Notes under the pieces: generated by a model
The model's database searches: none
What the model was told of the DNA's origin: nothing
Seen by the model: only the letters and a program-made list of their open reading frames with translations
From: Steroidobacteraceae bacterium
GTDB lineage: Bacteria; Pseudomonadota; Gammaproteobacteria; Steroidobacterales; Steroidobacteraceae
DNA length: 64,000 bases
Reading direction: 5' to 3'
Assembly (NCBI GenBank): GCA_025451845.1
Contig: JANWJS010000009.1
Coordinates: forward strand, 1-64,000
Program-made: the position numbers and the translations under genes
In this document: positions 1 to 64,000 of the stretch, piece by piece
How positions within the stretch are numbered: the stretch's first letter is position 1
Layout of the letters: every line of letters starts with the position of its first letter

Positions 1-1068
1 CACGCCATCGACTTGGCGCAGCGCATAGCCCGCCACGCTCGCCCAGCCCGGCACCGCCTCGCTGCCGGCCGTCGCGTGAAATGCGCTCTCCATGTCACTC
101 CAGGAAAAACTCGTGGGATCACCGCCCCAGGGACGATCGCCCGCAATGGCCGGCGCGGGCGAGCAGAGCTGCGTCCAACTGAAGAGCGTGATCTCCGGTG
201 ACTTGGCGAACATCGTGTCCCAGAGCTGTTCGGCATATCGGTCGGCGTAACGCGTGCCGAACGTATCCACCCAGCCGCCGCGGTTGCCGCCGTTTGGCCG
301 GATGTTGCTGTAATAACGGTAGACGAGATAGCTCTCGTACTGCTGCAGGAGCTGATAGGTTGCGACCGGATCGCGTGTCTCCGTGCCGGTGTAGATGGAG
401 TCGAACATCTGCGCCTCGCGATCGAGGTCGAAGCCGAGACCCTGAAAGTGCTCGTACCAGTTCGGGTACTTGATGATCACTTTCGCGCGCGGGTTGACGC
501 TGCGGGCCGTACCCAGGATGACGTGCTGCGCCACCCAGCGCATCTTGTTGAGGCGGTACCGGGTCCAGGAGAGCGAGCCCTTGGCCTTGATGTCCGCGTC
601 GGTGCGGGTGTTGTAAAAGGAGAAGTCATCGAGAATCACGGTATCGAAGTGGCTCGCCGCCTCGCGCACGGCGCGCTCCGCCATGGCGACGTCCTGCGGG
701 TTCTCGTAATCGAAGGTGCGGAACGCTCCGCTCTGGTCCTCCTGCGTGAGCGTCAGCCCCCCGTCGACGGTGATGCCGCGCGCGCGGAAGAAGCTCGCGA
801 TCCTATCGAGCGAAGCCGGGTCGGCAAACACCCCGCTGCGATAGTCCTCGAGGTACACCTTGTTGAAATGCACCTGGCTCCAGATCCGGTCGAACTGCTG
901 CTGCAGGACCTTGGGATCGGCGAGCTGCCGTGTGGAAAAAACGGGAATGTAAATGGCGACGCTGAAGTCGTGAAAGGGCTTCTGCGGCTGCGCGCCGGCC
1001 GCGACGTTGCCCACTACCATCAGACACGCGGCCGCAAGGGCGCCGCGCAAGTAGTACGTTCTCCGCAT
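1..1068 (-). CDS. Secreted TIM-barrel-like hydrolase-type protein, C-terminus cut off by the window edge
   Basis: The frame is open from an ATG at 1068 down to base 1 (356 codons) and runs off the window. Residues 1-26 look like a signal peptide ending near AAGAQ, so export is expected. The body has barrel-like segments (VAIYIPVF, FNKVYLEDY, FDTVILDDFSFYN, AKVIIKYPNWYEHF) of the kind seen in glycosidase-like proteins of unassigned family. The DDFSFYN segment could hold catalytic acids, but I cannot assign a GH family. The start overlaps the GH31 stop as TGATG, so the two are probably translationally coupled and this is the last visible gene of the xyloglucan operon. Existence of the gene is well supported; the function is not. 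Confidence 0.8.
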   Translation of the reverse strand, partial: MRRTYYLRGALAAACLMVVGNVAAGAQPQKPFHDFSVAIYIPVFSTRQLADPKVLQQQFDRIWSQVHFNKVYLEDYRSGVFADPASLDRIASFFRARGITVDGGLTLTQEDQSGAFRTFDYENPQDVAMAERAVREAASHFDTVILDDFSFYNTRTDADIKAKGSLSWTRYRLNKMRWVAQHVILGTARSVNPRAKVIIKYPNWYEHFQGLGFDLDREAQMFDSIYTGTETRDPVATYQLLQQYESYLVYRYYSNIRPNGGNRGGWVDTFGTRYADRYAEQLWDTMFAKSPEITLFSWTQLCSPAPAIAGDRPWGGDPTSFSWSDMESAFHATAGSEAVPGWASVAGYALRQVDGV

Positions 1069-3956
1069 CACTTCCTCCCCGCGCCAGCGGCGCAAACCGC
1101 GCAATGAATGGCGACCTCGGCCCCCGCATATACGACGGTACGATCGGCGGGCGCCGAGAAATCATCTCCGGGCCGGGCGTGCTTCGACAGCCAGCGGATT
1201 TGGAACGTTCGCTTCTGTTGCATGCCTGAAAACTCCCCGGACCGCCGTCCGATGGTCAGCGTGCCGGTGGCCCGGTCGAATGAAAAAGGAATGGTGGCGT
1301 ACTGGCCGCGCCGGTAACCGAGGTCGGTTCCCTGGTCCTCATAGAGAGTGAAGCGGCCGCTCGCGCCGGTGTACACGAGCAGTGTCAGCGGCGCATCGGG
1401 CTTCTCACCCGTGTACTCGATCGCCGGCCCCACCGGGACGATGGAGCCTGCGCGGACGAAAAGCGGCATGCGCGCGAGCGGCGCCGCGGCGGCAATGCTC
1501 TGCCCACCCTGGAAGGTGCGGTTGCTGTAGAAGTCGTACCAAAGGGTTCCCGCGGGCAGATACACCTGCCGCTCGCGGGCGTGATACTCGTAGACCGGGC
1601 TCACCAGGAATGCGGGCCCGAACATGTACTCGTCCGCGATGTCCCGCACCTTCGGGTCGGACGCAAAGTCCATTTCCAGCGCCCGCATGATGGTGGAGTC
1701 ATCGAGCCATGTATTCCCCGCCAGGGTGTAGACGTAGGGCATCAGGCGGTAGCGCAGCTTGTCGTAATAGACCAGCGTCTCGTAGACCTGCGAGCCCGCC
1801 GGCGCCAGGTTATAGATCTCGCGGTGCGGCATCTGGCCGTGCGAGCGGAACACCGGGCAGAAGGCGCCGAACTCGAACCAGCGCGTATTGAGCTCGCGCC
1901 ACTCCTCGAGGTCTTGCGCATCGGGATTGAGATAGCGCGACTCCGGCTGATAGCCGCCGATATCCATGGTCCAGTTGGGCAGGCCCGAGAGCGAGAACCC
2001 GACGCCCGCCGCGATCTGATCCTTGAGATCCGACCAGCGCGGCGCGATATCGCCGCTCCAGACCGTTGCGCCATAGCGTTGCAGTCCGGCAAACCCGGAG
2101 CGGGACAGGATGAAGGCGCGGGTATTCGGACGCGCGGCGAGGTTGCCGTCGTAAACGCCGGCTACGTGCTCCAGCGAATACGCATTGAAGAGCGCGAGAC
2201 CCGGCCCGAGGGGAGTCGGCGACATCAGCGCCTCCCGCTCCTCGAGGGTGGTGTTCGAGATCATGTCAGGCTCGTCCGCATCCAGCCACCACGCATCCAC
2301 CCCCAGAGTCTCCAGGTCCGCATCGATCTGCTGCCAGTAGAGCCGCCGCGCAGCTTGCGAGAAAGGATCGTAGAAGCCGTATGGATAGCCCGGGCCCACC
2401 CAATCCTTGACGCCGAGCTGCATGCTGAGTGGAAACACGTCGCCGTGCGCCGCGAGCTCTTTGTAGTGGACCGTCGTCGGGTAGAACTTCGGCCACACGG
2501 AGATCATGAAATGCGCGTGCAGCGCATGCACCTGCGCGATCATGGCGCGTGGGTCGGGGTAGCGGGAGCGGTCGAACTCGTGCGAGCCCCACGCATCATC
2601 CTTCCAGTAACGCCAGTCCTGCACGATGTTGTCGAGCGGGATGCCGAGCTGGCGGTACTTCTCGAGGACGCCCAGGAGCTGCCGCTGCGTCTCGTAGTGG
2701 TCGCGGCTCTGCCAGAATCCGTAGGCCCACCGCGGCAGCAGCACGGCCCTGCCGGTGATGTGACGATAGCCGCCGATCACCTCATCGAGGCTCGCGCCGC
2801 GAACGAAGTAGTAATCGATCGCCCGCCCCGCCGCGGAGGAGAGCGACAGCCGCTCGCGGTCCGCACGTGGCGGCCGATGCAGCAGTGCGAGATATCCGCC
2901 CTCACGATCCCACTCCAGACGCAACGCCACGGGCATTCCCGGCGACATCTCTACGCTGAAATCCCGGAACCACGGATTCCAGTTCTGCCGCCAGGCGTCG
3001 AGACGCAAATGGCCGCCGATCCAGAGCTTCTGGTAATCGCTCCCGTACAGTGAGAACGTCTGCCGGCCCCCGCGTTGGGCCTCGACCTTTCCGCTCCAGA
3101 CGACCTTCACGTGCGGGAGCTTGAGGAGGGACTGGGGAAACGAAGCCGGAAATTGCGCTTTTCGGTCGACATACTGGTAGTCGATATCGCTCTCCGTGCG
3201 CTCGAGGACCAGCTTGCCGTCGACGTAGTAGCGCGCCGTCAGTCCTCCCTTCTTGCCGTACGCGTCGTACAGGGTCAGGCCCTGGGAAAGGTGCTCCCAC
3301 GGCTTCGGATCACCGAAGCGCGTGACGGAATCGTTGTCCCACAGAATCCCATAATCCCGGCTGGAGACGACGAACGGCACCGCTACATCCATGTTGTGCT
3401 GCGCGAGGGTAAGATCCGCGCCCTTGTAATCGATGAGCCCCGTCTGATGCTGCCCGAGCCCGTAGAACGCCTCCCCCGGCGTGGACTCGAACTGCTGCCG
3501 GATCGCGTAATACGGCTTCCCGTCGAGGGTAACGGCCCGCAGCTCGCGGCCATTGGCCACCTCGCGGGTGATGACCTTTCCTTGCGGATCCTCGAACAAC
3601 ACCCGTCCGTCGCTGCGGCGAACGACCGCGCCAAGCTTACCGGTGGAAAGCGTCACCGCATCCGGCCCGCTCTTCACCGTAAATGCAACACCCCGGCTCC
3701 CCGTCCGGACCGCCATGAGGCTGGCCGGCAATTGCAGCGTGTCCCCCGGAAACGCGGTGACGTGAATGATCGTCGGCGAGACGACTTCGAGCCGAATTTT
3801 CTTCGCCAGTCCCGCCGCCGGAGTCACCACGATCCCATCGGCAATCCTGACGTAAGGTGCATCAGACGCTGCACACGCTGGCACGGACCCCAGGACCAAC
3901 ACCACCAACAGCAACGAGGCCAAAGCCGCTCCGCACTTTACGGGAGTGCACCGCAA
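1068..3956 (-). CDS. GH31 alpha-xylosidase with PA14-like insert, secreted
   Basis: The protein carries the GH31 signature WWLDADEPDM (nucleophile Asp, roughly residue 560) and a downstream WSGDIAPRWSDL with the acid/base Asp. A PA14-like insert lies at about residues 240-360 (LTARYYVDGKLVLERTE to FSLYGSDYQKLWIGG), as in xyloglucan-active alpha-xylosidases such as Cellvibrio Xyl31A. It should remove alpha-1,6-xylose from xyloglucan oligosaccharides. I chose the TTG at 3956 because a signal peptide (RCTPVKCGAALASLLLVV onward, cleavage near PACAAS) starts there with AGGA 5 bases upstream. The in-frame ATG at 4040 would add about 28 residues and give an overlong n-region. It follows GH35 in the same operon. 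An imperfect inverted repeat covers the start region. Confidence 0.88.
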   Translation of the reverse strand: MRCTPVKCGAALASLLLVVLVLGSVPACAASDAPYVRIADGIVVTPAAGLAKKIRLEVVSPTIIHVTAFPGDTLQLPASLMAVRTGSRGVAFTVKSGPDAVTLSTGKLGAVVRRSDGRVLFEDPQGKVITREVANGRELRAVTLDGKPYYAIRQQFESTPGEAFYGLGQHQTGLIDYKGADLTLAQHNMDVAVPFVVSSRDYGILWDNDSVTRFGDPKPWEHLSQGLTLYDAYGKKGGLTARYYVDGKLVLERTESDIDYQYVDRKAQFPASFPQSLLKLPHVKVVWSGKVEAQRGGRQTFSLYGSDYQKLWIGGHLRLDAWRQNWNPWFRDFSVEMSPGMPVALRLEWDREGGYLALLHRPPRADRERLSLSSAAGRAIDYYFVRGASLDEVIGGYRHITGRAVLLPRWAYGFWQSRDHYETQRQLLGVLEKYRQLGIPLDNIVQDWRYWKDDAWGSHEFDRSRYPDPRAMIAQVHALHAHFMISVWPKFYPTTVHYKELAAHGDVFPLSMQLGVKDWVGPGYPYGFYDPFSQAARRLYWQQIDADLETLGVDAWWLDADEPDMISNTTLEEREALMSPTPLGPGLALFNAYSLEHVAGVYDGNLAARPNTRAFILSRSGFAGLQRYGATVWSGDIAPRWSDLKDQIAAGVGFSLSGLPNWTMDIGGYQPESRYLNPDAQDLEEWRELNTRWFEFGAFCPVFRSHGQMPHREIYNLAPAGSQVYETLVYYDKLRYRLMPYVYTLAGNTWLDDSTIMRALEMDFASDPKVRDIADEYMFGPAFLVSPVYEYHARERQVYLPAGTLWYDFYSNRTFQGGQSIAAAAPLARMPLFVRAGSIVPVGPAIEYTGEKPDAPLTLLVYTGASGRFTLYEDQGTDLGYRRGQYATIPFSFDRATGTLTIGRRSGEFSGMQQKRTFQIRWLSKHARPGDDFSAPADRTVVYAGAEVAIHCAVCAAGAGRK

Positions 3957-4056
3957 AATGATCCTGGCCAGAAGCTGATCGCCAGGACGGCGATCCGCTA
4001 GCCTACATGGACGTACTTGCGGCGTTCTGGCCGGCGTCATTTTGCGGTGCGCTCCC
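3942..4056. repeat. Imperfect inverted repeat over the GH31 translation start
   Basis: Arm one is 3942-3973 and arm two, in reverse orientation, is 4025-4056. They match over about 32 bases with four mismatches. The core is GGGAGTGCACCGCAAAATGA at 3942-3961, against the same sequence with one change on the other strand at 4037-4056. In the minus-strand mRNA the second arm contains the AGGA and the TTG proposed as the GH31 start, so folding would hide the ribosome site. The role is inference. Confidence 0.75.
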
Positions 4057-4081
4057 ACGGTGTTAATCGGCCAGTATTCTC

Positions 4082-5707
4082 TTAGTACGTAGCCAGCCGC
4101 ACGTGCAGCACCTGAGGGATGGACGTGAAATTCAACCCCCAATCAACCTGATCACCATTCCAGACACGCCTCGCCCGCCATTGTCCGTTCCCATAACTCC
4201 CCTCCTCCACCCGTGCGTACTGCGCCTGCCGCCCCCCGCTCGCATCGGCCAGCGCGAACGCGACCCGCGCGTGCATCCCGGTCACCAGAAACTCATCCGT
4301 ACCCAACCGCCCCACCAACGCCCCGCCCTCCGGCACCGGATTTCCCGGAGGCGTACTGTTGCCGAACATCGGCAAGCCATATGACACGACCGCCCGCCAA
4401 CGCCCCAGCGGTATCGTCTGCACGTGAACAGCGCTGTCTTCCGAAACCCCGATAAGATTGCCCGCAAAGCTCATTTGCGCCAGCTCCGGAGCCATCGGCG
4501 CGATGAGCCCGTACTCCAGCGCGAAGGGCGCCAGCGTCTTGCCGTCGACCACCCGCGCGCCGAGCGGAAAGTTGCTGTAGCCGCTGAAGTCCACGCCGAA
4601 AGGCGCGAACCCGATCCCCTGATGCCCCAGGACCGCGAAAAGATAGCGCGCGTACGGCTGCTTGCTGCCCGTCTCCGCGACGAAGAGCGCGTTATCAGGA
4701 CGCTGATAGAGATCGAGCACTTTGGTGTAACGCGCGTAGTCCGGGAGATAGATGTCCGGAGCGATGACATCGATCGCCGGCGCCGCCGCCTTCCAGACAG
4801 TCAACGCATCATCGGCAGGCCCGCCGCTCTCATAGGTTGTCGGCGGCCCGGGATGCAGCGGGTCACGTAGCGCGGCGTTGACATAGAGCGGCAGCGGATA
4901 CACCGCCTTGCCCGCTGCGGCGACCTGCTGCACGAACCGCCCGATGTACCATGCATGGAAGAACTCGTCGGCCTGCGGTCCAAACACCTCCCGCCAGGTA
5001 CCGCGGTGCGTCCGCAGCGCACGAGTGAGTTGCCGCGGTACGGGCCCGTCGAAGAGCCGCTGCGCCTGCGGCGAGTAGTCTCGCGCGCTGCCGTAGGTGC
5101 CGGTCTCGTTCTCGACCTGCACCATGATCACCGTGTGCTGTGGGTCGGCCGCCTTCAGGTGCCGCATCAGCGCCACGAAGGCGGCGCGATCCGCAGCTAG
5201 CGTCGCCGGCGCGAGCGGCGACAGGGAAGGCATGCGCTTTCCCTGCGGGTTGAGGACGCGTGGAAATCTATCGTTATCGAGCTTCACCCACTCCGGCGTG
5301 TACGCCGGGCTGCCGTTCTTCCACGTGCCAAACCAGAGGAGGACCGCGCGCAGACCATGCTCGCGCGCCTGCGCCAGAAAGAGATCGAGGAAGGAGAAAT
5401 CGAAAACGCCCTCCTGGGGCTCGATCTGCTCCCAGGCGACCGGCATGACCACCGTGTTGGCGTGCATCTGCCCCAGGGCCGGCCAGACCGCCGGCAGCAT
5501 GGCGGGATAGTTGCTCGAGTTGTTGACTTGGGCGCCGAGGACGAGATAGGGCTTGCCCGCGACCAGGAGCTCGTACCGCCCATGAGAGCTCGCGATACGC
5601 GGCATCGGCGCACCCTGCGCCGCCACCGGCCCGCCCGCGGCGGATGAGATCAGGAGACCGGTGACCAGGGCAAGGACGAGTGGGCGCGCCGCGCAGATTC
5701 GATTCAA
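4082..5707 (-). CDS. GH35 beta-galactosidase (GanA/Bgl35A-like), secreted
   Basis: This is a GH35 (clan GH-A) enzyme. The acid/base Glu is in MVQVENETGTYG and the likely nucleophile Glu is in LFVAETGSKQPY. The N-terminal barrel begins LVLGAQVNNSSNYPAM and the C-terminus resembles the DUF5597 extension of xyloglucan-related GH35 enzymes. It would strip beta-galactose from xyloglucan side chains, exposing xylose for the neighbouring GH31. I chose the TTG at 5707: the mRNA reads GAGGGGGAACC just before it, and a signal peptide (NRICAARPLVLALVTGLL, ending VAAQG) follows at once. An extension to 5770 would add residues that do not fit a signal peptide. A LacI-type operator lies 35 bases upstream, so this gene may head its own transcript. 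Confidence 0.88.
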   Translation of the reverse strand: MNRICAARPLVLALVTGLLISSAAGGPVAAQGAPMPRIASSHGRYELLVAGKPYLVLGAQVNNSSNYPAMLPAVWPALGQMHANTVVMPVAWEQIEPQEGVFDFSFLDLFLAQAREHGLRAVLLWFGTWKNGSPAYTPEWVKLDNDRFPRVLNPQGKRMPSLSPLAPATLAADRAAFVALMRHLKAADPQHTVIMVQVENETGTYGSARDYSPQAQRLFDGPVPRQLTRALRTHRGTWREVFGPQADEFFHAWYIGRFVQQVAAAGKAVYPLPLYVNAALRDPLHPGPPTTYESGGPADDALTVWKAAAPAIDVIAPDIYLPDYARYTKVLDLYQRPDNALFVAETGSKQPYARYLFAVLGHQGIGFAPFGVDFSGYSNFPLGARVVDGKTLAPFALEYGLIAPMAPELAQMSFAGNLIGVSEDSAVHVQTIPLGRWRAVVSYGLPMFGNSTPPGNPVPEGGALVGRLGTDEFLVTGMHARVAFALADASGGRQAQYARVEEGSYGNGQWRARRVWNGDQVDWGLNFTSIPQVLHVRLATY

Positions 5708-5741
5708 GGTTCCCCCTCGCTCCCCCTTGTTGTGCCGGATA

Positions 5742-5755
5742 TGGTAACGCTCCCA
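5742..5755. promoter_or_regulatory. LacI-type operator candidate before GH35
   Basis: TGGTAACGCTCCCA, an imperfect palindrome with one departure from TGRYANCGNTRYCA. It sits in the gap between the halogenase stop and the GH35 start, 35 bases before the TTG, suggesting an internal promoter for GH35-GH31. Confidence 0.5.
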
Positions 5756-5788
5756 AACGCCGCGCGCCACCCTTGCTTGGAGCGCTCC

Positions 5789-7309
5789 TCAGGCAAGCTG
5801 CGTGAGCTCTTTGAGGTAGGCCGCATGAGCGGGAACCGCCGCGACGGCCGTGCGGATCATTCCCGGCATGGTTTCGAAGCTCGCAGCCATGGCGGCAGAG
5901 CCGAAGAGGTCGATGACCGGTTCGTGGCGCTCCGGCCAGACACCGAGGCCAGTGTAGATCGCGAGCCAACTCGCCGGCTGGAAGGTCTCGTGCTCCAGCA
6001 CGGCGATCCGGCCGGTCTTCGTGAAGAGGTCGCGCTTGTACGTCAGCATCTCCGGCAGCGGCATCGCACGGCACTGGCGCCAGAACGGCGAATCCTCGCG
6101 CAGCGAGGCGGCGTAGTGCAGGATGAGAAAATCCCGCACGTGCTCGTATTCGAGGGCGGTCTGTCGATTGTATTCGGCGCTGATGGCCGGATCGAAGTCG
6201 CGGTCGGGGAAGAGAGCGAAGAGCCGCGCCAGGCCGGTCTGCACAAAGTGGATGCTGGTGGACTCGAGCGGCTCCAGGAAGCCCGCCGCGAGCCCGAGCG
6301 CCAGACAATTGCCGACCCACGCCCGCGTCCGGCGCCCGGCCTTGAAGCGCAGGAGCCGGGGATCGGAAAGCGGCTTGCCCTCCAAGCGCTCGGCGAGCCT
6401 CGCCGCAGCTTCGTCATCGGGCAGGTGCGCGCTCGAATAGACATAGCCGTTGCCGACCCGATGCTGCAGCGGAATTCGCCACTGCCAGCCGGATTCCCGC
6501 GCCGTTGCCTGCGTGAGCGGCGCGAGATCACCGGCGCTCTCGCACGGAACCGCGACAGCACGGTCGCACGGTAGCCACTGTGACCAGTCGATGTAGCCTG
6601 CCTGCAGCGCCCCTGCGATCACGAGCGCCTGGAAGCCGGAACAATCGATGAAGAAGTCGCCGCTCACCGCGCGGCCGTCCCGCAGTCGCAGCGATTCGAC
6701 CCTTCCCCTCGGGTCGAACGTTACGTCGACGACCTGACCCTTGATGCGGCCGACGCCGCGCTTCTCGGCATAGGCTCGTAAAAAGTGCGCGTAGAGCGCG
6801 GCGTCGAGGTGGTACGCGTAAGACAGATAGCGCAGGGGGGAGGATTTATCCGACGGCAGGCCGCCGAACCGGCCGAGTTTCGCGGCGAGTCCTGTTACCG
6901 ACCACTCCTCGAGAGGTGAAGGGCGCCCTTCCTGCCGGCGCTTGAGCCAGTACGCCTGAAACAGGTTGTGCTTGGCGTCGATCCCGTACGGACCGAAGGG
7001 GTGCAGACAGGTCTCACCGATCTGCCGCCAGTCGCGGAATTGAATCGCCAATTTGAAGGTGGCGCCGGTGGCGCGCAGGAACTCACGCTCCTCGACACCG
7101 AGCAGGGCATGAAACGCGGGTAAGCTGGGGATGGTGGCCTCTCCCACCCCCACCGTGCCGATGGCTTCGGACTCCACGAGCGTGATCTCGCACTTCGGGG
7201 GCGTGAGCACGCGGGCGAGCGCCGCGGCGGCCATCCATCCCGCCGTTCCGCCGCCGAGGATGACCACTTTTCTCACGCCGCGCGCGCAGCGTTGCCCTAT
7301 CTCGCTCAT
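5789..7309 (-). CDS. FAD-dependent tryptophan-halogenase family protein (halogenase-like 1)
   Basis: A 506-residue flavoprotein of the PrnA/tryptophan-halogenase fold. Seen: Rossmann motif GGGTAGW near the N-terminus; ATFKLAIQF holding the position of the catalytic Lys; the halogenase signature WQWRIP; and GFLEPLEST holding the conserved Glu. True family members halogenate tryptophan with FADH2, chloride and oxygen. Members inside TonB-receptor sugar loci have no proven substrate, and no indole pathway is nearby. The ATG at 7309 overlaps the stop of the next halogenase as ATGA, so the pair is co-translated. It lies between TonB receptor 1 and the xyloglucan hydrolases, suggesting a role tied to that uptake system. 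Confidence 0.9.
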   Translation of the reverse strand: MSEIGQRCARGVRKVVILGGGTAGWMAAAALARVLTPPKCEITLVESEAIGTVGVGEATIPSLPAFHALLGVEEREFLRATGATFKLAIQFRDWRQIGETCLHPFGPYGIDAKHNLFQAYWLKRRQEGRPSPLEEWSVTGLAAKLGRFGGLPSDKSSPLRYLSYAYHLDAALYAHFLRAYAEKRGVGRIKGQVVDVTFDPRGRVESLRLRDGRAVSGDFFIDCSGFQALVIAGALQAGYIDWSQWLPCDRAVAVPCESAGDLAPLTQATARESGWQWRIPLQHRVGNGYVYSSAHLPDDEAAARLAERLEGKPLSDPRLLRFKAGRRTRAWVGNCLALGLAAGFLEPLESTSIHFVQTGLARLFALFPDRDFDPAISAEYNRQTALEYEHVRDFLILHYAASLREDSPFWRQCRAMPLPEMLTYKRDLFTKTGRIAVLEHETFQPASWLAIYTGLGVWPERHEPVIDLFGSAAMAASFETMPGMIRTAVAAVPAHAAYLKELTQLA

Positions 7310-8808
7310 GTTGCTGCCCGGCAATACTTGTCGATGAAAGTGCCGTGCGCCGGCAGCGACTGCGCGGCCCCTGCCACGATGCCGGCGCGGCGCTGCAGTT
7401 CGCGGCTCAGCGCCGCATCCTCGATCAGATCGGCCATGGGATCGTGGTGGCGCGGGAACGCTCCGAGACCGAAGTAGATCGAGACCCAGCTGGGCTCGGC
7501 GAAAGCACCGCTGTCATAAAGGGCGACCCTGCCGCCGGCCTGGAACAATTCGATCTGGTGACGCAGGGCATCGGGGATGGCCATGTTCTGGACATAGCGC
7601 CAGAACTCCCCCTCGCGCCGGCTCACGTGGTAATGCAGGATGATGAAATCCCGGACCGATTCGTAGCTGCGGGTCATCAGGCGGTTGTATTCCTGCGCGA
7701 GCTTCGGCTCGAATCCTCGGTCGGGGAAGAGCTCGAGGAGCCTGCCGAGGCCGGACTCGACCAGATGGATGCTGGTGGACTCGAGCGGCTCGAGGAAGCC
7801 GCCGGCGAGGCCCAAGGCCACGCAATTGCGCACCCAGCTCTCGCGTCTGCGTCCGGCTGTGAATTTGAGCAGTCGCGGGCCGGACAGCGCCTGCGCATCG
7901 AGGTTGGCGAGCAGCGTGTGGGCGGCCTCATCCTCGTCGATGTAGCTGCTGCAGAAGACGTGTCCATTGCCAGTGCGGTGTTGCAGAGGGATGCGCCATT
8001 GCCAGCCCGCCCGATGCGCGATCGAGCGGGTCAAGGGGCTAGGCTCGCCGGCACGTGCGCACGCCACCGCCAGGGCGCGATCGCAGGGCAGCCATTTCGA
8101 CCAGTCCTCGAAGCCCGCATGCAGGGCCCGCTCGATGAGGAGCGCCGCGAAGCCGCTGCAATCGATGAAGAGATCCCCGCTCACCGAACGCTCGCCCTGG
8201 AGGAGCACCGATTCGACGAAGCCGTCTTCAGGCCGCAGGCGCACATCGACGATGCGTCCCTCGATGCGCTTGACGCCGCGCCGCTCCGCGAAGCCGCGAA
8301 GGTACGCTGCGTACGCCGTAGCATCGAACTGAAACGCGTAGGAATAGGAGCCTAGAACCGAGCCCCGGTCGGGAATCGGCGGCGCAAATCGGCCGAGTCC
8401 CGCGGCCACCGTGGCAATCGAGTAGTCGGCGTAGGACCGGTGGTCCCCGGCCGTGCGCATTTTGAGCCAGAGCTGGTGCGGGGAAACGCCCCGCATGTCA
8501 GGACCGAAATCGCTGAAGCCGTGGAAGAATGTCCGCTCGGGGTTCCACCCGCGAAACTCGATCCCGAGCTTGAAGGTGGCCTGGGTCTTGCGGATGAATT
8601 CGATCTCATCGAGGCCGAGGGTTGCGTTGAACGCGCGCAAGGTAGGCAGCGTCGCCTCACCGACCCCGATCGTGCCGATCTCGGAGGACTCGACGAGAAG
8701 AATCTCCTCGACCCGCCGGCCCAACAGCATGCTCAGCGCCGCAGCCGCCATCCATCCGGCACTGCCGCCGCCGACGATCACGATTCTGCGAACGGCCGAG
8801 CCTGCCAT
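7306..8808 (-). CDS. FAD-dependent tryptophan-halogenase family protein (halogenase-like 2)
   Basis: A 500-residue paralogue of the neighbouring gene. It has GGGSAGWMAAAAL for FAD binding, ATFKLGIEF with the conserved Lys, WQWRIPLQHR (WxWxIP) and GFLEPLEST. The start is ATG at 8808, preceded by AGGAGGGGC, a strong ribosome site. The frame stays open further upstream into the TonB receptor gene, but those residues are not halogenase-like. Two adjacent, diverged halogenase-like genes in one operon suggest two related substrates or a heteromeric pair. A hairpin terminator separates it from the receptor gene, so it is probably expressed at a lower level by read-through. Confidence 0.9.
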   Translation of the reverse strand: MAGSAVRRIVIVGGGSAGWMAAAALSMLLGRRVEEILLVESSEIGTIGVGEATLPTLRAFNATLGLDEIEFIRKTQATFKLGIEFRGWNPERTFFHGFSDFGPDMRGVSPHQLWLKMRTAGDHRSYADYSIATVAAGLGRFAPPIPDRGSVLGSYSYAFQFDATAYAAYLRGFAERRGVKRIEGRIVDVRLRPEDGFVESVLLQGERSVSGDLFIDCSGFAALLIERALHAGFEDWSKWLPCDRALAVACARAGEPSPLTRSIAHRAGWQWRIPLQHRTGNGHVFCSSYIDEDEAAHTLLANLDAQALSGPRLLKFTAGRRRESWVRNCVALGLAGGFLEPLESTSIHLVESGLGRLLELFPDRGFEPKLAQEYNRLMTRSYESVRDFIILHYHVSRREGEFWRYVQNMAIPDALRHQIELFQAGGRVALYDSGAFAEPSWVSIYFGLGAFPRHHDPMADLIEDAALSRELQRRAGIVAGAAQSLPAHGTFIDKYCRAAT

Positions 8809-8840
8809 GCCCCTCCTTCTAACCGAAGCCGCCGGGGATG

Positions 8841-8867
8841 AAAAGGGGGCGCCGGACACGGCGCCCC
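8841..8867 (-). terminator. Intrinsic terminator or attenuator after TonB receptor 1
   Basis: A perfect 8-base stem, GGGGCGCC at 8846-8853 and GGCGCCCC at 8860-8867, with a 6-base loop. On the minus strand it is followed by CTTTTC. It lies 21 bases past the receptor stop, before halogenase-like 2, and could set receptor output above that of the enzymes. Confidence 0.72.
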
Positions 8868-8888
8868 TCCCGGACTCATGCATGCCGC

Positions 8889-11800
8889 TCAGAACGTGAC
8901 ACGCACTTGCGCCGAGTACGTCCGCCCGCTGTCGTACCAGGCGAAGGTCGAGGTCGCAATGTGCTGCTGCGCCAGCTCCTTGTAGACCGAATCGGTCAGG
9001 TTGAGAGCCTCGAAGCCCAGCGTGAGGTGCTCGTCGATCTTGTAGAAGATCGATGCGTCGAGCTCGCCATAGCTGTCCGCGAACAGGGGCAGACCCCAGG
9101 CCACGTTCTGGGAGCCGAAGCTCGCGCTGCTCGGGTCGGTATTCAGGCCGTTGGTCCCCTGGGTCGGGTTGACGTTGACGCCCATCAGGTACTTGCTGCG
9201 CCAGCTGTAGGCGAGACGCGCGGAGACCGGACCGCGGTCGTACAACAGAGCAGCGTTGAAGGCATACTTCGACAGGTTCACCAGGGGAAGGTTGCCAAAA
9301 GTGGTGCCGTTGGTATCGCAGCCGTTGAGATTGAGTCCGAGGTTGGCGGCGCCGCCGCTCGTCCCGTCGCAATACTTGCCGGTCACCGGGGTGTCTAGAG
9401 TCTGACTGCTGTCGATGTAGGTGAAATTCAACTGCGTGCCGAAACCTCGTAGCAGGCCTGGCAGGAAGTCATAGTATTGCTGATAGTCGAGCTCGAGACC
9501 CTTGATCTCCCCGCTGGCGCCATTGACGGGACCGGTCGTCGTAAACGTATGCGCGCCGCCGGCCGCATCGGTCCCGGTTATGTCGAACACCTGGTTGATC
9601 ACGACGTCCGTCAGGTGCTTGTAGAAGACGTCCGCGGTCAGTGAGCCGGTCGGCGCGAAGTACCATTCCAGGGTTCCGTCGACGTTCACCGATTTCGTCG
9701 GCTTCAGTTTCGGGTTGCCGTTGGCAGTGCCGGTGAAGGACTGTACGCCGGTGGTGGTGTCGATGCTCGAGCTGTTGGAGGTAAAGGCCTGTAGCTGCGA
9801 GAATTGCGGGCGCGCCATTCCCTCGGACACGGCGAAGTGCGATTGCAGGTGGTCGCTCCAGTGCAAGCGCACGTTGAGGCTCGGCAGAACGTCCGTGTAA
9901 TCGTTCTCGGCCGCTATTGGGGTCGCTGAGGCATCGAAGAACGCGTATCCCGCCGGCGAGCGACCGGTCGGCACATTGTTCGGCGCGAATTGATTCACGA
10001 CCAGGTAGCCGCTCGCGGTATCCACGCTTCGCACTACACGCACGCCGATGTCGCCGTCATACGGCGTACCTGCGAGCTTGGAGCCGAACGGCAGCATGAG
10101 GTATGCGGCGTAGGTGTGCTCGTCCTGCGTATTGAGCCCGCCAGCCGGCGGAGCCCCGGGCGCCGAGGTGAACGACGCCGCCTTCCATGAATTGGTGCAG
10201 CCAGGATTGATCTCTTTGCACAGAGTCGTAAAGAACGACTGCAATTGCGCGAAGGTGCCGGGCCACCCGGTCGCCAGGGAGGTCCCGGGAAATACCACCG
10301 GAGATGGCAGACTCACGCGGCCGTTGAAGAAGTTGGGAAAGCCGTAGCTGGTATGGGGTGCCGGAAATTTGTTCAGGTAGGCCAGCGTCGGAATGTCCCA
10401 CGGGAGCATCCAGCTTTGGCTGACCGCCGCCCAGTTGTAGCCGCTGCCGGGCTCCGTCACATCGGTCTCCGCACTGCGATCGTCCCAGCGCAAGCCGGCG
10501 CGGATCGACTTGAAGAAGCCGTTGCCGAGGCTGTAGTCCACGTCCTCGCGCCAGGCCCAATCCTGGCCGTGGCCGAACTCGAGGCCGTCCTGCGTGAACG
10601 CCCAGTAATAGTTGCTGGGATTCTGCATGAAGGACGCGGGGACCGAAGCGGTCGGAAACTCTCCTGCGAGATTGATCGTCTCGTACGGAACGTTCACCCC
10701 CGTCGCGACGGTAAAGTCATCGGCGTGGTTGTTGCCGCGGACGAGCTGCGCATCGGTCGTCAGCTTCAGCCTGTCGGTGGGGTCCCACTCCAGATTCCAC
10801 GAAAAATTGTTGGTTACGGAGTGCTGGTCGGCGGAACGCGTGTCGTCGTTCATCGGCAGGCCGTTGTCGCTGGGGTCGGTGAACGTCCCCGCGGTCAGCA
10901 TTCCGGCCGAGTTGTACTTGAAGCTGGTGCCCGCCGCGGGCTGGATGTTGTAGGGACTGGTCTGCGGGAATATCGCATTCTCATCCCAGTGGAACTTGTA
11001 GGATGATCCGAAGTAGGTCAGCGTCGTTACGACGTTATCGCTCGGACGCCACTGCAGCGCCACATAGGCGCCCTTTCGTGTCCTCTGGTATCGCAGCGTG
11101 CGCCACGTGACGCCCCCGTCCGGGACCCAGACCGTCTGGCCCGCCGGAACCCACGAGTCCTTGCTCGAGGTGGAGTTGGTGCGGGGAAAATAAGGGTACA
11201 GCTCCATGCCGTCCGTACGGTCTTGCACCTCGGAGTCCGCCACATCGACCAGCACGCCGACATCCCCGATCCCCGTGCGCCAGCGGTCGCTCAAGAGTAG
11301 CGACTCGTCGGGCTTGACATTGCCGCGGCTGAGATCGCCCCAGCTGCCCCCCACTGAGCCGCTGATCCGCGAGCCGCTGAAATCGAAAGGCTTCGCCGTG
11401 CGCAGGTCCACGACGCCCCCGACCCCGCCTTCGATCTGCGAGGCGTCCGGATTCTTGTAGACGTCCACGCCGGCCAGGAGCTCGGGCGGTATGTCATCGA
11501 AGCTCAGTGTACGGCCGCCATTGGCACTGAAACTGTCCTGGCCATTGATCTCGGAGCGGACATAGCTCAGCCCGCGGATCGTGAGGCCCGACCCCTCGGC
11601 CTGAAAGTGTTCCGGGTCGACGGTGCCGGCAATGTTGACGTAGGTGTGGTCGATCTCGACACCGGGGATGCGCTGCATGACCTCCGTGACGGAGCGATCG
11701 GGCATCTTGCCGATGTCGGCGGCGACCACCGAGTCGACGATCTGGCTCGACATCTGTTTGATGCGCTGCGCGGTCGCGACGGCCTGGCGTTGGCCCGTGA

Positions 11801-12017
11801 CGACGACCTCCCGCAGCACCGCCGAATTCGACTCGGCCGGCTGCGCGGCCCCCGCCGCATTGGCTTGCGGGAGCGCCTGATTCTGTGCATGCGCGCTTGC
11901 GCCAGACAGCGCGAGCACCAGCGCCAGCGCCGACACGGCGCCGGGTACTCGCAACGGTATGGCGGCTGCGGCGCTCGGGATGCAACGCGGGCCGCGATGG
12001 TTGAAGCGATGTGCCAC
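8889..12017 (-). CDS. TonB-dependent outer-membrane receptor 1 (Xanthomonas/Caulobacter type)
   Basis: A 1042-residue receptor. Signal peptide residues 1-44 end ASAHAQ. A TonB-box-like segment REVVVTGQR follows, then the plug (DSVVAADIGKMPDRSVTEVM, IPGVEID, GLTIRGL, VDVYKNPDASQIEGGVGG) and a long barrel. The last residues are AQVRVTF, ending in the terminal Phe typical of outer-membrane barrels. It should import oligosaccharides using TonB energy; the downstream GH35/GH31 point to xyloglucan fragments. The start is a GTG at 12017 with GGGGGAA 5 bases upstream. Two LacI-type operator candidates lie 90 and 175 bases upstream. Confidence 0.95.
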   Translation of the reverse strand: MAHRFNHRGPRCIPSAAAAIPLRVPGAVSALALVLALSGASAHAQNQALPQANAAGAAQPAESNSAVLREVVVTGQRQAVATAQRIKQMSSQIVDSVVAADIGKMPDRSVTEVMQRIPGVEIDHTYVNIAGTVDPEHFQAEGSGLTIRGLSYVRSEINGQDSFSANGGRTLSFDDIPPELLAGVDVYKNPDASQIEGGVGGVVDLRTAKPFDFSGSRISGSVGGSWGDLSRGNVKPDESLLLSDRWRTGIGDVGVLVDVADSEVQDRTDGMELYPYFPRTNSTSSKDSWVPAGQTVWVPDGGVTWRTLRYQRTRKGAYVALQWRPSDNVVTTLTYFGSSYKFHWDENAIFPQTSPYNIQPAAGTSFKYNSAGMLTAGTFTDPSDNGLPMNDDTRSADQHSVTNNFSWNLEWDPTDRLKLTTDAQLVRGNNHADDFTVATGVNVPYETINLAGEFPTASVPASFMQNPSNYYWAFTQDGLEFGHGQDWAWREDVDYSLGNGFFKSIRAGLRWDDRSAETDVTEPGSGYNWAAVSQSWMLPWDIPTLAYLNKFPAPHTSYGFPNFFNGRVSLPSPVVFPGTSLATGWPGTFAQLQSFFTTLCKEINPGCTNSWKAASFTSAPGAPPAGGLNTQDEHTYAAYLMLPFGSKLAGTPYDGDIGVRVVRSVDTASGYLVVNQFAPNNVPTGRSPAGYAFFDASATPIAAENDYTDVLPSLNVRLHWSDHLQSHFAVSEGMARPQFSQLQAFTSNSSSIDTTTGVQSFTGTANGNPKLKPTKSVNVDGTLEWYFAPTGSLTADVFYKHLTDVVINQVFDITGTDAAGGAHTFTTTGPVNGASGEIKGLELDYQQYYDFLPGLLRGFGTQLNFTYIDSSQTLDTPVTGKYCDGTSGGAANLGLNLNGCDTNGTTFGNLPLVNLSKYAFNAALLYDRGPVSARLAYSWRSKYLMGVNVNPTQGTNGLNTDPSSASFGSQNVAWGLPLFADSYGELDASIFYKIDEHLTLGFEALNLTDSVYKELAQQHIATSTFAWYDSGRTYSAQVRVTF

Positions 12018-12104
12018 GATATTCCCCCTTTGGATGTCGATGGCTTGGTGGATCAGCGGATCAGTGGCGATTGGCGAAGAAGACGCGGACGTGGCGACAG
12101 GCGC

Positions 12105-12118
12105 CGACAGCGCTGTCG
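12105..12118. promoter_or_regulatory. LacI-type operator candidate (proximal) for TonB receptor 1
   Basis: CGACAGCGCTGTCG, a perfect 14-base palindrome about 90 bases before the receptor GTG. The core ACAGCGCTGT is identical to the sites at 28806 and 45663. Confidence 0.6.
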
Positions 12119-12189
12119 CGAATTTTGAAGTCTCGTTGCAGCGAGCGCGTCGTATGATTTTTCATGACTCACGCAAGATAGCGTTGCTG

Positions 12190-12203
12190 TGCGAGCGTTA
12201 CCA
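12190..12203. promoter_or_regulatory. LacI-type operator candidate (distal) for TonB receptor 1
   Basis: TGCGAGCGTTACCA; its reverse, TGGTAACGCTCGCA, resembles the sites at 5742 and 24405. It lies 72 bases upstream of the proximal site, a spacing that could allow looping or repression at two points. Confidence 0.45.
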
Positions 12204-12212
12204 ATGAAATAG

Positions 12213-12225
12213 TGGCCATAGGCCA
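12213..12225. promoter_or_regulatory. Short palindrome between the LysR gene and TonB receptor 1
   Basis: TGGCCATAGGCCA is a perfect inverted repeat (5-base arms, 3-base centre) in the 12018-12253 gap. It could be a regulator site or part of a transcript end; nothing in the sequence decides. Confidence 0.3.
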
Positions 12226-12253
12226 TATCCGAAATCGTATGTTGTATGTCAAT

Positions 12254-13261
12254 TCAAGCGTGGCGAATCACTTCGGTATGCTCGCAGGGTGAATACAGCT
12301 TTCCGGCGACTTCGCGCAGCGTGACCAGCATCAAACGCGCGCCCGCAGACAGCTCGCGGTTGCGGCGCGTAACCAGGCCGAATCCTCCGAGACCCACGGG
12401 AAGGTCAGGCATGAGCACCTTGAGAATTCCGGCCTTGCAGTAGGACGCGACGGATACCTCGGGCAGTGCGACGATCATGCGGCCCTGCTCCAACAGAGCA
12501 GTGATCATGGGAAGCGACGATGTTTCGACGATATCGCCCGGTTGCGGCAGGCCTTCGTGCAGGAACATCGCGGCGAGCTTCTCGCGCACGAGGCTCCCGG
12601 GAGGCGGCACGATCCAAGGCTGCTCGATGAGGTCCTCGAGACGCAGATGCGCGCGCCCGGCAAGGGGGTGCCGAGCCCCTGCAATGACGGCGTGCGGCTC
12701 ATCCAACGCGAGCGGCTCGTACGCGAGCTCCTCGGCGGCCTCGGCATCGAGCAGGCGCGCGACGGCCATGTCCAGGTGCCCTTGCAGAAGTCTTTGCACG
12801 AGCAGTCGGCTGGCGTCGATCTCGACATGAACGAGAGTGCCGGGGTAACGCTGTTTCAGCGTTGCTATCGCCGTTGGGAGGAGACTCGCGCCGGGCTCGA
12901 CGATGGTGCCCACGGCGGCCTTGCCGGTGCGTCCAGCCTTCAGCGCCGCAACCTCTTCGCGCGCGAGCCCGATCTCCGATAGCGCCGAGCGGGCATGGCG
13001 AACGAGGATCTCGCCATAACGGGTGGGCGCGACGCCGCGGGCATGACGCTCGAAAAGCTTGACGTCGAGAGTCTCCTCGATCTGACGCAACAGCTTGGAA
13101 GCGGCCGGCTGTGTCAAACCGGCGGCGCTGGCCGCCCGCGCCAGCCGGCGCTCCTCATCCAGATGGACCAGGAATGCAAGTTGATGTGTCTTGAGCTGCG
13201 GGCGCCCGAAGGGCCTGACTGCGCGCGTCACGACGCCGGGCGCGGACGCTCGGATCGGCAT
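12254..13261 (-). CDS. LysR-family transcriptional regulator
   Basis: The N-terminal winged helix reads THQLAFLVHLDEERRLARAA, then the helix-turn-helix core GLTQPAASKLLRQIEETL, followed by a substrate-binding domain (GTIVEPGASLLPTAI, QRLLQGHLDMAVARLL, PWIVPPPGSLVREKL). It resembles GbpR/CbbR-type LysR proteins in sugar loci; the effector is unknown. I prefer the ATG at 13261; an upstream ATG at 13312 would add 17 residues. It lies on the same strand upstream of TonB receptor 1 with a 236-base gap, so it may regulate that operon. LysR regulators often act on a divergent gene, but here the neighbours on both sides read the same way. Confidence 0.9.
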   Translation of the reverse strand: MPIRASAPGVVTRAVRPFGRPQLKTHQLAFLVHLDEERRLARAASAAGLTQPAASKLLRQIEETLDVKLFERHARGVAPTRYGEILVRHARSALSEIGLAREEVAALKAGRTGKAAVGTIVEPGASLLPTAIATLKQRYPGTLVHVEIDASRLLVQRLLQGHLDMAVARLLDAEAAEELAYEPLALDEPHAVIAGARHPLAGRAHLRLEDLIEQPWIVPPPGSLVREKLAAMFLHEGLPQPGDIVETSSLPMITALLEQGRMIVALPEVSVASYCKAGILKVLMPDLPVGLGGFGLVTRRNRELSAGARLMLVTLREVAGKLYSPCEHTEVIRHA

Positions 13262-13315
13262 GTCTCGGTGCGAGATACTCACAGTGGGAATACGCGATGG
13301 CATGGCTCTCACGGA

Positions 13316-13699
13316 TCACATGGGAACCGACCCGTCGATCTCGACCCTCTTCCATCCGAAAAGCTTCGCGTCCAGCGACCAGGCGCCCGGTCCGAGCAGC
13401 GCCAAGGCCGCCGCCACCACCGCAGGCAGCAGCCAGAATCGGTACCCGGCCGGAAGCGAGAACCCGACCAGAATCGCATCGCATGCCGCAAGCACTGCCA
13501 CGACGGGCGTCCAGAGTCCCGCGGCGAGGAGCACACCCACGGCCGCGGAGGGCACCTGGAGAACCACCCCGGAGAATCCCTGCGCGCGCTGCAGCGCCGT
13601 GATCGCGTGCGCCAGCAGAATGGCGGCGCATGCCAGCCGCAGCAGGAGCAGCCCGACTCCAGGCGCACCGGAAGCGAATGTTGAGAAGAGTCGCCGCAC
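13316..13699 (-). CDS. Small DoxX-like membrane protein
   Basis: About 127 residues with four hydrophobic segments (VGLLLLRLACAAILLAHAIT, AVGVLLAAGLWTPVVAVLAA, AILVGFSL, FWLLPAVVAAALALLG) and the LLRL...HA...G pattern of DoxX/TQO-small-subunit-like proteins. The start is uncertain: the GTG at 13699 (VRRLFSTFASG) fits best because membrane sequence begins soon after; the frame stays open to 13867. It follows the response regulator by 74 bases on the same strand and may be the last gene of that unit. The role is unknown. Confidence 0.7.
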   Translation of the reverse strand: MRRLFSTFASGAPGVGLLLLRLACAAILLAHAITALQRAQGFSGVVLQVPSAAVGVLLAAGLWTPVVAVLAACDAILVGFSLPAGYRFWLLPAVVAAALALLGPGAWSLDAKLFGWKRVEIDGSVPM

Positions 13700-13773
13700 A
13701 GCACGGCAACCATAGCGGACTGGTAGCCGGCGGCACCGTCCAAAAGATAGTACGGGCCGCTCTTGTGGCGGCC

Positions 13774-14403
13774 TCAGGGCGCGATGATGCCGCGCCTCAG
13801 GCCGATCATCGCCGCCTGGGTGCGGTCCTGAACACCCAACTTTGACAGAATCGTCCGCACCTGCCACTTCACGGTCGTCTCCGTGGAAGACATCATTCGC
13901 GCTATCTCCTTGTTGGGTTTTCCCTGGGCTATCAGTTGCAGGACGTGCACTTCGGTCTCCGTGAGCATGTCATCGGCGACGTGCTCGGCAAGCTCGTATG
14001 AAACCTCGGGCGAGACGAATCTCTTACCGCAATGAACGGCACGGATCGTATCGAGGAGCGCGCGCTCCAGGCTGTCTTTCAGCATGTAAGCGCGGGCTCC
14101 TGCCTGCATGGCGCGGCGCGCCTGGGCATCACCCGCATAGGTGGTCAGAACGATGATGCGCGCGTCCGGAAATTCACCGCGAATGGCGCTGATCGCGTCC
14201 ACCCCGCTCATTTCCCGCATCTGCAGGTCCATCAGCGTCACGTCCGGCCGGTGCGCCCGGAACTGCTGGATGGCCTCGTGCCCGTTGGCTGCCTCCGCCA
14301 CGAGTTTGAGATCGGGCTCCGTCGAGAGCAGTAGCGCGATGCCCCGGCGAACGATCGGATGGTCGTCGACGGCCAGGACGCGAATGGGCGTGCCCGTGTT
14401 CAT
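13774..14403 (-). CDS. NarL/FixJ-type response regulator
   Basis: A 209-residue protein. The receiver domain has the acidic pair VDDHP, the phosphoacceptor Asp in VTLMDLQM, the conserved Thr in IIVLTTY and the Lys in YMLKDS. The C-terminal LuxR helix-turn-helix (LTETEVHVLQLIAQGKPNKEIARM, TVKWQVRTILSKLGV) binds DNA. The ATG at 14403 lies 2 bases after the stop of the histidine kinase, so the two form a cognate pair and should be translated together. Targets are unknown; position suggests the flanking sugar operons. Confidence 0.93.
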   Translation of the reverse strand: MNTGTPIRVLAVDDHPIVRRGIALLLSTEPDLKLVAEAANGHEAIQQFRAHRPDVTLMDLQMREMSGVDAISAIRGEFPDARIIVLTTYAGDAQARRAMQAGARAYMLKDSLERALLDTIRAVHCGKRFVSPEVSYELAEHVADDMLTETEVHVLQLIAQGKPNKEIARMMSSTETTVKWQVRTILSKLGVQDRTQAAMIGLRRGIIAP

Positions 14404-14405
14404 AT

Positions 14406-17400
14406 TCAGCTCGATGCGGGCGGGTCCCGGCGCCGCGTGGTGGGGTAGGCCCTCGATGCGGGAATGATGAGCTCCACTTCCATCCCGGCATGGGTCGCGC
14501 TCCAAAGCGCAAGTTTCCCGCCCGCGAGCGCGGCACGTTCGCGCATACCGCTCAGCCCGAAGTGTCCCGTCCGGTCCCCCGCGAGAATCTTGGGGTCCGT
14601 TCCGCGCCCGTCATCGCGTACGCGCAGCCGAAACTCACGCGCTCCGTAGCGCAATTCTACCTCGATCTGGGTGCCTTGCGAGTGATGGACGGCATTGCGC
14701 AGCGCCTCGGCCGCGATCCGAAAGATCTCGTCCCGCTCGATCGGATGCAGCGGTCGCACCGTACCTTGCACCTCGACACGAACGGATGGCGCCGCGGCGT
14801 CTTGCCGCTCGGCAGCCAGCTCTTGGGCCAACCGAGCGATCGGAGCCGCAAGATCACTCGACTCCTCGGCGGACAGGCGTAGTCCCTGCACCGCCTCGCG
14901 GGCTTCCCTGATCGCGTGCCCCGCCTGATCGATCGCACCCGCCAGGACTTCGCGCGCCTTCTGCGGCTCTCTTGCCAGCAGGCGCAGCGCGGCTCCGAAC
15001 TGCAGCAGGACGCCTTGGAAGCTCTGCAGCAGGGTGTCATGCAGATCGCGCGCAATCCGCATACGCTCGTGAACGCGGGCATCGAGAGTCTTGTTGAACT
15101 GGAGCGCCAGCTGGCGCGCCCGCAGCCAGTAAACAGCCAGCAGCAGCGCAACGAACGCCGCGCCGCATGCGATCCGGAACCAGGGTGTCTGCCAGAACAT
15201 CGGGGCGATCGAGAAGTCGATCGCGGCGCCCCGTTCGTTCCACACGCCGCTGTTGTTGCTGGCGATGACATGGAACCGATACTCTCCCGGAGGCAGGTCG
15301 GTATAAAGCGCCAAGCGCCGATTGCCAGCGTCATACCAACGGCGATCCCTGCCGTCGAGCCGATAGCGAAACTGATTCGCCTCCGGTGCGACCAGACTCA
15401 GCGCCGCGTAGTCGATCTCGAGATCGCGGGTTCGCGGCGGCAGGCGCAGAGTCGCCACAGTAGCGGCCCGCAAGTTCTGCCAGTAGAGCTTTCCGTCGGC
15501 GATGACCCGCTCGACGTGCACGGGCGGCGGCAGCCTGTTGAACACGATGTGACCCGGGTCGAGCACCTGCACGCCGCCCCCCGATAGAAACCAGATCTTG
15601 CCGTCGGCGCCAATGGCGGCACGCGGAGCGAACGAGGTGGCCGAAATGCTGCGCAATCTCACGCCATCCTGTGGACCGAGGACCGTCGCCTCGATCCTGC
15701 GGCCCGGGTGTGCGATCCAAGCCGAAAGCTCAGGCCGGGCGATGCGTACCAAACCGCAAGCCGTGTACACCCAGAGCGAATGTTGGTTGTCTTCCAGGGT
15801 CCACATGGCCGGATCACACGGCAGTCCGTTCTTGCTCGTGAGTGTGGCGATGCGCCCGTTCTCGAGGCGGCTCACACCTCCCATCGTTGCCACCCACAGC
15901 GCACCGTTCTTCAGCCGAAGATCCGTGACCTGGCCCCCACTGAGTCCTTCGGCGGCCGAGTAGGAGGCGCGCACGCGGCCGTCTTTGAAATACGCCACTC
16001 CTCCGCCTTGCCAGAATCCCAGCCACAGCCCGCCCCGCTGCGGGTCGGAAAGGAGCACCGAGACATTCTGCTGACGTCCAAACGCCGACCAGGGGATCCG
16101 CTCGAGCAGCCTGCCGCCGCGCAAGTGCAGGAGACTGTGTTGCCCCGAAAGCCACAGGTTGCCCGTGTCGTCACCGGTAATACTGTTCACCTCCCCGCCG
16201 GGGACGCCGGGTATGGTGCGGTACCGCCCGTGCTCGAGGTAGCCGAGCCCGCGGTCCGTGAATGCCCAGATTCGGCCGGAATGATCCTGAAACAAGGATT
16301 GCACGGAGTCATCGGCAAGCCCGTTTGCCCGAAGGTATGTCTTCACCTTGCCGTTCTGCCATCGCGTCAGACCGTCATGGGTCCCTATCCAGACACTCGC
16401 GTCCGAGGCCGCGAGCACCGAGCTGGTGACATCGCTCGGCAACCCCTGTCTGACGGAGAGAGTGCTGACCGGCAGCTCCCGAAAGCGATCCAACCCTGCG
16501 GTGGTGGCAACCCACACACTGCCCTCACGGTCCTCGAAAAGGCTGAGGATGATGTCGCCCGAGAGGCCGTCGGACTGGGTAAACGTGTCTGTCCGGCCGT
16601 TGTGGATATGGATGAGCCCGCGCTCGATGGTTCCGATCCACAGGCTTCCGTCGTGGTCCCGCAGCAGCCTGTTCGAGTCGCTGACCCGGATCGGATAAGG
16701 CTTCAGGCCATCACCGGCGAGGCGCATCAGGCCGGCATTGTGCACGGCGATCAGCAGCCGCCCCGGGCCGGAACGGGTCAGGCCGATCGGCCCCGAGCTC
16801 GGCAACACCGCCCCTCCCAGGGCCGCTGCCGTGGCAATCCGCTGCGCAGGGCCCGGTTTGATTCGCCAGAGCCCGGTCTGTGTACCGGCCCAGAGAGTGC
16901 CCGAGTCATCCTCATAGACGGTCCAAACCGCCGTGCCGAAGTCGGCCCTCGTTCCGTAGCAGTGTGCACGGCCATCCCGCAACGCGCAGAGCTGGGCCGG
17001 AGTTTCCATGGTGCCCACCCAGACCGTGCCTTCATGATCCTGATAGAGGGCGGTGATGAAACGGCCATCGAACACGTGCACCGGAGTGAATTTGCGGCCA
17101 TCCCATGTCATCAGACCGGCAAACGTCCCGATCCAGAGAGTGCCATCATGCGTGACCATGAGGTTATTGACAGCATTGTTGGCCAGATGCTGTCGGGAAG
17201 GGGGTCGCCAAACGCCATGAGCGCCATCGAAGCGAAACAGACCAAACTCGCTTCCCAGCCAAAGATAACCATCAGGCGTCTGGGCCATCGCATAGATGTT
17301 TCCCAGCGAGAACCCGTCCCTGACGGTCCAGGCGGTGTGGGCGTACTCATTGATATCGAAAGCCGCGTCCAGGGCGCGGGCCGAGTGCCATCCTCCGAGG

Positions 17401-17498
17401 ATCACTTCGAGTGCCAGGATCAGCGCGAGCCGCTTGGCGGGGCGAATGGTGATGCCGGGGCCTCTGCGATGTGGCACGGGTTGCAGGCGTATCCGCAA
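14406..17498 (-). CDS. Two-component sensor kinase with periplasmic beta-propellers (Reg_prop/Y_Y_Y, HisKA_3)
   Basis: A 1030-residue sensor. After a hydrophobic N-terminus (LALILALEVILGGW) come many repeats of the Reg_prop type (TPDGYLWLGSEFGLFRFDG, DHEGTVWVGTME, DREGSVWVATTAGLDRF), then a Y_Y_Y-like domain (FRYRLDGRDRRWYDAGNR). A transmembrane helix follows (IACGAAFVALLLAVYWL), then HisKA_3 with phosphoacceptor His in RIARDLHDTLLQSFQG and HATPase_c (DDGRGTD, GHFGLSGM). The layout matches the oligosaccharide-sensing half of hybrid two-component systems, but the regulator is a separate NarL protein instead of being fused. It likely senses a glycan fragment in the periplasm. Confidence 0.93.
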   Translation of the reverse strand: MRIRLQPVPHRRGPGITIRPAKRLALILALEVILGGWHSARALDAAFDINEYAHTAWTVRDGFSLGNIYAMAQTPDGYLWLGSEFGLFRFDGAHGVWRPPSRQHLANNAVNNLMVTHDGTLWIGTFAGLMTWDGRKFTPVHVFDGRFITALYQDHEGTVWVGTMETPAQLCALRDGRAHCYGTRADFGTAVWTVYEDDSGTLWAGTQTGLWRIKPGPAQRIATAAALGGAVLPSSGPIGLTRSGPGRLLIAVHNAGLMRLAGDGLKPYPIRVSDSNRLLRDHDGSLWIGTIERGLIHIHNGRTDTFTQSDGLSGDIILSLFEDREGSVWVATTAGLDRFRELPVSTLSVRQGLPSDVTSSVLAASDASVWIGTHDGLTRWQNGKVKTYLRANGLADDSVQSLFQDHSGRIWAFTDRGLGYLEHGRYRTIPGVPGGEVNSITGDDTGNLWLSGQHSLLHLRGGRLLERIPWSAFGRQQNVSVLLSDPQRGGLWLGFWQGGGVAYFKDGRVRASYSAAEGLSGGQVTDLRLKNGALWVATMGGVSRLENGRIATLTSKNGLPCDPAMWTLEDNQHSLWVYTACGLVRIARPELSAWIAHPGRRIEATVLGPQDGVRLRSISATSFAPRAAIGADGKIWFLSGGGVQVLDPGHIVFNRLPPPVHVERVIADGKLYWQNLRAATVATLRLPPRTRDLEIDYAALSLVAPEANQFRYRLDGRDRRWYDAGNRRLALYTDLPPGEYRFHVIASNNSGVWNERGAAIDFSIAPMFWQTPWFRIACGAAFVALLLAVYWLRARQLALQFNKTLDARVHERMRIARDLHDTLLQSFQGVLLQFGAALRLLAREPQKAREVLAGAIDQAGHAIREAREAVQGLRLSAEESSDLAAPIARLAQELAAERQDAAAPSVRVEVQGTVRPLHPIERDEIFRIAAEALRNAVHHSQGTQIEVELRYGAREFRLRVRDDGRGTDPKILAGDRTGHFGLSGMRERAALAGGKLALWSATHAGMEVELIIPASRAYPTTRRRDPPASS

Positions 17499-17686
17499 TC
17501 GGTCTGACGGGTCGGGAGCGGAATCGGATTCCGTCAGAACGCCGAGCCGACAACGCTATCGGGAATGTTGCACGCGTGCCGCGAGCGCGTCGCATGAGAC
17601 GTCATTCGTGCCCCCTTGATGATGCGCGCCGATTCTATTGCATCGTGCGTGGCGCGCGAACCACCCATCGAGTGTAGATTGCCGCA

Positions 17687-17700
17687 GGTTAGCGCTGTCA
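17687..17700. promoter_or_regulatory. LacI-type operator candidate before GH39
   Basis: GGTTAGCGCTGTCA; the right half is identical to the TGACAGCG half-site and the left half resembles TGGTAGCG. It lies 84 bases before the GH39 ATG and 15 bases centre to centre from the next site. Confidence 0.55.
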
Positions 17701-17701
17701 T

Positions 17702-17715
17702 TGTTGACGCTACCA
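17702..17715. promoter_or_regulatory. Second LacI-type operator candidate before GH39
   Basis: TGTTGACGCTACCA, with a perfect right half CGCTACCA. Tandem with the 17687 site, placing two half-matching operators in the divergent gap between the sensor kinase and GH39. Confidence 0.5.
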
Positions 17716-17736
17716 ATCCCAAGTATGATGCCAGCC

Positions 17737-17752
17737 ATACGAGGAATCGTAT
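17737..17752. promoter_or_regulatory. Inverted repeat in the GH39 leader
   Basis: ATACGAGGAATCGTAT, 6-base perfect arms with a 4-base loop, 32 bases before the GH39 ATG. A separate motif type from the LacI-like sites; it could be a response-regulator or LysR site, or an mRNA hairpin. Confidence 0.35.
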
Positions 17753-17783
17753 AGTCATACCAGCAAGTCGGGTCGGAGGGGAC

Positions 17784-19421
17784 ATGGGGCGCGGTTCCGG
17801 AATCCGAACTTTCCTCCGTAGGCGTTTGAATATTCCGCATATTGCGCTCATGGCGCAGCTGGATGATGCCCGGGCCGTTGCGACGGCGATTGCATTCGCG
17901 TTGCCGCTGGCCCACGCCCACGCGCAGCCAGCTGCTCGGACCCTCGTCGCCGACATGAGCGCCGTTCAGGGCCCCCGCGACCTCTTCTGGCAGGATAGCG
18001 TCGGCGCGGATCACGGCCCCCTCATGCTGCGCCCGGCCAATCAGGCGCAGCTGCGGCGGGTCTGCCGTGAGATCGGCTTCAAATACGTCCGCTTTCACGG
18101 CGTCTTCACCCATACTCATGTCTACCGCGAGTCGCACGGCGCAGCGGTCTACGATTTCTCAACGATCAACGCCATCTACGCCGCGGTCCTGCGCGCCGGC
18201 ATGAAGCCGTTCGTCGAGATCAGCTTCATGCCTGAGGCTCTCGCGACGGGCCGCAAAACCATCTTCTACTACACGGCGAACGGCTCACCCCCCAAGGACT
18301 ACGGTAAATGGGCTGCGCTGATCCGCGCCTTCGCTCGTGACCTCGAAGCGCACTTCGGCCGGACCGAGGTCGAAAGCTGGCGCTTCGAGGTCTGGAACGA
18401 GCCGAATCTCGACGGTTTCTGGACTCGGGGGGATCAGCAGGCTTACTTCCATCTCTATGACGTGACCGCCCGCGCCATCAAGGCCGTCGATCCTGCCCTG
18501 GCAGTCGGCGGTCCCGCCACCGCGGGTGCCGCCTGGATCCCCGAGTTTCTCCGGCACGCGCGCACGGTAGGAGTGCCGGTGGATTTCATCACCACCCACA
18601 CTTACGGCGTCAACGGAGGTTTTCTCGATGCGGGCGGCCACAGCGACGTCGAGCTCTCCCCGGATGCCGGTTCCATCGTCGACGATGTCTTGCGGGTGCG
18701 GCGGCAGGTCGATGCCGCAGGCCTGGGGCGGACACCGGTCTACTTCACGGAATGGAGCACGAGTTACAACCCTCGCGATCCCGTGCATGACGCCTACATC
18801 AGCGCGCCTTACATTCTCGAGAAGCTGAAACGGGTCGCGGGCGCCGTACAGGCGATGAGCTACTGGACCTACACCGACCTCTTCGAGGAAGCCGGTCCGC
18901 CGCCCACCTCGTTCCAGGGCGGATTCGGGCTCATCAATCGCGAAGGCATCCGCAAGAGCGCCTTCTTCGCCTACAAGTACCTCGACGAGCTCGGACCCGA
19001 GGTGCTGCGCAACTCCGATCCGGAGTCGTGGCTCACGCGCGGCGGCGGGGGTTTCTCGGGGCTCATCTGGAACTACACGCCGCCGCACCAGACGGTGGGT
19101 GATCGCTCCTATTTCCGCCAGTTGCATCCCGCCGAGCCTCTGGCGCCCGTCAGGCTCGAGATCTCGCACCTGCAGCCCGGCAGTTATGAATTGAGCGCAT
19201 TCCGCACCGGTTACCGGCGCAACGATGCCTACTCGCAGTACATCGCGTGGGGTCTGCCGGCCAACCTGACTCGCAAGCAGGTCGCGCGCCTGCAGCGCCT
19301 CACCGGCGACCCGGCGGCGAGGATGACGATCCATGTCGGCGCCAGCGGCCGATTCGGGCGCTCGATCCCCATGCGCACCAATGATGTCGTGCTGATCAAG
19401 TTGCGCCGGGTGTCCTCATGA
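17784..19421 (+). CDS. GH39 family enzyme, probable beta-xylosidase, exported
   Basis: A 545-residue clan GH-A hydrolase. The acid/base Glu is in FEVWNEPNLDGFW and the nucleophile Glu in VYFTEWSTSYN, the two hallmark sites of GH39. The N-terminus has an export signal ending AHAHAQ. The ATG at 17784 is preceded by GGAGGGG; the ATG at 17850 would give a shorter, more typical signal peptide. It should release xylose from the non-reducing end of xylo-oligosaccharides. Its stop overlaps the GH67 start as ATGA, so the two form an operon acting on glucuronoxylan pieces. Confidence 0.9.
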   Translation: MGRGSGIRTFLRRRLNIPHIALMAQLDDARAVATAIAFALPLAHAHAQPAARTLVADMSAVQGPRDLFWQDSVGADHGPLMLRPANQAQLRRVCREIGFKYVRFHGVFTHTHVYRESHGAAVYDFSTINAIYAAVLRAGMKPFVEISFMPEALATGRKTIFYYTANGSPPKDYGKWAALIRAFARDLEAHFGRTEVESWRFEVWNEPNLDGFWTRGDQQAYFHLYDVTARAIKAVDPALAVGGPATAGAAWIPEFLRHARTVGVPVDFITTHTYGVNGGFLDAGGHSDVELSPDAGSIVDDVLRVRRQVDAAGLGRTPVYFTEWSTSYNPRDPVHDAYISAPYILEKLKRVAGAVQAMSYWTYTDLFEEAGPPPTSFQGGFGLINREGIRKSAFFAYKYLDELGPEVLRNSDPESWLTRGGGGFSGLIWNYTPPHQTVGDRSYFRQLHPAEPLAPVRLEISHLQPGSYELSAFRTGYRRNDAYSQYIAWGLPANLTRKQVARLQRLTGDPAARMTIHVGASGRFGRSIPMRTNDVVLIKLRRVSS

Positions 19422-21664
19422 CTCGGCGGCAACCGCTCGACCGCTTGCGCAGGGCCCTCTGGATGGCGCTCTGGCTGGTCATCGCGGTGGCCCTGCTCGG
19501 TGCGCCGGGCGCTCGTGCCGACGATGGCTACCGCCTCTGGCTGCGCTACGACCCGCTGGAGCATCAATGGCGAGCACGCTACAGCGCCGCCGCGGCGGAG
19601 CTGGTCGCCGCCTCCGGGCTCTCCCCGACCCTGCAAGCCGCGCAGGCGGAGCTGCTGCGGGGTTTGACCGGACTGTTGGGCGCGGCACCTCGCGCCACGG
19701 ATGATGTCACGCAGGACGGCGCCATCCTCTTCGGTACTCCAACATCCTCCCCGCTGGTGAAGGGCCTGGCGCTCGATCTGCGGCCCGCCGGCCGGGAAGG
19801 CTACCTCATCCGCACGCTCACGATTCATGGCCATCGCGCCACCGTCATCGCGGCAAACACCGATGTCGGCGTGCTCTATGGCGCCTTTGGTTTCCTGCGG
19901 CTGCTGCAAACGCGCGCGCCCGTCGATCATCTCGACATCGCCTCGAGCCCCAGGATCAGCCGCCGAGTCCTCGATCACTGGGACAACCTGGACGGCTCGG
20001 TGGAGCGCGGCTATGCGGGAGACTCGCTCTGGAAGTGGGAAAGCCTGCCGGAATATCTCTCCCCCCGCTACACCGACTATGCGCGCGCTTGCGCCTCGAT
20101 CGGCATCAACGGGGCGGTCCTCAACAACGTCAACGCGACTCCCTTCATCCTGACACCGCTCTATCTTCACAAGGTCGCGGCGCTGGCAGGCGTGCTGCGC
20201 CCCTATGGCGTGCGGGTTTATCTCTCCGCCCCCTTCAGCGCACCGGTCACCCTGGGAAAGCTGAAAACCGCCGACCCGCTCGATCCGCACGTGCAGGCCT
20301 GGTGGAGCGCCAAGGTCAACGAGATCTACCGCGAGATCCCCGACTTCGGCGGCTTCCTGATGAAAGCCAACTCCGAGGGACAGCCGGGCCCTGAGGACTA
20401 CGGGCGCACACAGGCGCAGGGCGCCGACCTGCTCGCGCGCGCGCTCGCCCGGCACGGCGGCATCGTCATGTGGCGCGCGTTCGTCTACTCGACCGGCAGC
20501 CACTCCGAGGATCGCGCCCGGCAGGCGTACGACACCTTCAAGCCGCTCGACGGCGAGTTCGCCGATAACGTGCTGGTGCAGGTGAAGAACGGCCCGATAG
20601 ACTTCCAGCCGCGCGAGCCCTTCCACCCGCTCTTCGGCGCGATGCCGCATACCCACCTGATGCTCGAGCTGCAGGTCAGCAAGGAGTACCTCGGCCAGCG
20701 GACGAGCTTCGTCTATCTGGGGCCACTCTTCGAGGAAGCGCTGCGCGACGACACCTGGACGCGGGGCGCGGGATCGACGGTAGCGCGGGTGATCGACGGC
20801 TCGCTCTACGGAGAGCGGTTGACGGCGATCGCCGGGGTGGCCAACACTGGCTCCTCCCGCAGCTGGTGCGGATCGATCTTCAACCAGGCCAACTGGTACG
20901 CGTTCGGCCGCCTGGCATGGGATCCCGACCTCTCGGCGGCAGAGGTCGCCGCGGAGTGGGTCAAGATGACCTTCACCAGTGACCGCCGGTTCGTCGCTCC
21001 GGTGGTGCAGATGATGCTGGGATCGCGCGAGGCCGCGGTCGACTACATGACGCCGCTGGGACTTGCGAGTCAGATGGCCGCAGGCACTCACTTCGGCCCC
21101 GGCCCGTGGGTGGCGCCGGCGAAGGGTATGCCGCCGGACTGGAGCAGCACCTACTACAGCCGCGCGGACGCGTCGGGTCTCGGTTTCGATCGGACAGCGA
21201 GCGGGAGCAATGCAACCGCACAGTACTCGCCCCGCCTCGCCGCGCAGTACGGCAATGCCGCAGCCTGTCCCGACAACCTCCTGCTCTGGTTCCATCACCT
21301 CTCGTGGGACTACCGCATGCGCTCGGGACGTACTCTATGGGACTCACTCGTGCTGCATTACGGCCGAGGCGTGGACTGGGTCAGACAGGCCCGCAAGACC
21401 TGGAGCAAGCTATCACCCTACGTCGACAGTCAACGCTATCGTCTGACGGCTGACTTCCTCGCAGTCCAGGAGAAGCACGCCGAATGGTGGCGCAACGCGA
21501 GCATCGCCTACTTCCAGTCGATCTCCCATCGCCCGCTGCCGGCAGGTGTGCCGGCGCCGCCCGACACCCTCGCGCACTACGAGGCCTTCTGTATTCCTTA
21601 CGTCGAGGGCTCGCCGGGGCACTCCCCGGGCTGCCCACCAGCCGATATTCCGGTGCCCCGATGA
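19418..21664 (+). CDS. aguA: GH67 alpha-glucuronidase
   Basis: A 748-residue GH67 enzyme. The three acidic sites known from GH67 structures are visible: Glu in MKANSEGQPGPEDYG, Asp in VKNGPIDFQPREPF and Glu in ELQVSKEYLGQ. Other family motifs are VLDHWDNLDGSVERGYAG, SWCGSIFNQANWYAFGRLAWDP and LLWFHHLSWDY. It removes (4-O-methyl)glucuronic acid from the non-reducing end xylose of aldouronic acids. A hydrophobic N-terminal segment (LWMALWLVIAVALLGAPGARA) suggests export, unusual compared with cytoplasmic family members. It is coupled to GH39 by an ATGA overlap and converges with manD, whose stop lies 3 bases past this one. Confidence 0.96.
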   Translation: MTRRQPLDRLRRALWMALWLVIAVALLGAPGARADDGYRLWLRYDPLEHQWRARYSAAAAELVAASGLSPTLQAAQAELLRGLTGLLGAAPRATDDVTQDGAILFGTPTSSPLVKGLALDLRPAGREGYLIRTLTIHGHRATVIAANTDVGVLYGAFGFLRLLQTRAPVDHLDIASSPRISRRVLDHWDNLDGSVERGYAGDSLWKWESLPEYLSPRYTDYARACASIGINGAVLNNVNATPFILTPLYLHKVAALAGVLRPYGVRVYLSAPFSAPVTLGKLKTADPLDPHVQAWWSAKVNEIYREIPDFGGFLMKANSEGQPGPEDYGRTQAQGADLLARALARHGGIVMWRAFVYSTGSHSEDRARQAYDTFKPLDGEFADNVLVQVKNGPIDFQPREPFHPLFGAMPHTHLMLELQVSKEYLGQRTSFVYLGPLFEEALRDDTWTRGAGSTVARVIDGSLYGERLTAIAGVANTGSSRSWCGSIFNQANWYAFGRLAWDPDLSAAEVAAEWVKMTFTSDRRFVAPVVQMMLGSREAAVDYMTPLGLASQMAAGTHFGPGPWVAPAKGMPPDWSSTYYSRADASGLGFDRTASGSNATAQYSPRLAAQYGNAAACPDNLLLWFHHLSWDYRMRSGRTLWDSLVLHYGRGVDWVRQARKTWSKLSPYVDSQRYRLTADFLAVQEKHAEWWRNASIAYFQSISHRPLPAGVPAPPDTLAHYEAFCIPYVEGSPGHSPGCPPADIPVPR

Positions 21665-21667
21665 GAT

Positions 21668-22918
21668 TTACCAGTCCCACATGGAGCCGTCTTCCAGGCG
21701 CGCGATCGGCAACTGCTTCGGGCTATAGGGAAAGCGCGCCGCGAGCTTCTCGTCGATGCTGACGCCATGTCCCGGGCTCTCGCCGCAATGCAGCCGGCCG
21801 TCGCGGAAGAGGTAATCGTGCGGAAAGACCTCGTCCGTCTGCTCGCAGTGGCGCATGTACTCCTGGATGCCGAAGTTGGGCGCCCAGGTGTCGAAGTGCA
21901 GCGCCGCCCCCATCGTGACCGGCGAGAGATCCGTCGCGCCATGAAAGCCGGTGCGCACCTGATACATCGCGGCCAGATCCGCAATGCGCCGCACATGGGT
22001 GATGCCGCCGGCATGCACGATCGTCGAGCGGATGAAGTCGATGAGCCGTCCCTCGATCAGCCGCTTGCTGTCCCAGATGGAGTTGAACACCTCGCCCACC
22101 GCGAGCGGTGTGACCGAATGGCGGCGGATGAGCTCGAAACCGTCCGGGTTGTCCGCCGGTGTCGCATCCTCCAGCCAGAAAAGCCTGTGCGGCTCCAGAT
22201 CACGCGCCAGCCGCGCCGCCTCCACGGGCATCAGGCGGTGATGCGCATCGTGCAGCAGCTCGACCTCATTGCCGTGCTCGGCGCGCAGCCGCGCGAAGAG
22301 CTTCGGCACGATCTCGAGATAACCCGGTGTCGACCACTCCGTCTCGAGCGGCAGCTCGCTCTCCGCGGGCTCGTACGCATCCTTCAGCCGCGACACGCCG
22401 TAGGGCTTCTTGAGGCCCGGAACGCCGCACTGGGCGCGCACCGCGCGATAGCCCAGGGAGATGTACCGCCCGACTTCCGCGGTCGCCTCCTCGATGTCGC
22501 GGCCGTTCGCATGCCCATACACCAACACGCCGTCGCGCGAGCGCCCGCCGAGCAGACGATAGAGTGGCATCGCCGCCATCTTGCCGAGGATGTCCCAGAG
22601 TGCCACGTCCACCGCGGCGATGGCCGTCATGGTCACCGGTCCCCGCCGCCAGTACGCGCCGCGATAGAAGAACTGCCAGGTGTCCTCGATGCGCCCGGCA
22701 TCGCGCCCGATGAGGTTCGGAATCACGTGGTGCTCGAGGTAGGCGGCCACGGCAAGCTCCCGGCCGTTGAGCGTGGCGTCACCGGCCCCGAAAACGCCCG
22801 AGCGCGTCTCGATCTTGAGCGTCACGAAATTGCGCCCCGGACACGTGACGATGACGCGCGCGGCGACGATCTCCCGGTCCCGGGAGGAGCCGTGCGCTTC
22901 GGACTGAGGATTTGCCAT
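21668..22918 (-). CDS. manD: D-mannonate dehydratase, enolase superfamily (ManD/RspA-like)
   Basis: A 416-residue enolase-superfamily protein. The metal ligands sit in ELLHDAHHR (Asp), FWLEDATP (Glu) and AVGEVFN (Glu). Other ManD motifs include [37 protein letters not shown] and the C-terminal DGSMWDW. It dehydrates D-mannonate to 2-keto-3-deoxygluconate, two steps after UxaC. The ATG at 22918 shares a CATG palindrome with the divergent uxaC start; an upstream in-frame ATG at 22933 would lie within uxaC. Its promoter must therefore lie inside uxaC. Confidence 0.93.
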
Positions 22919-24368
22919 GAACGATGACTCCAACTGGAAATCGGCCGGCGCACTGCATCCGGACCGACTCTTTCCCGCTGACCCCGGCGTGCGTGCGGTC
23001 GCACGCAGACTCTACAACAGCATTCGCGCCCTGCCCATCATCAGTCCGCACGGCCACACCGACCCGCGCTGGTTCGCGCACAACGCTCCCTTCAGCGATC
23101 CCGTCTCGCTGCTTCTGACGCCGGACCACTACATCACGCGGATGCTTTACAGCCAGGGGCTGAGCCTCGAAGAGCTGGGCGTCGTGCCGCTGACGGGCGC
23201 GGCTTCCGGGGCGGCCCTCGATCCGCGGACCCTCTGGCGCAAGTTCGCCGCGCACTATCACCTCTTCCGCGGCACGCCCACCCGGCTCTGGCTCGACTGG
23301 GTGCTGAGCGCGGTCTTCGAGACCGAGGCACCGCTCAGTGCTGCGAATGCCGACCGAACCTACGATCGGATCGCCGAGCATCTCGCTCGGGACGCTTTCC
23401 GGCCGCGTGCGCTCTTCGAGCGTTTCGGCATCGAGGTGCTCGCCACGACCGAGTCGCCGCTCGATGACCTGGCGCACCACGCCGCGATCCGCTCGAGCGG
23501 CTGGCAGGGACGCATCATCAGCGCCTACCGGCCCGATCCGGTCGTCGATCCGCAGGCTCCAGGCTTCGCGGCCGGCCTCGCCCGTCTCGGCGAGCTCACG
23601 GGTGAGGACACGAGCTCCTGGCGCGGTTATCTCGCCGCGCATCGCCAGCGGCGCGCCTTCTTCAAGCAGATGGGTGCGACGTCCACCGACCACGGTCATG
23701 CGACAGCGAACACCGCGGACCTGAGCGAGCGCGAAGCGGAATCTCTCTTTGGCCGCGTCCTCGGCGCCGCGCGCAACGGCGCAGCAGAGAGCGCGGATGC
23801 GGAGCTCTTCCGCGCGCAGATGCTCACCGAGATGGCGCGGATGAGCCTGGATGACGGCCTGGTGCTGCAGATCCACCCCGGCTGCTGGCGCAACCACAAC
23901 GCATCGCTCTACGAGCGTTTCGGTCCCAACGTCGGCGCCGACATTCCGCTGCGCACCGATTACGTGGGAGCACTGCGTCCGCTGCTCAACCGCTTTGGCA
24001 ACGAGCGCTCCCTCACCCTCATCGTCTTCACTCTCGACGAATCCACGTACAGCCGCGAGCTCGCGCCCCTCGCCGGCCACTACCCTGCCCTCAAGCTCGG
24101 CCCCGCCTGGTGGTTCCACGATAGTCCCGAGGGCCTGATGCGCTTTCGCGAGCAGACCACCGAGACCGCGGGTTTCTACAACACCGTCGGCTTCAACGAC
24201 GACACCCGCGCGTTCTTCTCGATCCCCGCCCGCCACGATGTCGCGCGGCGCATCGACTGCGCCTTCCTCGCTCGCCTGGTGGCCGAGCACCGGCTGCCCG
24301 AGGACGAGGCCGTCGAAGTCGCGCGCGACCTCGCCTACAACCTGCCCAAGCAGGCCTACAAGCTGTGA
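22917..24368 (+). CDS. uxaC: Glucuronate isomerase UxaC
   Basis: A 483-residue amidohydrolase-superfamily enzyme that converts D-glucuronate to D-fructuronate. Seen: metal-binding [12 protein letters not shown] near the N-terminus, [32 protein letters not shown] and the late motif [19 protein letters not shown] lies 7 bases before the ATG, inside the divergent manD gene. Together with GH67 and ManD this gives three steps of glucuronate use; fructuronate reductase is not in the window. It has no intergenic promoter region of its own. Confidence 0.96.
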
Positions 24369-24404
24369 AAGTCCGCCGCCCCCTAGCCGGCCCCCTCGGG
24401 CGAA

Positions 24405-24418
24405 TGGTAGCGTTCGCA
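24405..24418. promoter_or_regulatory. LacI-type operator candidate (distal) before the first GH3
   Basis: TGGTAGCGTTCGCA, left half perfect, right half with departures; close to the reverse of the 12190 site. It lies 143 bases before the TTG start. Confidence 0.45.
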
Positions 24419-24507
24419 ATTGCACTTTTGCGGCGGCCAGACGTGGTGTCCAGCGCTGTGGCGGCAGTGCTGCCGGTGACAGTCGTCGGCCGGACGGTTT
24501 AGTTTTA

Positions 24508-24521
24508 TGATATCGGTACCA
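24508..24521. promoter_or_regulatory. LacI-type operator candidate (proximal) before the first GH3
   Basis: TGATATCGGTACCA, a full match to TGRYANCGNTRYCA. It lies 40 bases before the TTG start, and argues against the in-frame ATG at 24507, which would lie within the operator. A weaker AGCGCT-centred site lies between the two at 24448-24461. Confidence 0.55.
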
Positions 24522-24560
24522 TGGCAGCCGGAACGGCAGCCACCACCCCGGGGGAAGATC

Positions 24561-26966
24561 TTGTCGCATCGCAGAACCTCACGCGCCGACCGGCGCTCGC
24601 ACCGCACACCCGCATCCGCTCTCCCCGTGGCCATGGCCATCGGTCTGGCCATGAGCCTGGCCGGCATCGGCGCCCATGCCGCCGATGCACCGCTCTACAA
24701 GGATCCTCACGCTGCGGTCGATGCGCGCGTCAACGACCTCCTGTCCCGGATGACCCTGCAGGAGAAGATCGCGCAGATCTCCTGTATCTGGCAGCGCAAA
24801 AGCGACATCGAGGATGCCAACGGCAACTTCGATCCCGCGAAGGCGAGCCGCGTATTCCCGTCCGGGATCGGACAGGTGGCCCGGCCCAGCGATCGCGTGC
24901 CCCTTGAGGCCAATGACCCGCTGCAGAACGTCTTTCGCGACGTCCCGCAGACGGTGGAGTTCGTCAACGCCATTCAACACTTCTCGATCGATGACACTCG
25001 CCTCGGGATCCCCACGATCTTTCACGGGGAAGGCTTGCACGGCTTCATGGCCCGGGACGCCACGAGCTTTCCCCAGGCCATCGCGCTCGGCAGCAGCTGG
25101 GACCCCGCCCTCATCACGCGCATCTACACGGTAGTCGCTCATGAGGCGCGCGCGCGGGGCGTGCAGTTGCTGCTGACGCCCGTCATCAACCTGGGGCGCG
25201 ATCCGCGCTGGGGACGCATCGAGGAAACCTTCGGCGAGGATCCGTACCTCGTCAGTGAAATGGGCGTTGCGGAGGTGCACGGCCTCCAGGGGGACACGCT
25301 GCCGTTGGCTCCCGATCGTGTCTTCGCCACGCTGAAGCACATGGCCGCCTACGAGGTCCCGGAAGCGGGCACCAACGTTGGGCCCGCCGAGGTCACCCGG
25401 CGGACGCTGTTGCAGATGTATCTGCCACCGTTTCACGCCGCCATTCAGCAGGCCGGCGCGCAGGTCGTGATGGCCTCGTACAACGAGATCGGCGGCATTC
25501 CCTCCCACGCCAACCGCTGGTTGCTGACCGACGTGCTGCGCAAGCAGTGGGGATTCCAAGGCGTCGTGACCAGCGACTATGAGGGCATCGAACAGCTCAT
25601 GTCGCTGCATCACGTGGCGGGTAATCTGACCGATGCCGCGGTCCGCGCGCTCGAGGCCGGGGTCGACAATGACATGCCGGATGGCGAGGCCTACGCCAAC
25701 CTGCCCCAGGCGCTCGCCCAAGGAAAGGTGACGCAGGCCGAAATCGATACCGCCGCGCGCCACGTACTGCGGCTCAAGTTCCTCGCCGGTCTCTTCGAGC
25801 ATCCGTACGCCGACGCGAGCTACGCCGAGAAAATCACGGATGACGCCGAAGCGCGAGCACTCGCGGTGAAAGCGGCGCAGGAGAGTGTCGTTCTCCTCAA
25901 GAACGATGGGACTTTGCCGCTCGATACCCATCGCATCCGCACCCTGGCCGTAATTGGCCCCAACGCGGGCGTTGCCCGGCTCGGGGGCTACTCCGAAGTG
26001 CCCGCCCACGCGCAGAGCATCCTGCAGGGCATCCGCAGTCTCGTGGGCCACAGCGTCCACGTGGTGTACGCGCCGGGGGTCAAGCTCGTCGCAAGCGGCG
26101 ACCAGTACACGGATCAGGTCGTGCTCCCGACGCCAGCGCAGAACCACGTTCTCATCCGGCAGGCGGTGAGCGTCGCCCAGTCTGCCGACGAGATCGTGCT
26201 CGCCATCGGCACCCGCGGCGCTCTTTGCCGCGAGGGCTGGGCGGACAACCACCTGGGCGATCGCGACAGCCTGGCGCTCATCGATCAGCAGCAGCAACTC
26301 GCCGACGCAATGTTCGCGCTCGGCAAGCCGGTCGTCGTCGTCCTGATCAATGGCTGCCCGCTCGCCGTGGGTGAGATCGCGCACCAAGCCAACGCCCTCA
26401 TCGAGGGCTGGTACCTGGGTCAGGAAGGCGGCACCGCCATGGCGGATGTCCTCTTCGGGAAGACCAACCCGGGCGGTAAACTCACCGTCACCATCCCGCG
26501 GTCCGTGGGCTTCGTGCCCTACAACTACGACGAGAAGCCCAGCGCTCACCGCGGCTATCAATTCGCCGACAACTCGCCCCTCTTCCCCTTCGGCTACGGA
26601 CTTTCCTACACCACTTTCGATGTAGGGCCGCCTGTGCTTTCGGCCGCCAGCATTCCATCCAACGGTAAGGTGACGGTCAACGTGAGCGTCCGCAATACCG
26701 GTAAGGTTGCCGGCGATGAGGTGGTCCAGCTCTATTTGCACGAGCTCGTCACTTCCGTGACGGAGCCGACCCAAGCGCTGCGGGGGTTCAAGCGGGTGTC
26801 GCTGGCGGCGGGCGCCTCGGCCCAGGTGCGCTTCGAGCTCGGCCGGGATGACTTCGCCATCTGGGACGAGAACCTGCGCTACCGCGTCGAGCCCGGCACA
26901 TTCGAGGTCATGGCAGGCCCGGACTCCGTGAACCTCAAGCGCGCGACCCTCGAGGTCACGCGCTGA
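24561..26966 (+). CDS. GH3 beta-xylosidase/beta-glucosidase with fibronectin-III-like C-terminus, exported
   Basis: An 801-residue three-part GH3: barrel domain with nucleophile Asp in GVVTSDYEGIEQL, alpha/beta sandwich domain (AAQESVVLLKNDGTLPLD, IEGWYLGQEGGTAMADVLFG), and a FnIII-like end (NVSVRNTGKVAGDEVVQLYL). A signal sequence ends IGAHAADA. I place the start at the TTG at 24561, preceded by GGGGGAAGATC, rather than the ATG at 24507 inside the operator. Likely substrates are xylo- or gluco-oligosaccharides; context (GH39, GH67, xylAB) favours xylose release. Confidence 0.9.
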   Translation: MSHRRTSRADRRSHRTPASALPVAMAIGLAMSLAGIGAHAADAPLYKDPHAAVDARVNDLLSRMTLQEKIAQISCIWQRKSDIEDANGNFDPAKASRVFPSGIGQVARPSDRVPLEANDPLQNVFRDVPQTVEFVNAIQHFSIDDTRLGIPTIFHGEGLHGFMARDATSFPQAIALGSSWDPALITRIYTVVAHEARARGVQLLLTPVINLGRDPRWGRIEETFGEDPYLVSEMGVAEVHGLQGDTLPLAPDRVFATLKHMAAYEVPEAGTNVGPAEVTRRTLLQMYLPPFHAAIQQAGAQVVMASYNEIGGIPSHANRWLLTDVLRKQWGFQGVVTSDYEGIEQLMSLHHVAGNLTDAAVRALEAGVDNDMPDGEAYANLPQALAQGKVTQAEIDTAARHVLRLKFLAGLFEHPYADASYAEKITDDAEARALAVKAAQESVVLLKNDGTLPLDTHRIRTLAVIGPNAGVARLGGYSEVPAHAQSILQGIRSLVGHSVHVVYAPGVKLVASGDQYTDQVVLPTPAQNHVLIRQAVSVAQSADEIVLAIGTRGALCREGWADNHLGDRDSLALIDQQQQLADAMFALGKPVVVVLINGCPLAVGEIAHQANALIEGWYLGQEGGTAMADVLFGKTNPGGKLTVTIPRSVGFVPYNYDEKPSAHRGYQFADNSPLFPFGYGLSYTTFDVGPPVLSAASIPSNGKVTVNVSVRNTGKVAGDEVVQLYLHELVTSVTEPTQALRGFKRVSLAAGASAQVRFELGRDDFAIWDENLRYRVEPGTFEVMAGPDSVNLKRATLEVTR

Positions 26967-27043
26967 TTGCGCGTCCGAGGGCATACTAGGACCGGCGTTG
27001 AAAGACGAGCGCGGCTGCTCCGCGCAGGCGCGCCAAGTCGCCG

Positions 27044-27475
27044 TCAGTGGCCGAACTCGCCCGCCATTCCATCCTGGCCGGTGATGATGCTGCCGTTGGC
27101 GTAGATGGCCGCTCCAACCCCTTCGGCGGTGGTGATGAGGACCGCGTTGCGGTTGCCCTCATCAGGGTGAAAGGTCAGCTGCGCCAGCAGGCACGCGATC
27201 ACCGCATTCGCGACGTACACGGGCAGTTTCATGCCCTTCTCGATGGCACCCTTGAGATCGAAGTCGCGCCAGTGCAGGTTGGGGGCGAAGAGGAACTGAT
27301 CGGTTTGTGGATCCACCCGGCCCGGAAAGCTGACGCCCACGCCCTCGATCGACATCCCGCTCAGGCCTGTCTTCATTCTCGAGAGGCCTCGAGGATGAGA
27401 TCCGTCGAAGCGCCCGCGTCGCCGCTGAGCGTCGGACGCCGCCCCCGCTTGGAGACGGCTGTGCGCCCCTCGCAC
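27044..27475 (-). pseudogene. Decayed ROK-family repressor/kinase fragment
   Basis: The readable part (VGVSFPGRVDPQTDQFLFAP, WRDFDLKGAIEKGMKLPVYV, NAVIACLLAQLTF, TTAEGVGAAIYANGSIITG, GMAGEFGH) matches the centre of ROK proteins such as NagC/XylR repressors. It stops right after GEFGH, where intact proteins continue into a zinc-binding cysteine cluster; another frame just beyond reads GAAALVFQ, like a ROK C-terminus. The N-terminal DNA-binding domain is missing, though GRRPTL in another frame upstream may be a trace. I read it as a dead ROK regulator, probably of xylose genes, with internal deletion and frameshifts. Confidence 0.72.
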
Positions 27476-27554
27476 ACCCTAGCGCGTCCCCAAAGGGCGA
27501 AGGTAGTGGCGAGGCTCGCGGCCAGGCAGACCACTGGACCGTTACTGGAATCCC

Positions 27555-29078
27555 TCAGGCATTGGCCACCGCCGCACGGCCGCCGCGCAAGGTCCGCAGG
27601 ATCTCTCCCAGCTGCTCGACGCGACTCCGGATGGTACGCACGTCAGTTGCGGCAGGAAAAAGCACCATGGCCGGAGGCAGCGGGCGATCGATGGTGAGCC
27701 GGGAAAGCGGTGCGCAGTAGATGTTCTGCGCGAAGGCTGCCTGGTACGCCTCGACATCGTCCATGCCTTTGGGGAGCCAACCGACGATCTGCAGGCCGGA
27801 GCGAATGGGGGCGAGGTCCATGACATCCGGGATCTCGTGCCGTACCGCCTCGGTCAGCGCCTGCAGCCGGCCGGTGTAGAGCTCGCGCATGCGCCGCATG
27901 TGCTGCTCCATGTGCCCGCTCGAGATGAATTCCGCCAGCACCGCCTGCTCCAACACCGGCGGGAACCGTTCCAGCACCGAGCGCGCGGCCGTGACCGCGT
28001 CGACGAAACGCTCCGGAACGATGAAGAACCCGAGCCGCAGCGACGGGAAGAGCATCTTGCTGAAGCTGTTGGAATACACCACACAGCCCGTCCGGTCGAG
28101 GCTCTGCAGTGCGACGAGCGGCCGGTCGGCCAGACCCAACTGACTGTCATAGTCGTCCTCGAAGATCAGCGCTCCTGCCTCTGCCGCCCACCGCAGCAGG
28201 TCCAGGCGCCGCTGCAGCGACATCGCATTTCCCAGCGGGAATTGGCAGCTCGGCGTCACATAGGCCAGCTTTGCCAGACGTGCGCGCCGCGTGCCGGCGG
28301 CACAGTCGAGCCCCTCCTCGTCCACCGGCACACCGATGACTTGCGCGCCCAGCGCGCGCAGCAGGCGGGTGATCGCAGGGTATCCGGGATCCTCCATCCA
28401 GACGCGGTCGCCTTCATCGAGGAGGAGCCTCGCGATCAGATCGAGCGACTGTTGCGTTCCGGTGGTGACTACCACCTGCTCGGCGGTGCATTTCACGCCT
28501 CGCGTCAGCCCGGTCTGGGCCGCGATCGCCGCGCGCAGCGCCGGCAGTCCACAGATCGACCCGTGATGCAGCAGCCGGTCGGCGGCCGCGCGGCGCAGGC
28601 AGCGCGCGGTGATGCGGCTCCAGGTCCTCATCGGGAATGCCTCGAGCGCGGCCAGATCGCCGAGGAAGCTGAGCTCCTGCGGGTCGCGCCCCTCCCAAGA
28701 TAGCGGAAAAGGATGGCTCGCCAGGCGCCGGCCGCGGGCAGAGAGTGCGGGTGCCGCTACAGTAGGGCGCTGGCGCGCGCGCGTCGCTGCAGATCCGGCC
28801 GCGGATGACAGCGCTGTCATTCGACGCACGAAAGAGCCGCTCCCAACGCTCCCTTCTATGTACCCCTCGGCAATCAGATGATCGAACGCCGCAACCACCG
28901 TCCCGCGCGCGACGCGATACTGCCGCGCGATACCGCGGGTAGAAGGCAATCGCGCTCCCTCTGTCAGCCTGCCCTCGACGATGGCGAGCCGGATCTCATC
29001 GTAGAGCCAGCGCAAGAGGGTAGCGCCGGCCGCCCGGGGCCGGAGCTCGAGTGTGCAGGGGGCTGCGGTCTTCGGCAC
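27555..29078 (-). CDS. MocR/PdxR-type regulator (GntR HTH fused to aminotransferase-like domain)
   Basis: A 507-residue protein. The N-terminal GntR winged helix is at about residues 20-85 (LYDEIRLAIVEGRLTEGARL, TRGIARQYRVARGTVVAAFD, GYIEGSVGSGSFV). The rest is a fold-type I aminotransferase domain with the PLP Lys in SNSFSKMLFPSLRLGF and IFEDDYDSQ upstream. MocR proteins sense pyridoxal phosphate or amino compounds. It is divergent from xylB with a 200-base gap. A perfect 16-base palindrome lies inside its coding sequence at 28805-28820. Confidence 0.93.
   Translation of the reverse strand: MPKTAAPCTLELRPRAAGATLLRWLYDEIRLAIVEGRLTEGARLPSTRGIARQYRVARGTVVAAFDHLIAEGYIEGSVGSGSFVRRMTALSSAAGSAATRARQRPTVAAPALSARGRRLASHPFPLSWEGRDPQELSFLGDLAALEAFPMRTWSRITARCLRRAAADRLLHHGSICGLPALRAAIAAQTGLTRGVKCTAEQVVVTTGTQQSLDLIARLLLDEGDRVWMEDPGYPAITRLLRALGAQVIGVPVDEEGLDCAAGTRRARLAKLAYVTPSCQFPLGNAMSLQRRLDLLRWAAEAGALIFEDDYDSQLGLADRPLVALQSLDRTGCVVYSNSFSKMLFPSLRLGFFIVPERFVDAVTAARSVLERFPPVLEQAVLAEFISSGHMEQHMRRMRELYTGRLQALTEAVRHEIPDVMDLAPIRSGLQIVGWLPKGMDDVEAYQAAFAQNIYCAPLSRLTIDRPLPPAMVLFPAATDVRTIRSRVEQLGEILRTLRGGRAAVANA
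28806..28819. promoter_or_regulatory. LacI-type operator candidate inside the MocR gene
   Basis: TGACAGCGCTGTCA, perfect palindrome (16 bases with the flanking A/T), identical to the 45663 site. Intragenic, 425 bases from the xylB-proximal operator at 29231; it could form a loop partner or block the MocR transcript. Confidence 0.5.
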
Positions 29079-29230
29079 GGCAAACCCACGGGGAAAGTGG
29101 AAAGTGGCCCATCCAGCGCGCGAGCAGGTGCCCGATGCGCCAGTCCATGTTCAGCTGCGCAAGAGCGTATCACAGGACCGCTTTTGCAGGGGCCCGGCCA
29201 CGCCGCCGACCCTAATTGACACCCGCGATC

Positions 29231-29244
29231 TGATACCGCTACCA
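29231..29244. promoter_or_regulatory. LacI-type operator candidate before xylB
   Basis: TGATACCGCTACCA, a full match to TGRYANCGNTRYCA, 35 bases before the proposed xylB CTG start and in the divergent gap with the MocR gene. Confidence 0.62.
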
Positions 29245-29278
29245 TCGCGCCCGGAGATCCCCGACTGGAGCGCCGCGC

Positions 29279-30739
29279 CTGTATCTCGGCATCGACATCG
29301 GCACCTCGAGTGTCAAGGCTGTGCTCCTGACGGAGCAAGGCACCGTCTCGGCCTCTGCTTCCGCCCCGCTCGAGGTCAGCCGGCCGGCCCCTGGGTTCTC
29401 GGAACAGGATCCCGAGGCCTGGTGGCAGGCGACGGTGCGCGCCGTCAAAGGCCTCTCGGGCGCGGCTCGCGCGAGCGTGCGCGCGGTGGGTCTCTCGGGC
29501 CAGATGCACGGGGCGACGCTGCTCGATGCGCAGGACCGTCCGCTGCGGCCGGCCATCCTCTGGAACGACGGGCGCTCCGCCGAGGAGTGTCTGGAGCTCG
29601 AGCGCCGGGAGCCCTCCTCCCGCGCCATCACCGGCAACATCATGATGCCGGGATTCACTGCGCCGAAGCTCCTGTGGGTCGCCCGGCACGAGCCGGACAT
29701 CTTTCGCCGCACTGCCTGCGTACTGCTGCCGAAGGACTACGTCCGCCTGCGCCTGACCGGTGACAAGGTCGGCGACATGTCCGATGCCGCTGGCACCGGT
29801 TGGTTGGACGTGGGCCGGCGTGAATGGTCCGATGCAATGCTCGCCGCGACCGATCTCAGCCGGGCGCACATGCCGCGGCTCGTCGAAGGCTCCGCCCCAT
29901 CGGGAACTGTCACTGCGGAGGCTGCCTCAGCACTGGGCATCCCGCGTGTTGTCGTCGCAGGTGGCGGCGGAGACAATGCCGCGAGCGCCGTCGGCCTTGG
30001 CGTGGTGCGTTCGGGGCAGGCATTCCTGTCGCTTGGGACGTCCGGCGTGCTCTTCGTGGTAACGGACCGCTTCCGTCCGAATCCGGAGCGAGCAGCGCAC
30101 GCCTTCTGCCATTGTCTGCCCGGCCGTTGGCACCAGATGTCAGTGATGCTCAGCGCGGCCAGCACGCTCGACTGGGTCGCGCAGCTCGTCGGCTCGGCCG
30201 ACCTGCCGGGACTCGTCGCCCAGGCCGAGGCTCATGGCCTCAGCCGTCATTCGGCCCTCTTCCTGCCGTACCTCACCGGCGAGCGCACGCCCCACAACGA
30301 CCCCAGCGCCCGGGGTGTCTTCTTCGGCCTGCGGCCGGATACGACTCCAGCGGAGCTCACCGGAGCGGTGCTCGAGGGCGTTGCGTTGGCTTTCGCGGAC
30401 GGTCTCGATGTCCTTACGGAAAAGAGCGACCCGGTGGGTGAAATCAGCGTCACCGGCGGCGGCGCCCGGCTGCCGTATTGGGGGCGTTTGATTGCTGCCG
30501 CTCTGCGCCGCCCGCTCACGTATCGCGCCGGCGGCGAGGTCGGGGCGGCCCTCGGGGCCGCGCGCTTGGCCCGTCTGGCCGCGGGTGAAGGCGCGGAAGA
30601 GGAAGTCTGCACGGCGCCGCCCGTGGAGCGGGTCGTCCAGCCGGACACCGCGCTCTCGGCGCTGCTCGCCAGCCGCCGCCGCACCTTCCAGCGGCTTTAT
30701 CGGGATCTCAAGAATACATTCGTGGAGTTTTCCTCATGA
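29279..30739 (+). CDS. xylB: Xylulokinase XylB with apparent CTG start
   Basis: A 486-residue FGGY kinase that phosphorylates D-xylulose. Seen: N-terminal YLGIDIGTSSVKAVLLTEQG (phosphate-binding strand), GLSGQMHGATLLD, PAILWNDGRS, FLPYLTGERTPHNDP and GEISVTGGGARLPYWG. The conserved N-terminus begins directly after a CTG at 29279; no ATG, GTG or TTG is in frame just upstream. A GTG start at 29321 would delete the ATP-binding IDIGTSS strand and is unlikely. GGAG lies 11 bases before the CTG. The stop overlaps the xylA start as ATGA, so the two are coupled. Confidence 0.93.
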   Translation: MYLGIDIGTSSVKAVLLTEQGTVSASASAPLEVSRPAPGFSEQDPEAWWQATVRAVKGLSGAARASVRAVGLSGQMHGATLLDAQDRPLRPAILWNDGRSAEECLELERREPSSRAITGNIMMPGFTAPKLLWVARHEPDIFRRTACVLLPKDYVRLRLTGDKVGDMSDAAGTGWLDVGRREWSDAMLAATDLSRAHMPRLVEGSAPSGTVTAEAASALGIPRVVVAGGGGDNAASAVGLGVVRSGQAFLSLGTSGVLFVVTDRFRPNPERAAHAFCHCLPGRWHQMSVMLSAASTLDWVAQLVGSADLPGLVAQAEAHGLSRHSALFLPYLTGERTPHNDPSARGVFFGLRPDTTPAELTGAVLEGVALAFADGLDVLTEKSDPVGEISVTGGGARLPYWGRLIAAALRRPLTYRAGGEVGAALGAARLARLAAGEGAEEEVCTAPPVERVVQPDTALSALLASRRRTFQRLYRDLKNTFVEFSS

Positions 30740-32052
30740 CTTTGTTTTCCAACATCGAGCCGGTCCGCTACGAGGGTCCGGAGACGGCGAACGAATTCGC
30801 CTACCGGGTGTACGACAAGGACCGCAAGGTCCTCGGCAAGCGCATGGAAGACTGGCTGCGGTGCGCCGTCTGTTACTGGCACTCCTTCAACTGGCCGGGC
30901 CAGGATATCTTCGGCGGCGGCACTCTGCCGCGTCCCTGGCTCGCGCCGAAGATCACCCAGGAGATGGCGGACGAGAAGCTCGAGGCCGCCTTCGATTTCT
31001 TCACGCGTCTCTGCATTCCCTACTTCACTTTCCACGACGTCGATGCGATGGCGACAGCGGCATCGGTGAAGGAGCACGACCGCAACGTCAAGACTCTCGC
31101 GGAGAAGATGCAGCACAAGATGGCTGCGACCGGCATGAAGCTCCTCTGGGGCACGGCGAATCTTTTCAGCCACCCGCGCTATGCGGGCGGCGCGGCAACG
31201 AGCCCGGACCCCGAGGTCTACGCCTGGGCCGCTGCGCAGGTGCGCGCCTGCCTGGATACCACCCACCGCCTGGGTGGCGAGAACTACGTGCTGTGGGGCG
31301 GCCGCGAGGGATACGACTCCCTCCTCAACACGGACTTGAAGCGCGAGCTCGATCACTACGGACGCTTCCTTTCCCTGGTCGTCGAGCACAAGCACCGCAT
31401 CGGCTTCAAAGGCACGATCCTCATCGAGCCCAAGCCCTTCGAGCCCACCAAGCACCAGTACGACCGGGACGTTGCCGCCGTGTTCGCCTTCCTGCAGAAG
31501 TATGGCCTGACGAAAGAAGTGCGCGTCAACATCGAGGTCAACCACGCGACGCTTGCCGGCCTCGACTTCGAGCACGAAGTGAACGCCGCGCGCGCCTACG
31601 GCATTTTCGGCTCCATCGACATCAATCGCGGTGATCCGCGCAACGGCTGGGATACCGACCAGTTCCCCAACAACGCGCAGGAGCTGGTGCCGGCTTTCAT
31701 CCAGCTGCTCGAGGACAAGGGCTTCGCCACCGGCGGCTTCAACTTCGACGCAAAGCTGCGCCGCCAGTCCGTGGACCCCGACGATCTCTACCTCGCCCAT
31801 ATCGGCGGCATCGACACCCTCGCGCGCGCTCTGCTGGCCGCCGCCGACATCGTGACGGAGCGCAAGCTCGCTCGACTGCGGCAGGAGCGGTATCAGCGCT
31901 GGGACAGCGAGCTCGGCGCGCGCATCGAGAGCGGCGCGATCGACCTCGCGACGCTCGCCGATCTCGCCGCGGAGAAGGGTCTCGACCCGACCCCGAAGTC
32001 AGGCCGGCAGGAGCTGGCGGAGAGTATCATCGCCAGGCACTGCAAGTATTAG
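30736..32052 (+). CDS. xylA: Xylose isomerase XylA
   Basis: A 438-residue class II xylose isomerase. Seen: YFTFHDVDAMATA with the catalytic His, ENYVLWGGREGY, FKGTILIEPKPFEPTKHQYD with metal-binding Glu and the Lys, VRVNIEVNHATLAG, and GSIDINRGDPRNGWDTDQFP for the second metal site. Length is normal for class II. It converts D-xylose to D-xylulose in the cytoplasm. The ATG overlaps the end of xylB, fitting a xylBA operon under the 29231 operator. Confidence 0.98.
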   Translation: MTLFSNIEPVRYEGPETANEFAYRVYDKDRKVLGKRMEDWLRCAVCYWHSFNWPGQDIFGGGTLPRPWLAPKITQEMADEKLEAAFDFFTRLCIPYFTFHDVDAMATAASVKEHDRNVKTLAEKMQHKMAATGMKLLWGTANLFSHPRYAGGAATSPDPEVYAWAAAQVRACLDTTHRLGGENYVLWGGREGYDSLLNTDLKRELDHYGRFLSLVVEHKHRIGFKGTILIEPKPFEPTKHQYDRDVAAVFAFLQKYGLTKEVRVNIEVNHATLAGLDFEHEVNAARAYGIFGSIDINRGDPRNGWDTDQFPNNAQELVPAFIQLLEDKGFATGGFNFDAKLRRQSVDPDDLYLAHIGGIDTLARALLAAADIVTERKLARLRQERYQRWDSELGARIESGAIDLATLADLAAEKGLDPTPKSGRQELAESIIARHCKY

Positions 32053-32074
32053 GGAGTACCCGGCAACCGCTTCT

Positions 32075-32090
32075 GCCGCCGCGAGGCGGC
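32075..32090 (+). terminator. Weak hairpin after xylA
   Basis: GCCGCC-GCGA-GGCGGC stem-loop, 23 bases past the xylA stop, followed by CTGGGCTTTG without a clear T run. It may reduce read-through into the next halogenase-like gene. Confidence 0.35.
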
Positions 32091-32167
32091 CTGGGCTTTG
32101 CGTGGCCGGACGTTCTCGCGGCTCGATGCCACATCGAGTGTCGTCGATACAGCACCGGTGAGGCCCC

Positions 32168-33676
32168 ATGCCCGTCGATCCAATCCGCAGCGTCGCAATC
32201 ATCGGTGGAGGAACCGCGGGCTGGATGGCCGCGACGACGCTGTCGCGATTCTTCCCGCGGCTGCGGGGCGGCATCCGGCTGATCGAATCGGCGGATATCG
32301 GGACCGTCGGCGTCGGAGAGGCGACGATTCCGCCGATCATCGAGTACATCCGCACGCTCGGCTTCGATGAGAACGAGGTCGCGCGCCGTACGCAGGCCAC
32401 CTTCAAGCTCGGGATCGTGTTCAATGACTGGACGCGGCCAGGGCATTCTTATATTCACCCCTTTGGCCCTACGGGCCTCGCAAAACGAGGGGTGCCGTTC
32501 TGCGCGTATTGGCACAAGCGCGCGGAACGCGGCGCGGCTGCATCGCTGGAGGAGTACTCGCTGCAAGCCGTCGGCGCGCGCCACGGCAAGTTCATGCGCC
32601 CGGTCCGCGCCGCTAATTCGCCCCTGGAGACGATCACTTACGCTCTGCATCTCGATGCCAACCTGTTTGCCGCCTATCTGCGCACCCACGCGCAGGCCCA
32701 GGGCGTCCTGCGCACCGAAGGCAAGGTTCAGGACGTTACGCTCAGGCCGGAGGATGGCTTCATCGAGTCGGTCACGCTCGCCAGCGGCGAGCGGGTCGCG
32801 GCCGACCTCTACATCGACTGCACCGGCTTTCGCGGCCTGCTGATCGAGGGAGCGCTCAAAACCGGTTACCAGGACTGGACGCAGTGGTTACCTTGCGACC
32901 GCGCCGTGGCCGTACCCTGCGAGCGCACGGGTCCGCTTTCCTCGCACACCCTCGTCACCGCGCGGGATGTGGGCTGGCAATGGCGGATTCCCCTGCAGCA
33001 TCGCGTGGGCAACGGGTACGTCTACAGCAGTCAGTTCATGAAGGACGATGAGGCGCAGAACATCCTCATGTCGGGGCTCGAGGGACGGGCGCTGCGCGAT
33101 CCACTGCAGCTCAGGTTCACCACCGGCCGGCGCCGGCTCAGCTGGAACAAGAATTGTGTCGCCATCGGCCTTTCCGCGGGCTTTCTCGAGCCGCTGGAGT
33201 CGACGGGCATTCATCTGATCCAGCGCGGCATTTTCGTCCTGCTGAATTTCTTTCCCGATCGCAACTTCAGACAGGTCGACATCGATCGATACAACCGGCA
33301 GCTCGCCTTCGACTACGAGCACGCCCGCGATTTCATCGTGGCCCACTATCACCTGACGGAGCGGCCGGGAGAGTTCTGGCAGCATTGCCGCGCCACGGCG
33401 ATGCCCGATGGCCTGAAGGAGCGAGTCGAGCTGTTCCGCAGCCACGGCCGCCTGCTGCGCGACGACCGGGAGCTCTTTACCGTCCAGAGCTGGTTCTACC
33501 TGCTCACCGGCCAGAACGTTCAGCCGGCCGGCTACGACCCGATCGCCGACAGCCTGAGCGACGAGCAGGCGCAACTGGCGCTCGATGAAGTCCGTGAAGT
33601 CGTTGCGAACTGCGCTGCGAAAATGCCGTCGCATCAGGAGTTCATCGCCGAAAACTGCGCCGCGGCGGCCGGCTAG
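32168..33676 (+). CDS. FAD-dependent tryptophan-halogenase family protein (halogenase-like 3)
   Basis: A 502-residue paralogue of the 5.8 and 7.3 kb genes: GGGTAGWMAATTL for FAD, ATFKLGIVFNDW with the conserved Lys, WQWRIPLQHRVGNGYVYS and GFLEPLESTGIHLIQ. The ATG at 32168 has GTGAGG 4 bases upstream. It lies 115 bases after xylA on the same strand and could belong to the xylBA transcript, linking this flavoprotein type to xylose use as well as to receptors. Convergent with the aspartic protease gene, 3 bases apart. Confidence 0.9.
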   Translation: MPVDPIRSVAIIGGGTAGWMAATTLSRFFPRLRGGIRLIESADIGTVGVGEATIPPIIEYIRTLGFDENEVARRTQATFKLGIVFNDWTRPGHSYIHPFGPTGLAKRGVPFCAYWHKRAERGAAASLEEYSLQAVGARHGKFMRPVRAANSPLETITYALHLDANLFAAYLRTHAQAQGVLRTEGKVQDVTLRPEDGFIESVTLASGERVAADLYIDCTGFRGLLIEGALKTGYQDWTQWLPCDRAVAVPCERTGPLSSHTLVTARDVGWQWRIPLQHRVGNGYVYSSQFMKDDEAQNILMSGLEGRALRDPLQLRFTTGRRRLSWNKNCVAIGLSAGFLEPLESTGIHLIQRGIFVLLNFFPDRNFRQVDIDRYNRQLAFDYEHARDFIVAHYHLTERPGEFWQHCRATAMPDGLKERVELFRSHGRLLRDDRELFTVQSWFYLLTGQNVQPAGYDPIADSLSDEQAQLALDEVREVVANCAAKMPSHQEFIAENCAAAAG

Positions 33677-33679
33677 GCA

Positions 33680-34759
33680 TCAGCTCGCGAGCGACAGCAT
33701 GCCTTGCGGAATCTGTGAGCTGGTGATCTCGAACCGCAACTCCTTGCGTCCGTAGTCGATCGAGACACGCGTGCAGCGCCGCAGGCAGTCCATGCCGATG
33801 AGCAGGGCCGGTTGCTTACTCAAACCCCAGATGCTGAACACGGGCAGATCGGCGACCACCGCGGTAGCGTACGTCAGAACCAATTCGCCGAGGGTGATCC
33901 TGGCGAGCAGGGTCGTGATTCCCACGACACTGCCGCCAGTCACTCCGGTCAGGGCTTCCGTAGTCCGTAGGGTCGACACGGGGTTGTGCCGTTGCAGAGC
34001 CGCATATAAGGCCTGGTTGATGACTGATACTTCGGCGCCGGTGTCGAGAAAGGCGGCAGCATGGATACCGTCGATCACGCAGTCTGTGGCCCGCAGGCGC
34101 CCTGAATCGCCCAGCGTGGGAACGCGCACTTCATCGTTGCGTGTCCAGAACGCCGAGAAGAAGCCTTTAGGTCGCAAGATCGTCAGCGTTCTCGCCCCGA
34201 AATCGAAGATCACCCGCCGCCCATCGAGCACGTCGAGGCCGAGATAGCCGTCTCCATTCAGCATGACGCGCGGCAACGTGGGCACCTCCAGCCGCGGACA
34301 GACGAGAGATCCCATTTCCAGCTGTCGGATCTCGACGAGGCATGCAGGCTCGCCGCGGACGATTCCCTGGACGAGCACTTTGCGGCCGCGTGGCAGCGCC
34401 AGTCGCTCGGCGATGTCTGCTGCAATGATGGTCCGCTCGGACCCCGTGTCTACCATCAGGCGATAGACCCCGTAGCCATTGATTCTCACCGGGGTGGTCA
34501 GTCTTCCGGTCAGGTCGGTCGCCGAAGCCAGCGAGCCTGACTCTCCAGCAGCAGGCGAAGGTGGAGGTGCGCCATTCGCCTGCGTCACGCGGGGTGCGCG
34601 CTCGAGCCGTTCCCGCCCAAAGGCCGGGGGAAGCACGGATGCGAATGCCAGAGGCAGGAACCCGGTGGTGATCAAGCGCCGCCGCGACCACGAGGCACGC
34701 AGGCTCTCTTGCCCCCCAGGAGGGGCCGGTCGGGCCGAAATGACGTCATTCCCATCCAT
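33680..34759 (-). CDS. Retropepsin-like aspartic protease with two DTG motifs, exported
   Basis: A 359-residue protein. The N-terminus has SRRRLITTGFLPLAFA, a twin-arginine-like signal. Two aspartic-protease lobes follow: YRLMVDTGSERTIIAADIA, with GYLGLDVLDGRRVIFDFG downstream, and AAFLDTGAEVSVINQALY, with LLIGMDCLRRCTRVSID downstream. Each holds a catalytic DTG, so one chain could form the active dimer-like site that single-domain retropepsins build from two copies. It should work in the periplasm. It is the last gene of the co-directional run from TonB receptor 2, 106 bases after the cupin gene. Confidence 0.85.
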   Translation of the reverse strand: MDGNDVISARPAPPGGQESLRASWSRRRLITTGFLPLAFASVLPPAFGRERLERAPRVTQANGAPPPSPAAGESGSLASATDLTGRLTTPVRINGYGVYRLMVDTGSERTIIAADIAERLALPRGRKVLVQGIVRGEPACLVEIRQLEMGSLVCPRLEVPTLPRVMLNGDGYLGLDVLDGRRVIFDFGARTLTILRPKGFFSAFWTRNDEVRVPTLGDSGRLRATDCVIDGIHAAAFLDTGAEVSVINQALYAALQRHNPVSTLRTTEALTGVTGGSVVGITTLLARITLGELVLTYATAVVADLPVFSIWGLSKQPALLIGMDCLRRCTRVSIDYGRKELRFEITSSQIPQGMLSLAS

Positions 34760-34865
34760 AGGGGAGTCTTGGGGCGCCCTCGGTGACTACCCTGCCGAGC
34801 AGCATGCCCCTTAGCCGGCCGGTTGTCATCGGCCGCCAGGCCCTGCGGACCCTTTATTCCCGGGT

Positions 34866-35882
34866 TCAGCCGCCCCGCAGCATGTGCATGACCCGAGCGC
34901 GGATCCGCGCGTAGTTCTCCGGCTTCAGGGGCCCCAGCAGCCCGTGCTGTTCCGGCGGCAAGTGCGCCAGGGGGTGGCCTCTGGTGCGGAATACGTAGTG
35001 CTCGAAGAACGCCTTCCATGCCTGGCGCTCGGCAGGCGGCCGCTCCGCGATCGCGATCATGCTGAGAAGCATGCTCGCATAGGGCGCATCGGGCCCGGCG
35101 CTGAAAGCATCCCACCAATAATTGATGAGGCCATTGACGGGGGCGAGTGACTCCACCTTGTGCCACCACAGCTTGGGCAGATAGAGCGCGTCCCCCGCCT
35201 CGAGCTCGACCCTGAGCGCCTGATCCCGAATTTCCTCGAAGAGCGGGAAATCCCCGTCCTGCGGACCGTCCGCCGACGCAGCTAGACTGACAGGAGCGCC
35301 GGCCATCGTGTTGTCGATGGGACCGACGTAGAGTTTGCCAATCAGGTCGGGCGCAAACAGTGTGAAGCGACGCCTGCCTGCGATCACACAGGCGAGATTG
35401 TCGAAGGTGTCGTGATGGCAGGAGACGTTCGAGCGCGTGCCGAGCCAGATGCGCGGACCCACCCCGGGCGCGAGCAACGGCATGGGGTTGCTGGAGGCGA
35501 AGCCCGGCAGCGAGTCGCCCGTCGGCACCGAGCCGACGTAGATCGATGGCGCATCGACACGATCAAGCGAGTCCACCATGACTCGCAGCGCCTCGGCCAG
35601 CGTCATCATGCGCCGCTCGAAGTTGAATCCCTTGTAATCCGGCGCGTAGTAGTACTTGCCCGCGATCTCGGGATTGCCCAGATAGGCCTCCACGCGCCCG
35701 CCGACATCGAGCCCCGATAGATAATCCTTCAGCCGCGCCGGGGATTCCCGCGCCGCCCGCACGACCGGCCAATCGGCGATGAGACCGCGTAGAACCACGG
35801 GTCTGCACCCCGCGACCACCTCGAGTTGGAAGCGCTCCGCATCGAAGTCCCGGTCGGCGCTCTCCTGGGGCGAGAGCGTCAT
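34866..35882 (-). CDS. Cupin-like (JmjC/Cupin_8) putative Fe(II)/2-oxoglutarate hydroxylase 1
   Basis: A 338-residue protein of the Cupin_8/JmjC-like group. Iron-binding residues appear complete: HxD in NVSCHHDTFDN and the distal His in LPKLWWHKVESL. Other family traits are the early RPVVLRGLIADWPVV and VIAGRRRFTLFAPD. Members hydroxylate proteins or small molecules using 2-oxoglutarate and oxygen. It lies 43 bases after SapC in the receptor 2 operon. No signal peptide is seen, so the substrate is probably cytoplasmic. Confidence 0.88.
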   Translation of the reverse strand: MTLSPQESADRDFDAERFQLEVVAGCRPVVLRGLIADWPVVRAARESPARLKDYLSGLDVGGRVEAYLGNPEIAGKYYYAPDYKGFNFERRMMTLAEALRVMVDSLDRVDAPSIYVGSVPTGDSLPGFASSNPMPLLAPGVGPRIWLGTRSNVSCHHDTFDNLACVIAGRRRFTLFAPDLIGKLYVGPIDNTMAGAPVSLAASADGPQDGDFPLFEEIRDQALRVELEAGDALYLPKLWWHKVESLAPVNGLINYWWDAFSAGPDAPYASMLLSMIAIAERPPAERQAWKAFFEHYVFRTRGHPLAHLPPEQHGLLGPLKPENYARIRARVMHMLRGG

Positions 35883-35925
35883 GGGTCACCGCGCAGCGCG
35901 CCGGCGGGAGCGGCAAAACGGAAAT

Positions 35926-36660
35926 TCAGCCGTGCGTCGATGCGCGCACCACCGCGAGTCCTTCGGTGCTCTCCAGGATACGTCCGTTCTTCTTGCGCGC
36001 CAGCTCCGGAAACTGCTTGAGCGAGGCGATCATGTAGTGACAGAGACGCATGTAGCCGCGCCGGAAGAGCTCCACCACGGCCGCGTCCGGCAGCGTGCTG
36101 AGAGTGTCCTGGTTGACGGTGTAGAGCCCCTCGCAGTTGATGATCCTGCCGTCGTCGAACTCTGCCTCGATCTCCACCGGCTCGATGAGCTTCAGCTCGA
36201 GGAGGCGGGCAATGAAGTGCCGCGTCACCTCGATCCCAGGCTTCAGGTCCTGAAAGGCCCAGATGATGCTCTGCAGGTACCGTGTGGGCTGCCCGTGCTC
36301 GGTGAAGAGCGCCTTGCCGTCCTCGACGCCAACCCGCGGGTGATCCAGGTCGATCGCGACGTCGGGCCCGTGCGCGTAGAACGGGACGCGCTGCAGGCCC
36401 AAAGGCCGGTAGAACTGCAGATCGCGCCACTCATCGAGAAAGAGATTCTCTCCCTCATCGAATCCGAGCATGGCCCCGCAGTAGAACTCGCCGGTATTCG
36501 CGTCCTTCGAGAAAAGGAGCGGGTAATGCACGACCAGCTGCGGAAACTCGCTGACGATCACGTGCGCGAAGCGCTGATTGTCACCGTAGGCCGCCGAAGC
36601 CCGCGCATCGACCTTCAGCGACTTGTGGGTCTCTTTGTTCAGCGGAACGATCTGGGTCAT
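35926..36660 (-). CDS. SapC family protein
   Basis: A 244-residue protein with SapC-family traits: TQIVPLNKETHKSLKVD at the start, FAHVIVSEFPQLVVHYPLLF, FYCGAMLGFDEGENLF, and QDTLSTLPDAAVVELFRRGY. The family is named after an S-layer-secretion gene, but its biochemical role is unknown. In Xanthomonadales and Caulobacterales such genes often sit beside TonB receptors and halogenase-like flavoproteins, as here: 27 bases after halogenase-like 4 and 43 bases before the cupin. No signal peptide or membrane segment is seen, so it is probably cytoplasmic. Confidence 0.9.
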   Translation of the reverse strand: MTQIVPLNKETHKSLKVDARASAAYGDNQRFAHVIVSEFPQLVVHYPLLFSKDANTGEFYCGAMLGFDEGENLFLDEWRDLQFYRPLGLQRVPFYAHGPDVAIDLDHPRVGVEDGKALFTEHGQPTRYLQSIIWAFQDLKPGIEVTRHFIARLLELKLIEPVEIEAEFDDGRIINCEGLYTVNQDTLSTLPDAAVVELFRRGYMRLCHYMIASLKQFPELARKKNGRILESTEGLAVVRASTHG

Positions 36661-36687
36661 CTGCGAAATCCAGGTCTTGGACGGACC

Positions 36688-38235
36688 TCAGACGGGCTGC
36701 AGTCCGTACTCGTAGATCTTGTTCAAGAGCTCGCGGTTCTTCGGCAGGCGCGCGCGCATCTCACCCGTCGCCCGCTCATTCTCCTTCAGAAGCCGTGAGG
36801 CGGCCAGTGCGGTCTCGACCGTATCCTCCGGTGCGACCTGGGTCTTGAAACCCATGCCGTAGAGCACGTACTGGTAGCTGGCCGCGGGGAAGACCTCCTC
36901 CAGCCGATCGAGCTCGTCGAAGAACCAGGGCGACTGGTACTTCCACAGCATCAGCAGGTCCCGCAGCCGGTCCGGCACGGTGGCCGGATCCACATTATCA
37001 CGCCAGAAAGCCGTATCGGTGCGCTTCGTGAGCACGTAGTGCAGCTTCAGGAAATCGACGATGCGGCCGAAGCGATACATCGTCACCTCGTTGAAGCGCC
37101 GCGCGATGATGTCCATCACCTCGCGGCACGCCGGCATCTGCTCCGCGATGAGCTTGGCGGAAAGCTCGACGAGGACGATGGCCGAGGACTCGAGCGGCTC
37201 GAGAAAGCCGCTCGCGAGCCCGACCGCGACGCAGTTGTTCTTCCAGAAGGTCTCGCGATGGCCAGCGCGGATCGGAATCTTTCGCACCGGCAGGTGCTCG
37301 TGGTCCGGGCCGACGTACCGCAGCAGCGTCTCGCGCGCCGCCTCTTCGCTCTGGTGGCGGCTCGAGTAGACATAGCCGATGCCGCGCCGGGTAGGCAGGC
37401 AGATGTCCCAGGTCCATCCGGCCTGCTGTGCCGTCGAGACGGTCTGGGAGGCCATCGGCGCATCGGGGGCGTCGAACGGCACCTGGACGGTAAGAGCGGT
37501 ATCGCAGAAGAGAACATCGCTGCAACCCTTGAATCCGACACCGAGCGTCTTGCCGATGAGCAGCGCCGCGAAGCCGGTGCAATCGATGAAGAGATCACCC
37601 AGGATCTCCCCGGCCTGCTTCGTCAGCACGCTCTCGATATCGCCGGACTCCCGTTGGTTGACCTGCACCACATCGGCGAGGACGTGGCGGACGCCGAGCT
37701 TCTCGGTGCAATGCTTGGCGAGGAAGGGAGCGAATTTCCCTGCGTCCAGGTGATAGGAATAATTGGCCAACCCACGGTACTCCGCGTGGGTGATCGTCTT
37801 CGGCGCCAACCCTTCATCGCACAGCCGCCCCTGCGGACTCACGAAATCGCAGAAGCTTCGCCCCTGGCCCTCGCGTACCCAGTGGGGCACGAGATTCACC
37901 TGAGAGAACCCCTGCGGGACCATGAGCGGATGATAGTAAGCGTCATCCTGCGCCCCGGTCGTCCAACCGGCGAATTTTCCTCCCTGCTTGAAAGCGGCAT
38001 CGCACTCCCTGAAGAGCGCAGTCTCCGACACGCCCATCCTTTCCAGGGATGAGCGCATCGTCGGCCACGTCCCCTCCCCGACGCCGATGATCTTGATGTC
38101 CGGAGACTCGATCAGCGTCACGGAGAAGCCGCCCGCCTTCATCCGAGCCTGATGGCGGGCGGCGATGATGCCTGCGGTGAGCCAGCCGGCAGTTCCTCCG
38201 CCGACGATGACGACCGCCTTGACGGCTTGCACCAT
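36688..38235 (-). CDS. FAD-dependent tryptophan-halogenase family protein (halogenase-like 4, divergent motif)
   Basis: A 515-residue flavoprotein with VIVGGGTAGWLTAGII for FAD, AAFKQGGKFAGWTTG with the likely catalytic Lys and GFLEPLESSAIVLVE. The signature reads WTWDIC, followed by LPTRRGIGYVYSS, where the other three paralogues have WQWRIPLQHR. This marks a separate subgroup. The ATG at 38235 follows the receptor 2 stop by 1 base, so it is directly coupled to the receptor. The next gene is sapC. Confidence 0.9.
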   Translation of the reverse strand: MVQAVKAVVIVGGGTAGWLTAGIIAARHQARMKAGGFSVTLIESPDIKIIGVGEGTWPTMRSSLERMGVSETALFRECDAAFKQGGKFAGWTTGAQDDAYYHPLMVPQGFSQVNLVPHWVREGQGRSFCDFVSPQGRLCDEGLAPKTITHAEYRGLANYSYHLDAGKFAPFLAKHCTEKLGVRHVLADVVQVNQRESGDIESVLTKQAGEILGDLFIDCTGFAALLIGKTLGVGFKGCSDVLFCDTALTVQVPFDAPDAPMASQTVSTAQQAGWTWDICLPTRRGIGYVYSSRHQSEEAARETLLRYVGPDHEHLPVRKIPIRAGHRETFWKNNCVAVGLASGFLEPLESSAIVLVELSAKLIAEQMPACREVMDIIARRFNEVTMYRFGRIVDFLKLHYVLTKRTDTAFWRDNVDPATVPDRLRDLLMLWKYQSPWFFDELDRLEEVFPAASYQYVLYGMGFKTQVAPEDTVETALAASRLLKENERATGEMRARLPKNRELLNKIYEYGLQPV

Positions 38236-38236
38236 C

Positions 38237-41200
38237 TTAGAACTTGGCGCGCACCCCCAGCGTGTACGAGCGTCCAAAGTCCACGAGGTTCAAGGTCTGG
38301 TTCTTGAAGCGCCCGTAGGTATGGTAGACGCTATCCGTGAGATTCAGCGCCTCGAAATATACGCTCACGTTGCTGGTCAGGTCGTAGGTGCTGCTGAAAT
38401 CCAAGTTGGTCGAGGACGCCAGGTACACCGGTTCGTTACCGAATGCTCCACCGCTCTGCTCCTGACCCAGCGTGAGCAACTGGCTGCCCTGCCACTGCAG
38501 TGCGATTCTAGCCTGCAATCCGTGCGCCTGGTAGAAGGCGATGAGGTTCGCCGAGTTGCCGACGCCCGGCAGCGCGAACTGGTTGCTGGTGTAGGTAGTG
38601 GCGTTGAAGTTCCTGTTGCTGTGCGCGTAGGTCCCGTTGATCTGGAGCCCGAACCCGTACATCAACATCTGCTGCCAGGTTGCCTCCAATCCGGTGACGT
38701 TGGCAGAGAGGCCGTTGACGATGGTGCTCTCTTGGAACACCATCGGTTTACCGGAGGTGTTCGACAGCGGTCCGCCCGTCAAGGGATTGATGGCCGGAGC
38801 AGGATCGAGGATGTTGGGAAACTCAACAGGCGTAATGCTCGAGACCGGGAACTGGGTGACGTGCTTGAGGAAGCCGTCCAACGATACGTAGTCGTTCTCC
38901 GCGTAGTACCACTCAGCCCCAAGATCGAAGTTGTCCGCCAGATACGGTAACAGCTTCGGGTTCTGGCCGGTCGCACTGAGTGCGTTGACCCGCCCGCTAT
39001 AGGTGATCCCGGGAATGAGCTGGCTGTTGACCGACGGCGTCTCGGTCCGGGAGAAGTCGGCCCGCACCTTGAGGTCCGGCGTGACCATCAGGTTGAGGTC
39101 GAGCGCCGGCAGGAAGTAGCCGTAGGAGTTGTTGCTCGTCGTCTTCGCGGGAGTGGTCAGGTTGATTTGGTACGCCGTGGCATCGCCGGGTCCCGACCAG
39201 GCCACGCTCTGCACCGTCGCCCCGAGTCCAAAGATGTCCACTTTGGTCTTCTGGTAGCGAAGTCCCAGATCGACTTTCAAGGTCATGTCACCGAGCGGAA
39301 CGTTCTGCTCCGCGGTGACGAAGGGCGAGTAGTTCTGGCGATCGACGTGCTGCACCGTGCCGTAGTTCAGGCCGGGCTGGGGAAAGCCTCCGGTATAAGC
39401 GGGATAGCCACTGCTGGCCTTGAAGCCCGCATTGATCGGCTTCCCTAGCAGGTAGTTGACGACCGTGTACGGATTGTACTCGAGCAGGCTTCCGGGCAGG
39501 TTTCCTCCGCCGCTGTAGCCTGGCATCCAGGTGCCGAGGTTCACCGCCGTGAAGAACGACGACGGCAGCGCCTGACCGCTCTTGTTGCCCGAGGCCGGTC
39601 CGTAGCCCGACCAGAGCTGCCAGTAGTTGTTCTGCAGCGTATCCATCGAGTGCGAGTTCCAGGTGTCATCCTCGAACTGGGCGCCGAAGTTCACCTTGGT
39701 GCTGTCCTTATGCCAGGTGGCATCGAGCTTCACCTCGTTGATCTTGTCCGTGTTCTCCTGGATCCCGTTCACGATCACGTGCGAGCCGACGATGAACGGA
39801 TTCAATCCGTTGGCGTTCGGCGATGCGACGGCGGAGGAGCCCGAGGCCACGGCGCCCGGACCATAGCCGGTCCAGTAGGGCAGCACGTTGCCGTTGGAGT
39901 TGAGCGCCAGGCCGCCGGTGTAGTTGTTCAGCGTATTGCCATAGCCGGTGTCGGCGTCGATCTGGCTGAGGCCGCCGTTCGGGTTGAGCTTCGATACCGA
40001 TTGATCGGCATCGAACTCCGCAGACCAGTCGTCGCTCATGTCCCACTGGACATTGATACCCGGCGTGTTGGTCACGAAGTAGATGTTGGTCACGAAGGCA
40101 TTGAAATCAGTCGGGCCGGTGTAGTTGAAATTGGTGATCGTGCCGTTGGAGTCGACGGTCGCGTTGGGGAAGGCACCGAACCAGGTGCTGCGCTGCCAAC
40201 GATCCATGTGCTCATTGTCGGACGAGTAGTTGTCATCGATCGTTACCAGCACCGCGTCCGACGGACGCCACTCAAACGCCACGCGCCCGTCCTTGCGCCG
40301 GGAGTCGGTGCGTTCCAGGTACATGGCCATGTCCTGCGGGAACCACTGCGGGTTGACGCTGGCGCCGGTGGAGTCGGGCGTGCAAGCAGCAGGGTTCGCG
40401 AACGATGAGCAGGGCAGGTGAGTGCCCTTCCAGCCCACGATATCCTGATGGTGGCCGAGGATATGGTCGTCCGAGTAGTCCGCGTCGATCAGGATACCGA
40501 ACTTGCCATCGGCGAAAGTGTCGCTCAGCAATCCGCCGAAGGAAGGCCTCATCCCGCCGTCCAGATCGTGGTCGCTCTCTTGCACGAAGGTCTGGGCGTG
40601 AAGGCCGGGATGATCGAAGGGATTGGGGAACTTGATGTTGATCGTCGCGCCGATGGCCCCGCTGGACAGACTCATGTCCGGAGTCTTGAGGACGTCTATC
40701 TCGCCGAGGTAGTTCGCCCCGATCGCGCTGAAATCGAAGTTCTGGCCGTTGCCCGAGGCGATCGTGCGGCCCGACTCCAGGACCTCGTTGAATTGCGTGC
40801 CAAATCCGCGAACGGTGATGCCCGTCACGTTGCCGGTCGCAGTTGGAGCACCGCCTCCGGCCATCTGGTTGACGGAGCCGCGGTTGACGGTAATGCCGGG
40901 TATGCGCCCGATGGCCTCACCCACCGATGCGTCCGGGAACTGTCCAATGTCCTCGGCAGAAATCGCATCCACCACGCCCACCGACAACTTCTTGATCTGC
41001 AGAGCTCGCTGCAGCGACGCGCGGATGCCCGTCACCACGATCTCCTGCAGGGTCCCTGCGCTGTTGGTCGGGGCCGGAAGGTTCGTGTCCTGCGCGGCGC
41101 TGCCGGCAGGGGCGGCTTGCGCAATCAAACCGGCACCGTCGGCCGGCAATGCACTACTGGCGGCGAGTCGTGTGACCTTGGTTCGCAGCGACTTCGCAGC

Positions 41201-41413
41201 CTGCGTGCTGGGCGCGGGCTTTGCCTTGGTATCAGTGCTCGCCCCCTTGGACGCAGCAGCATCCTGCGCGTGTACCGCGCCGGCAATGGCCATGGAGCCC
41301 AGCGCCAGGCTGGAGAGGCCAAGGCTCATGTAGGGCAGGCGCAGCGCGGCGGGCGACTGCTCTGCCTTGGAGGCATTATTCGACGACACATTTCGTCTGG
41401 ACTTGCGGCTCAT
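38237..41413 (-). CDS. TonB-dependent outer-membrane receptor 2
   Basis: A 1058-residue receptor. The signal peptide ends AVHAQ near residue 51. Then comes an unusually long Ala/Ser/Pro-rich linker of about 80 residues before the TonB-box-like LQEIVVTGIRASLQ. The plug (DAISAEDIGQFPDASVGEAI, IPGITVNRG, GITVRGFGTQFNEVL, EIDVLKTPDMSLSSGAIG) and barrel follow, ending LGVRAKF with the terminal Phe. I use the ATG at 41413 because the signal peptide follows; the frame is open to 41467. A LacI-type operator candidate lies 138 bases upstream. It heads the halogenase-sapC-cupin-protease operon. Confidence 0.95.
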   Translation of the reverse strand: MSRKSRRNVSSNNASKAEQSPAALRLPYMSLGLSSLALGSMAIAGAVHAQDAAASKGASTDTKAKPAPSTQAAKSLRTKVTRLAASSALPADGAGLIAQAAPAGSAAQDTNLPAPTNSAGTLQEIVVTGIRASLQRALQIKKLSVGVVDAISAEDIGQFPDASVGEAIGRIPGITVNRGSVNQMAGGGAPTATGNVTGITVRGFGTQFNEVLESGRTIASGNGQNFDFSAIGANYLGEIDVLKTPDMSLSSGAIGATINIKFPNPFDHPGLHAQTFVQESDHDLDGGMRPSFGGLLSDTFADGKFGILIDADYSDDHILGHHQDIVGWKGTHLPCSSFANPAACTPDSTGASVNPQWFPQDMAMYLERTDSRRKDGRVAFEWRPSDAVLVTIDDNYSSDNEHMDRWQRSTWFGAFPNATVDSNGTITNFNYTGPTDFNAFVTNIYFVTNTPGINVQWDMSDDWSAEFDADQSVSKLNPNGGLSQIDADTGYGNTLNNYTGGLALNSNGNVLPYWTGYGPGAVASGSSAVASPNANGLNPFIVGSHVIVNGIQENTDKINEVKLDATWHKDSTKVNFGAQFEDDTWNSHSMDTLQNNYWQLWSGYGPASGNKSGQALPSSFFTAVNLGTWMPGYSGGGNLPGSLLEYNPYTVVNYLLGKPINAGFKASSGYPAYTGGFPQPGLNYGTVQHVDRQNYSPFVTAEQNVPLGDMTLKVDLGLRYQKTKVDIFGLGATVQSVAWSGPGDATAYQINLTTPAKTTSNNSYGYFLPALDLNLMVTPDLKVRADFSRTETPSVNSQLIPGITYSGRVNALSATGQNPKLLPYLADNFDLGAEWYYAENDYVSLDGFLKHVTQFPVSSITPVEFPNILDPAPAINPLTGGPLSNTSGKPMVFQESTIVNGLSANVTGLEATWQQMLMYGFGLQINGTYAHSNRNFNATTYTSNQFALPGVGNSANLIAFYQAHGLQARIALQWQGSQLLTLGQEQSGGAFGNEPVYLASSTNLDFSSTYDLTSNVSVYFEALNLTDSVYHTYGRFKNQTLNLVDFGRSYTLGVRAKF

Positions 41414-41550
41414 CAGACATCTCCCCCTCAACAGATCTGGACGTTGCAGAAAAACAACAATCAGCATCCGCCGCGGCGCGACAGATACTTACAAGCAGAA
41501 TTCGGAAGACCCCTTACGTAATGGCGCTCTTGGCTACCGCACTCTCGCGA

Positions 41551-41564
41551 TGGTAGCGCTACCT
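41551..41564. promoter_or_regulatory. LacI-type operator candidate (proximal) for TonB receptor 2
   Basis: TGGTAGCGCTACCT, a near-perfect palindrome with one end mismatch. It lies 138 bases before the receptor 2 ATG. Confidence 0.62.
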
Positions 41565-41860
41565 TAACGCGCAGCGAGTATGTGCCTGTTCTTTGGCCCG
41601 TGTCAACTGCCGTGGCGTGCGGCTGACGCGCGAGCTTTACTCGCGGGTAATTTGCGGCCGACCGGGCGTAGGGCGAGTGACCCCAAACGTCAACTTCAGC
41701 CGCCGGTGATGCACGGCAGTATGCAGCCCGCCAGATCAATGATTGCGCGAACAGCAGCCGCCCGGCCCGCCCGTAGCGCTGCCCCGGCGGCCGGGTACCG
41801 ACCGTCTTGCTGACTATCAGAAGCCGTTGTTCACAGACCACGCCCGCCCGCCTCCTGCAG

Positions 41861-41874
41861 TGACAGCGCTATCA
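41861..41874. promoter_or_regulatory. LacI-type operator candidate (distal) for TonB receptor 2
   Basis: TGACAGCGCTATCA, a full match to TGRYANCGNTRYCA, 310 bases upstream of the proximal site. One half is of the TGACAGCG kind and the other of the TGATAGCG kind, showing that both variants belong to one motif. Confidence 0.55.
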
Positions 41875-41906
41875 TTGCCGAGCCGCCGGCCCTTTGCAAG
41901 GCGCTT

Positions 41907-41953
41907 GATGCCCCTCGCCCCTCGGACTCGTTGTTCTTGCCCCGAGGGGCATC
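41907..41953. repeat. Hairpin-forming inverted repeat downstream of the second cupin gene
   Basis: GATGCCCCTCG at 41907-41917 and its exact reverse complement at 41943-41953, with a 25-base loop. It lies about 210 bases past the cupin stop, with no T run. A transcript end or a stray palindromic element are both possible. Confidence 0.5.
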
Positions 41954-42162
41954 CGCAGGGCGCCGGGTGCGCGGCGCTTCGAGCAGGGCTCGGCGCTCGT
42001 ATGCTCGAGGTCTGGCCAGCAGCCGGGCCAAGGCTCACGCTCGCAGCACTCGGGCGCCATCGACCCCGGGGGCGGCAACTGCTGCGGGATGCCCGCCAGC
42101 AGTCCATGGCGCGTCCCCCTCCACAGCGGGCCGCGCTGAACGCCAGGCCGAGGCAGGTCAGT

Positions 42163-43251
42163 TCACGGTGCGGACAGCAGCACGCGCATGACCTGATCCC
42201 GCAAACTTTGCGGCAAACGCTTCGCCAGGGATCTGATCAGATGTTTTCTGAGATAGTTCGCGAGGCCCGGTGACAGTGCGCTCAACATCCCGCGGCGGTC
42301 GCGCGGCAGATAGGGGGTCGGGTCCCCGTTGGTCTGAAAGACGTAGTGATCGAACATCATCCGCCAGACTTCCCTGCGGTTGGCGGGCAGAGGGGTTATT
42401 GCGAGCAATCCGTGCGCCAGCGCGCCGAACGGCTCCGCCTCCCAGGGGATGGCGTCGAACCACCAGTAATTCACCGATAGATTCACGGGCTCGAGCGACT
42501 CAACGTTGTGCCACCAGAGATTCGGGATGTAGACGGCATCCCCCGGCTCGACGTCCGCCTCCTCGGCCGCGGCCAATGCCTGTGTGAACCGCGGATATCG
42601 CTCCAGGTCGGGCGCCGCGACTTTCACCAGGCTGATGGGCTGCCCGGCGGGACCGAGCTCCAGCGGTCCGATGTACAGGTTGGGCAGCTGGTCCGGCGGA
42701 AAGAACGTGAAGCGCTTGCGGCCAGTGACCATGCAGTTGATGCCATCCATGTTGTCGTAGTGCGTCGCCGTAGTGACGGCATTGCTCAGCCAGAACCTGG
42801 GCTGAGACGGCCTATCCAGGATGTCCAGCGTATTTTCCCGGGCGATCTGCGGGCAGCTCTCGGCCGCCGGCGTCGCCATCGAATAGATGGCGGGCGGATC
42901 CGGCCGGCCGATGTTGTCCAGAATGCGCGCGAGCGTGGCATGCAGCGAGTGGCGCTCGACCTCGAAGTTCAACCCCGCCATATCGTCGCGCAGAAAATAA
43001 AGGCCTTTGATGTCCGGCCGCCCAACCATGACACTGACGGGAGTGCCCAGGTCGCGGGTACGGACATAGTCGAGCAGCGCCTGAGGGGACTGCGCGCTCG
43101 CGCGCACGATCGGCCAGTGCTCGACCAATCCCTTCAGGACCGCCGGCCGATCGCCCGGGATGATCTCGCCGCGAAGCGTCTTCAGATCAACGTTCCGCCA
43201 TTCCCTTGTCTTGCGCAGGGAGGGTCGTTCCGAAATGTTGGCGGTTTCCAT
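42163..43251 (-). CDS. Cupin-like (JmjC/Cupin_8) putative Fe(II)/2-oxoglutarate hydroxylase 2
   Basis: A 362-residue paralogue of the 34.9 kb cupin. The iron ligands are HxD in TATHYDNMDG and the distal His in IPNLWWHNVESL, preceded by RPAVLKGLVEHWPIV. Because the HxD...H set is intact, it may be an active oxygenase. It is followed by the 750-base gap before the receptor 2 operon, so it is probably its own transcript. It is divergent from the GT41 gene with about 170 bases between them. Confidence 0.88.
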   Translation of the reverse strand: METANISERPSLRKTREWRNVDLKTLRGEIIPGDRPAVLKGLVEHWPIVRASAQSPQALLDYVRTRDLGTPVSVMVGRPDIKGLYFLRDDMAGLNFEVERHSLHATLARILDNIGRPDPPAIYSMATPAAESCPQIARENTLDILDRPSQPRFWLSNAVTTATHYDNMDGINCMVTGRKRFTFFPPDQLPNLYIGPLELGPAGQPISLVKVAAPDLERYPRFTQALAAAEEADVEPGDAVYIPNLWWHNVESLEPVNLSVNYWWFDAIPWEAEPFGALAHGLLAITPLPANRREVWRMMFDHYVFQTNGDPTPYLPRDRRGMLSALSPGLANYLRKHLIRSLAKRLPQSLRDQVMRVLLSAP

Positions 43252-43422
43252 TGGGGCTCTCTGTGGGCTGGGCGGCGCTCAGACTCGGGTTGGTCTCGCG
43301 AGCGCATGGTACCCGCATCGAAATGAGGGCGAAAGCGTCCGCGCAGACCCTGTCCGCTCGGGTGCGACACCGCTCGCCGGGCTCATCGGCCGTGCGATGC
43401 CTATATAATGAAGGCCTCGATC

Positions 43423-45621
43423 ATGGCGACTGACGCAGCACTCCAGGTGGAATCAGCGCTTCGCGAGGCGCACGGGCTCCATCGGGCGGGGCGGCTCGAG
43501 GACGCCCGCGCAGTGTGCCTGCGCGCTTTGCAGTTGCGGCCGCGGCAGCTCGAGGCGTTGAATCTCCTGGGCATCATCGCCGCTCAAACAGGCGACCCTG
43601 CGCGCGCCGTTGCGTTCTTTGGTGAGGTGCTGCAGCTCGATCCGCGAAACCTCGCGGCGCACAACAATCACGGCAACGCCCTGCGGGCCCTCGAGCAGCC
43701 GGCGGCGGCCATCGCGAGCCATGACAGGGCAATCGCGATCAAGCCGGATCATGCCCCGAGCCACTATGGCCGCGCCAAGGCGCTACACGAGCTGCGACGC
43801 TACGAAGCTGCCGTCGCAAGCTACGACCAGGCGATCGCGCTGCGGCCGGACTACGCCGAGGCTTTCTGCAGCCGTGGCAGAGCGTTGTTCGAGCTGCAGC
43901 GGTACGAGGCCTCTCTTGCGAGCCATGACAAGGCCATCGCGCTGCGGCCTCGCTACGCGGCAGCTTACGTGGATCGCGGCCGGGCACTGGCCGGGATGAC
44001 ACGCTACGAGGAGGCGATCGCAAGCCTCGGCAAGGCAATCGAGCTCGAGCCCGGGCATCCGGGCGTGTGGTATATCCGTGCCAATGCTTTGTATTCGCTC
44101 GAGCGGTTCGAGGCCGCGCTGCAGAGTTACGACAGGGCGATGGCGCTCGCGCCCGCCGATGCGAGCGCCTACCAGAACCGTGGCAACGCGCTGCTCATGC
44201 TCGAGCGCTACGAGAGCGCGATAGCAAGCTATGACAAGGCGATTGAGCTCGACCCAGACGACAGCTCGGCGTATGGCAAGCGCCTGCATGCCCGAATGTA
44301 CATCTGCGATTGGCGCGATTTCGCGCCCGAGGTTGCGCGGCTGGCGCAGCGTATAGAGCGCGACGAGGCCACATTGAATCCTTTCGCCGTCCTCGCCCTG
44401 TGCGGCTCCGCGCAGTTGCAGAAGCGGGCGGCGCAGAACTGGGTGCGGCAGGAATGTCCCCCGAATGACAGGCTGCCCGCGCTACCCCAGCGAAGCCGGC
44501 GCGACAAGATAAGGGTCGGCTACTTTTCCGGGGATTTCCGCGGCCACGCGATTTCCTTCCTCACCGCTGAATTGTTCGAGACTCACGACCGGCGCCAGTT
44601 CGAGCTGACCGCGTTCTCGCTGGGTCTGAATACGAAGGACGACATGAGAGCGCGGCTCGAGGCGGCGTTCGACAGCTTTCTCGACGTGCAGCACGAGTCC
44701 GACCATGACATCGCGCGACTTGCCAGGAGCCTGGAGATAGACATCGCCGTGGACCTCGGCGGATTCACGCGTGGCGGCAGGCCGAGGATCTTCGCGACGC
44801 GGGCCGCGCCGCTGCAGGTGAGCTATCTGGGCTACCTCGGTACGATGTCGGCCGACTACATGGACTATCTGATCGCGGACGGTACGATCGTCCCCGCGGC
44901 GCATCAGCAGTACTATTCCGAAAAGATCGTCTACCTGCCCAGTTATCAGGTCAACGACTCGAGGCGGCCGATCGCCGCGAGGCGATTTAGCCGCGAGGAG
45001 CTCGGCTTGCCGCCCGCGGGCTTCGTCTTCTGTTGCCTCAACTCCACCTACAAGCTCACGCCGGGCACCTTCGCGGGCTGGATGCGCATCCTGGCGCGCG
45101 TGCCCGGCAGTGTGCTTTATCTCCTGGGCGGCAGTGCGGCGCTCGAGAGCAATCTGCGCCGCGAGGCCGATGCACGGGGAGTCGCGCCAGAGCGGATCGT
45201 GTTTGGCGCGAGACTACCCCGTGCCGAGTATCTGGCCCGTTATCGCACGGCCGACTTGTTTCTGGACACGCTGCCTTATAACGCGGGCACGACAGCCAGT
45301 GATGCGCTGTGGGCAGGCCTGCCGGTTCTCACCTGCATGGGGGAGGCGTTTGCCAGCAGGGTCGGGGCGAGTCTGCTGCGGGCCGTCGGGCTGGCGGAGC
45401 TCATCGCCGCGACGCCGGAGCAGTACGAGCAGCTCGCTGTTGAGTTGGCGAGCGACCCGCAGCGGATGGCCGCCATCCGGGCAAAGCTCGCAGCCGGCGT
45501 TCGAACGTCGCCTTTGTTCGATACCGCCGCCGCGACCCGGCACCTGGAAGCAGCCTACGCGAGGATGTATGACCGCTATCACACCGGTCTGCCACCCGAG
45601 CATATCCGCGTAGATGCCTGA
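43423..45621 (+). CDS. TPR-repeat O-GlcNAc-transferase-like protein (GT41, SPINDLY-like)
   Basis: A 732-residue protein. The first about 290 residues are TPR repeats (EALNLLGIIAAQTGDPARAV, AHNNHGNALRALEQPAAAIA and six or more similar units). The rest is a GT41-type transferase: RVGYFSGDFRGHAISFLTAE, IDIAVDLGGFTRGGRPRI, QVSYLGYLGTMSADYMDYLI, FVFCCLNSTYKLTPGTFAGW and LFLDTLPYNAGTTASDALW, the last forming the nucleotide-sugar site. Relatives transfer GlcNAc or another sugar to protein Ser/Thr. Two starts are possible: ATG 43408 overlaps a TATAAT, so ATG 43423, with AAGG 9 bases upstream, is preferred. No signal peptide, so it acts in the cytoplasm. Confidence 0.92.
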   Translation: MATDAALQVESALREAHGLHRAGRLEDARAVCLRALQLRPRQLEALNLLGIIAAQTGDPARAVAFFGEVLQLDPRNLAAHNNHGNALRALEQPAAAIASHDRAIAIKPDHAPSHYGRAKALHELRRYEAAVASYDQAIALRPDYAEAFCSRGRALFELQRYEASLASHDKAIALRPRYAAAYVDRGRALAGMTRYEEAIASLGKAIELEPGHPGVWYIRANALYSLERFEAALQSYDRAMALAPADASAYQNRGNALLMLERYESAIASYDKAIELDPDDSSAYGKRLHARMYICDWRDFAPEVARLAQRIERDEATLNPFAVLALCGSAQLQKRAAQNWVRQECPPNDRLPALPQRSRRDKIRVGYFSGDFRGHAISFLTAELFETHDRRQFELTAFSLGLNTKDDMRARLEAAFDSFLDVQHESDHDIARLARSLEIDIAVDLGGFTRGGRPRIFATRAAPLQVSYLGYLGTMSADYMDYLIADGTIVPAAHQQYYSEKIVYLPSYQVNDSRRPIAARRFSREELGLPPAGFVFCCLNSTYKLTPGTFAGWMRILARVPGSVLYLLGGSAALESNLRREADARGVAPERIVFGARLPRAEYLARYRTADLFLDTLPYNAGTTASDALWAGLPVLTCMGEAFASRVGASLLRAVGLAELIAATPEQYEQLAVELASDPQRMAAIRAKLAAGVRTSPLFDTAAATRHLEAAYARMYDRYHTGLPPEHIRVDA

Positions 45622-45641
45622 GCCAGGCAGAGTCCTATGAT

Positions 45642-45655
45642 TGTGACCGTTATCG
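45642..45655. promoter_or_regulatory. Weak LacI-type operator candidate before the second GH3
   Basis: TGTGACCGTTATCG, two departures from the consensus; its centre lies 21 bases from that of the strong site at 45663. Confidence 0.3.
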
Positions 45656-45662
45656 TTGCATT

Positions 45663-45676
45663 TGACAGCGCTGTCA
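45663..45676. promoter_or_regulatory. LacI-type operator candidate before the second GH3
   Basis: TGACAGCGCTGTCA, a perfect palindrome identical to the site in the MocR gene, 24 bases before the GH3 ATG. Its position right before the gene would allow direct repression. Confidence 0.65.
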
Positions 45677-45700
45677 CCCCGTGGGATTCTGCGCCCGCCT

Positions 45701-48259
45701 ATGCAAACAGCCAAGAACGAGCATTACGGGGTCGGGGTCACCGGGCGCATGGCGCTGCTGGCGGCACTGGGGGCCATTCTCTTCGGGCTCTTCGCCTCCG
45801 CTCAGGCCTACGGCGCCGAGCCGCGGGCCGTCATCCATCCGGAGATCTGGCCCGAGGCCCGGCCGCAGCTGCCACCTGATCCGGCGCTCGAGCGCAAGGT
45901 CAACGCCCTCCTCGCCGGCATGACGCTCGAGCAGAAGGTCGGCCAGGTGATCCAGGGTGATATCTCCACTCTCACCCCCGCGGACCTGAGTCAGTATCCG
46001 CTCGGCTCGGTCTTGAACGGCGGCAACTCCAAGCCCGGCGGCAACACGCTGGCGCCGCCGTCGGCATGGCTCAGCCTCGCGAACCAGTTCTATCTGGCAT
46101 CGATGGCGTTCTCCCAGGGCCCGCACCCCATTCCGGAGTTCTGGGGCATCGACGCCGTACACGGCAACAACGATGTCTATGGCGCAACGGTGTTCCCGCA
46201 GAATGTCGGCCTCGGCGCGACGCACGACCCGGCGCTGATGCGCCTCATCGGCGGCGTCACCGCGGAGGAAGTCCGTGCAGTGGGGCTCGACTGGACTTTC
46301 GGGCCGACGCTCGCGATCGTCAGTGACACTCGCTGGGGACGCAGCTACGAGAGTTATTCCCAGAGCCCGGCGATCGTGCGCCAATACGCGCGCGCCATGG
46401 TGTTGGGTTTGCAGGGCAAGCCCGGCACGCGCGAGTTTCTCGATGCCCATCACGTGATCGCCACCCCGAAGCACTACCTCGGCGACGGCGGCACGCACGG
46501 CGTCGATCAGGGTGACAACACGGAGAGCGAGCAGCAGCTGCGCGACAGCGACGGCGCGGGCTACCCGGTCGCGGTGGCGGCCGGCGCGCAATCCGTCATG
46601 GTCTCATTCTCCAGCTGGCAGGGCGTGAAGATCGTCGCCAGCCACGGCCTGCTCACCGAGGTCCTCAAGGATCGCTGGCACTTCGACGGCTTCACCGTCG
46701 GCGATTGGAATGCGCACGGCCAGGTGCCGGGCTGCACGGATGCAAGCTGCCCCCAGGCCGTCAATGCCGGGCTCGACATGTTCATGGCGCCCACCGACTG
46801 GAAGCAGCTCTACACCAACACCCTGCAACAGGTGCGCTCCGGACAGATTTCGCAGTCGCGGCTCGATGACGCCGTGCGGCGCATCCTGCGGGTGAAGCTG
46901 CGCGACCGGCTCTTCGAGGAAGGGCCGCCCGCCTCGCGGCCGCTCGCCGGACACTTCGATCTACTCGGCTCGCCGCAGCACCGCGCCATCGCACGCCGCG
47001 CCGTGCGCGAGTCACTGGTGCTGCTGAAGAATGAGAACCACCTGCTGCCCTTGAAGCCCCGCGAGCGAGTGCTCGTCGCCGGCGACGGCGCCGACAACAT
47101 CCCGATGCAGTGCGGCGGATGGACCATCACCTGGCAGGGCACCGGCACGACCAACAAGGACTTCCCCCATGGCGAGTCCATCTGGCAAGGCATTGCGCAG
47201 ACGGTGCGCGCCGCCGGCGGCGACGCCGAGCTGAGCGCCGAGGGCACGTTCAAACAGAAACCTGACGTTGCCATCGTCGTCTACGGTGAGAATTCGTACG
47301 CGGAGTTCCAGGGCGACGTACCTAACCTCGCCTTCAGCCCCGGGAACGACACCGACCTCGAGCTCCTGGGCCGCCTGCGCGCCGCGGGTATCCCGGTCGT
47401 CTCCGTCTTCCTCTCCGGCCGGCCTCTCTGGGTGAATCCGGAGCTCAACGCCTCAAATGCGTTCGTTGCGGCCTGGCTCCCCGGTTCAGAGGGCGACGGC
47501 GTCGCCGACGTACTCTTTCGCAAGCCCGACGGCGCGATCCGCTACGACTTTCAGGGCAAGCTGGCCTTCTCCTGGCCGCGCACGCCGCTGCAGTTCGGCA
47601 GCGACACTCCCGGCCAGCGCCTCTTTGCCCTCGGCTATGGCCTGCGGGACGCGAGCAACGGCAACCTCGCCAAGCTGCCGCAGGGGTCCGGCCTGCCCTC
47701 GGCCACCCTGGTCGACACCCAAGTCTTCTTCGCTTCCGGCCGCACCGGCTCCGGCTGGCACTGGGCAGTCGCCGACGACGCCGGCGCCAGCCCGGTGGCG
47801 CGAGGCATCGGCTCGTCCGACGCCGGACGTCTGACTCTCACCGCGATCGACAGGGTCAAGCAGGAAGATGCCCGGCAGCTGCGCTGGTCGGGCACCGGCC
47901 AGTCCACCGCGGAAATCACCGGCGTGACCGCAATCGACCTGACGCGTCAAACCAACGGCCAGATGGCCCTCGGCTTCGATTACCGGGTCGAGGACGCGCC
48001 GAGCGCGCCGGTCACCGTCAGCATGAGTTGCGGCGCCTCTTGCGCCGGCATCGTCGCCGTCACATCAGCTCTGAGCGCGGCACCCCGCGGCCACTGGCAA
48101 CATCTGGACATCCCTCTCGCGTGCTTCGCCTCCGCCGGTGCGAACATGAGCCGAGTGCGCACGCCCTTCGCGCTGCAGACGGTCGGCAAGCTGACGCTCG
48201 CCATCGGCAACATCCGGCTGGAGAGCGGCACGGCGGGCAGCGCCGCCTGCGCTCACTGA
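45701..48259 (+). CDS. GH3 exo-beta-glucosidase/exo-glucanase-like enzyme (ExoP-like), exported
   Basis: An 852-residue GH3. The barrel domain has WGIDAVHGNNDVYGATVFPQ and DTRWGRSYESYS, with the nucleophile Asp in GFTVGDWNAHGQVPGC; the second domain has VRESLVLLKNENHLLPL and AWLPGSEGDGVADVLF. A further C-terminal module (about residues 680-850, TNGQMALGFDYRVEDAPSAP, HWQHLDIPLACFA) resembles a beta-sandwich glycan-binding domain of ExoP-type enzymes. The N-terminus has a signal helix (LLAALGAILFGLFASAQAYG). ATG 45701 is preferred over the frame start at 45656, which lies before the operator. Likely substrate: beta-glucan or xyloglucan oligosaccharides. Confidence 0.9.
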   Translation: MQTAKNEHYGVGVTGRMALLAALGAILFGLFASAQAYGAEPRAVIHPEIWPEARPQLPPDPALERKVNALLAGMTLEQKVGQVIQGDISTLTPADLSQYPLGSVLNGGNSKPGGNTLAPPSAWLSLANQFYLASMAFSQGPHPIPEFWGIDAVHGNNDVYGATVFPQNVGLGATHDPALMRLIGGVTAEEVRAVGLDWTFGPTLAIVSDTRWGRSYESYSQSPAIVRQYARAMVLGLQGKPGTREFLDAHHVIATPKHYLGDGGTHGVDQGDNTESEQQLRDSDGAGYPVAVAAGAQSVMVSFSSWQGVKIVASHGLLTEVLKDRWHFDGFTVGDWNAHGQVPGCTDASCPQAVNAGLDMFMAPTDWKQLYTNTLQQVRSGQISQSRLDDAVRRILRVKLRDRLFEEGPPASRPLAGHFDLLGSPQHRAIARRAVRESLVLLKNENHLLPLKPRERVLVAGDGADNIPMQCGGWTITWQGTGTTNKDFPHGESIWQGIAQTVRAAGGDAELSAEGTFKQKPDVAIVVYGENSYAEFQGDVPNLAFSPGNDTDLELLGRLRAAGIPVVSVFLSGRPLWVNPELNASNAFVAAWLPGSEGDGVADVLFRKPDGAIRYDFQGKLAFSWPRTPLQFGSDTPGQRLFALGYGLRDASNGNLAKLPQGSGLPSATLVDTQVFFASGRTGSGWHWAVADDAGASPVARGIGSSDAGRLTLTAIDRVKQEDARQLRWSGTGQSTAEITGVTAIDLTRQTNGQMALGFDYRVEDAPSAPVTVSMSCGASCAGIVAVTSALSAAPRGHWQHLDIPLACFASAGANMSRVRTPFALQTVGKLTLAIGNIRLESGTAGSAACAH

Positions 48260-48405
48260 CTACGAGCTCGCACCGCCTGCAATCGCGCATCGCGAATCGC
48301 TCATCTCCATCGGCATCTTTTTGATGAGGGAGCGCATCCCGCGCCGCTCGCTCAGTCTGCCGGGCGTATCATTGCGATCTGCTCACCTGCGATTGCGGAG
48401 GCCAT

Positions 48406-49797
48406 GTGCCCGAACCGACAGCACCAGTGAGCGCCGCACGGCGCCCCGCGCGCGTTCCTGCGGCACCGGACACCCACGCCATCGTAATCGGCGCCAGCAT
48501 GGCGGGCCTGCTGGCCGCCCGCGTGTTGTGCGACCACTTCGCACGCGTGACGCTCGTGGAACGGGACGCGCTGCCCGATGGGGTGCAAGCGCGCAAGGGC
48601 GTGCCTCAGGGTCGCCATCTGCACGTGCTCCACACGAAGGGTGAGGAAATTCTCAATGGATGGTTTCCCGGCTTGAGCGCCGACCTGGTGGCGAGCGGGG
48701 CCACGCGACTCGATATCCCGGGCGACCTGCTCTGGTTTCACCTCGGCGGCTACAACGTGCGCTTCCAGAGCGGACTCACGACCCTCGCCATGAGCCGCCC
48801 TCTGCTCGAGACCCATGTGTACCGCCGCGTGTTGAGACTCCCGAATCTTGTTTGCCGCCCGCGGCATGAGGCCATCACCTTGGCCACCAATCCCGATCGC
48901 AGCCGGGTGACGGGAGTCATCGTGCGCCGAGTGCCTGCCGACGGTTGCACGGAATTGCTCGAGGCAGATCTCGTCGTCGATGCCTCCGGCCGCGGCTCGC
49001 GATCGCCTGCATGGCTGGAATTGCTCGGCTATCGGCGCCCCACCGAGAGCACCGTAACCATCGGCTTCGGCTATACCACCCGCCTTTATCGGCAGGACGC
49101 CGCAAGCCTGCCGCAAGCCAAGGCCATCTTCATCCAACCTACACCGCCGCAGCAGAAGCGCGTGGGAGCCCTGTTTCCGATCGAAGAAGGGCGCTGGATC
49201 GTGACGCTGGGCGGTTATCGCGACCATCACGCGCCCGCGGATGAACAAGGCTTTCTGGCGCATGCACGCGCCCTCTGCGCGCCAGATCTTCACCGTGTCC
49301 TGGAGCGAGCGGAACCGGTGTCCGACTTCATCGTGCACGGCTTTCCCTCGAACCTGAGGCGCCATTACGAGCGGATGAGGGATTTCCCGGAGCGCTATCT
49401 GGTCGTCGGCGACGCGATGTGCAGCTTCAATCCCATCTACGCGCAGGGCATGACCGTGAGCGCCTGGGAGGCCGAGGCGCTCGATGGAATGCTGCGGCAG
49501 CGCGCCACGACGCCCGCGAAAGCGGCCACCCGCGCCTACTTCACCGCGGCGGCAAGGATGATCGACAAATCGTGGCGCATAGCGGCAGGCGAGGATTTCC
49601 GCTATGCGGGCGTTGCAGGCTCCAAGGCGCTCGGGACCGATATCATCAACTGGTACGTCGGCCGCGTGCACAAGGCGACGCACCGCGATCCGGCCATCTC
49701 CGCAGCCTTCATCAAGGTGCTGATGTCACTGGAAGCTCCGACATCTCTATTCAAGCCGGGCACCGCGCTGACAGTATTGAAAGGCGCTCGTGCCTAG
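48406..49797 (+). CDS. FAD-dependent oxidoreductase/monooxygenase-like protein
   Basis: A 463-residue flavoprotein. It has the dinucleotide-binding motif AIVIGASMAGLLAARVL and the acid-ended strand VTLVERD, then RKGVPQGRHLHVL and the second FAD motif YLVVGDAMCSFNPIYAQGMT. This resembles geranylgeranyl-reductase/PHBH-like monooxygenases, but the substrate cannot be told. The GTG at 48406 has GGAGG 5 bases upstream. It stands alone, 146 bases after GH3 and convergent with the DGPF gene. Confidence 0.82.
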   Translation: MPEPTAPVSAARRPARVPAAPDTHAIVIGASMAGLLAARVLCDHFARVTLVERDALPDGVQARKGVPQGRHLHVLHTKGEEILNGWFPGLSADLVASGATRLDIPGDLLWFHLGGYNVRFQSGLTTLAMSRPLLETHVYRRVLRLPNLVCRPRHEAITLATNPDRSRVTGVIVRRVPADGCTELLEADLVVDASGRGSRSPAWLELLGYRRPTESTVTIGFGYTTRLYRQDAASLPQAKAIFIQPTPPQQKRVGALFPIEEGRWIVTLGGYRDHHAPADEQGFLAHARALCAPDLHRVLERAEPVSDFIVHGFPSNLRRHYERMRDFPERYLVVGDAMCSFNPIYAQGMTVSAWEAEALDGMLRQRATTPAKAATRAYFTAAARMIDKSWRIAAGEDFRYAGVAGSKALGTDIINWYVGRVHKATHRDPAISAAFIKVLMSLEAPTSLFKPGTALTVLKGARA

Positions 49798-49834
49798 GCC
49801 GGCTCGGATATCGACACCTTCGAGATCAGCTCTC

Positions 49835-50215
49835 TCATCGCTTTTCCCCTCGATCCCAAGCCTCTAAGTCCTCCAGCGAGTACAGCGGACGAATCTCAAC
49901 CTGCGAGTCCGCTGGCATGGGGGACTTCTTCGCCCATGCGACGGCCTCTTCGATGGACTTCACCTCCCACAGTGCGAAACCCGCGACCAATTCTTTCGTC
50001 TCGGCAAACGGTCCGTCTATCACGGTGGGATTCTTGCCTGAGAACTGCACGCGCTTGGCAAAGCGGGTTGGTTTGAGTCCACCGAGTATTTCCACCTTGA
50101 TGCCCGCGGCGATGAGAGCCTCGTTATACTTCTCCATCGCGGACATCGCCTCGGGAGTGGGCGGCACGCCGGCTTCGGTGTCCGGGGTCGCTTTACCAAT
50201 CACCATGACTTTCAT
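49835..50215 (-). CDS. YCII/DGPF-domain protein, partner of the ECF42-like sigma factor
   Basis: A 126-residue ferredoxin-like-fold protein with the diagnostic TVIDGPFAETKELVAGFALW. ATG 50215 is preceded by AGGAGATGTGTA. DGPF proteins are the conserved neighbours and targets of ECF42 sigma factors, and here the sigma gene is divergent. A TGTCGG-N17-CGTCCTTG promoter-like site faces this gene 30 bases upstream. The function of the DGPF protein is not established. Confidence 0.9.
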   Translation of the reverse strand: MKVMVIGKATPDTEAGVPPTPEAMSAMEKYNEALIAAGIKVEILGGLKPTRFAKRVQFSGKNPTVIDGPFAETKELVAGFALWEVKSIEEAVAWAKKSPMPADSQVEIRPLYSLEDLEAWDRGEKR

Positions 50216-50247
50216 TACACATCTCCTGCCTGGGGTGAATTGCGCTT

Positions 50248-50278
50248 CAAGGACGCCCTGAGGATCTCTCTGCCGACA
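50248..50278 (-). promoter_or_regulatory. ECF42-type promoter facing the DGPF gene
   Basis: On the minus strand: TGTCGG (50278-50273), 17 bases, then CGTCCTTG (50255-50248). Spacing and both boxes are identical to the plus-strand copy at 50303. The TGTCG-type -35 fits what is described for ECF42 factors. Confidence 0.7.
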
Positions 50279-50302
50279 ATCGCAGGGGAAATATTTGCAT
50301 CC

Positions 50303-50333
50303 TGTCGGTCCGGAGCATAGTCCATCGTCCTTG
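50303..50333 (+). promoter_or_regulatory. ECF42-type promoter facing the sigma gene
   Basis: TGTCGG (50303-50308), 17 bases, then CGTCCTTG (50326-50333). Transcription would begin only a few bases before the ATG at 50340, giving a nearly leaderless mRNA and autoregulation of the sigma factor. It rules out the in-frame TTG at 50295 as the start. Confidence 0.68.
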
Positions 50334-50339
50334 CAGCAG

Positions 50340-51593
50340 ATGCACGACCCGGCGCACATCGATATCGCTATTTCAGGGGCTCGGCCGAAGGCCGTTGCAG
50401 CCCTTCTGCGGTACTTCCGTGACCTGGACACGGCTGAGGAGGCATTTCAGGAAGCCTGCCTTCGCGCTGTGCAGACCTGGCCCGATAAAGGGCCGCCCCG
50501 AGACCCCGCGGCGTGGCTCATTACGGTCGGGCGCAATGCGGCCGTCGACACCAAGCGCCGTATCCGCTCCATCGGACCGTTGCCTGAGGCTGATGCCCTC
50601 CCGGACGCCCGCGACGACCTGGCTCCGGAACGCCTCGACGAGAGTCACTATGGAGACGACATCCTGCGGCTGTTGTTCGTCTGCGGGCACCCCGCCCTGC
50701 CCGCGACCCAGCAGATCGCCCTCGCACTGCGCATCGTATCCGGGCTCACGGTGGAGCAGATTGCCAAGGCATTCCTGGTGTCTCCCGCTGCGATGGAGCA
50801 GCGGATCACCCGCGCCAAGCGGGTGATTGCGGAAGCGGGCGTCGAATTTGACGCACCCGGCGCTGACGAGCGGCGCACGCGGCTCGCCGCCGTTGCGACG
50901 ATGATCTATCTCATCTTCAATGAGGGCTACGGTAGCACTCCGGACACCGCCGCGGCGCGCGCGGTGCTCGCGGACGAAGCCATCCGCCTGGGGCGGCTGC
51001 TGTTGAGCCTTTTCCCAACCGATCCCGAGGTCTTCGGGCTTCTGGCTCTGATGCTGCTGCAACAGTCCCGCGCGCCGGCACGCTTCGATGCGCATGGCGA
51101 GATCGTATTGCTCGAGGAGCAGGATCGGAGCCGCTGGAAACGGACGCTCATCGATGAAGCGCGGCTGTTGCTGGAAAGAGCTTCCGTGAGCCAAAGCCTG
51201 GGCCCTTACCAACTTCAGGCGGCCATTGCCGCGCTCCATGCCCGCGCGACCCGGCCCGAAGACACGTTGTGGAAAGAGATCGACTCGCTGTATCAGGTGC
51301 TCGAAGCCCTGCAGCCCTCTCCCGTGGTGACGCTCAATCGAGCCGTGGCAGTTTGGAAGCTGCGAGGTCCTGAGGCTGCGCTGGAGTTGATCGACCCGTT
51401 AAGAAGCGAGCTGGATGCCTACTTCTATTGGCACGGGTTGCGGGGCACGCTGCTCAAAGAACTGAATAAGCCGGACGAAGCTCGCGGTGCGCTGAACCGT
51501 GCCATCGCCCTGGCGAATTCCGTTGCGGAAGCCAAACTCATCCGGCGCGAGCTGGACAGTCTTGGGGCGGCGCCTGCTACGCGACTACCGTGA
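50340..51593 (+). CDS. ECF42-like RNA polymerase sigma factor with C-terminal TPR-like extension
   Basis: A 417-residue sigma factor. Region 2 is at residues 15-85 (ALLRYFRDLDTAEEAFQEAC, DPAAWLITVGRNAAVDTKRR) and region 4 at about 125-180 (ALRIVSGLTVEQIAKAFLVS, AAMEQRITRAKRVI). The long C-terminal part (TLNRAVAVWKLRGPEAALEL, EARGALNRAIALANSVAEAK) is TPR-like and is characteristic of the ECF42 group, which has no anti-sigma gene. ATG 50340 lies just after the predicted promoter. The gene end overlaps the convergent small gene by 17 bases. Confidence 0.92.
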   Translation: MHDPAHIDIAISGARPKAVAALLRYFRDLDTAEEAFQEACLRAVQTWPDKGPPRDPAAWLITVGRNAAVDTKRRIRSIGPLPEADALPDARDDLAPERLDESHYGDDILRLLFVCGHPALPATQQIALALRIVSGLTVEQIAKAFLVSPAAMEQRITRAKRVIAEAGVEFDAPGADERRTRLAAVATMIYLIFNEGYGSTPDTAAARAVLADEAIRLGRLLLSLFPTDPEVFGLLALMLLQQSRAPARFDAHGEIVLLEEQDRSRWKRTLIDEARLLLERASVSQSLGPYQLQAAIAALHARATRPEDTLWKEIDSLYQVLEALQPSPVVTLNRAVAVWKLRGPEAALELIDPLRSELDAYFYWHGLRGTLLKELNKPDEARGALNRAIALANSVAEAKLIRRELDSLGAAPATRLP

Positions 51594-51789
51594 CGGACCG
51601 ACCTGGCCGCGCGGCCTCGTGATACAGGTCGTCCAGATATCGCGCGATCTCTGCCGGCGTCTGAATTTCCTCCGGGATCGCCAGGTTGTTGATCCTCACG
51701 CGCTTGCCGGGAGCGATGCGGTAGGCCACCCATTGACCGTTTTCCCGACGAACCTCGATTCGAAACCGTCCGTACACGTCGAATTTCAT
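51577..51789 (-). CDS. Small conserved hypothetical protein (70 residues)
   Basis: The frame encodes MKFDVYGRFRIEVRRENGQW, then an Arg-rich middle, then AEIARYLDDLYHEAARPG. The mRNA has GGAGGCGCG just before the ATG, so translation is likely. It looks like a small conserved family of unknown function (I recall DUF7661-like sequences, not checked). Its stop lies within the sigma gene by 17 bases, converging. Cytoplasmic, no signal. Confidence 0.75.
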   Translation of the reverse strand: MKFDVYGRFRIEVRRENGQWVAYRIAPGKRVRINNLAIPEEIQTPAEIARYLDDLYHEAARPGRSVTVVA

Positions 51790-51862
51790 CGCGCCTCCCT
51801 CGAAGAAGCGACCGCGAAAAACAATCCAACGAACGATGGCATGTCGCGAGTCTCGACCGCAA

Positions 51863-54118
51863 TCAGGGATTGCGAGCGCGCGGCTCCCCATAAACGATCC
51901 CCCGCCCGTCCGTGCCCACATAGACCCGCCCGAAGACTCGCGGATCACCGGCGATGCAGCGGAATCTGCGGCCGTATTGATGCGGGCCGTCGTTGATACG
52001 TATCCACGAGGAGCCCTCGTCGTCGGAGCGCCAGATCGCGAACGTGTCATCTTTCATGCCCAGAGCGTAGAGCGCGGGATAGCGACGGCCAGGCGGTGCC
52101 TTGCCGAAACTGAGAGCCGCCACGAAGATGCCGCCGTCCAGCCGCGAGAACGAGCGGCCCGCGTCAATGGAATGGAACAATCCCGCGCGCGACACCACCC
52201 ATAGGTCACCGCCGCGCCCCGGCGTCGCAATGAGCGGCCACTGCCGTTCAGGGGACCTGGGCACATCATTCTGTAAGCTCGCCGGCAATCCGCGGCTGAC
52301 GCGTTGACGGAACGTCCTGCCGCCATCCGTGCTCACGTAAAGTGACGATGTGCGCAAGTCGAGCGCATAAAAGGTTTCCGGTGCCACCCTGTCTGCAATC
52401 GGATGTGCTCCGGTCGGAAGGCCCCGCGCTGGCGTCCAGGATCGCCCGCGGTCGAGGGTGACGAGTGGCATTGGCGCCGTTACCATGAATGCGCGTCCGT
52501 CCGCAGAAACGGTTATGGCGGACGTAGCGCCGGAAGGTTTCAGCGGCTGCCAGGATCGCGCCGAATCCAGCGAATACGCTAGCGTTGGTGCTCCAGGCCC
52601 GGCGCCCGGTGCGGGCGCACGTGACGGTGTGCCACTGCGGACGAGCACCCTCGGCTCCGATCCGGCGTAGTCGATCTCGTCCGTGTTGGCGAATACCGGG
52701 TGGGTGAATTGCTCGGTGGGCGAGCGCGAAAGATCCTCATGCGCAAACCCGCTGATATCTCCCAACCCGCTGAGGAGGTGTGGGCCCTCCGGCGGGCTCA
52801 CCAATGTGAGGACTGCCGTCTGCTCGATACCGCGAACCCATGGTTTCCAGACGATGCCCTTGCCCTGATCCGCATTGAGCAGCTGCTGCGTGGCGTAGAC
52901 CGTCGCGCCAGTCGTGTACGCGACGTGCCCGGAGTCGAACGGATCGATCGCCACGCCCGCCATCCACCAGCCGAAATCCGCTTCCGGCTCACCCCAGAGG
53001 AGGAACGGGCTCGCGGTGACATCACGGCGGCTCAGAGCGCGGAGATTCTGCCAGGTACGGCCGCCGTCCGTCGTCCGCCACAGGATATCGCCTGGATGCC
53101 AGCGGTTGAGGGTCGCGACCACAAGGGTGCCCGGCCGCTGCGCATCGACGCTGAGGCCCATGTATCCACCGGGCGCGCGAGGTACTCCTCGTTCGGGTGT
53201 GATATCAGTCCAGTGCCCGGAGCGCGTGTCATAACGGAACACACCACCATCGGTCACACCGTTCGGTCCGACTCCGTTGCTGTAAGTGATATACAGGATG
53301 CCCTGCGAGTCGAGCTGGGCATGCACGGGCACTAACGTGCCGCGCGGTTGCCCCGATACGGCCGTCCAGCTGGCCCCGGCATCATCGGAACGGTAGAGGT
53401 GTTGGGCGGCGGCGTCAGTGACCCCGACGAAGATGCGTCGTGCAGGCTGCCCTCTCCGATCACTCGACGGATCGATCACCACGAAACTGATGCCGGTCTC
53501 GCCGCGCGCCGCCGCTCGCCAACCCACTCCGTGGATCGGAAAGGAGCTGACACGTGACCACCTCTCGCCGCGATCCGTACTGCGCTGCAAGCCGTCGTAG
53601 CGTGAGCCGAAATAGAGAAGCGACCGGTCACTCGGATCGAGCGCGAGCCGCTCGCCGACTCCCCGCCCCGGCTCGTTGCCTCCCATGCGAAACGGCGTCG
53701 GGAAGATCTGCCAGGTTTTGCCCCGATCTTGCGAGCGCAGGATGGCGGCAGGCTCGGACGCGTACATCCCCGCCGCCACATACACAACGTTCGGATCCAC
53801 AGGATCCGCGGCGATGCCTTCGATGCCGAAGTAGCTCGACTGCGCGATGCCGTCCTCGAGAGGTATCCACGCCTGGCGGCGCGCACTCCAGCGGTAGATG
53901 CCTCCCATGTCCGTTCGCAAATAGGCAAGTCCGCGCTGCGCGCGGCTGAAGACGATATCGGGCGCAAAGCCTCCGGCGCCGACCGTGACATTCCGCCAGA
54001 GGTAGCTCGGGGTCTTCTGCACGGCCGCAGCGGCAACAACCCCCACCGCCCAGACGCAAGCCGCGATCACTACGGCGAGCGGGCGCCGCCACCTGGCCAA
54101 ATTGTCAGTGTGCATCAT
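51863..54118 (-). CDS. GH74 xyloglucanase, exported
   Basis: A 751-residue tandem seven-bladed propeller enzyme. The GH74 opening NVTVGAGGFAPDIVFSRAQR, GLAYLRTDMGGIYRW and ILRSQDRGKTWQIFP are typical, with many Asp-box-like repeats (SDDAGASWTAVSG, TTDGGRTWQNLRA, STDGGRTFRQRVS). It should cut the xyloglucan backbone, feeding the GH31/GH35 operon 40 kb away. The signal helix is LAVVIAACVWAVGVVAAAAVQ. I use ATG 54118, with GGAG 8 bases upstream; the frame is open to 54499 but that part has no family residues and lies under the antitoxin genes. No LacI-type operator is seen before it. Confidence 0.9.
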   Translation of the reverse strand: MMHTDNLARWRRPLAVVIAACVWAVGVVAAAAVQKTPSYLWRNVTVGAGGFAPDIVFSRAQRGLAYLRTDMGGIYRWSARRQAWIPLEDGIAQSSYFGIEGIAADPVDPNVVYVAAGMYASEPAAILRSQDRGKTWQIFPTPFRMGGNEPGRGVGERLALDPSDRSLLYFGSRYDGLQRSTDRGERWSRVSSFPIHGVGWRAAARGETGISFVVIDPSSDRRGQPARRIFVGVTDAAAQHLYRSDDAGASWTAVSGQPRGTLVPVHAQLDSQGILYITYSNGVGPNGVTDGGVFRYDTRSGHWTDITPERGVPRAPGGYMGLSVDAQRPGTLVVATLNRWHPGDILWRTTDGGRTWQNLRALSRRDVTASPFLLWGEPEADFGWWMAGVAIDPFDSGHVAYTTGATVYATQQLLNADQGKGIVWKPWVRGIEQTAVLTLVSPPEGPHLLSGLGDISGFAHEDLSRSPTEQFTHPVFANTDEIDYAGSEPRVLVRSGTPSRAPAPGAGPGAPTLAYSLDSARSWQPLKPSGATSAITVSADGRAFMVTAPMPLVTLDRGRSWTPARGLPTGAHPIADRVAPETFYALDLRTSSLYVSTDGGRTFRQRVSRGLPASLQNDVPRSPERQWPLIATPGRGGDLWVVSRAGLFHSIDAGRSFSRLDGGIFVAALSFGKAPPGRRYPALYALGMKDDTFAIWRSDDEGSSWIRINDGPHQYGRRFRCIAGDPRVFGRVYVGTDGRGIVYGEPRARNP

Positions 54119-54250
54119 CGCATTTGCTCCAGCCGACATAGGCGCGGCCCGCAAATTTACACGAACGCAGAGGCTATTGCGGCTGCCTGGCGAGCCGCCG
54201 ATGGCTACCTTGGCCTCGCCGGCGCCCTTCCATTTCCAACCCGCTTGACA

Positions 54251-54269
54251 TAGTGAATATAATTCACTA
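54251..54269. promoter_or_regulatory. Palindrome, probable operator of the antitoxin-like pair
   Basis: TAGTGAATATAATTCACTA, 8-base perfect arms with a 3-base centre, between the GH74 start and the small genes. AT-rich palindromes of this kind are usual autoregulatory operators of toxin-antitoxin genes. It contains TATAAT, which could be a -10 box. Confidence 0.55.
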
Positions 54270-54315
54270 GCCTCATCCAGATAGCGCGGCGGTTGTCGCG
54301 CTAGATACCCTCGAG

Positions 54316-54432
54316 GTGCTGAGTGGTTGGGTCGCTGTGAGCATCCTGACCGAGGCACGCGACTGGGCGAGCAGTCCTTCAGCGAAGATCGCCGCCGAAT
54401 GGCTGCGGCTGAATCCGGAGAAGCGGCGGTGA
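54316..54432 (+). CDS. Small ORF or toxin remnant coupled to the DUF2442 gene
   Basis: A 38-codon frame from a GTG at 54316 (VLSGWVAVSILTEARDWASS onward, ending WLRLNPEKRR). Its stop overlaps the next GTG as GTGA, the arrangement of a coupled pair. I do not recognise the family. It may be the tail of a lost toxin, since a full partner of DUF2442 proteins is normally longer. Confidence 0.35.
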   Translation: MLSGWVAVSILTEARDWASSPSAKIAAEWLRLNPEKRR

Positions 54433-54917
54433 AACTCAAACTCGTGCGCGTCTCGGCGCAGCCGCCGGGCCGCCTGCGGCTCGAATGGGCAAACGGCAAC
54501 CAGAGCGACGTCGACCTCGGTGAATATCTGAAATCGACCGGTCACGAGCGATTACGCGATCCGATACTCTTTGCTCGAGCTCAGGTGGAAGAATGGGGTC
54601 ACGGTGTCGAGTGGCCCGACGCGGACATCGGGATTCCCGCCGACGCGCTCTACCGTCTGTCGAAGGAGCAGTCGGGCGCTGCCTTTCCCACAGCCGACTT
54701 CAACGCCTGGATGAAGCGCAATGCACTGTCTCTCACAGGTGCCGCCACGGCGCTGCATCTGACGCGCCGCACGATCATCTATTACAGCACGGGCGCAAAG
54801 CCGATCCCCCCGTATATCGGTCTCGCTTGCAAGGGCTGGGAAGTCACCCGTCGACCGCGCGCCAATGCGGCGCGCGCTGGAAGACCGCACGCTGTGCGTC
54901 GCAGCCGTACACGCTAA
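54429..54917 (+). CDS. DUF2442 plus helix-turn-helix protein, antitoxin-like
   Basis: A 162-residue protein. The N-terminal part (GRLRLEWANGNQSDVDLGEY, LRDPILFARAQVEEWGHGVE, IGIPADALYRLS) is DUF2442. The C-terminal part (NALSLTGAATALHLTRRTII, YYSTGAKPIPPYI) is an XRE-like DNA-binding region. Such proteins are the antitoxin or regulator half of small paired modules. GTG 54429, with GGAG upstream, fits; ATG 54399 is possible. The upstream 19-base palindrome suits autoregulation. Confidence 0.72.
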   Translation: MKLKLVRVSAQPPGRLRLEWANGNQSDVDLGEYLKSTGHERLRDPILFARAQVEEWGHGVEWPDADIGIPADALYRLSKEQSGAAFPTADFNAWMKRNALSLTGAATALHLTRRTIIYYSTGAKPIPPYIGLACKGWEVTRRPRANAARAGRPHAVRRSRTR

Positions 54918-54926
54918 AATCCGCCC

Positions 54927-55856
54927 GTGGCTATCCGACGCGCCTCCCTCTACCGCACCCTGCCCACCGGCCGGCAGATCGTGACCTACGGCCTGCCCCG
55001 CCGCCCCTGGCAGGACCTCTACCACCTCTTCATGACCATGAGCTGGCCGCGGCTCTTTGCGACCTACGGCAGCGTCTTCGCCCTTTTCAATCTCGTTTTC
55101 GCCGGGCTCTATTATTTTCAGGCCGGCGACGTTGCCAATCTCAATCCTGGCGGCTACTGGGGCCGGTTCTTCTTCAGCGTCGAGACACTGGCGACCGTCG
55201 GTTACGGCGACATGCATCCGCAGACGGTCTACGCGCACGTGATCGCCTCGGTCGAGATTTTCTTCGGCTTGATGGGCGTGGCGCTGATCACCGGGATGAT
55301 GTTCGCCCGCTTCTCACGCCCGACGGCGCGTATCCTCTTTGCCCGGCACGCCGTGGTCCGGCATTTCGACGGCCGTCCGACGCTCATGCTGCGCGCCGCC
55401 AACGAGCGGCAGAACGTCATCATGGAGGCCATGGCGCAACTGCGCCTGATTCGTGACGAGCACACGGTCGAAGGCTCCCGCATCCGGCGCATCTACGATC
55501 TGCCGCTGCGGCGCAGTGAGCAGCCGATGTTCGTTTTCGGCTGGACGCTCCTGCACGTCATCGACGAGGCCAGCCCCTTGTATGGCGCGACCGCTGAGAG
55601 CTTCGCCTCCGCGAAGGCGTATCTCCTGCTCACGATCGGCGGGACCGACGAGACAACAGGCCAGACGCTGATGTCGCGTCAGGAGTACGTCCCCGCGACG
55701 GTCCACTGGAATCACGCCTTTGTGGACATCTTCACCTCAGGCGAGGACGGTATCGATCGCTTCGACTACGCGAGATTCCACGATGTCGCGCCACTCGAGG
55801 AGCAGGAGCCGATCGACACAGCGCAGCCGGGCGGCCCGCAGGCTGTGAGCCATTAG
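54927..55856 (+). CDS. KirBac-type inward-rectifier potassium channel
   Basis: A 309-residue channel. Slide helix and first membrane helix at about residues 40-65 (FATYGSVFALFNLVFAGLYY), selectivity filter in LATVGYGDMHPQ, second helix at about 105-130 (ASVEIFFGLMGVALITGMMF). The cytoplasmic Kir domain follows (RPTLMLRAANERQNVIMEAM, DETTGQTLMSRQEYVPATVH). It passes K+ through the inner membrane. The start is a GTG at 54927, 9 bases after the preceding stop. No clear tie to the neighbours. Confidence 0.95.
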   Translation: MAIRRASLYRTLPTGRQIVTYGLPRRPWQDLYHLFMTMSWPRLFATYGSVFALFNLVFAGLYYFQAGDVANLNPGGYWGRFFFSVETLATVGYGDMHPQTVYAHVIASVEIFFGLMGVALITGMMFARFSRPTARILFARHAVVRHFDGRPTLMLRAANERQNVIMEAMAQLRLIRDEHTVEGSRIRRIYDLPLRRSEQPMFVFGWTLLHVIDEASPLYGATAESFASAKAYLLLTIGGTDETTGQTLMSRQEYVPATVHWNHAFVDIFTSGEDGIDRFDYARFHDVAPLEEQEPIDTAQPGGPQAVSH

Positions 55857-55885
55857 AAAAATGCGCCGAGGCGCCCCGGCGGCAT
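55857..55885 (-). terminator. Intrinsic terminator of the YbdK-like gene
   Basis: On the minus strand a GC-rich hairpin (ATGCCGCCG paired with CGGCGCAT around GGGCGCCT) runs into ATTTTTCTAA. It lies 11 bases past the YbdK stop and right at the end of the convergent kir gene. Confidence 0.68.
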
Positions 55886-55895
55886 CGCAGCGGAC

Positions 55896-57044
55896 TTATT
55901 CCGCATCCCAGTCGAGATTCGCGGTCGTCTCCTTCACGAGGAAATCGACTACGGCCTGCAGGGCTTCCCGCCCGCTCGCGCCCGCGGCGCGCGCCGCCTC
56001 GTAGATCTTGATCTGCCGGTGCGCGCTGGTCCCGCGCTGCAGCAGCGTCTCGAGATGCTCGAGCTCGCGCAGGCATCCCAGCTCGGCGGCGTCCTCCCGC
56101 GTCAGGGCGATCAGCTCGGCGACGAGCTGCGGAAAGGCGACGAGTTCCCCGCGCGCGAGGTCCAGCAGCTCTCCATCGACGCTGTAGCGCATGGCGCGCC
56201 AGCGATTCTCGGCAATCAGCATGTTGGGATAGATGCGCCAGCTGCGGTTCTGCCGCTTGAGCCGATAGAGCCGCCGTGCGAGCGACACGATGAGCGCCGC
56301 GAGGCACGCCGCATCCTCGATGCTGGTGCAGCTGTCCATGACCCGCACTTCGAGCGCCGGGAAGTGCGGGTTCGGGCGCAGGTCCCACCACATCTTGCTC
56401 GCATCCTCGATCACTCCGTTGCGGATGAGCATGTCGAGATTGCGCCGCAGCTCCGCGTGGCTCGCGAACCGCTCCGGTAGGCCGGTGCGCGGCAGAGAGT
56501 TGAAGAGCGTCATCCGAAACGACATCAGCCCCGTGCGCTCACCTTCCCAGAAGGGCGATGAGCACGAGAGCGCGAGCAGGTGCGGTACGAAGTACGACAG
56601 CTGGTTCATCAGATCGACGCGCAGGTCATCGTCGTCGATCCCCACGTGCACGTGCATCCCGCACACCATGAGGCGCCGCGCCGCCCCTTGCATCTCGTTG
56701 GCGAGCGCGAAGAACTGCTCGTGCTCCGTCGTGATCTGGCGGGTCGACTTGGCGAATGGGTGCGTGGAGGCCGCGATCGGCGCGCGCCCAAACCGCCCGG
56801 CCACCTCCGCGAGGAGGGTGCGTAACCGCGCGAGATCCGCCTTGGCCTCGGCAACGGACCGGCAGGGGCGCGTGCTCGCCTCGAGCTGACTGCGCAGGAA
56901 CCGTGGATTCAGCTGCCCGCCCGAGCGGCGGGTGCACTCCTCGAGGAGGGGTGGCGGCGGGTTCTCGTCGACATCGCGCGATTCGCGCTTGACGAGCAGG
57001 TATTCTTCTTCGATGCCGACCGAGAAGGGCGGTTCAGAGCTCAT
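55896..57044 (-). CDS. YbdK-type carboxylate-amine ligase (glutamate-cysteine ligase 2 family)
   Basis: A 382-residue GCS2-family enzyme: SVGIEEEYLLV with acidic metal ligands at the start, SQLEASTRPCRSVAEAKADL, VCGMHVHVGIDDDD with the catalytic His/metal site, RPNPHFPALEVRVMDSC and AENRWRAMRYSVDG. Relatives join an amino acid carboxylate to an amine with ATP and have weak glutamate-cysteine ligase activity; the real product is unknown. ATG 57044 matches the conserved N-terminus. Confidence 0.93.
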   Translation of the reverse strand: MSSEPPFSVGIEEEYLLVKRESRDVDENPPPPLLEECTRRSGGQLNPRFLRSQLEASTRPCRSVAEAKADLARLRTLLAEVAGRFGRAPIAASTHPFAKSTRQITTEHEQFFALANEMQGAARRLMVCGMHVHVGIDDDDLRVDLMNQLSYFVPHLLALSCSSPFWEGERTGLMSFRMTLFNSLPRTGLPERFASHAELRRNLDMLIRNGVIEDASKMWWDLRPNPHFPALEVRVMDSCTSIEDAACLAALIVSLARRLYRLKRQNRSWRIYPNMLIAENRWRAMRYSVDGELLDLARGELVAFPQLVAELIALTREDAAELGCLRELEHLETLLQRGTSAHRQIKIYEAARAAGASGREALQAVVDFLVKETTANLDWDAE

Positions 57045-57137
57045 CACACTACGCTCCCGGGTAAGCCCCCAAGGCAAGTGTACAGGTTGCGGCCCCGGCG
57101 GGTAGATCGCGCAGGACGCCCGCGGTCAGCTCCCTGG

Positions 57138-60068
57138 CTAAAGGGACAACCTCTCGATCGGCTCCGGCCGCGCCAGGAAGAAGCCCTGCGCGTAATCGAC
57201 TCCGATGCGATTGAGCTCATCGAGCACCGCCTGCGACTCGACACATTCCGCCACCGTCTCGATGCCGAGCGCCTTGCCCACCTTGCAGATGGCTTCCACC
57301 ATGCTGCGGTCCACCGCGTCATCGGCGACGTGGCTGATGAACTGGCCGTCGATCTTCAGGTAATCCACCGGCAGAGTCTTGAGGTACATGAAGGAGGAAA
57401 GACCGGTGCCGAAGTCATCCAGCGCGAATTTGCAGCCGCGCGCCTTGAGCTCGCGCATGACAAAGGTCGCATTGGACAGGTTGGTGACCGCGGCGGTCTC
57501 GGTGATCTCGAAGCAGAGCGCCTGCGCCAGGGTCGCATCGCCCACCTGCTGCAGCACGAAGTCGATGAACGACTGCTCGTTGAGCGAAGTGCCGGAGAGG
57601 TTGACCGCGAGCAGCGGCAACTGCGTTCCGGACTGCTCACGCGCTTGGCGCGTGCCGGCGTTCGCCGCCTGCAGCAGCTCCGAGCGGCGAGCCCATCCCT
57701 TCAGCCGCTCGATGGCCCGCTGCACGACCCAGCTGTCGATCACCGACATGACATTGTAGCGCTCCGCCGCGGGGATGAACTCGCCTGGGGACACCAGGCG
57801 CCCATCATCGTCCCGCAACCGCACCGTCAACTCGTGGAACGCCGTGGCGCCGCTGCGCGCGATCGGCCGGATCGGTTGGAAGAAGAGCTCCAGCCGGTTC
57901 TCCTCGGCAGCGCGCGTGACCCGCGCGACCCAGTGCATCTCGCGATGGCGCGGGTGGGAAATCCCATCCGCCTCATAGAGGTGTACGCGGTTGCGGCCCT
58001 CGTCCTTCGCCGCGTAGCACGCGATGTCGGCTGCGCTCATCACGTTCGCGACGCTCTCCGTCTCCGCCGTGATCTGAACGACGCCAACGCTTGCACCCAC
58101 GGAAAGCGTCGAGGCTCCCCAGACGAAACGGTAGTCTCGGATGGCCTGTCGCACACCCTCTGCGATCCGCGTCGACTGCTCCACGGTGCAACCTTCGAGC
58201 AGCACCCCAAACTCATCGCCGCCGAGCCGCGCGATCGTATCGGACGCGCGCACGCGCGCCTGCAGCAGGCCGGTGACGTCCCGCAGCAGTCTGTCGCCGG
58301 CCTGGTGTCCACAGGTGTCGTTCACGACTTTGAACTGATCCAGATCGATGTAGAGGAGCGCGTACGTGCCCTCGCCCCGCTGCGCGCTCAACACGGCCCC
58401 GTGCAGGCGGTTGTCGAACTCGCGCCGATTGATGAGGCCGGTCAGCGCATCGTGGCTCGCCTGGTAGGAAAGCGCCCGCTTCAGGCGCCGCTCCTTCGTC
58501 ACATCGTGGAACACGATGACAGCGCCGATCACCCTTCCCTGGCGATCGCAGATGGGCGCCGCGGACTCCTGGATGGCCACTTCGCTGCCGGAGCGGGTGA
58601 CGAGTACGGAGTGGTCGGCCGGCGCGCTGGCCTCACCGCCGCCCAGCACGCACAGCAACGGATCGTCGAGCGGCTCGCGGGTGATCTCGTTGACGAGGCG
58701 CAGCACCTCGCCGATGGGGCGGCCCCGTGCCTCCTCGAGCGTCCAGGCAGTTAGGCTCTCGGCGACAGGGTTGATGTACTCGATGCGCCCGTCGGCGTCA
58801 GTGCTGATAACCGCATCACCGATCGATTGGAGGGTCACTTGGGCACGCTCCTTCTCGGCGAATACGGCCTGCTCGGCGCGCTTGCGCTCGGTGATGTCGG
58901 CAATCGTGCCCTCGTAGTGCGTGATGCGCTGGGCCGCATCGCGTACCGCGCGCGCATTCTCGAGAATGACGACCTGCTCACCATCGCGCCGGCGCATCAA
59001 GAACTCCGCGCTTCGGATCTCCCCCTCCGACTCGACCTGCCGGATGAACTCAGCGCGGTCTGGCGGATTCCAGTAGAGCGTTGCAACGCTTGGCAGCGCG
59101 TACAGTTCCTCCGCGCTGCCGTAGCCCAAGATGGCGACAAAAGCCGGGTTGACCGACCGCAGCCGCCCGTCCCGGCTGCTCTGGTATACCCCCTCGATGA
59201 TGGTCTCGAACAGCCCGCGGTACTTCGCTTCGCTCGCGCGCAGCGCCTCCTCGGCCAGGCGGCGGGCAATCGCGATGCCGGCGAGCTGTGCGGCATGGCT
59301 CATGATGCGCAGCTCGCGCTGGCCCGGCAGCCCCGAGGTCGAATGGTACACCCCGAGTGCGCCCAGCAACTTGCCGTCGGTCGCCTTGATGGGCGTCGAC
59401 CAGGCGGCATTGAGCCCGCCCTCGAGCGCGTGCTCGCGCGGTCCCTCCCAGAAGGGATCCGTGCGGATGTCGGCCACCAGCACCTGCCGCCCGAGGTAGA
59501 CCGAAGCGGCGCAGGACCCGTTACGGATATCAACCGCGCACCGCTCCAGTGACGCGTGCAGCTTCCGCGGCAGCCGCGGTGCGACAAGGTAGGAGAAAGC
59601 GTGACCGTCCGCCGCCAGTACCGCGATGGAGGAGACCGTGCCGGCGCCCACCGACTCGATGAAGCCTGTGACCGACGCCAGGATCTCGGCCAGCGGCGCC
59701 GGCCCGTTGAGCTGCTCGAGCACGGCGCGCGCGGCGACTGCGACGCGCTCGGTGATTTCCGATTCCCTGGCGCGATGGGCCAGCTCCGCAGCCTCGTCCG
59801 CCATGAGGCGCATCGACTGCACGATGCCGCGCCGCTCCGCGTCCGTCGAATCGCATTGCACGCTCATGAGCTGCAGCAGCAGCCCGACATCCGGCACGTC
59901 CGCTCCTGACCTGAGCACCGCCTCTTTCAGCATGGTGCGCACCTGCGGATGCAGGTCATTCGGTCCGGGCAACGCGAATCCGGGCTCCGCGCGAATCAGC
60001 GTCGTCGTTCCCGTACTGGTATTCGACGCATCCTCAGGCGGCTGTAGGACTATCTGCGGCGTTGGCAT
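57138..60068 (-). CDS. GAF-PAS-PAS-GGDEF-EAL cyclic-di-GMP enzyme
   Basis: A 976-residue signalling protein with no membrane segment. GAF at about residues 110-260 (LPRKLHASLERCAVDIRNGS), PAS at 275-400 (YRGLFETIIEGVYQSSRDGR), second PAS at 405-520 (VTLQSIGDAVISTDADGRIE). GGDEF at 535-690 keeps the full ARLGGDEFGVLL and FKVVNDTCGHQAGDR. EAL at 710-970 has ELTVRL where EALLRL is usual, but keeps Asn in NLSGTS, Glu in FEITET, DDFGTG and the Lys in VDYLKIDGQFI. It probably makes and/or breaks cyclic-di-GMP. It starts 4 bases after the lipoprotein stop. Confidence 0.93.
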   Translation of the reverse strand: MPTPQIVLQPPEDASNTSTGTTTLIRAEPGFALPGPNDLHPQVRTMLKEAVLRSGADVPDVGLLLQLMSVQCDSTDAERRGIVQSMRLMADEAAELAHRARESEITERVAVAARAVLEQLNGPAPLAEILASVTGFIESVGAGTVSSIAVLAADGHAFSYLVAPRLPRKLHASLERCAVDIRNGSCAASVYLGRQVLVADIRTDPFWEGPREHALEGGLNAAWSTPIKATDGKLLGALGVYHSTSGLPGQRELRIMSHAAQLAGIAIARRLAEEALRASEAKYRGLFETIIEGVYQSSRDGRLRSVNPAFVAILGYGSAEELYALPSVATLYWNPPDRAEFIRQVESEGEIRSAEFLMRRRDGEQVVILENARAVRDAAQRITHYEGTIADITERKRAEQAVFAEKERAQVTLQSIGDAVISTDADGRIEYINPVAESLTAWTLEEARGRPIGEVLRLVNEITREPLDDPLLCVLGGGEASAPADHSVLVTRSGSEVAIQESAAPICDRQGRVIGAVIVFHDVTKERRLKRALSYQASHDALTGLINRREFDNRLHGAVLSAQRGEGTYALLYIDLDQFKVVNDTCGHQAGDRLLRDVTGLLQARVRASDTIARLGGDEFGVLLEGCTVEQSTRIAEGVRQAIRDYRFVWGASTLSVGASVGVVQITAETESVANVMSAADIACYAAKDEGRNRVHLYEADGISHPRHREMHWVARVTRAAEENRLELFFQPIRPIARSGATAFHELTVRLRDDDGRLVSPGEFIPAAERYNVMSVIDSWVVQRAIERLKGWARRSELLQAANAGTRQAREQSGTQLPLLAVNLSGTSLNEQSFIDFVLQQVGDATLAQALCFEITETAAVTNLSNATFVMRELKARGCKFALDDFGTGLSSFMYLKTLPVDYLKIDGQFISHVADDAVDRSMVEAICKVGKALGIETVAECVESQAVLDELNRIGVDYAQGFFLARPEPIERLSL

Positions 60069-60072
60069 AGGG

Positions 60073-60681
60073 TTATGGCTGGCTCGCCGCCGACTGGGCC
60101 GGCCCCTCCCCGGCGATGACCGGGATCGTGAAGGGCCACACCACCGAGTCGCCGGAGGAGGACACCACGGCCACGGCGGCAGTCAGGGTGAAGAGGCCCG
60201 CCTTGACGGGCCGAACGGTCACCGATCCAAAGATCGGCACCCCGCTCGCCGGCTTGATGGCCGCGAGCAGGGGACCGTGACTCACGACTTCCAGCCCGTT
60301 GAGGGCGCCGAAGGCGAGGCGGATGCTCTCGAGTCCCCCGACCTGCGGGACGATGGCGTAGTCGACCTCGTCGTCCCGGCTGACTTGCGGGCGGTCGCGG
60401 ATGGAGAAGCGGAGCTCGAACGGTGGCTGGGCGCCGCTGGGGCCGACGGCCTCGACCATGCCTGCCAGGGCCTTGGCGGTCGGATCCACCATCGGTTGCG
60501 CGTGCGCCTGGGATGGGGAATGCGCTCGGGCAGGTTGTGAGCCGCCGAAATAGCCGCAAGCGCTCAGAAGGCCCGCCAGGGCGGCCAGCGCCCCCCAGCG
60601 CAGGCCGGAAACTAGTCGGCCCGACCTCGGCCTCGTCCCCGCCGACGCAGGGACCGACACGCGCCAGGCGCGCATCGTCAT
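60073..60681 (-). CDS. Putative lipoprotein, unknown function
   Basis: A 202-residue protein with a lipobox LAGLLSAC after a hydrophobic stretch (LRWGALAALAGLLSAC), so it should be lipid-anchored. The mature part (PPFELRFSIRDRPQVSRDDE, VDYAIVPQVGGLES, VRPVKAGLFTLTAAVAVVS) may be a beta-sandwich. Two nearby ATGs (60714, 60681) are possible; I prefer 60681. It is directly upstream of the cyclic-di-GMP gene, 4 bases apart, suggesting a coupled surface-signal role. Confidence 0.78.
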   Translation of the reverse strand: MTMRAWRVSVPASAGTRPRSGRLVSGLRWGALAALAGLLSACGYFGGSQPARAHSPSQAHAQPMVDPTAKALAGMVEAVGPSGAQPPFELRFSIRDRPQVSRDDEVDYAIVPQVGGLESIRLAFGALNGLEVVSHGPLLAAIKPASGVPIFGSVTVRPVKAGLFTLTAAVAVVSSSGDSVVWPFTIPVIAGEGPAQSAASQP

Positions 60682-60776
60682 GAACCGCTCCCGACGATTC
60701 GTTATTCTTCGCATCCGCTTAGATTCCGCGCAAAAAAGCGTCAGACCGGGCCTTTATTCGGCGCATCCATACGCCT

Positions 60777-60805
60777 CGGCCCTGCGGGCCCGTCCGGCAG
60801 GGCCG
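60777..60805. repeat. Strong GC hairpin between SrkA and the lipoprotein gene
   Basis: CGGCCCTGC at 60777-60785 and GCAGGGCCG at 60797-60805, a perfect 9-base stem with an 11-base loop. It sits past the srkA terminator and may add to it or lie in the leader of the lipoprotein mRNA. Confidence 0.5.
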
Positions 60806-60810
60806 GGCGC

Positions 60811-60836
60811 CAAAAATCCGCTCCCCTGGATTTTTT
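60811..60836 (-). terminator. Intrinsic terminator of srkA, possibly bidirectional
   Basis: AAAAATCC at 60812-60819 and GGATTTTT at 60828-60835, 8-base loop, T run on both strands. It lies about 60 bases past the srkA stop. Confidence 0.6.
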
Positions 60837-60897
60837 GACAATAGCGCGGCGCGGGGGGAGCCCGCACGTAAATCGGTGAGTTTTCGTGACTGCACGC

Positions 60898-61920
60898 TCA
60901 CAACCCGGCGAGGAGCGGCGGCTCGTCGATCGCCGCCATCTGCTCTCGCAGGTCGCCCAGATACCCCTCCCAGTACCGGCTCTCCCCGAACCATGGGAAA
61001 GCCCTCGGGAAGGCCGGGTCGGGCCATCTGAGGCACACCCAGGCGGCATGGTGGAGCATGCGCAGGCCCCTCAGCGGCTCGATCAGCCTGACCTCCCGGA
61101 AGTCGAAATCGGCGAACTGCTGGTAGCCCGAGAGGAGCGCCGCCCATTGCGCCTGCTGATCGGCGGGGGGGCCTGAGAGCAGCATCCAGAGATCCTGGAT
61201 GCGCGGGCCCATCGCGCAATCATCGAGATCGACGAAAATCGGGCCGTGCTCGTTCCAGAGGAGGTTGCCGAGGTGGCAGTCGCCGTGCAGCCGCAGGCGC
61301 CCGACGGGGCCGAGTTCCCCGTAGACGCGCTGGATGCGCTCCAAGAGATGCCCGCTCACCCTCTCGTACTGCTCTCGCAGTGCCTCGGGCAGCAGGTCAG
61401 CCTGCAGCACGACCTCGCGGGCTTGCAGCCCCAAGCGCTCGATGCCGATTTGCGGCCGCCGCTCGAAGGGCCGCAGCGCGCCCACCTGATGCATTCGGGC
61501 GAGCGAGCGACCGAGGAGCTCCCGGGCTTGCGGCGCGTCGAGCTCCGGAGCGGCGCCGCGCAGGTAGGGGAAGGCTGCGAAGCGGAATTCCCGATGCCGA
61601 AACAGGGTCTGGCCTGCAATGTCCACCGGCGCCGCAACCGGCAGCTCGGCGGCGGCGAGCTCGGCCGTGAAGCGGTGCTCCTCCAGGATCTGCGCATCTT
61701 CCCAGCGGGCCGGGCGATAGAACTTGAGAATGAGCATCCCCTCGGGGCTGCCCAGCTGGTACACCCGGTTTTCGTAGCTGTTCAGGGCGAAGAGGCGTCC
61801 GTCGGGGTCGAGGCCCACGGAGCTCGCGGCGTCGAGCACCCTCTCCGGGGAGAGCCCGGCGAAGGGAGTTTCTTCCCGCGATAAAGGCGTCACGTGGCGG
61901 CTATGGCTTTTGTTTATCAT
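60898..61920 (-). CDS. srkA: SrkA/YihE-like stress response kinase
   Basis: A 340-residue phosphotransferase-fold kinase. Seen: SPERVLDAASSVGLDPDGRL at the start, MLILKFYRPARW with the ATP-binding Lys, catalytic LRLHGDCHLGNLLW (HGDxxxxN), and the metal-binding FVDLDDCAMGPRIQDLW. SrkA protects Gram-negative cells from death under stress by an unknown target. ATG 61920 gives the expected N-terminus; the frame is open to 62283 but that part lies under galE. Confidence 0.93.
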   Translation of the reverse strand: MINKSHSRHVTPLSREETPFAGLSPERVLDAASSVGLDPDGRLFALNSYENRVYQLGSPEGMLILKFYRPARWEDAQILEEHRFTAELAAAELPVAAPVDIAGQTLFRHREFRFAAFPYLRGAAPELDAPQARELLGRSLARMHQVGALRPFERRPQIGIERLGLQAREVVLQADLLPEALREQYERVSGHLLERIQRVYGELGPVGRLRLHGDCHLGNLLWNEHGPIFVDLDDCAMGPRIQDLWMLLSGPPADQQAQWAALLSGYQQFADFDFREVRLIEPLRGLRMLHHAAWVCLRWPDPAFPRAFPWFGESRYWEGYLGDLREQMAAIDEPPLLAGL

Positions 61921-61971
61921 CGCCCGCTGGTTTGGCTCCCACCCACCCTTTGAAGCGTACCGCCATTCTGC

Positions 61972-62964
61972 ATGAAACAGGCCACCATCCTCGTGACCGG
62001 CGGCGCCGGCTATATCGGCAGCCACGTCATACTTCAGCTTCGCGCGCGCGGTGAGCGCGTCGTCGTACTCGACGATCTGTCGCGAGGGTTTCGGCAGGCG
62101 GTACTCGACACGCCGCTCGTCCTCGGCGAGGTAGGCGATCGCCAGACGGTGCTGAAGGTCCTGCGCGAGCATGGCGTCGACACCGTCATGCACTTCGCCG
62201 CCTACACCATCGTGCCGGAATCGGTGCGCGAGCCCCTGAAGTACTACGGCAACAACACCTGCTCCACCCGCGTGCTCCTCCAATGCTGCCTGGAGGCTGG
62301 CGTGAAGCAGTTCGTCTTCTCGTCTACGGCAGCAGTCTATGGGATTCCGGCGGACGGAGTGGCGGCGGAGAGCACCCCTACGGCCCCCATCAACGCCTAT
62401 GGGACCTCAAAGCTGATGTCGGAATGGATGCTGCGCGACGTGTCCGCGGCGTCTGATCTAAAGCACGTGGCCCTGCGCTACTTCAACGTCGCGGGCTCTG
62501 ACTCCCAATGCCGCGTCGGACAGGCCACGCCGAAGGCGACCCTACTGGTGAAGGTAGCCTGCGAGGCAGCCCTCGGCAAGCGCCCGCATATATCGATTTT
62601 CGGTACCGATTACCCCACGCCGGACGGCACCGGGGTCCGGGACTACATCCACGTGGAGGACCTGGCGACCGCCCATCTCAACGCGCTCGATTACCTGCGC
62701 GCCGGCGGCGGCTCTACCGTTCTCAATGTGGGCTACGGCCACGGTTACAGCGTGCGCGAGGTCCTGCAAAGCGTCGAGCGGGTGGCAGGCGAGCGCCTCA
62801 AGGTCGTCGAGGAGCCCCGCCGGGCCGGCGATCCGCCGGCGCTGGTGGCACGCGCCGACCGCATCCGCCAGGAGATCGGGTGGAAGCCCCGCCTCGATGA
62901 CCTGGACACCATCGTGCGCACGTCCCTCGCCTGGGAAAAGCGGTTGCTGCAAGAACCATGGTAA
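61972..62964 (+). CDS. galE: UDP-glucose 4-epimerase GalE
   Basis: A 330-residue extended short-chain dehydrogenase: NAD motif TGGAGYIGSH, VLDDLSRGF, Ser in FSSTAAVYG and the catalytic YxxxK in NAYGTSKLMSEW; later LRYFNVAGSD, GVRDYIHVEDLA and RRAGDPPALVA. It interconverts UDP-glucose and UDP-galactose for polysaccharide synthesis or galactose use. Galactose released by GH35 could enter here, though no other Leloir gene is present. Divergent from srkA with a 51-base gap. Confidence 0.95.
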   Translation: MKQATILVTGGAGYIGSHVILQLRARGERVVVLDDLSRGFRQAVLDTPLVLGEVGDRQTVLKVLREHGVDTVMHFAAYTIVPESVREPLKYYGNNTCSTRVLLQCCLEAGVKQFVFSSTAAVYGIPADGVAAESTPTAPINAYGTSKLMSEWMLRDVSAASDLKHVALRYFNVAGSDSQCRVGQATPKATLLVKVACEAALGKRPHISIFGTDYPTPDGTGVRDYIHVEDLATAHLNALDYLRAGGGSTVLNVGYGHGYSVREVLQSVERVAGERLKVVEEPRRAGDPPALVARADRIRQEIGWKPRLDDLDTIVRTSLAWEKRLLQEPW

Positions 62965-62997
62965 GGCACTCTCGAGCGTCAACTGACCAGCGACTCG

Positions 62998-63023
62998 GCG
63001 GGCCGGAGCCGCCTTCGGCCCGC
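62998..63023 (+). terminator. Hairpin after galE
   Basis: GCGGGCCG and CGGCCCGC, 8-base perfect stem with a 10-base loop, 33 bases past the galE stop. No T run, so termination is uncertain. Confidence 0.35.
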
Positions 63024-63111
63024 GGAGCCGCCAGCGCCATCGGGCGCGCTCGCCCCAATGGCGCAAGCCAATCGGGGCCAATTTGGGCCAATTGACATAG
63101 AATCCCTGAAA

Positions 63112-64000
63112 ATGCAGTGGCTGCGCCCCAAGTCCTTGAGCGGCCTGATGCTCTTCGGGCTGATGCTCCTTGCCCTGCCGCTCCTGGTCGCCATCATCAC
63201 GGCCGCCCTGCAGATCCGCCAGCTCGCCACGAAGGGCCAGCAGATCGTCATCGAGGGCGTCACCGCCGCGCGTGCCAGCCAGCAGCTCTTCAGCCAGATC
63301 GGCTCTCTCGAGAATACGGCGCAGGTCTACGACGTTCTTTACGACCCAAAGCTTCTTGAGACTTACGAGCAGGAGGATGACACGTTCTCCGCCACGCGCG
63401 CGAAGCTCTACTTCAACGCCACGCCGGCAACGCGTCAGACGCTTACCCAGCTCTCTGCGGTGCAGCACGCCATCCGCACTGCCGTGCTAACCACGCCAGC
63501 GAGTACCTCTGCACCGGATACAGCGGCAGTCACCAGGCAGTTCGCGACGGCACTCAACAGGCAGTTCTCGACGATGAGCGCGCTTGTGGACAAGGTGGCG
63601 GAGCAAAGCAATGAGGATATCGACGCCGAAGTTGCGTCTCTGCAGCGTGAGACCGATCACGCGCGGGCACGCCTCTTCTGGGAGACGGCAGGCCTCCTGC
63701 CCATCACGCTGATCGAGATCATCACCCTGACGCTGATGGTCGGCCGGCCGCTGCGCCAGATCGACCGCGCGATCAACGAGATCGGCCACGGCAGCATCAG
63801 CAACCCCATCACCGTCAAAGGCCCTCACGACCTCCAGCGTCTGGGCAAGCAGCTCGAATGGCTGCGCCTGCGCCTGCTGGAAGTCGCCCAGGAACGAAAC
63901 CGATTCCTCCGTCACATGTCGCATGAGCTGAAGACTCCGCTCGCGAACATCCGCGAGGGCACGGAGCTGCTGATGGATGGTGCGGTGGGCGAGCTCGACA
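63112..64000 (+). CDS. Sensor histidine kinase (QseE/GlrK-like), cut off by the right edge
   Basis: The frame runs from ATG 63112 to the end of the window. Seen: first membrane helix (LMLFGLMLLALPLLVAIITA), a periplasmic helical part of about 150 residues, second membrane helix (ETAGLLPITLIEIITLTLMV), HAMP (GRPLRQIDRAINEIGHGSIS), and HisKA with phosphoacceptor His in FLRHMSHELKTPLANIREG. The ATPase domain lies outside. It resembles QseE/GlrK kinases that act with a QseF/GlrR sigma-54 regulator; the partner is expected just to the right. Confidence 0.92.
   Translation, partial: MQWLRPKSLSGLMLFGLMLLALPLLVAIITAALQIRQLATKGQQIVIEGVTAARASQQLFSQIGSLENTAQVYDVLYDPKLLETYEQEDDTFSATRAKLYFNATPATRQTLTQLSAVQHAIRTAVLTTPASTSAPDTAAVTRQFATALNRQFSTMSALVDKVAEQSNEDIDAEVASLQRETDHARARLFWETAGLLPITLIEIITLTLMVGRPLRQIDRAINEIGHGSISNPITVKGPHDLQRLGKQLEWLRLRLLEVAQERNRFLRHMSHELKTPLANIREGTELLMDGAVGELD

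Follow-up and report, generated by a model that had tools for sequence, protein, structure and literature searches.

A recurring gene set of TonB-dependent receptor, PF04820 flavoprotein, SapC and Cupin_8 oxygenase at proteobacterial glycan loci, with a possible role in receptor maturation

CUT loci, or proteobacterial PULs, combine a TonB-dependent receptor with glycoside hydrolases, as does the locus described here; their definition lacks a companion set of flavoprotein, SapC and cupin, and the words halogenase, SapC and cupin were absent from the main text of the relevant paper in a word search (Blanvillain 2007, PMC1790865). The group C flavin-dependent halogenases (BrvH, Xcc4156 and MibH) have the PF04820 fold, the GxGxxG motif, the catalytic Lys and FxEPxE in common with the flavoprotein of the present locus, and no native substrate of BrvH or Xcc4156 is named in the portions of the group C literature that were covered. 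The best PDB matches of this flavoprotein were 2PYX, 9LTB and 9LU2, which carried the same WxWDI motif in the alignments and were deposited as 'tryptophan halogenase'; 2PYX is described as unpublished in the available text of one article (PMC7336383), and no paper was found by PDB code for 9LTB, 9LU2 or 9LUQ. The cupin of the locus shares the Cupin_8 fold and the HxD...H motif with FIH, JMJD5, JMJD7 and TYW5. In fiu-ybiX and piuA-piuC, too, a TonB receptor gene is accompanied by one for a 2-oxoglutarate oxygenase; these pairs differ in having siderophore receptors and a PKHD-type enzyme and in having neither flavoprotein nor SapC. No description of the receptor–flavoprotein–SapC–cupin set was found in a literature search that had most subscription journals outside its scope. 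In SEED and RegPrecise, annotators reportedly marked genes of sugar loci as 'tryptophan halogenase', 'SapC-like' and 'Pass1-related', in which case the linkage would already have been noticed.

The operon was analyzed in a stretch of 64,000 nucleotides from a Steroidobacteraceae bacterium (hereafter the window). Five co-directional genes, which an earlier note on this DNA had described, were all found on the minus strand (33680–41467). The TonB-dependent receptor (38237..41467) matched TIGR01782 at 484.9 bits (cut-off 310) and has both plug and barrel domains. Its open reading frame runs to 41467; position 41413, given as the start in the earlier note, is an internal ATG yielding MSRKSRR and is the likely start. 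The PF04820 flavoprotein (36688..38235) lies in an open reading frame spanning 36688–38277, and its likely ATG at 38235 falls 1 base past the receptor stop, as had been claimed. SapC (35926..36660) follows after 27 nt and Cupin_8 (34866..35882) after a further 43 nt, the latter with 194 bits to PF13621 and with the HxD...H set intact, in agreement with the note. The last gene, separated by 106 nt, encodes the two-DTG aspartyl protease (33680..34759), which matched PF13650 and PF13975; both DTG motifs were located (residues 104 and 239), and the protein is probably exported, given a twin-arginine-like SRRR leader.

Two genes can be added to the five listed earlier: a second Cupin_8 (42163..43251, minus strand) that lies upstream of the receptor and is 38% identical to the first, and a canonical PF04820 flavoprotein with WQWRIP and ESTG (32168..33676, plus strand), which converges on the protease stop, is preceded by a xylose-isomerase-like TIM-barrel gene and shows 31% identity to the operon flavoprotein. 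Second Cupin_8 copies were also present at loci L017, L070, L071 and L073. A perfect palindrome, GGTAGCGCTACC, that resembles a LacI-type operator is located at 41552..41563, 85 nt before the receptor open reading frame, and a promoter-like TTGACA-18-CATACT (41577..41606, minus strand; 10/12 matches) stands just before it; two sites of this quality were observed in the region against 1.3 expected. Because GH67, GH39, glucuronate isomerase and GH3 genes also lie within the window, the locus is likely of glucuronoxylan type. As for a sugar ligand of the window receptor, the neighbouring genes are of xylan type. A PDB search with the receptor sequence gave no match at E 0.001.

The statement that no NRPS is nearby was found to hold genome-wide at the level of the Condensation domain, none of which was detected in the window genome (97% complete). 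The flavoprotein is thus not placed with NRPS genes in the manner of secondary-metabolite halogenases. The same genome contains seven strong and one weak PF04820 genes and one weak flavin reductase match, and this number of PF04820 genes in a genome with no Condensation domain counts in favour of receptor maturation, the reading preferred below. In the class-wide PF04820 search at most five candidates were scored per genome, so that the counts are lower bounds. An operon that makes a modified peptide or a halogenated indole, which the receptor would bind or which would report the sugar, might be envisaged from such genes; with no condensation domain in the genome and with the genes so tightly packed, we consider a pathway of this kind very improbable.

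The window flavoprotein matched PF04820 at 397 bits (cut-off 21), with its GxGxxG FAD motif in the form GGGTAG. Its catalytic residues lie in FKQG and EPLE; the Lys and Glu were found in all 33 members of the WxWDI type, and K97 and E363 were invariant across the 12 rows of one PF04820 alignment. Where WxWxIP is expected of a halogenase, the window protein reads WTWDICLP, and the Pro position of the 33 WxWDI members was occupied by Gly (26), Cys (5), Ser (1) or Ala (1). All 33 thus differ from the group C halogenases, as they also do in an altered halide loop and in VGEGT, where VGEAT is usual. The loop reads EASA in 18 members, ESSA in 8, EATG in 4 and EATA in 3, and in the window (FLEPLESSA) it ends in Ala. 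Among the WxWxIP members of the same set the loop was mostly ESTS (26) or ESTG (7), so most of these are likewise without Gly, and the halide-loop change taken alone would be a weak distinguishing feature. The WxWxIP motif is also absent from some known halogenases, according to the available part of one report (PMC8407142). With the WxWxIP Pro and the halide loop altered and the catalytic Lys and Glu retained, the description of the protein as a divergent halogenase-like flavoprotein was borne out, and from these motifs a shift towards oxygenation is possible.

The alignment comprised 92 PF04820-like open reading frames, including a few weak, distant ones, and most of the aligned loci had been gathered via SapC. 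The WxWDI type accounted for 33 of the 92, all 33 near SapC, while the 30 aligned frames away from SapC retained the Pro in 29 cases and were degenerate in one. A flavoprotein-anchored profile search, in which coordinates were compared by hand, returned 55 places spread over 32 of 397 genomes; at 45 of the places SapC lay no more than 6 kb away. At the ten places where SapC was not within 6 kb, the motif was read as WxWDI (seven), WxWNI (one) and WxWRVP (two). An absolute rule that WxWDI occurs only with SapC was therefore rejected on account of the seven, and the association is a strong tendency, not an absolute one. These seven also count against the reading of receptor maturation preferred below.

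Linkage was counted with SapC as the anchor and companions within 5 kb. An even sample of the class gave 51 SapC places, distributed over 40 of 275 genomes. With the window genome set aside, 50 places remained: ten had both receptor and flavoprotein (seven also the cupin), one had flavoprotein and cupin without a receptor, and 39 had none of these. In the phylum sample SapC occurred in 134 of 397 genomes, and 60 loci among the matches listed were examined. Receptor and flavoprotein were both present at 16 of these (with the cupin at 10); 3 had a receptor but no flavoprotein, 1 a flavoprotein but no receptor, and 40 had neither. Fifty-eight of the 60 each represent a different genus by its best-scoring place among the matches listed; another is a further locus from one of those genera (G566, g281), and the last comes from g161, a genus that the class sample also contains. 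The listed matches reach about E 1e-62, so that genera with a weaker SapC are missing. The lone flavoprotein-only locus, L158, is a contig of 6.1 kb, and its receptor may fall beyond the contig end. Since neither receptor nor flavoprotein was within 5 kb at 39/50 and 40/60 loci, SapC was rejected as a marker of the cassette by itself.

Fisher tests of receptor–flavoprotein linkage at SapC loci gave p of about 1e-9 and 1e-10, values that are uncorrected for kinship, and the co-occurrence of receptor and flavoprotein at these loci exceeds chance expectation by far. Of eight near relatives, seven carried both (a biased count, as they were found using the window SapC), as did five of five plasmid loci (also biased, being picked from 29 matches). 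The cassette, with one or two PF04820 flavoproteins, recurred as a compact unit in Gamma- and Alphaproteobacteria. That halogenase and receptor are simply ordinary members of their families, with the remaining genes adjacent by chance, would agree with the family names and with the intact FAD motif and catalytic Lys; the linkage statistics speak against it, as do the alterations of the WxWxIP and halide motifs, and we regard it as hardly credible. Chance adjacency as such was refuted by the linkage counts at SapC loci.

The earlier note had proposed that a consistent neighbourhood be sought in relatives. Receptor, flavoprotein and SapC, often with the cupin, were recovered together; the protease was not, as only 4 such open reading frames were found in 129 sequences (the window, L014, L015 and L018). 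The protease is a local, lineage-specific extra and not a member of the cassette.

Gene order was mapped at 45 loci with two or more labels near SapC, and 24 arrangements were observed, the commonest of which (6 loci) was receptor, WxWDI flavoprotein, SapC, cupin and second flavoprotein. Genes in the fetched DNA were called by a longest-ORF scheme, which missed the SapC of L020 and the cupin of L077; both were restored from the raw matches in the linkage counts and not in the gene orders. L020 is missing from those orders, and the row for L127, one of the 45, depends on a weak PF04820 match. The profile behind the GT41 labels contains TPR repeats, and these labels may reflect the repeats alone. 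By a hand tally, 31 of the mapped loci had a WxWDI flavoprotein, 10 had other PF04820 types only and 4 had none. The loci without the WxWDI type, together with the 6 of 16 linked loci of the phylum sample without a cupin, count against a uniform core. At L073 flavoprotein, SapC and cupin were present, with no receptor frame called alongside. The receptor was separated from the gene that follows by a median of 138–150 nt; among the companions the medians were 2.5–43 nt (SapC–Cupin 5 nt, flavoprotein–SapC 22 nt), and several pairs overlapped by 4 nt. Distances among receptor, flavoprotein, SapC and cupin were correlated (Mantel r 0.55–0.87, for 28 and 17 loci; 0/2000 permutations reached each value), which is as expected for a jointly inherited unit and also arises from common operon descent.

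The variable order, the three phylum loci with receptor and SapC and no flavoprotein (among the matches listed), and the occurrence of flavoprotein and cupin away from SapC would be in keeping with genes that are co-inherited through shared regulation while serving separate housekeeping roles, for example in redox balance or surface-protein folding. Such an explanation is nevertheless rather unlikely, given that the companions overlap or almost touch across orders and classes and that high-scoring cupins are restricted to a few genomes. In the class sample (275 genomes), all 19 Cupin_8 places above 150 bits fell in 7 genomes, which are the same 7 that have the flavoprotein beside a SapC place; the 150-bit line was set after the list had been inspected, and the next place, at 142 bits, is in a genome without SapC.

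The HxD...H metal triad was found in all 39 Cupin_8 sequences aligned. FIH binds 2-oxoglutarate through a lysine, and the corresponding column held Arg in 37 and Lys in 2 of the 39, so that a basic residue for the 2-oxoglutarate carboxylate was present; the window cupin has Arg at this position. By sequence and fold, the nearest solved relatives were the protein hydroxylases FIH, JMJD5 and JMJD7 and the tRNA enzyme TYW5. The fold-search matches had 16–22% identity; the model was weak (pLDDT 56.0), and the matches mostly repeat the sequence result. That TYW5, among the closest folds, acts on tRNA counts against receptor maturation.

SapC matched PF07277 over the full length of the profile (195 bits; 1–220 of 220). 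The family name implies an S-layer role. A phmmer search of SapC against the PDB gave a single match at E 0.78, which is no convincing relative of solved structure, and a scan of viral contigs for further relatives to deepen the alignment found none. The AlphaFold2 model, built from 9 sequences, was judged too poor for a fold search (pLDDT 50.6), so the role suggested for SapC in the cassette comes from its gene context. Outside the cassette, an open reading frame of 900 aa or longer lay no more than 3 kb away at 39 of 80 SapC loci, a raw count not set against a background rate, and examples of the neighbours included ShlB-type secretion, FecR, SecA-like, HlyD/M50 and TolC-like genes. This association with large frames and secretion-type genes fits a role in handling export clients. 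Three further non-cassette SapC loci adjoin FAD oxidases.

The glycan enzymes around the cassette varied. Of 20 large open reading frames flanking 18 cassettes, 15 encoded glycoside hydrolases (GH3, GH20, GH43, arabinofuranosidase, GH9 and GH127), and the others a DPP-IV-like peptidase, two beta-lactamase-like proteins, a redoxin-like protein and a Sel1 protein. Annotated plasmid loci carried xylanase/GH43/GH115, GH9/GH43/GH95, or agarase with beta-galactosidase. The fetched DNA amounted to 3.14 Mb with overlaps counted. It contained GGTAGCGCTACC in five distinct exact copies, all within 160 nt of a called cassette-receptor start. For TGTAAGCGCTTACA there were six distinct copies, and five of these, from four loci, lay within 350 nt of such a start. 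This DNA is enriched for cassette loci, some of them close kin, so the palindrome counts are not genome-wide rates. Most of the 36 loci checked carried neither exact palindrome. Operators resembling TGGTAGCGCTAACA presumably go by the name of XylR box. The genes of the cassette thus kept together at loci that differed in their glycan enzymes and operator-like sites.

These observations bear on the idea that the enzymes act on cargo, modifying an aromatic part of the imported oligosaccharide, such as a feruloyl group, or an intracellular degradation product. Most glycans of the agarase, GH20, GH3 and xylan types carry no aromatic group. The position of the genes in glycan loci, at several beside operator-like palindromes, would be consistent with chemistry on the ligand, as would BrvH of group C, which according to the available part of its description halogenates indole and not tryptophan in vitro (PMC8269204). 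Ligand-specific chemistry would, however, be expected to vary with the glycan, and the set visibly does not: related sets were found at agarase, GH20, GH3 and xylan-type loci, and the retention of the set across differing enzymes and operator-like sites speaks against the ligand as the target, one of the three (a ligand, the receptor or a peptide) for which the earlier note suggested covalent processing. Moreover, no export signals were seen by eye in the companion enzymes, whereas the ligand enters the periplasm. We therefore hold action on the ligand to be possible and on the whole unlikely.

The recurring gene set is real, and a joint function may be proposed for it. We tentatively read the cassette as a receptor-maturation set of sugar-uptake loci, with a probability of roughly one in three (about 0.35). 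Receptor maturation is favoured because the set appears independent of the ligand, its companions are tightly packed and without export signals, the cupin has JmjC-like relatives, and SapC has a wider context of its own. The receptor companions (flavoprotein, SapC and Cupin_8) would be cytoplasmic. SapC would bind the newly made receptor and keep it presentable ahead of Sec export. The flavoprotein, using O2 and FADH2 from a general reductase, would oxidise an aromatic side chain of the receptor, probably Trp, by hydroxylation or halogenation, and Cupin_8, with Fe(II), 2-oxoglutarate and O2, would hydroxylate a different side chain. The modified receptor would then pass to the outer membrane, and at loci with the protease, this enzyme would be exported by the Tat route and then act in the periplasm. 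The broader proposal, that cytoplasmic oxidation of the clade's sugar receptors by SapC-guided enzymes before export constitutes an outer-membrane-protein maturation system, with SapC as a general escort of exported surface proteins, is put forward as a speculative and somewhat doubtful one.

For the BrvH-type and Xcc-type 'tryptophan halogenases', the recurrence of these genes beside sugar receptors offers a concrete, testable candidate for the native substrate. If receptor maturation is correct, a large 'tryptophan halogenase' subclass would gain a native protein-bound substrate, and its members may be receptor-Trp hydroxylases or halogenases. If receptors are modified before export, heterologous expression and structural work on such receptors would miss a step, and glycan uptake would gain a control point dependent on O2 and 2-oxoglutarate.

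A candidate modification site was sought among 68 receptors. The Trp at residue 429 of the window receptor was found in 38 of 39 SapC-linked receptors, in 4 of 18 unlinked ones, of which 8 were viewed with 1.5 kb flanks only and some may be linked, and in 2 of 11 with flavoprotein or cupin only, one cupin-only receptor being counted within the flavoprotein group. L179 and L160 were assigned by hand to the SapC-linked receptors, as a short flank or a second flavoprotein had hidden SapC. In the receptor tree two SapC-linked clades were present, and the distribution of Trp429 tracks these clades; since ancestry confounds the association, Trp429 is kept as a candidate. Receptor Trp residues of this kind could merely stack on sugars. 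Two receptors of the main clade that were scored as unlinked still keep Trp429, and the L160 receptor, with two WxWDI flavoproteins, is without it. A second residue, Trp346, was present in 90% of the SapC-linked, 50% of the unlinked and 0% of the flavoprotein- or cupin-only receptors.

A TPR protein with a GT41 (O-GlcNAc-transferase-like) profile match is encoded at window 43408-45621 (+), divergent from the second cupin, a Cupin_8 gene (42163-43251, -) upstream of the receptor of the receptor-flavoprotein-SapC cassette. Since GT41-type or TPR-only matches (the GT41 profile itself contains TPR repeats) were likewise labelled close to the cassette in three compared loci (L017, L018 and L019), a protein glycosyltransferase may be part of the cassette neighbourhood. 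Elsewhere in the window (5789-12017, -), a further TIGR01782 receptor precedes a pair of PF04820 genes of the canonical type (WQWRIP), and neither SapC nor a cupin was found within 6 kb of this group.

Outside the window, giant ORFs (about 2,200-3,140 aa) adjoin SapC in six loci (L054, L057, L062, L064, L074 and L108), some of them starting with an LEPRFLLSADP-like stretch, and SecA-like and HlyD/M50 genes accompany the pair in L054 and L108. These loci represent a second SapC context, which is probably related to secretion; a Pfam scan of two of the giant ORFs (L062 and L064) returned zero matches. In ten further loci (L113, L114, L120, L121, L124, L131, L133, L136, L139 and L147), all from one family of the phylum sample (f202) outside the window's class, SapC is preceded by a gene of ~480-530 aa, which proved to be an FAD-linked oxidase in all three tested (L113, L121 and L124).

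Among the flavoproteins, a third subtype, WAW[QE]ID, was observed in L138, L141 and L157, where it pairs with the WxWDI type (non-Pro residue after the motif) and adjoins SapC and GH20 genes. A single receptor cassette in L165 (G566:C12) carries one WxWDI flavoprotein between two SapC genes. Two WxWDI-profile matches, G431:C1:233617-235173 and G503:C1:358697-360217, each contain one in-frame TAG.
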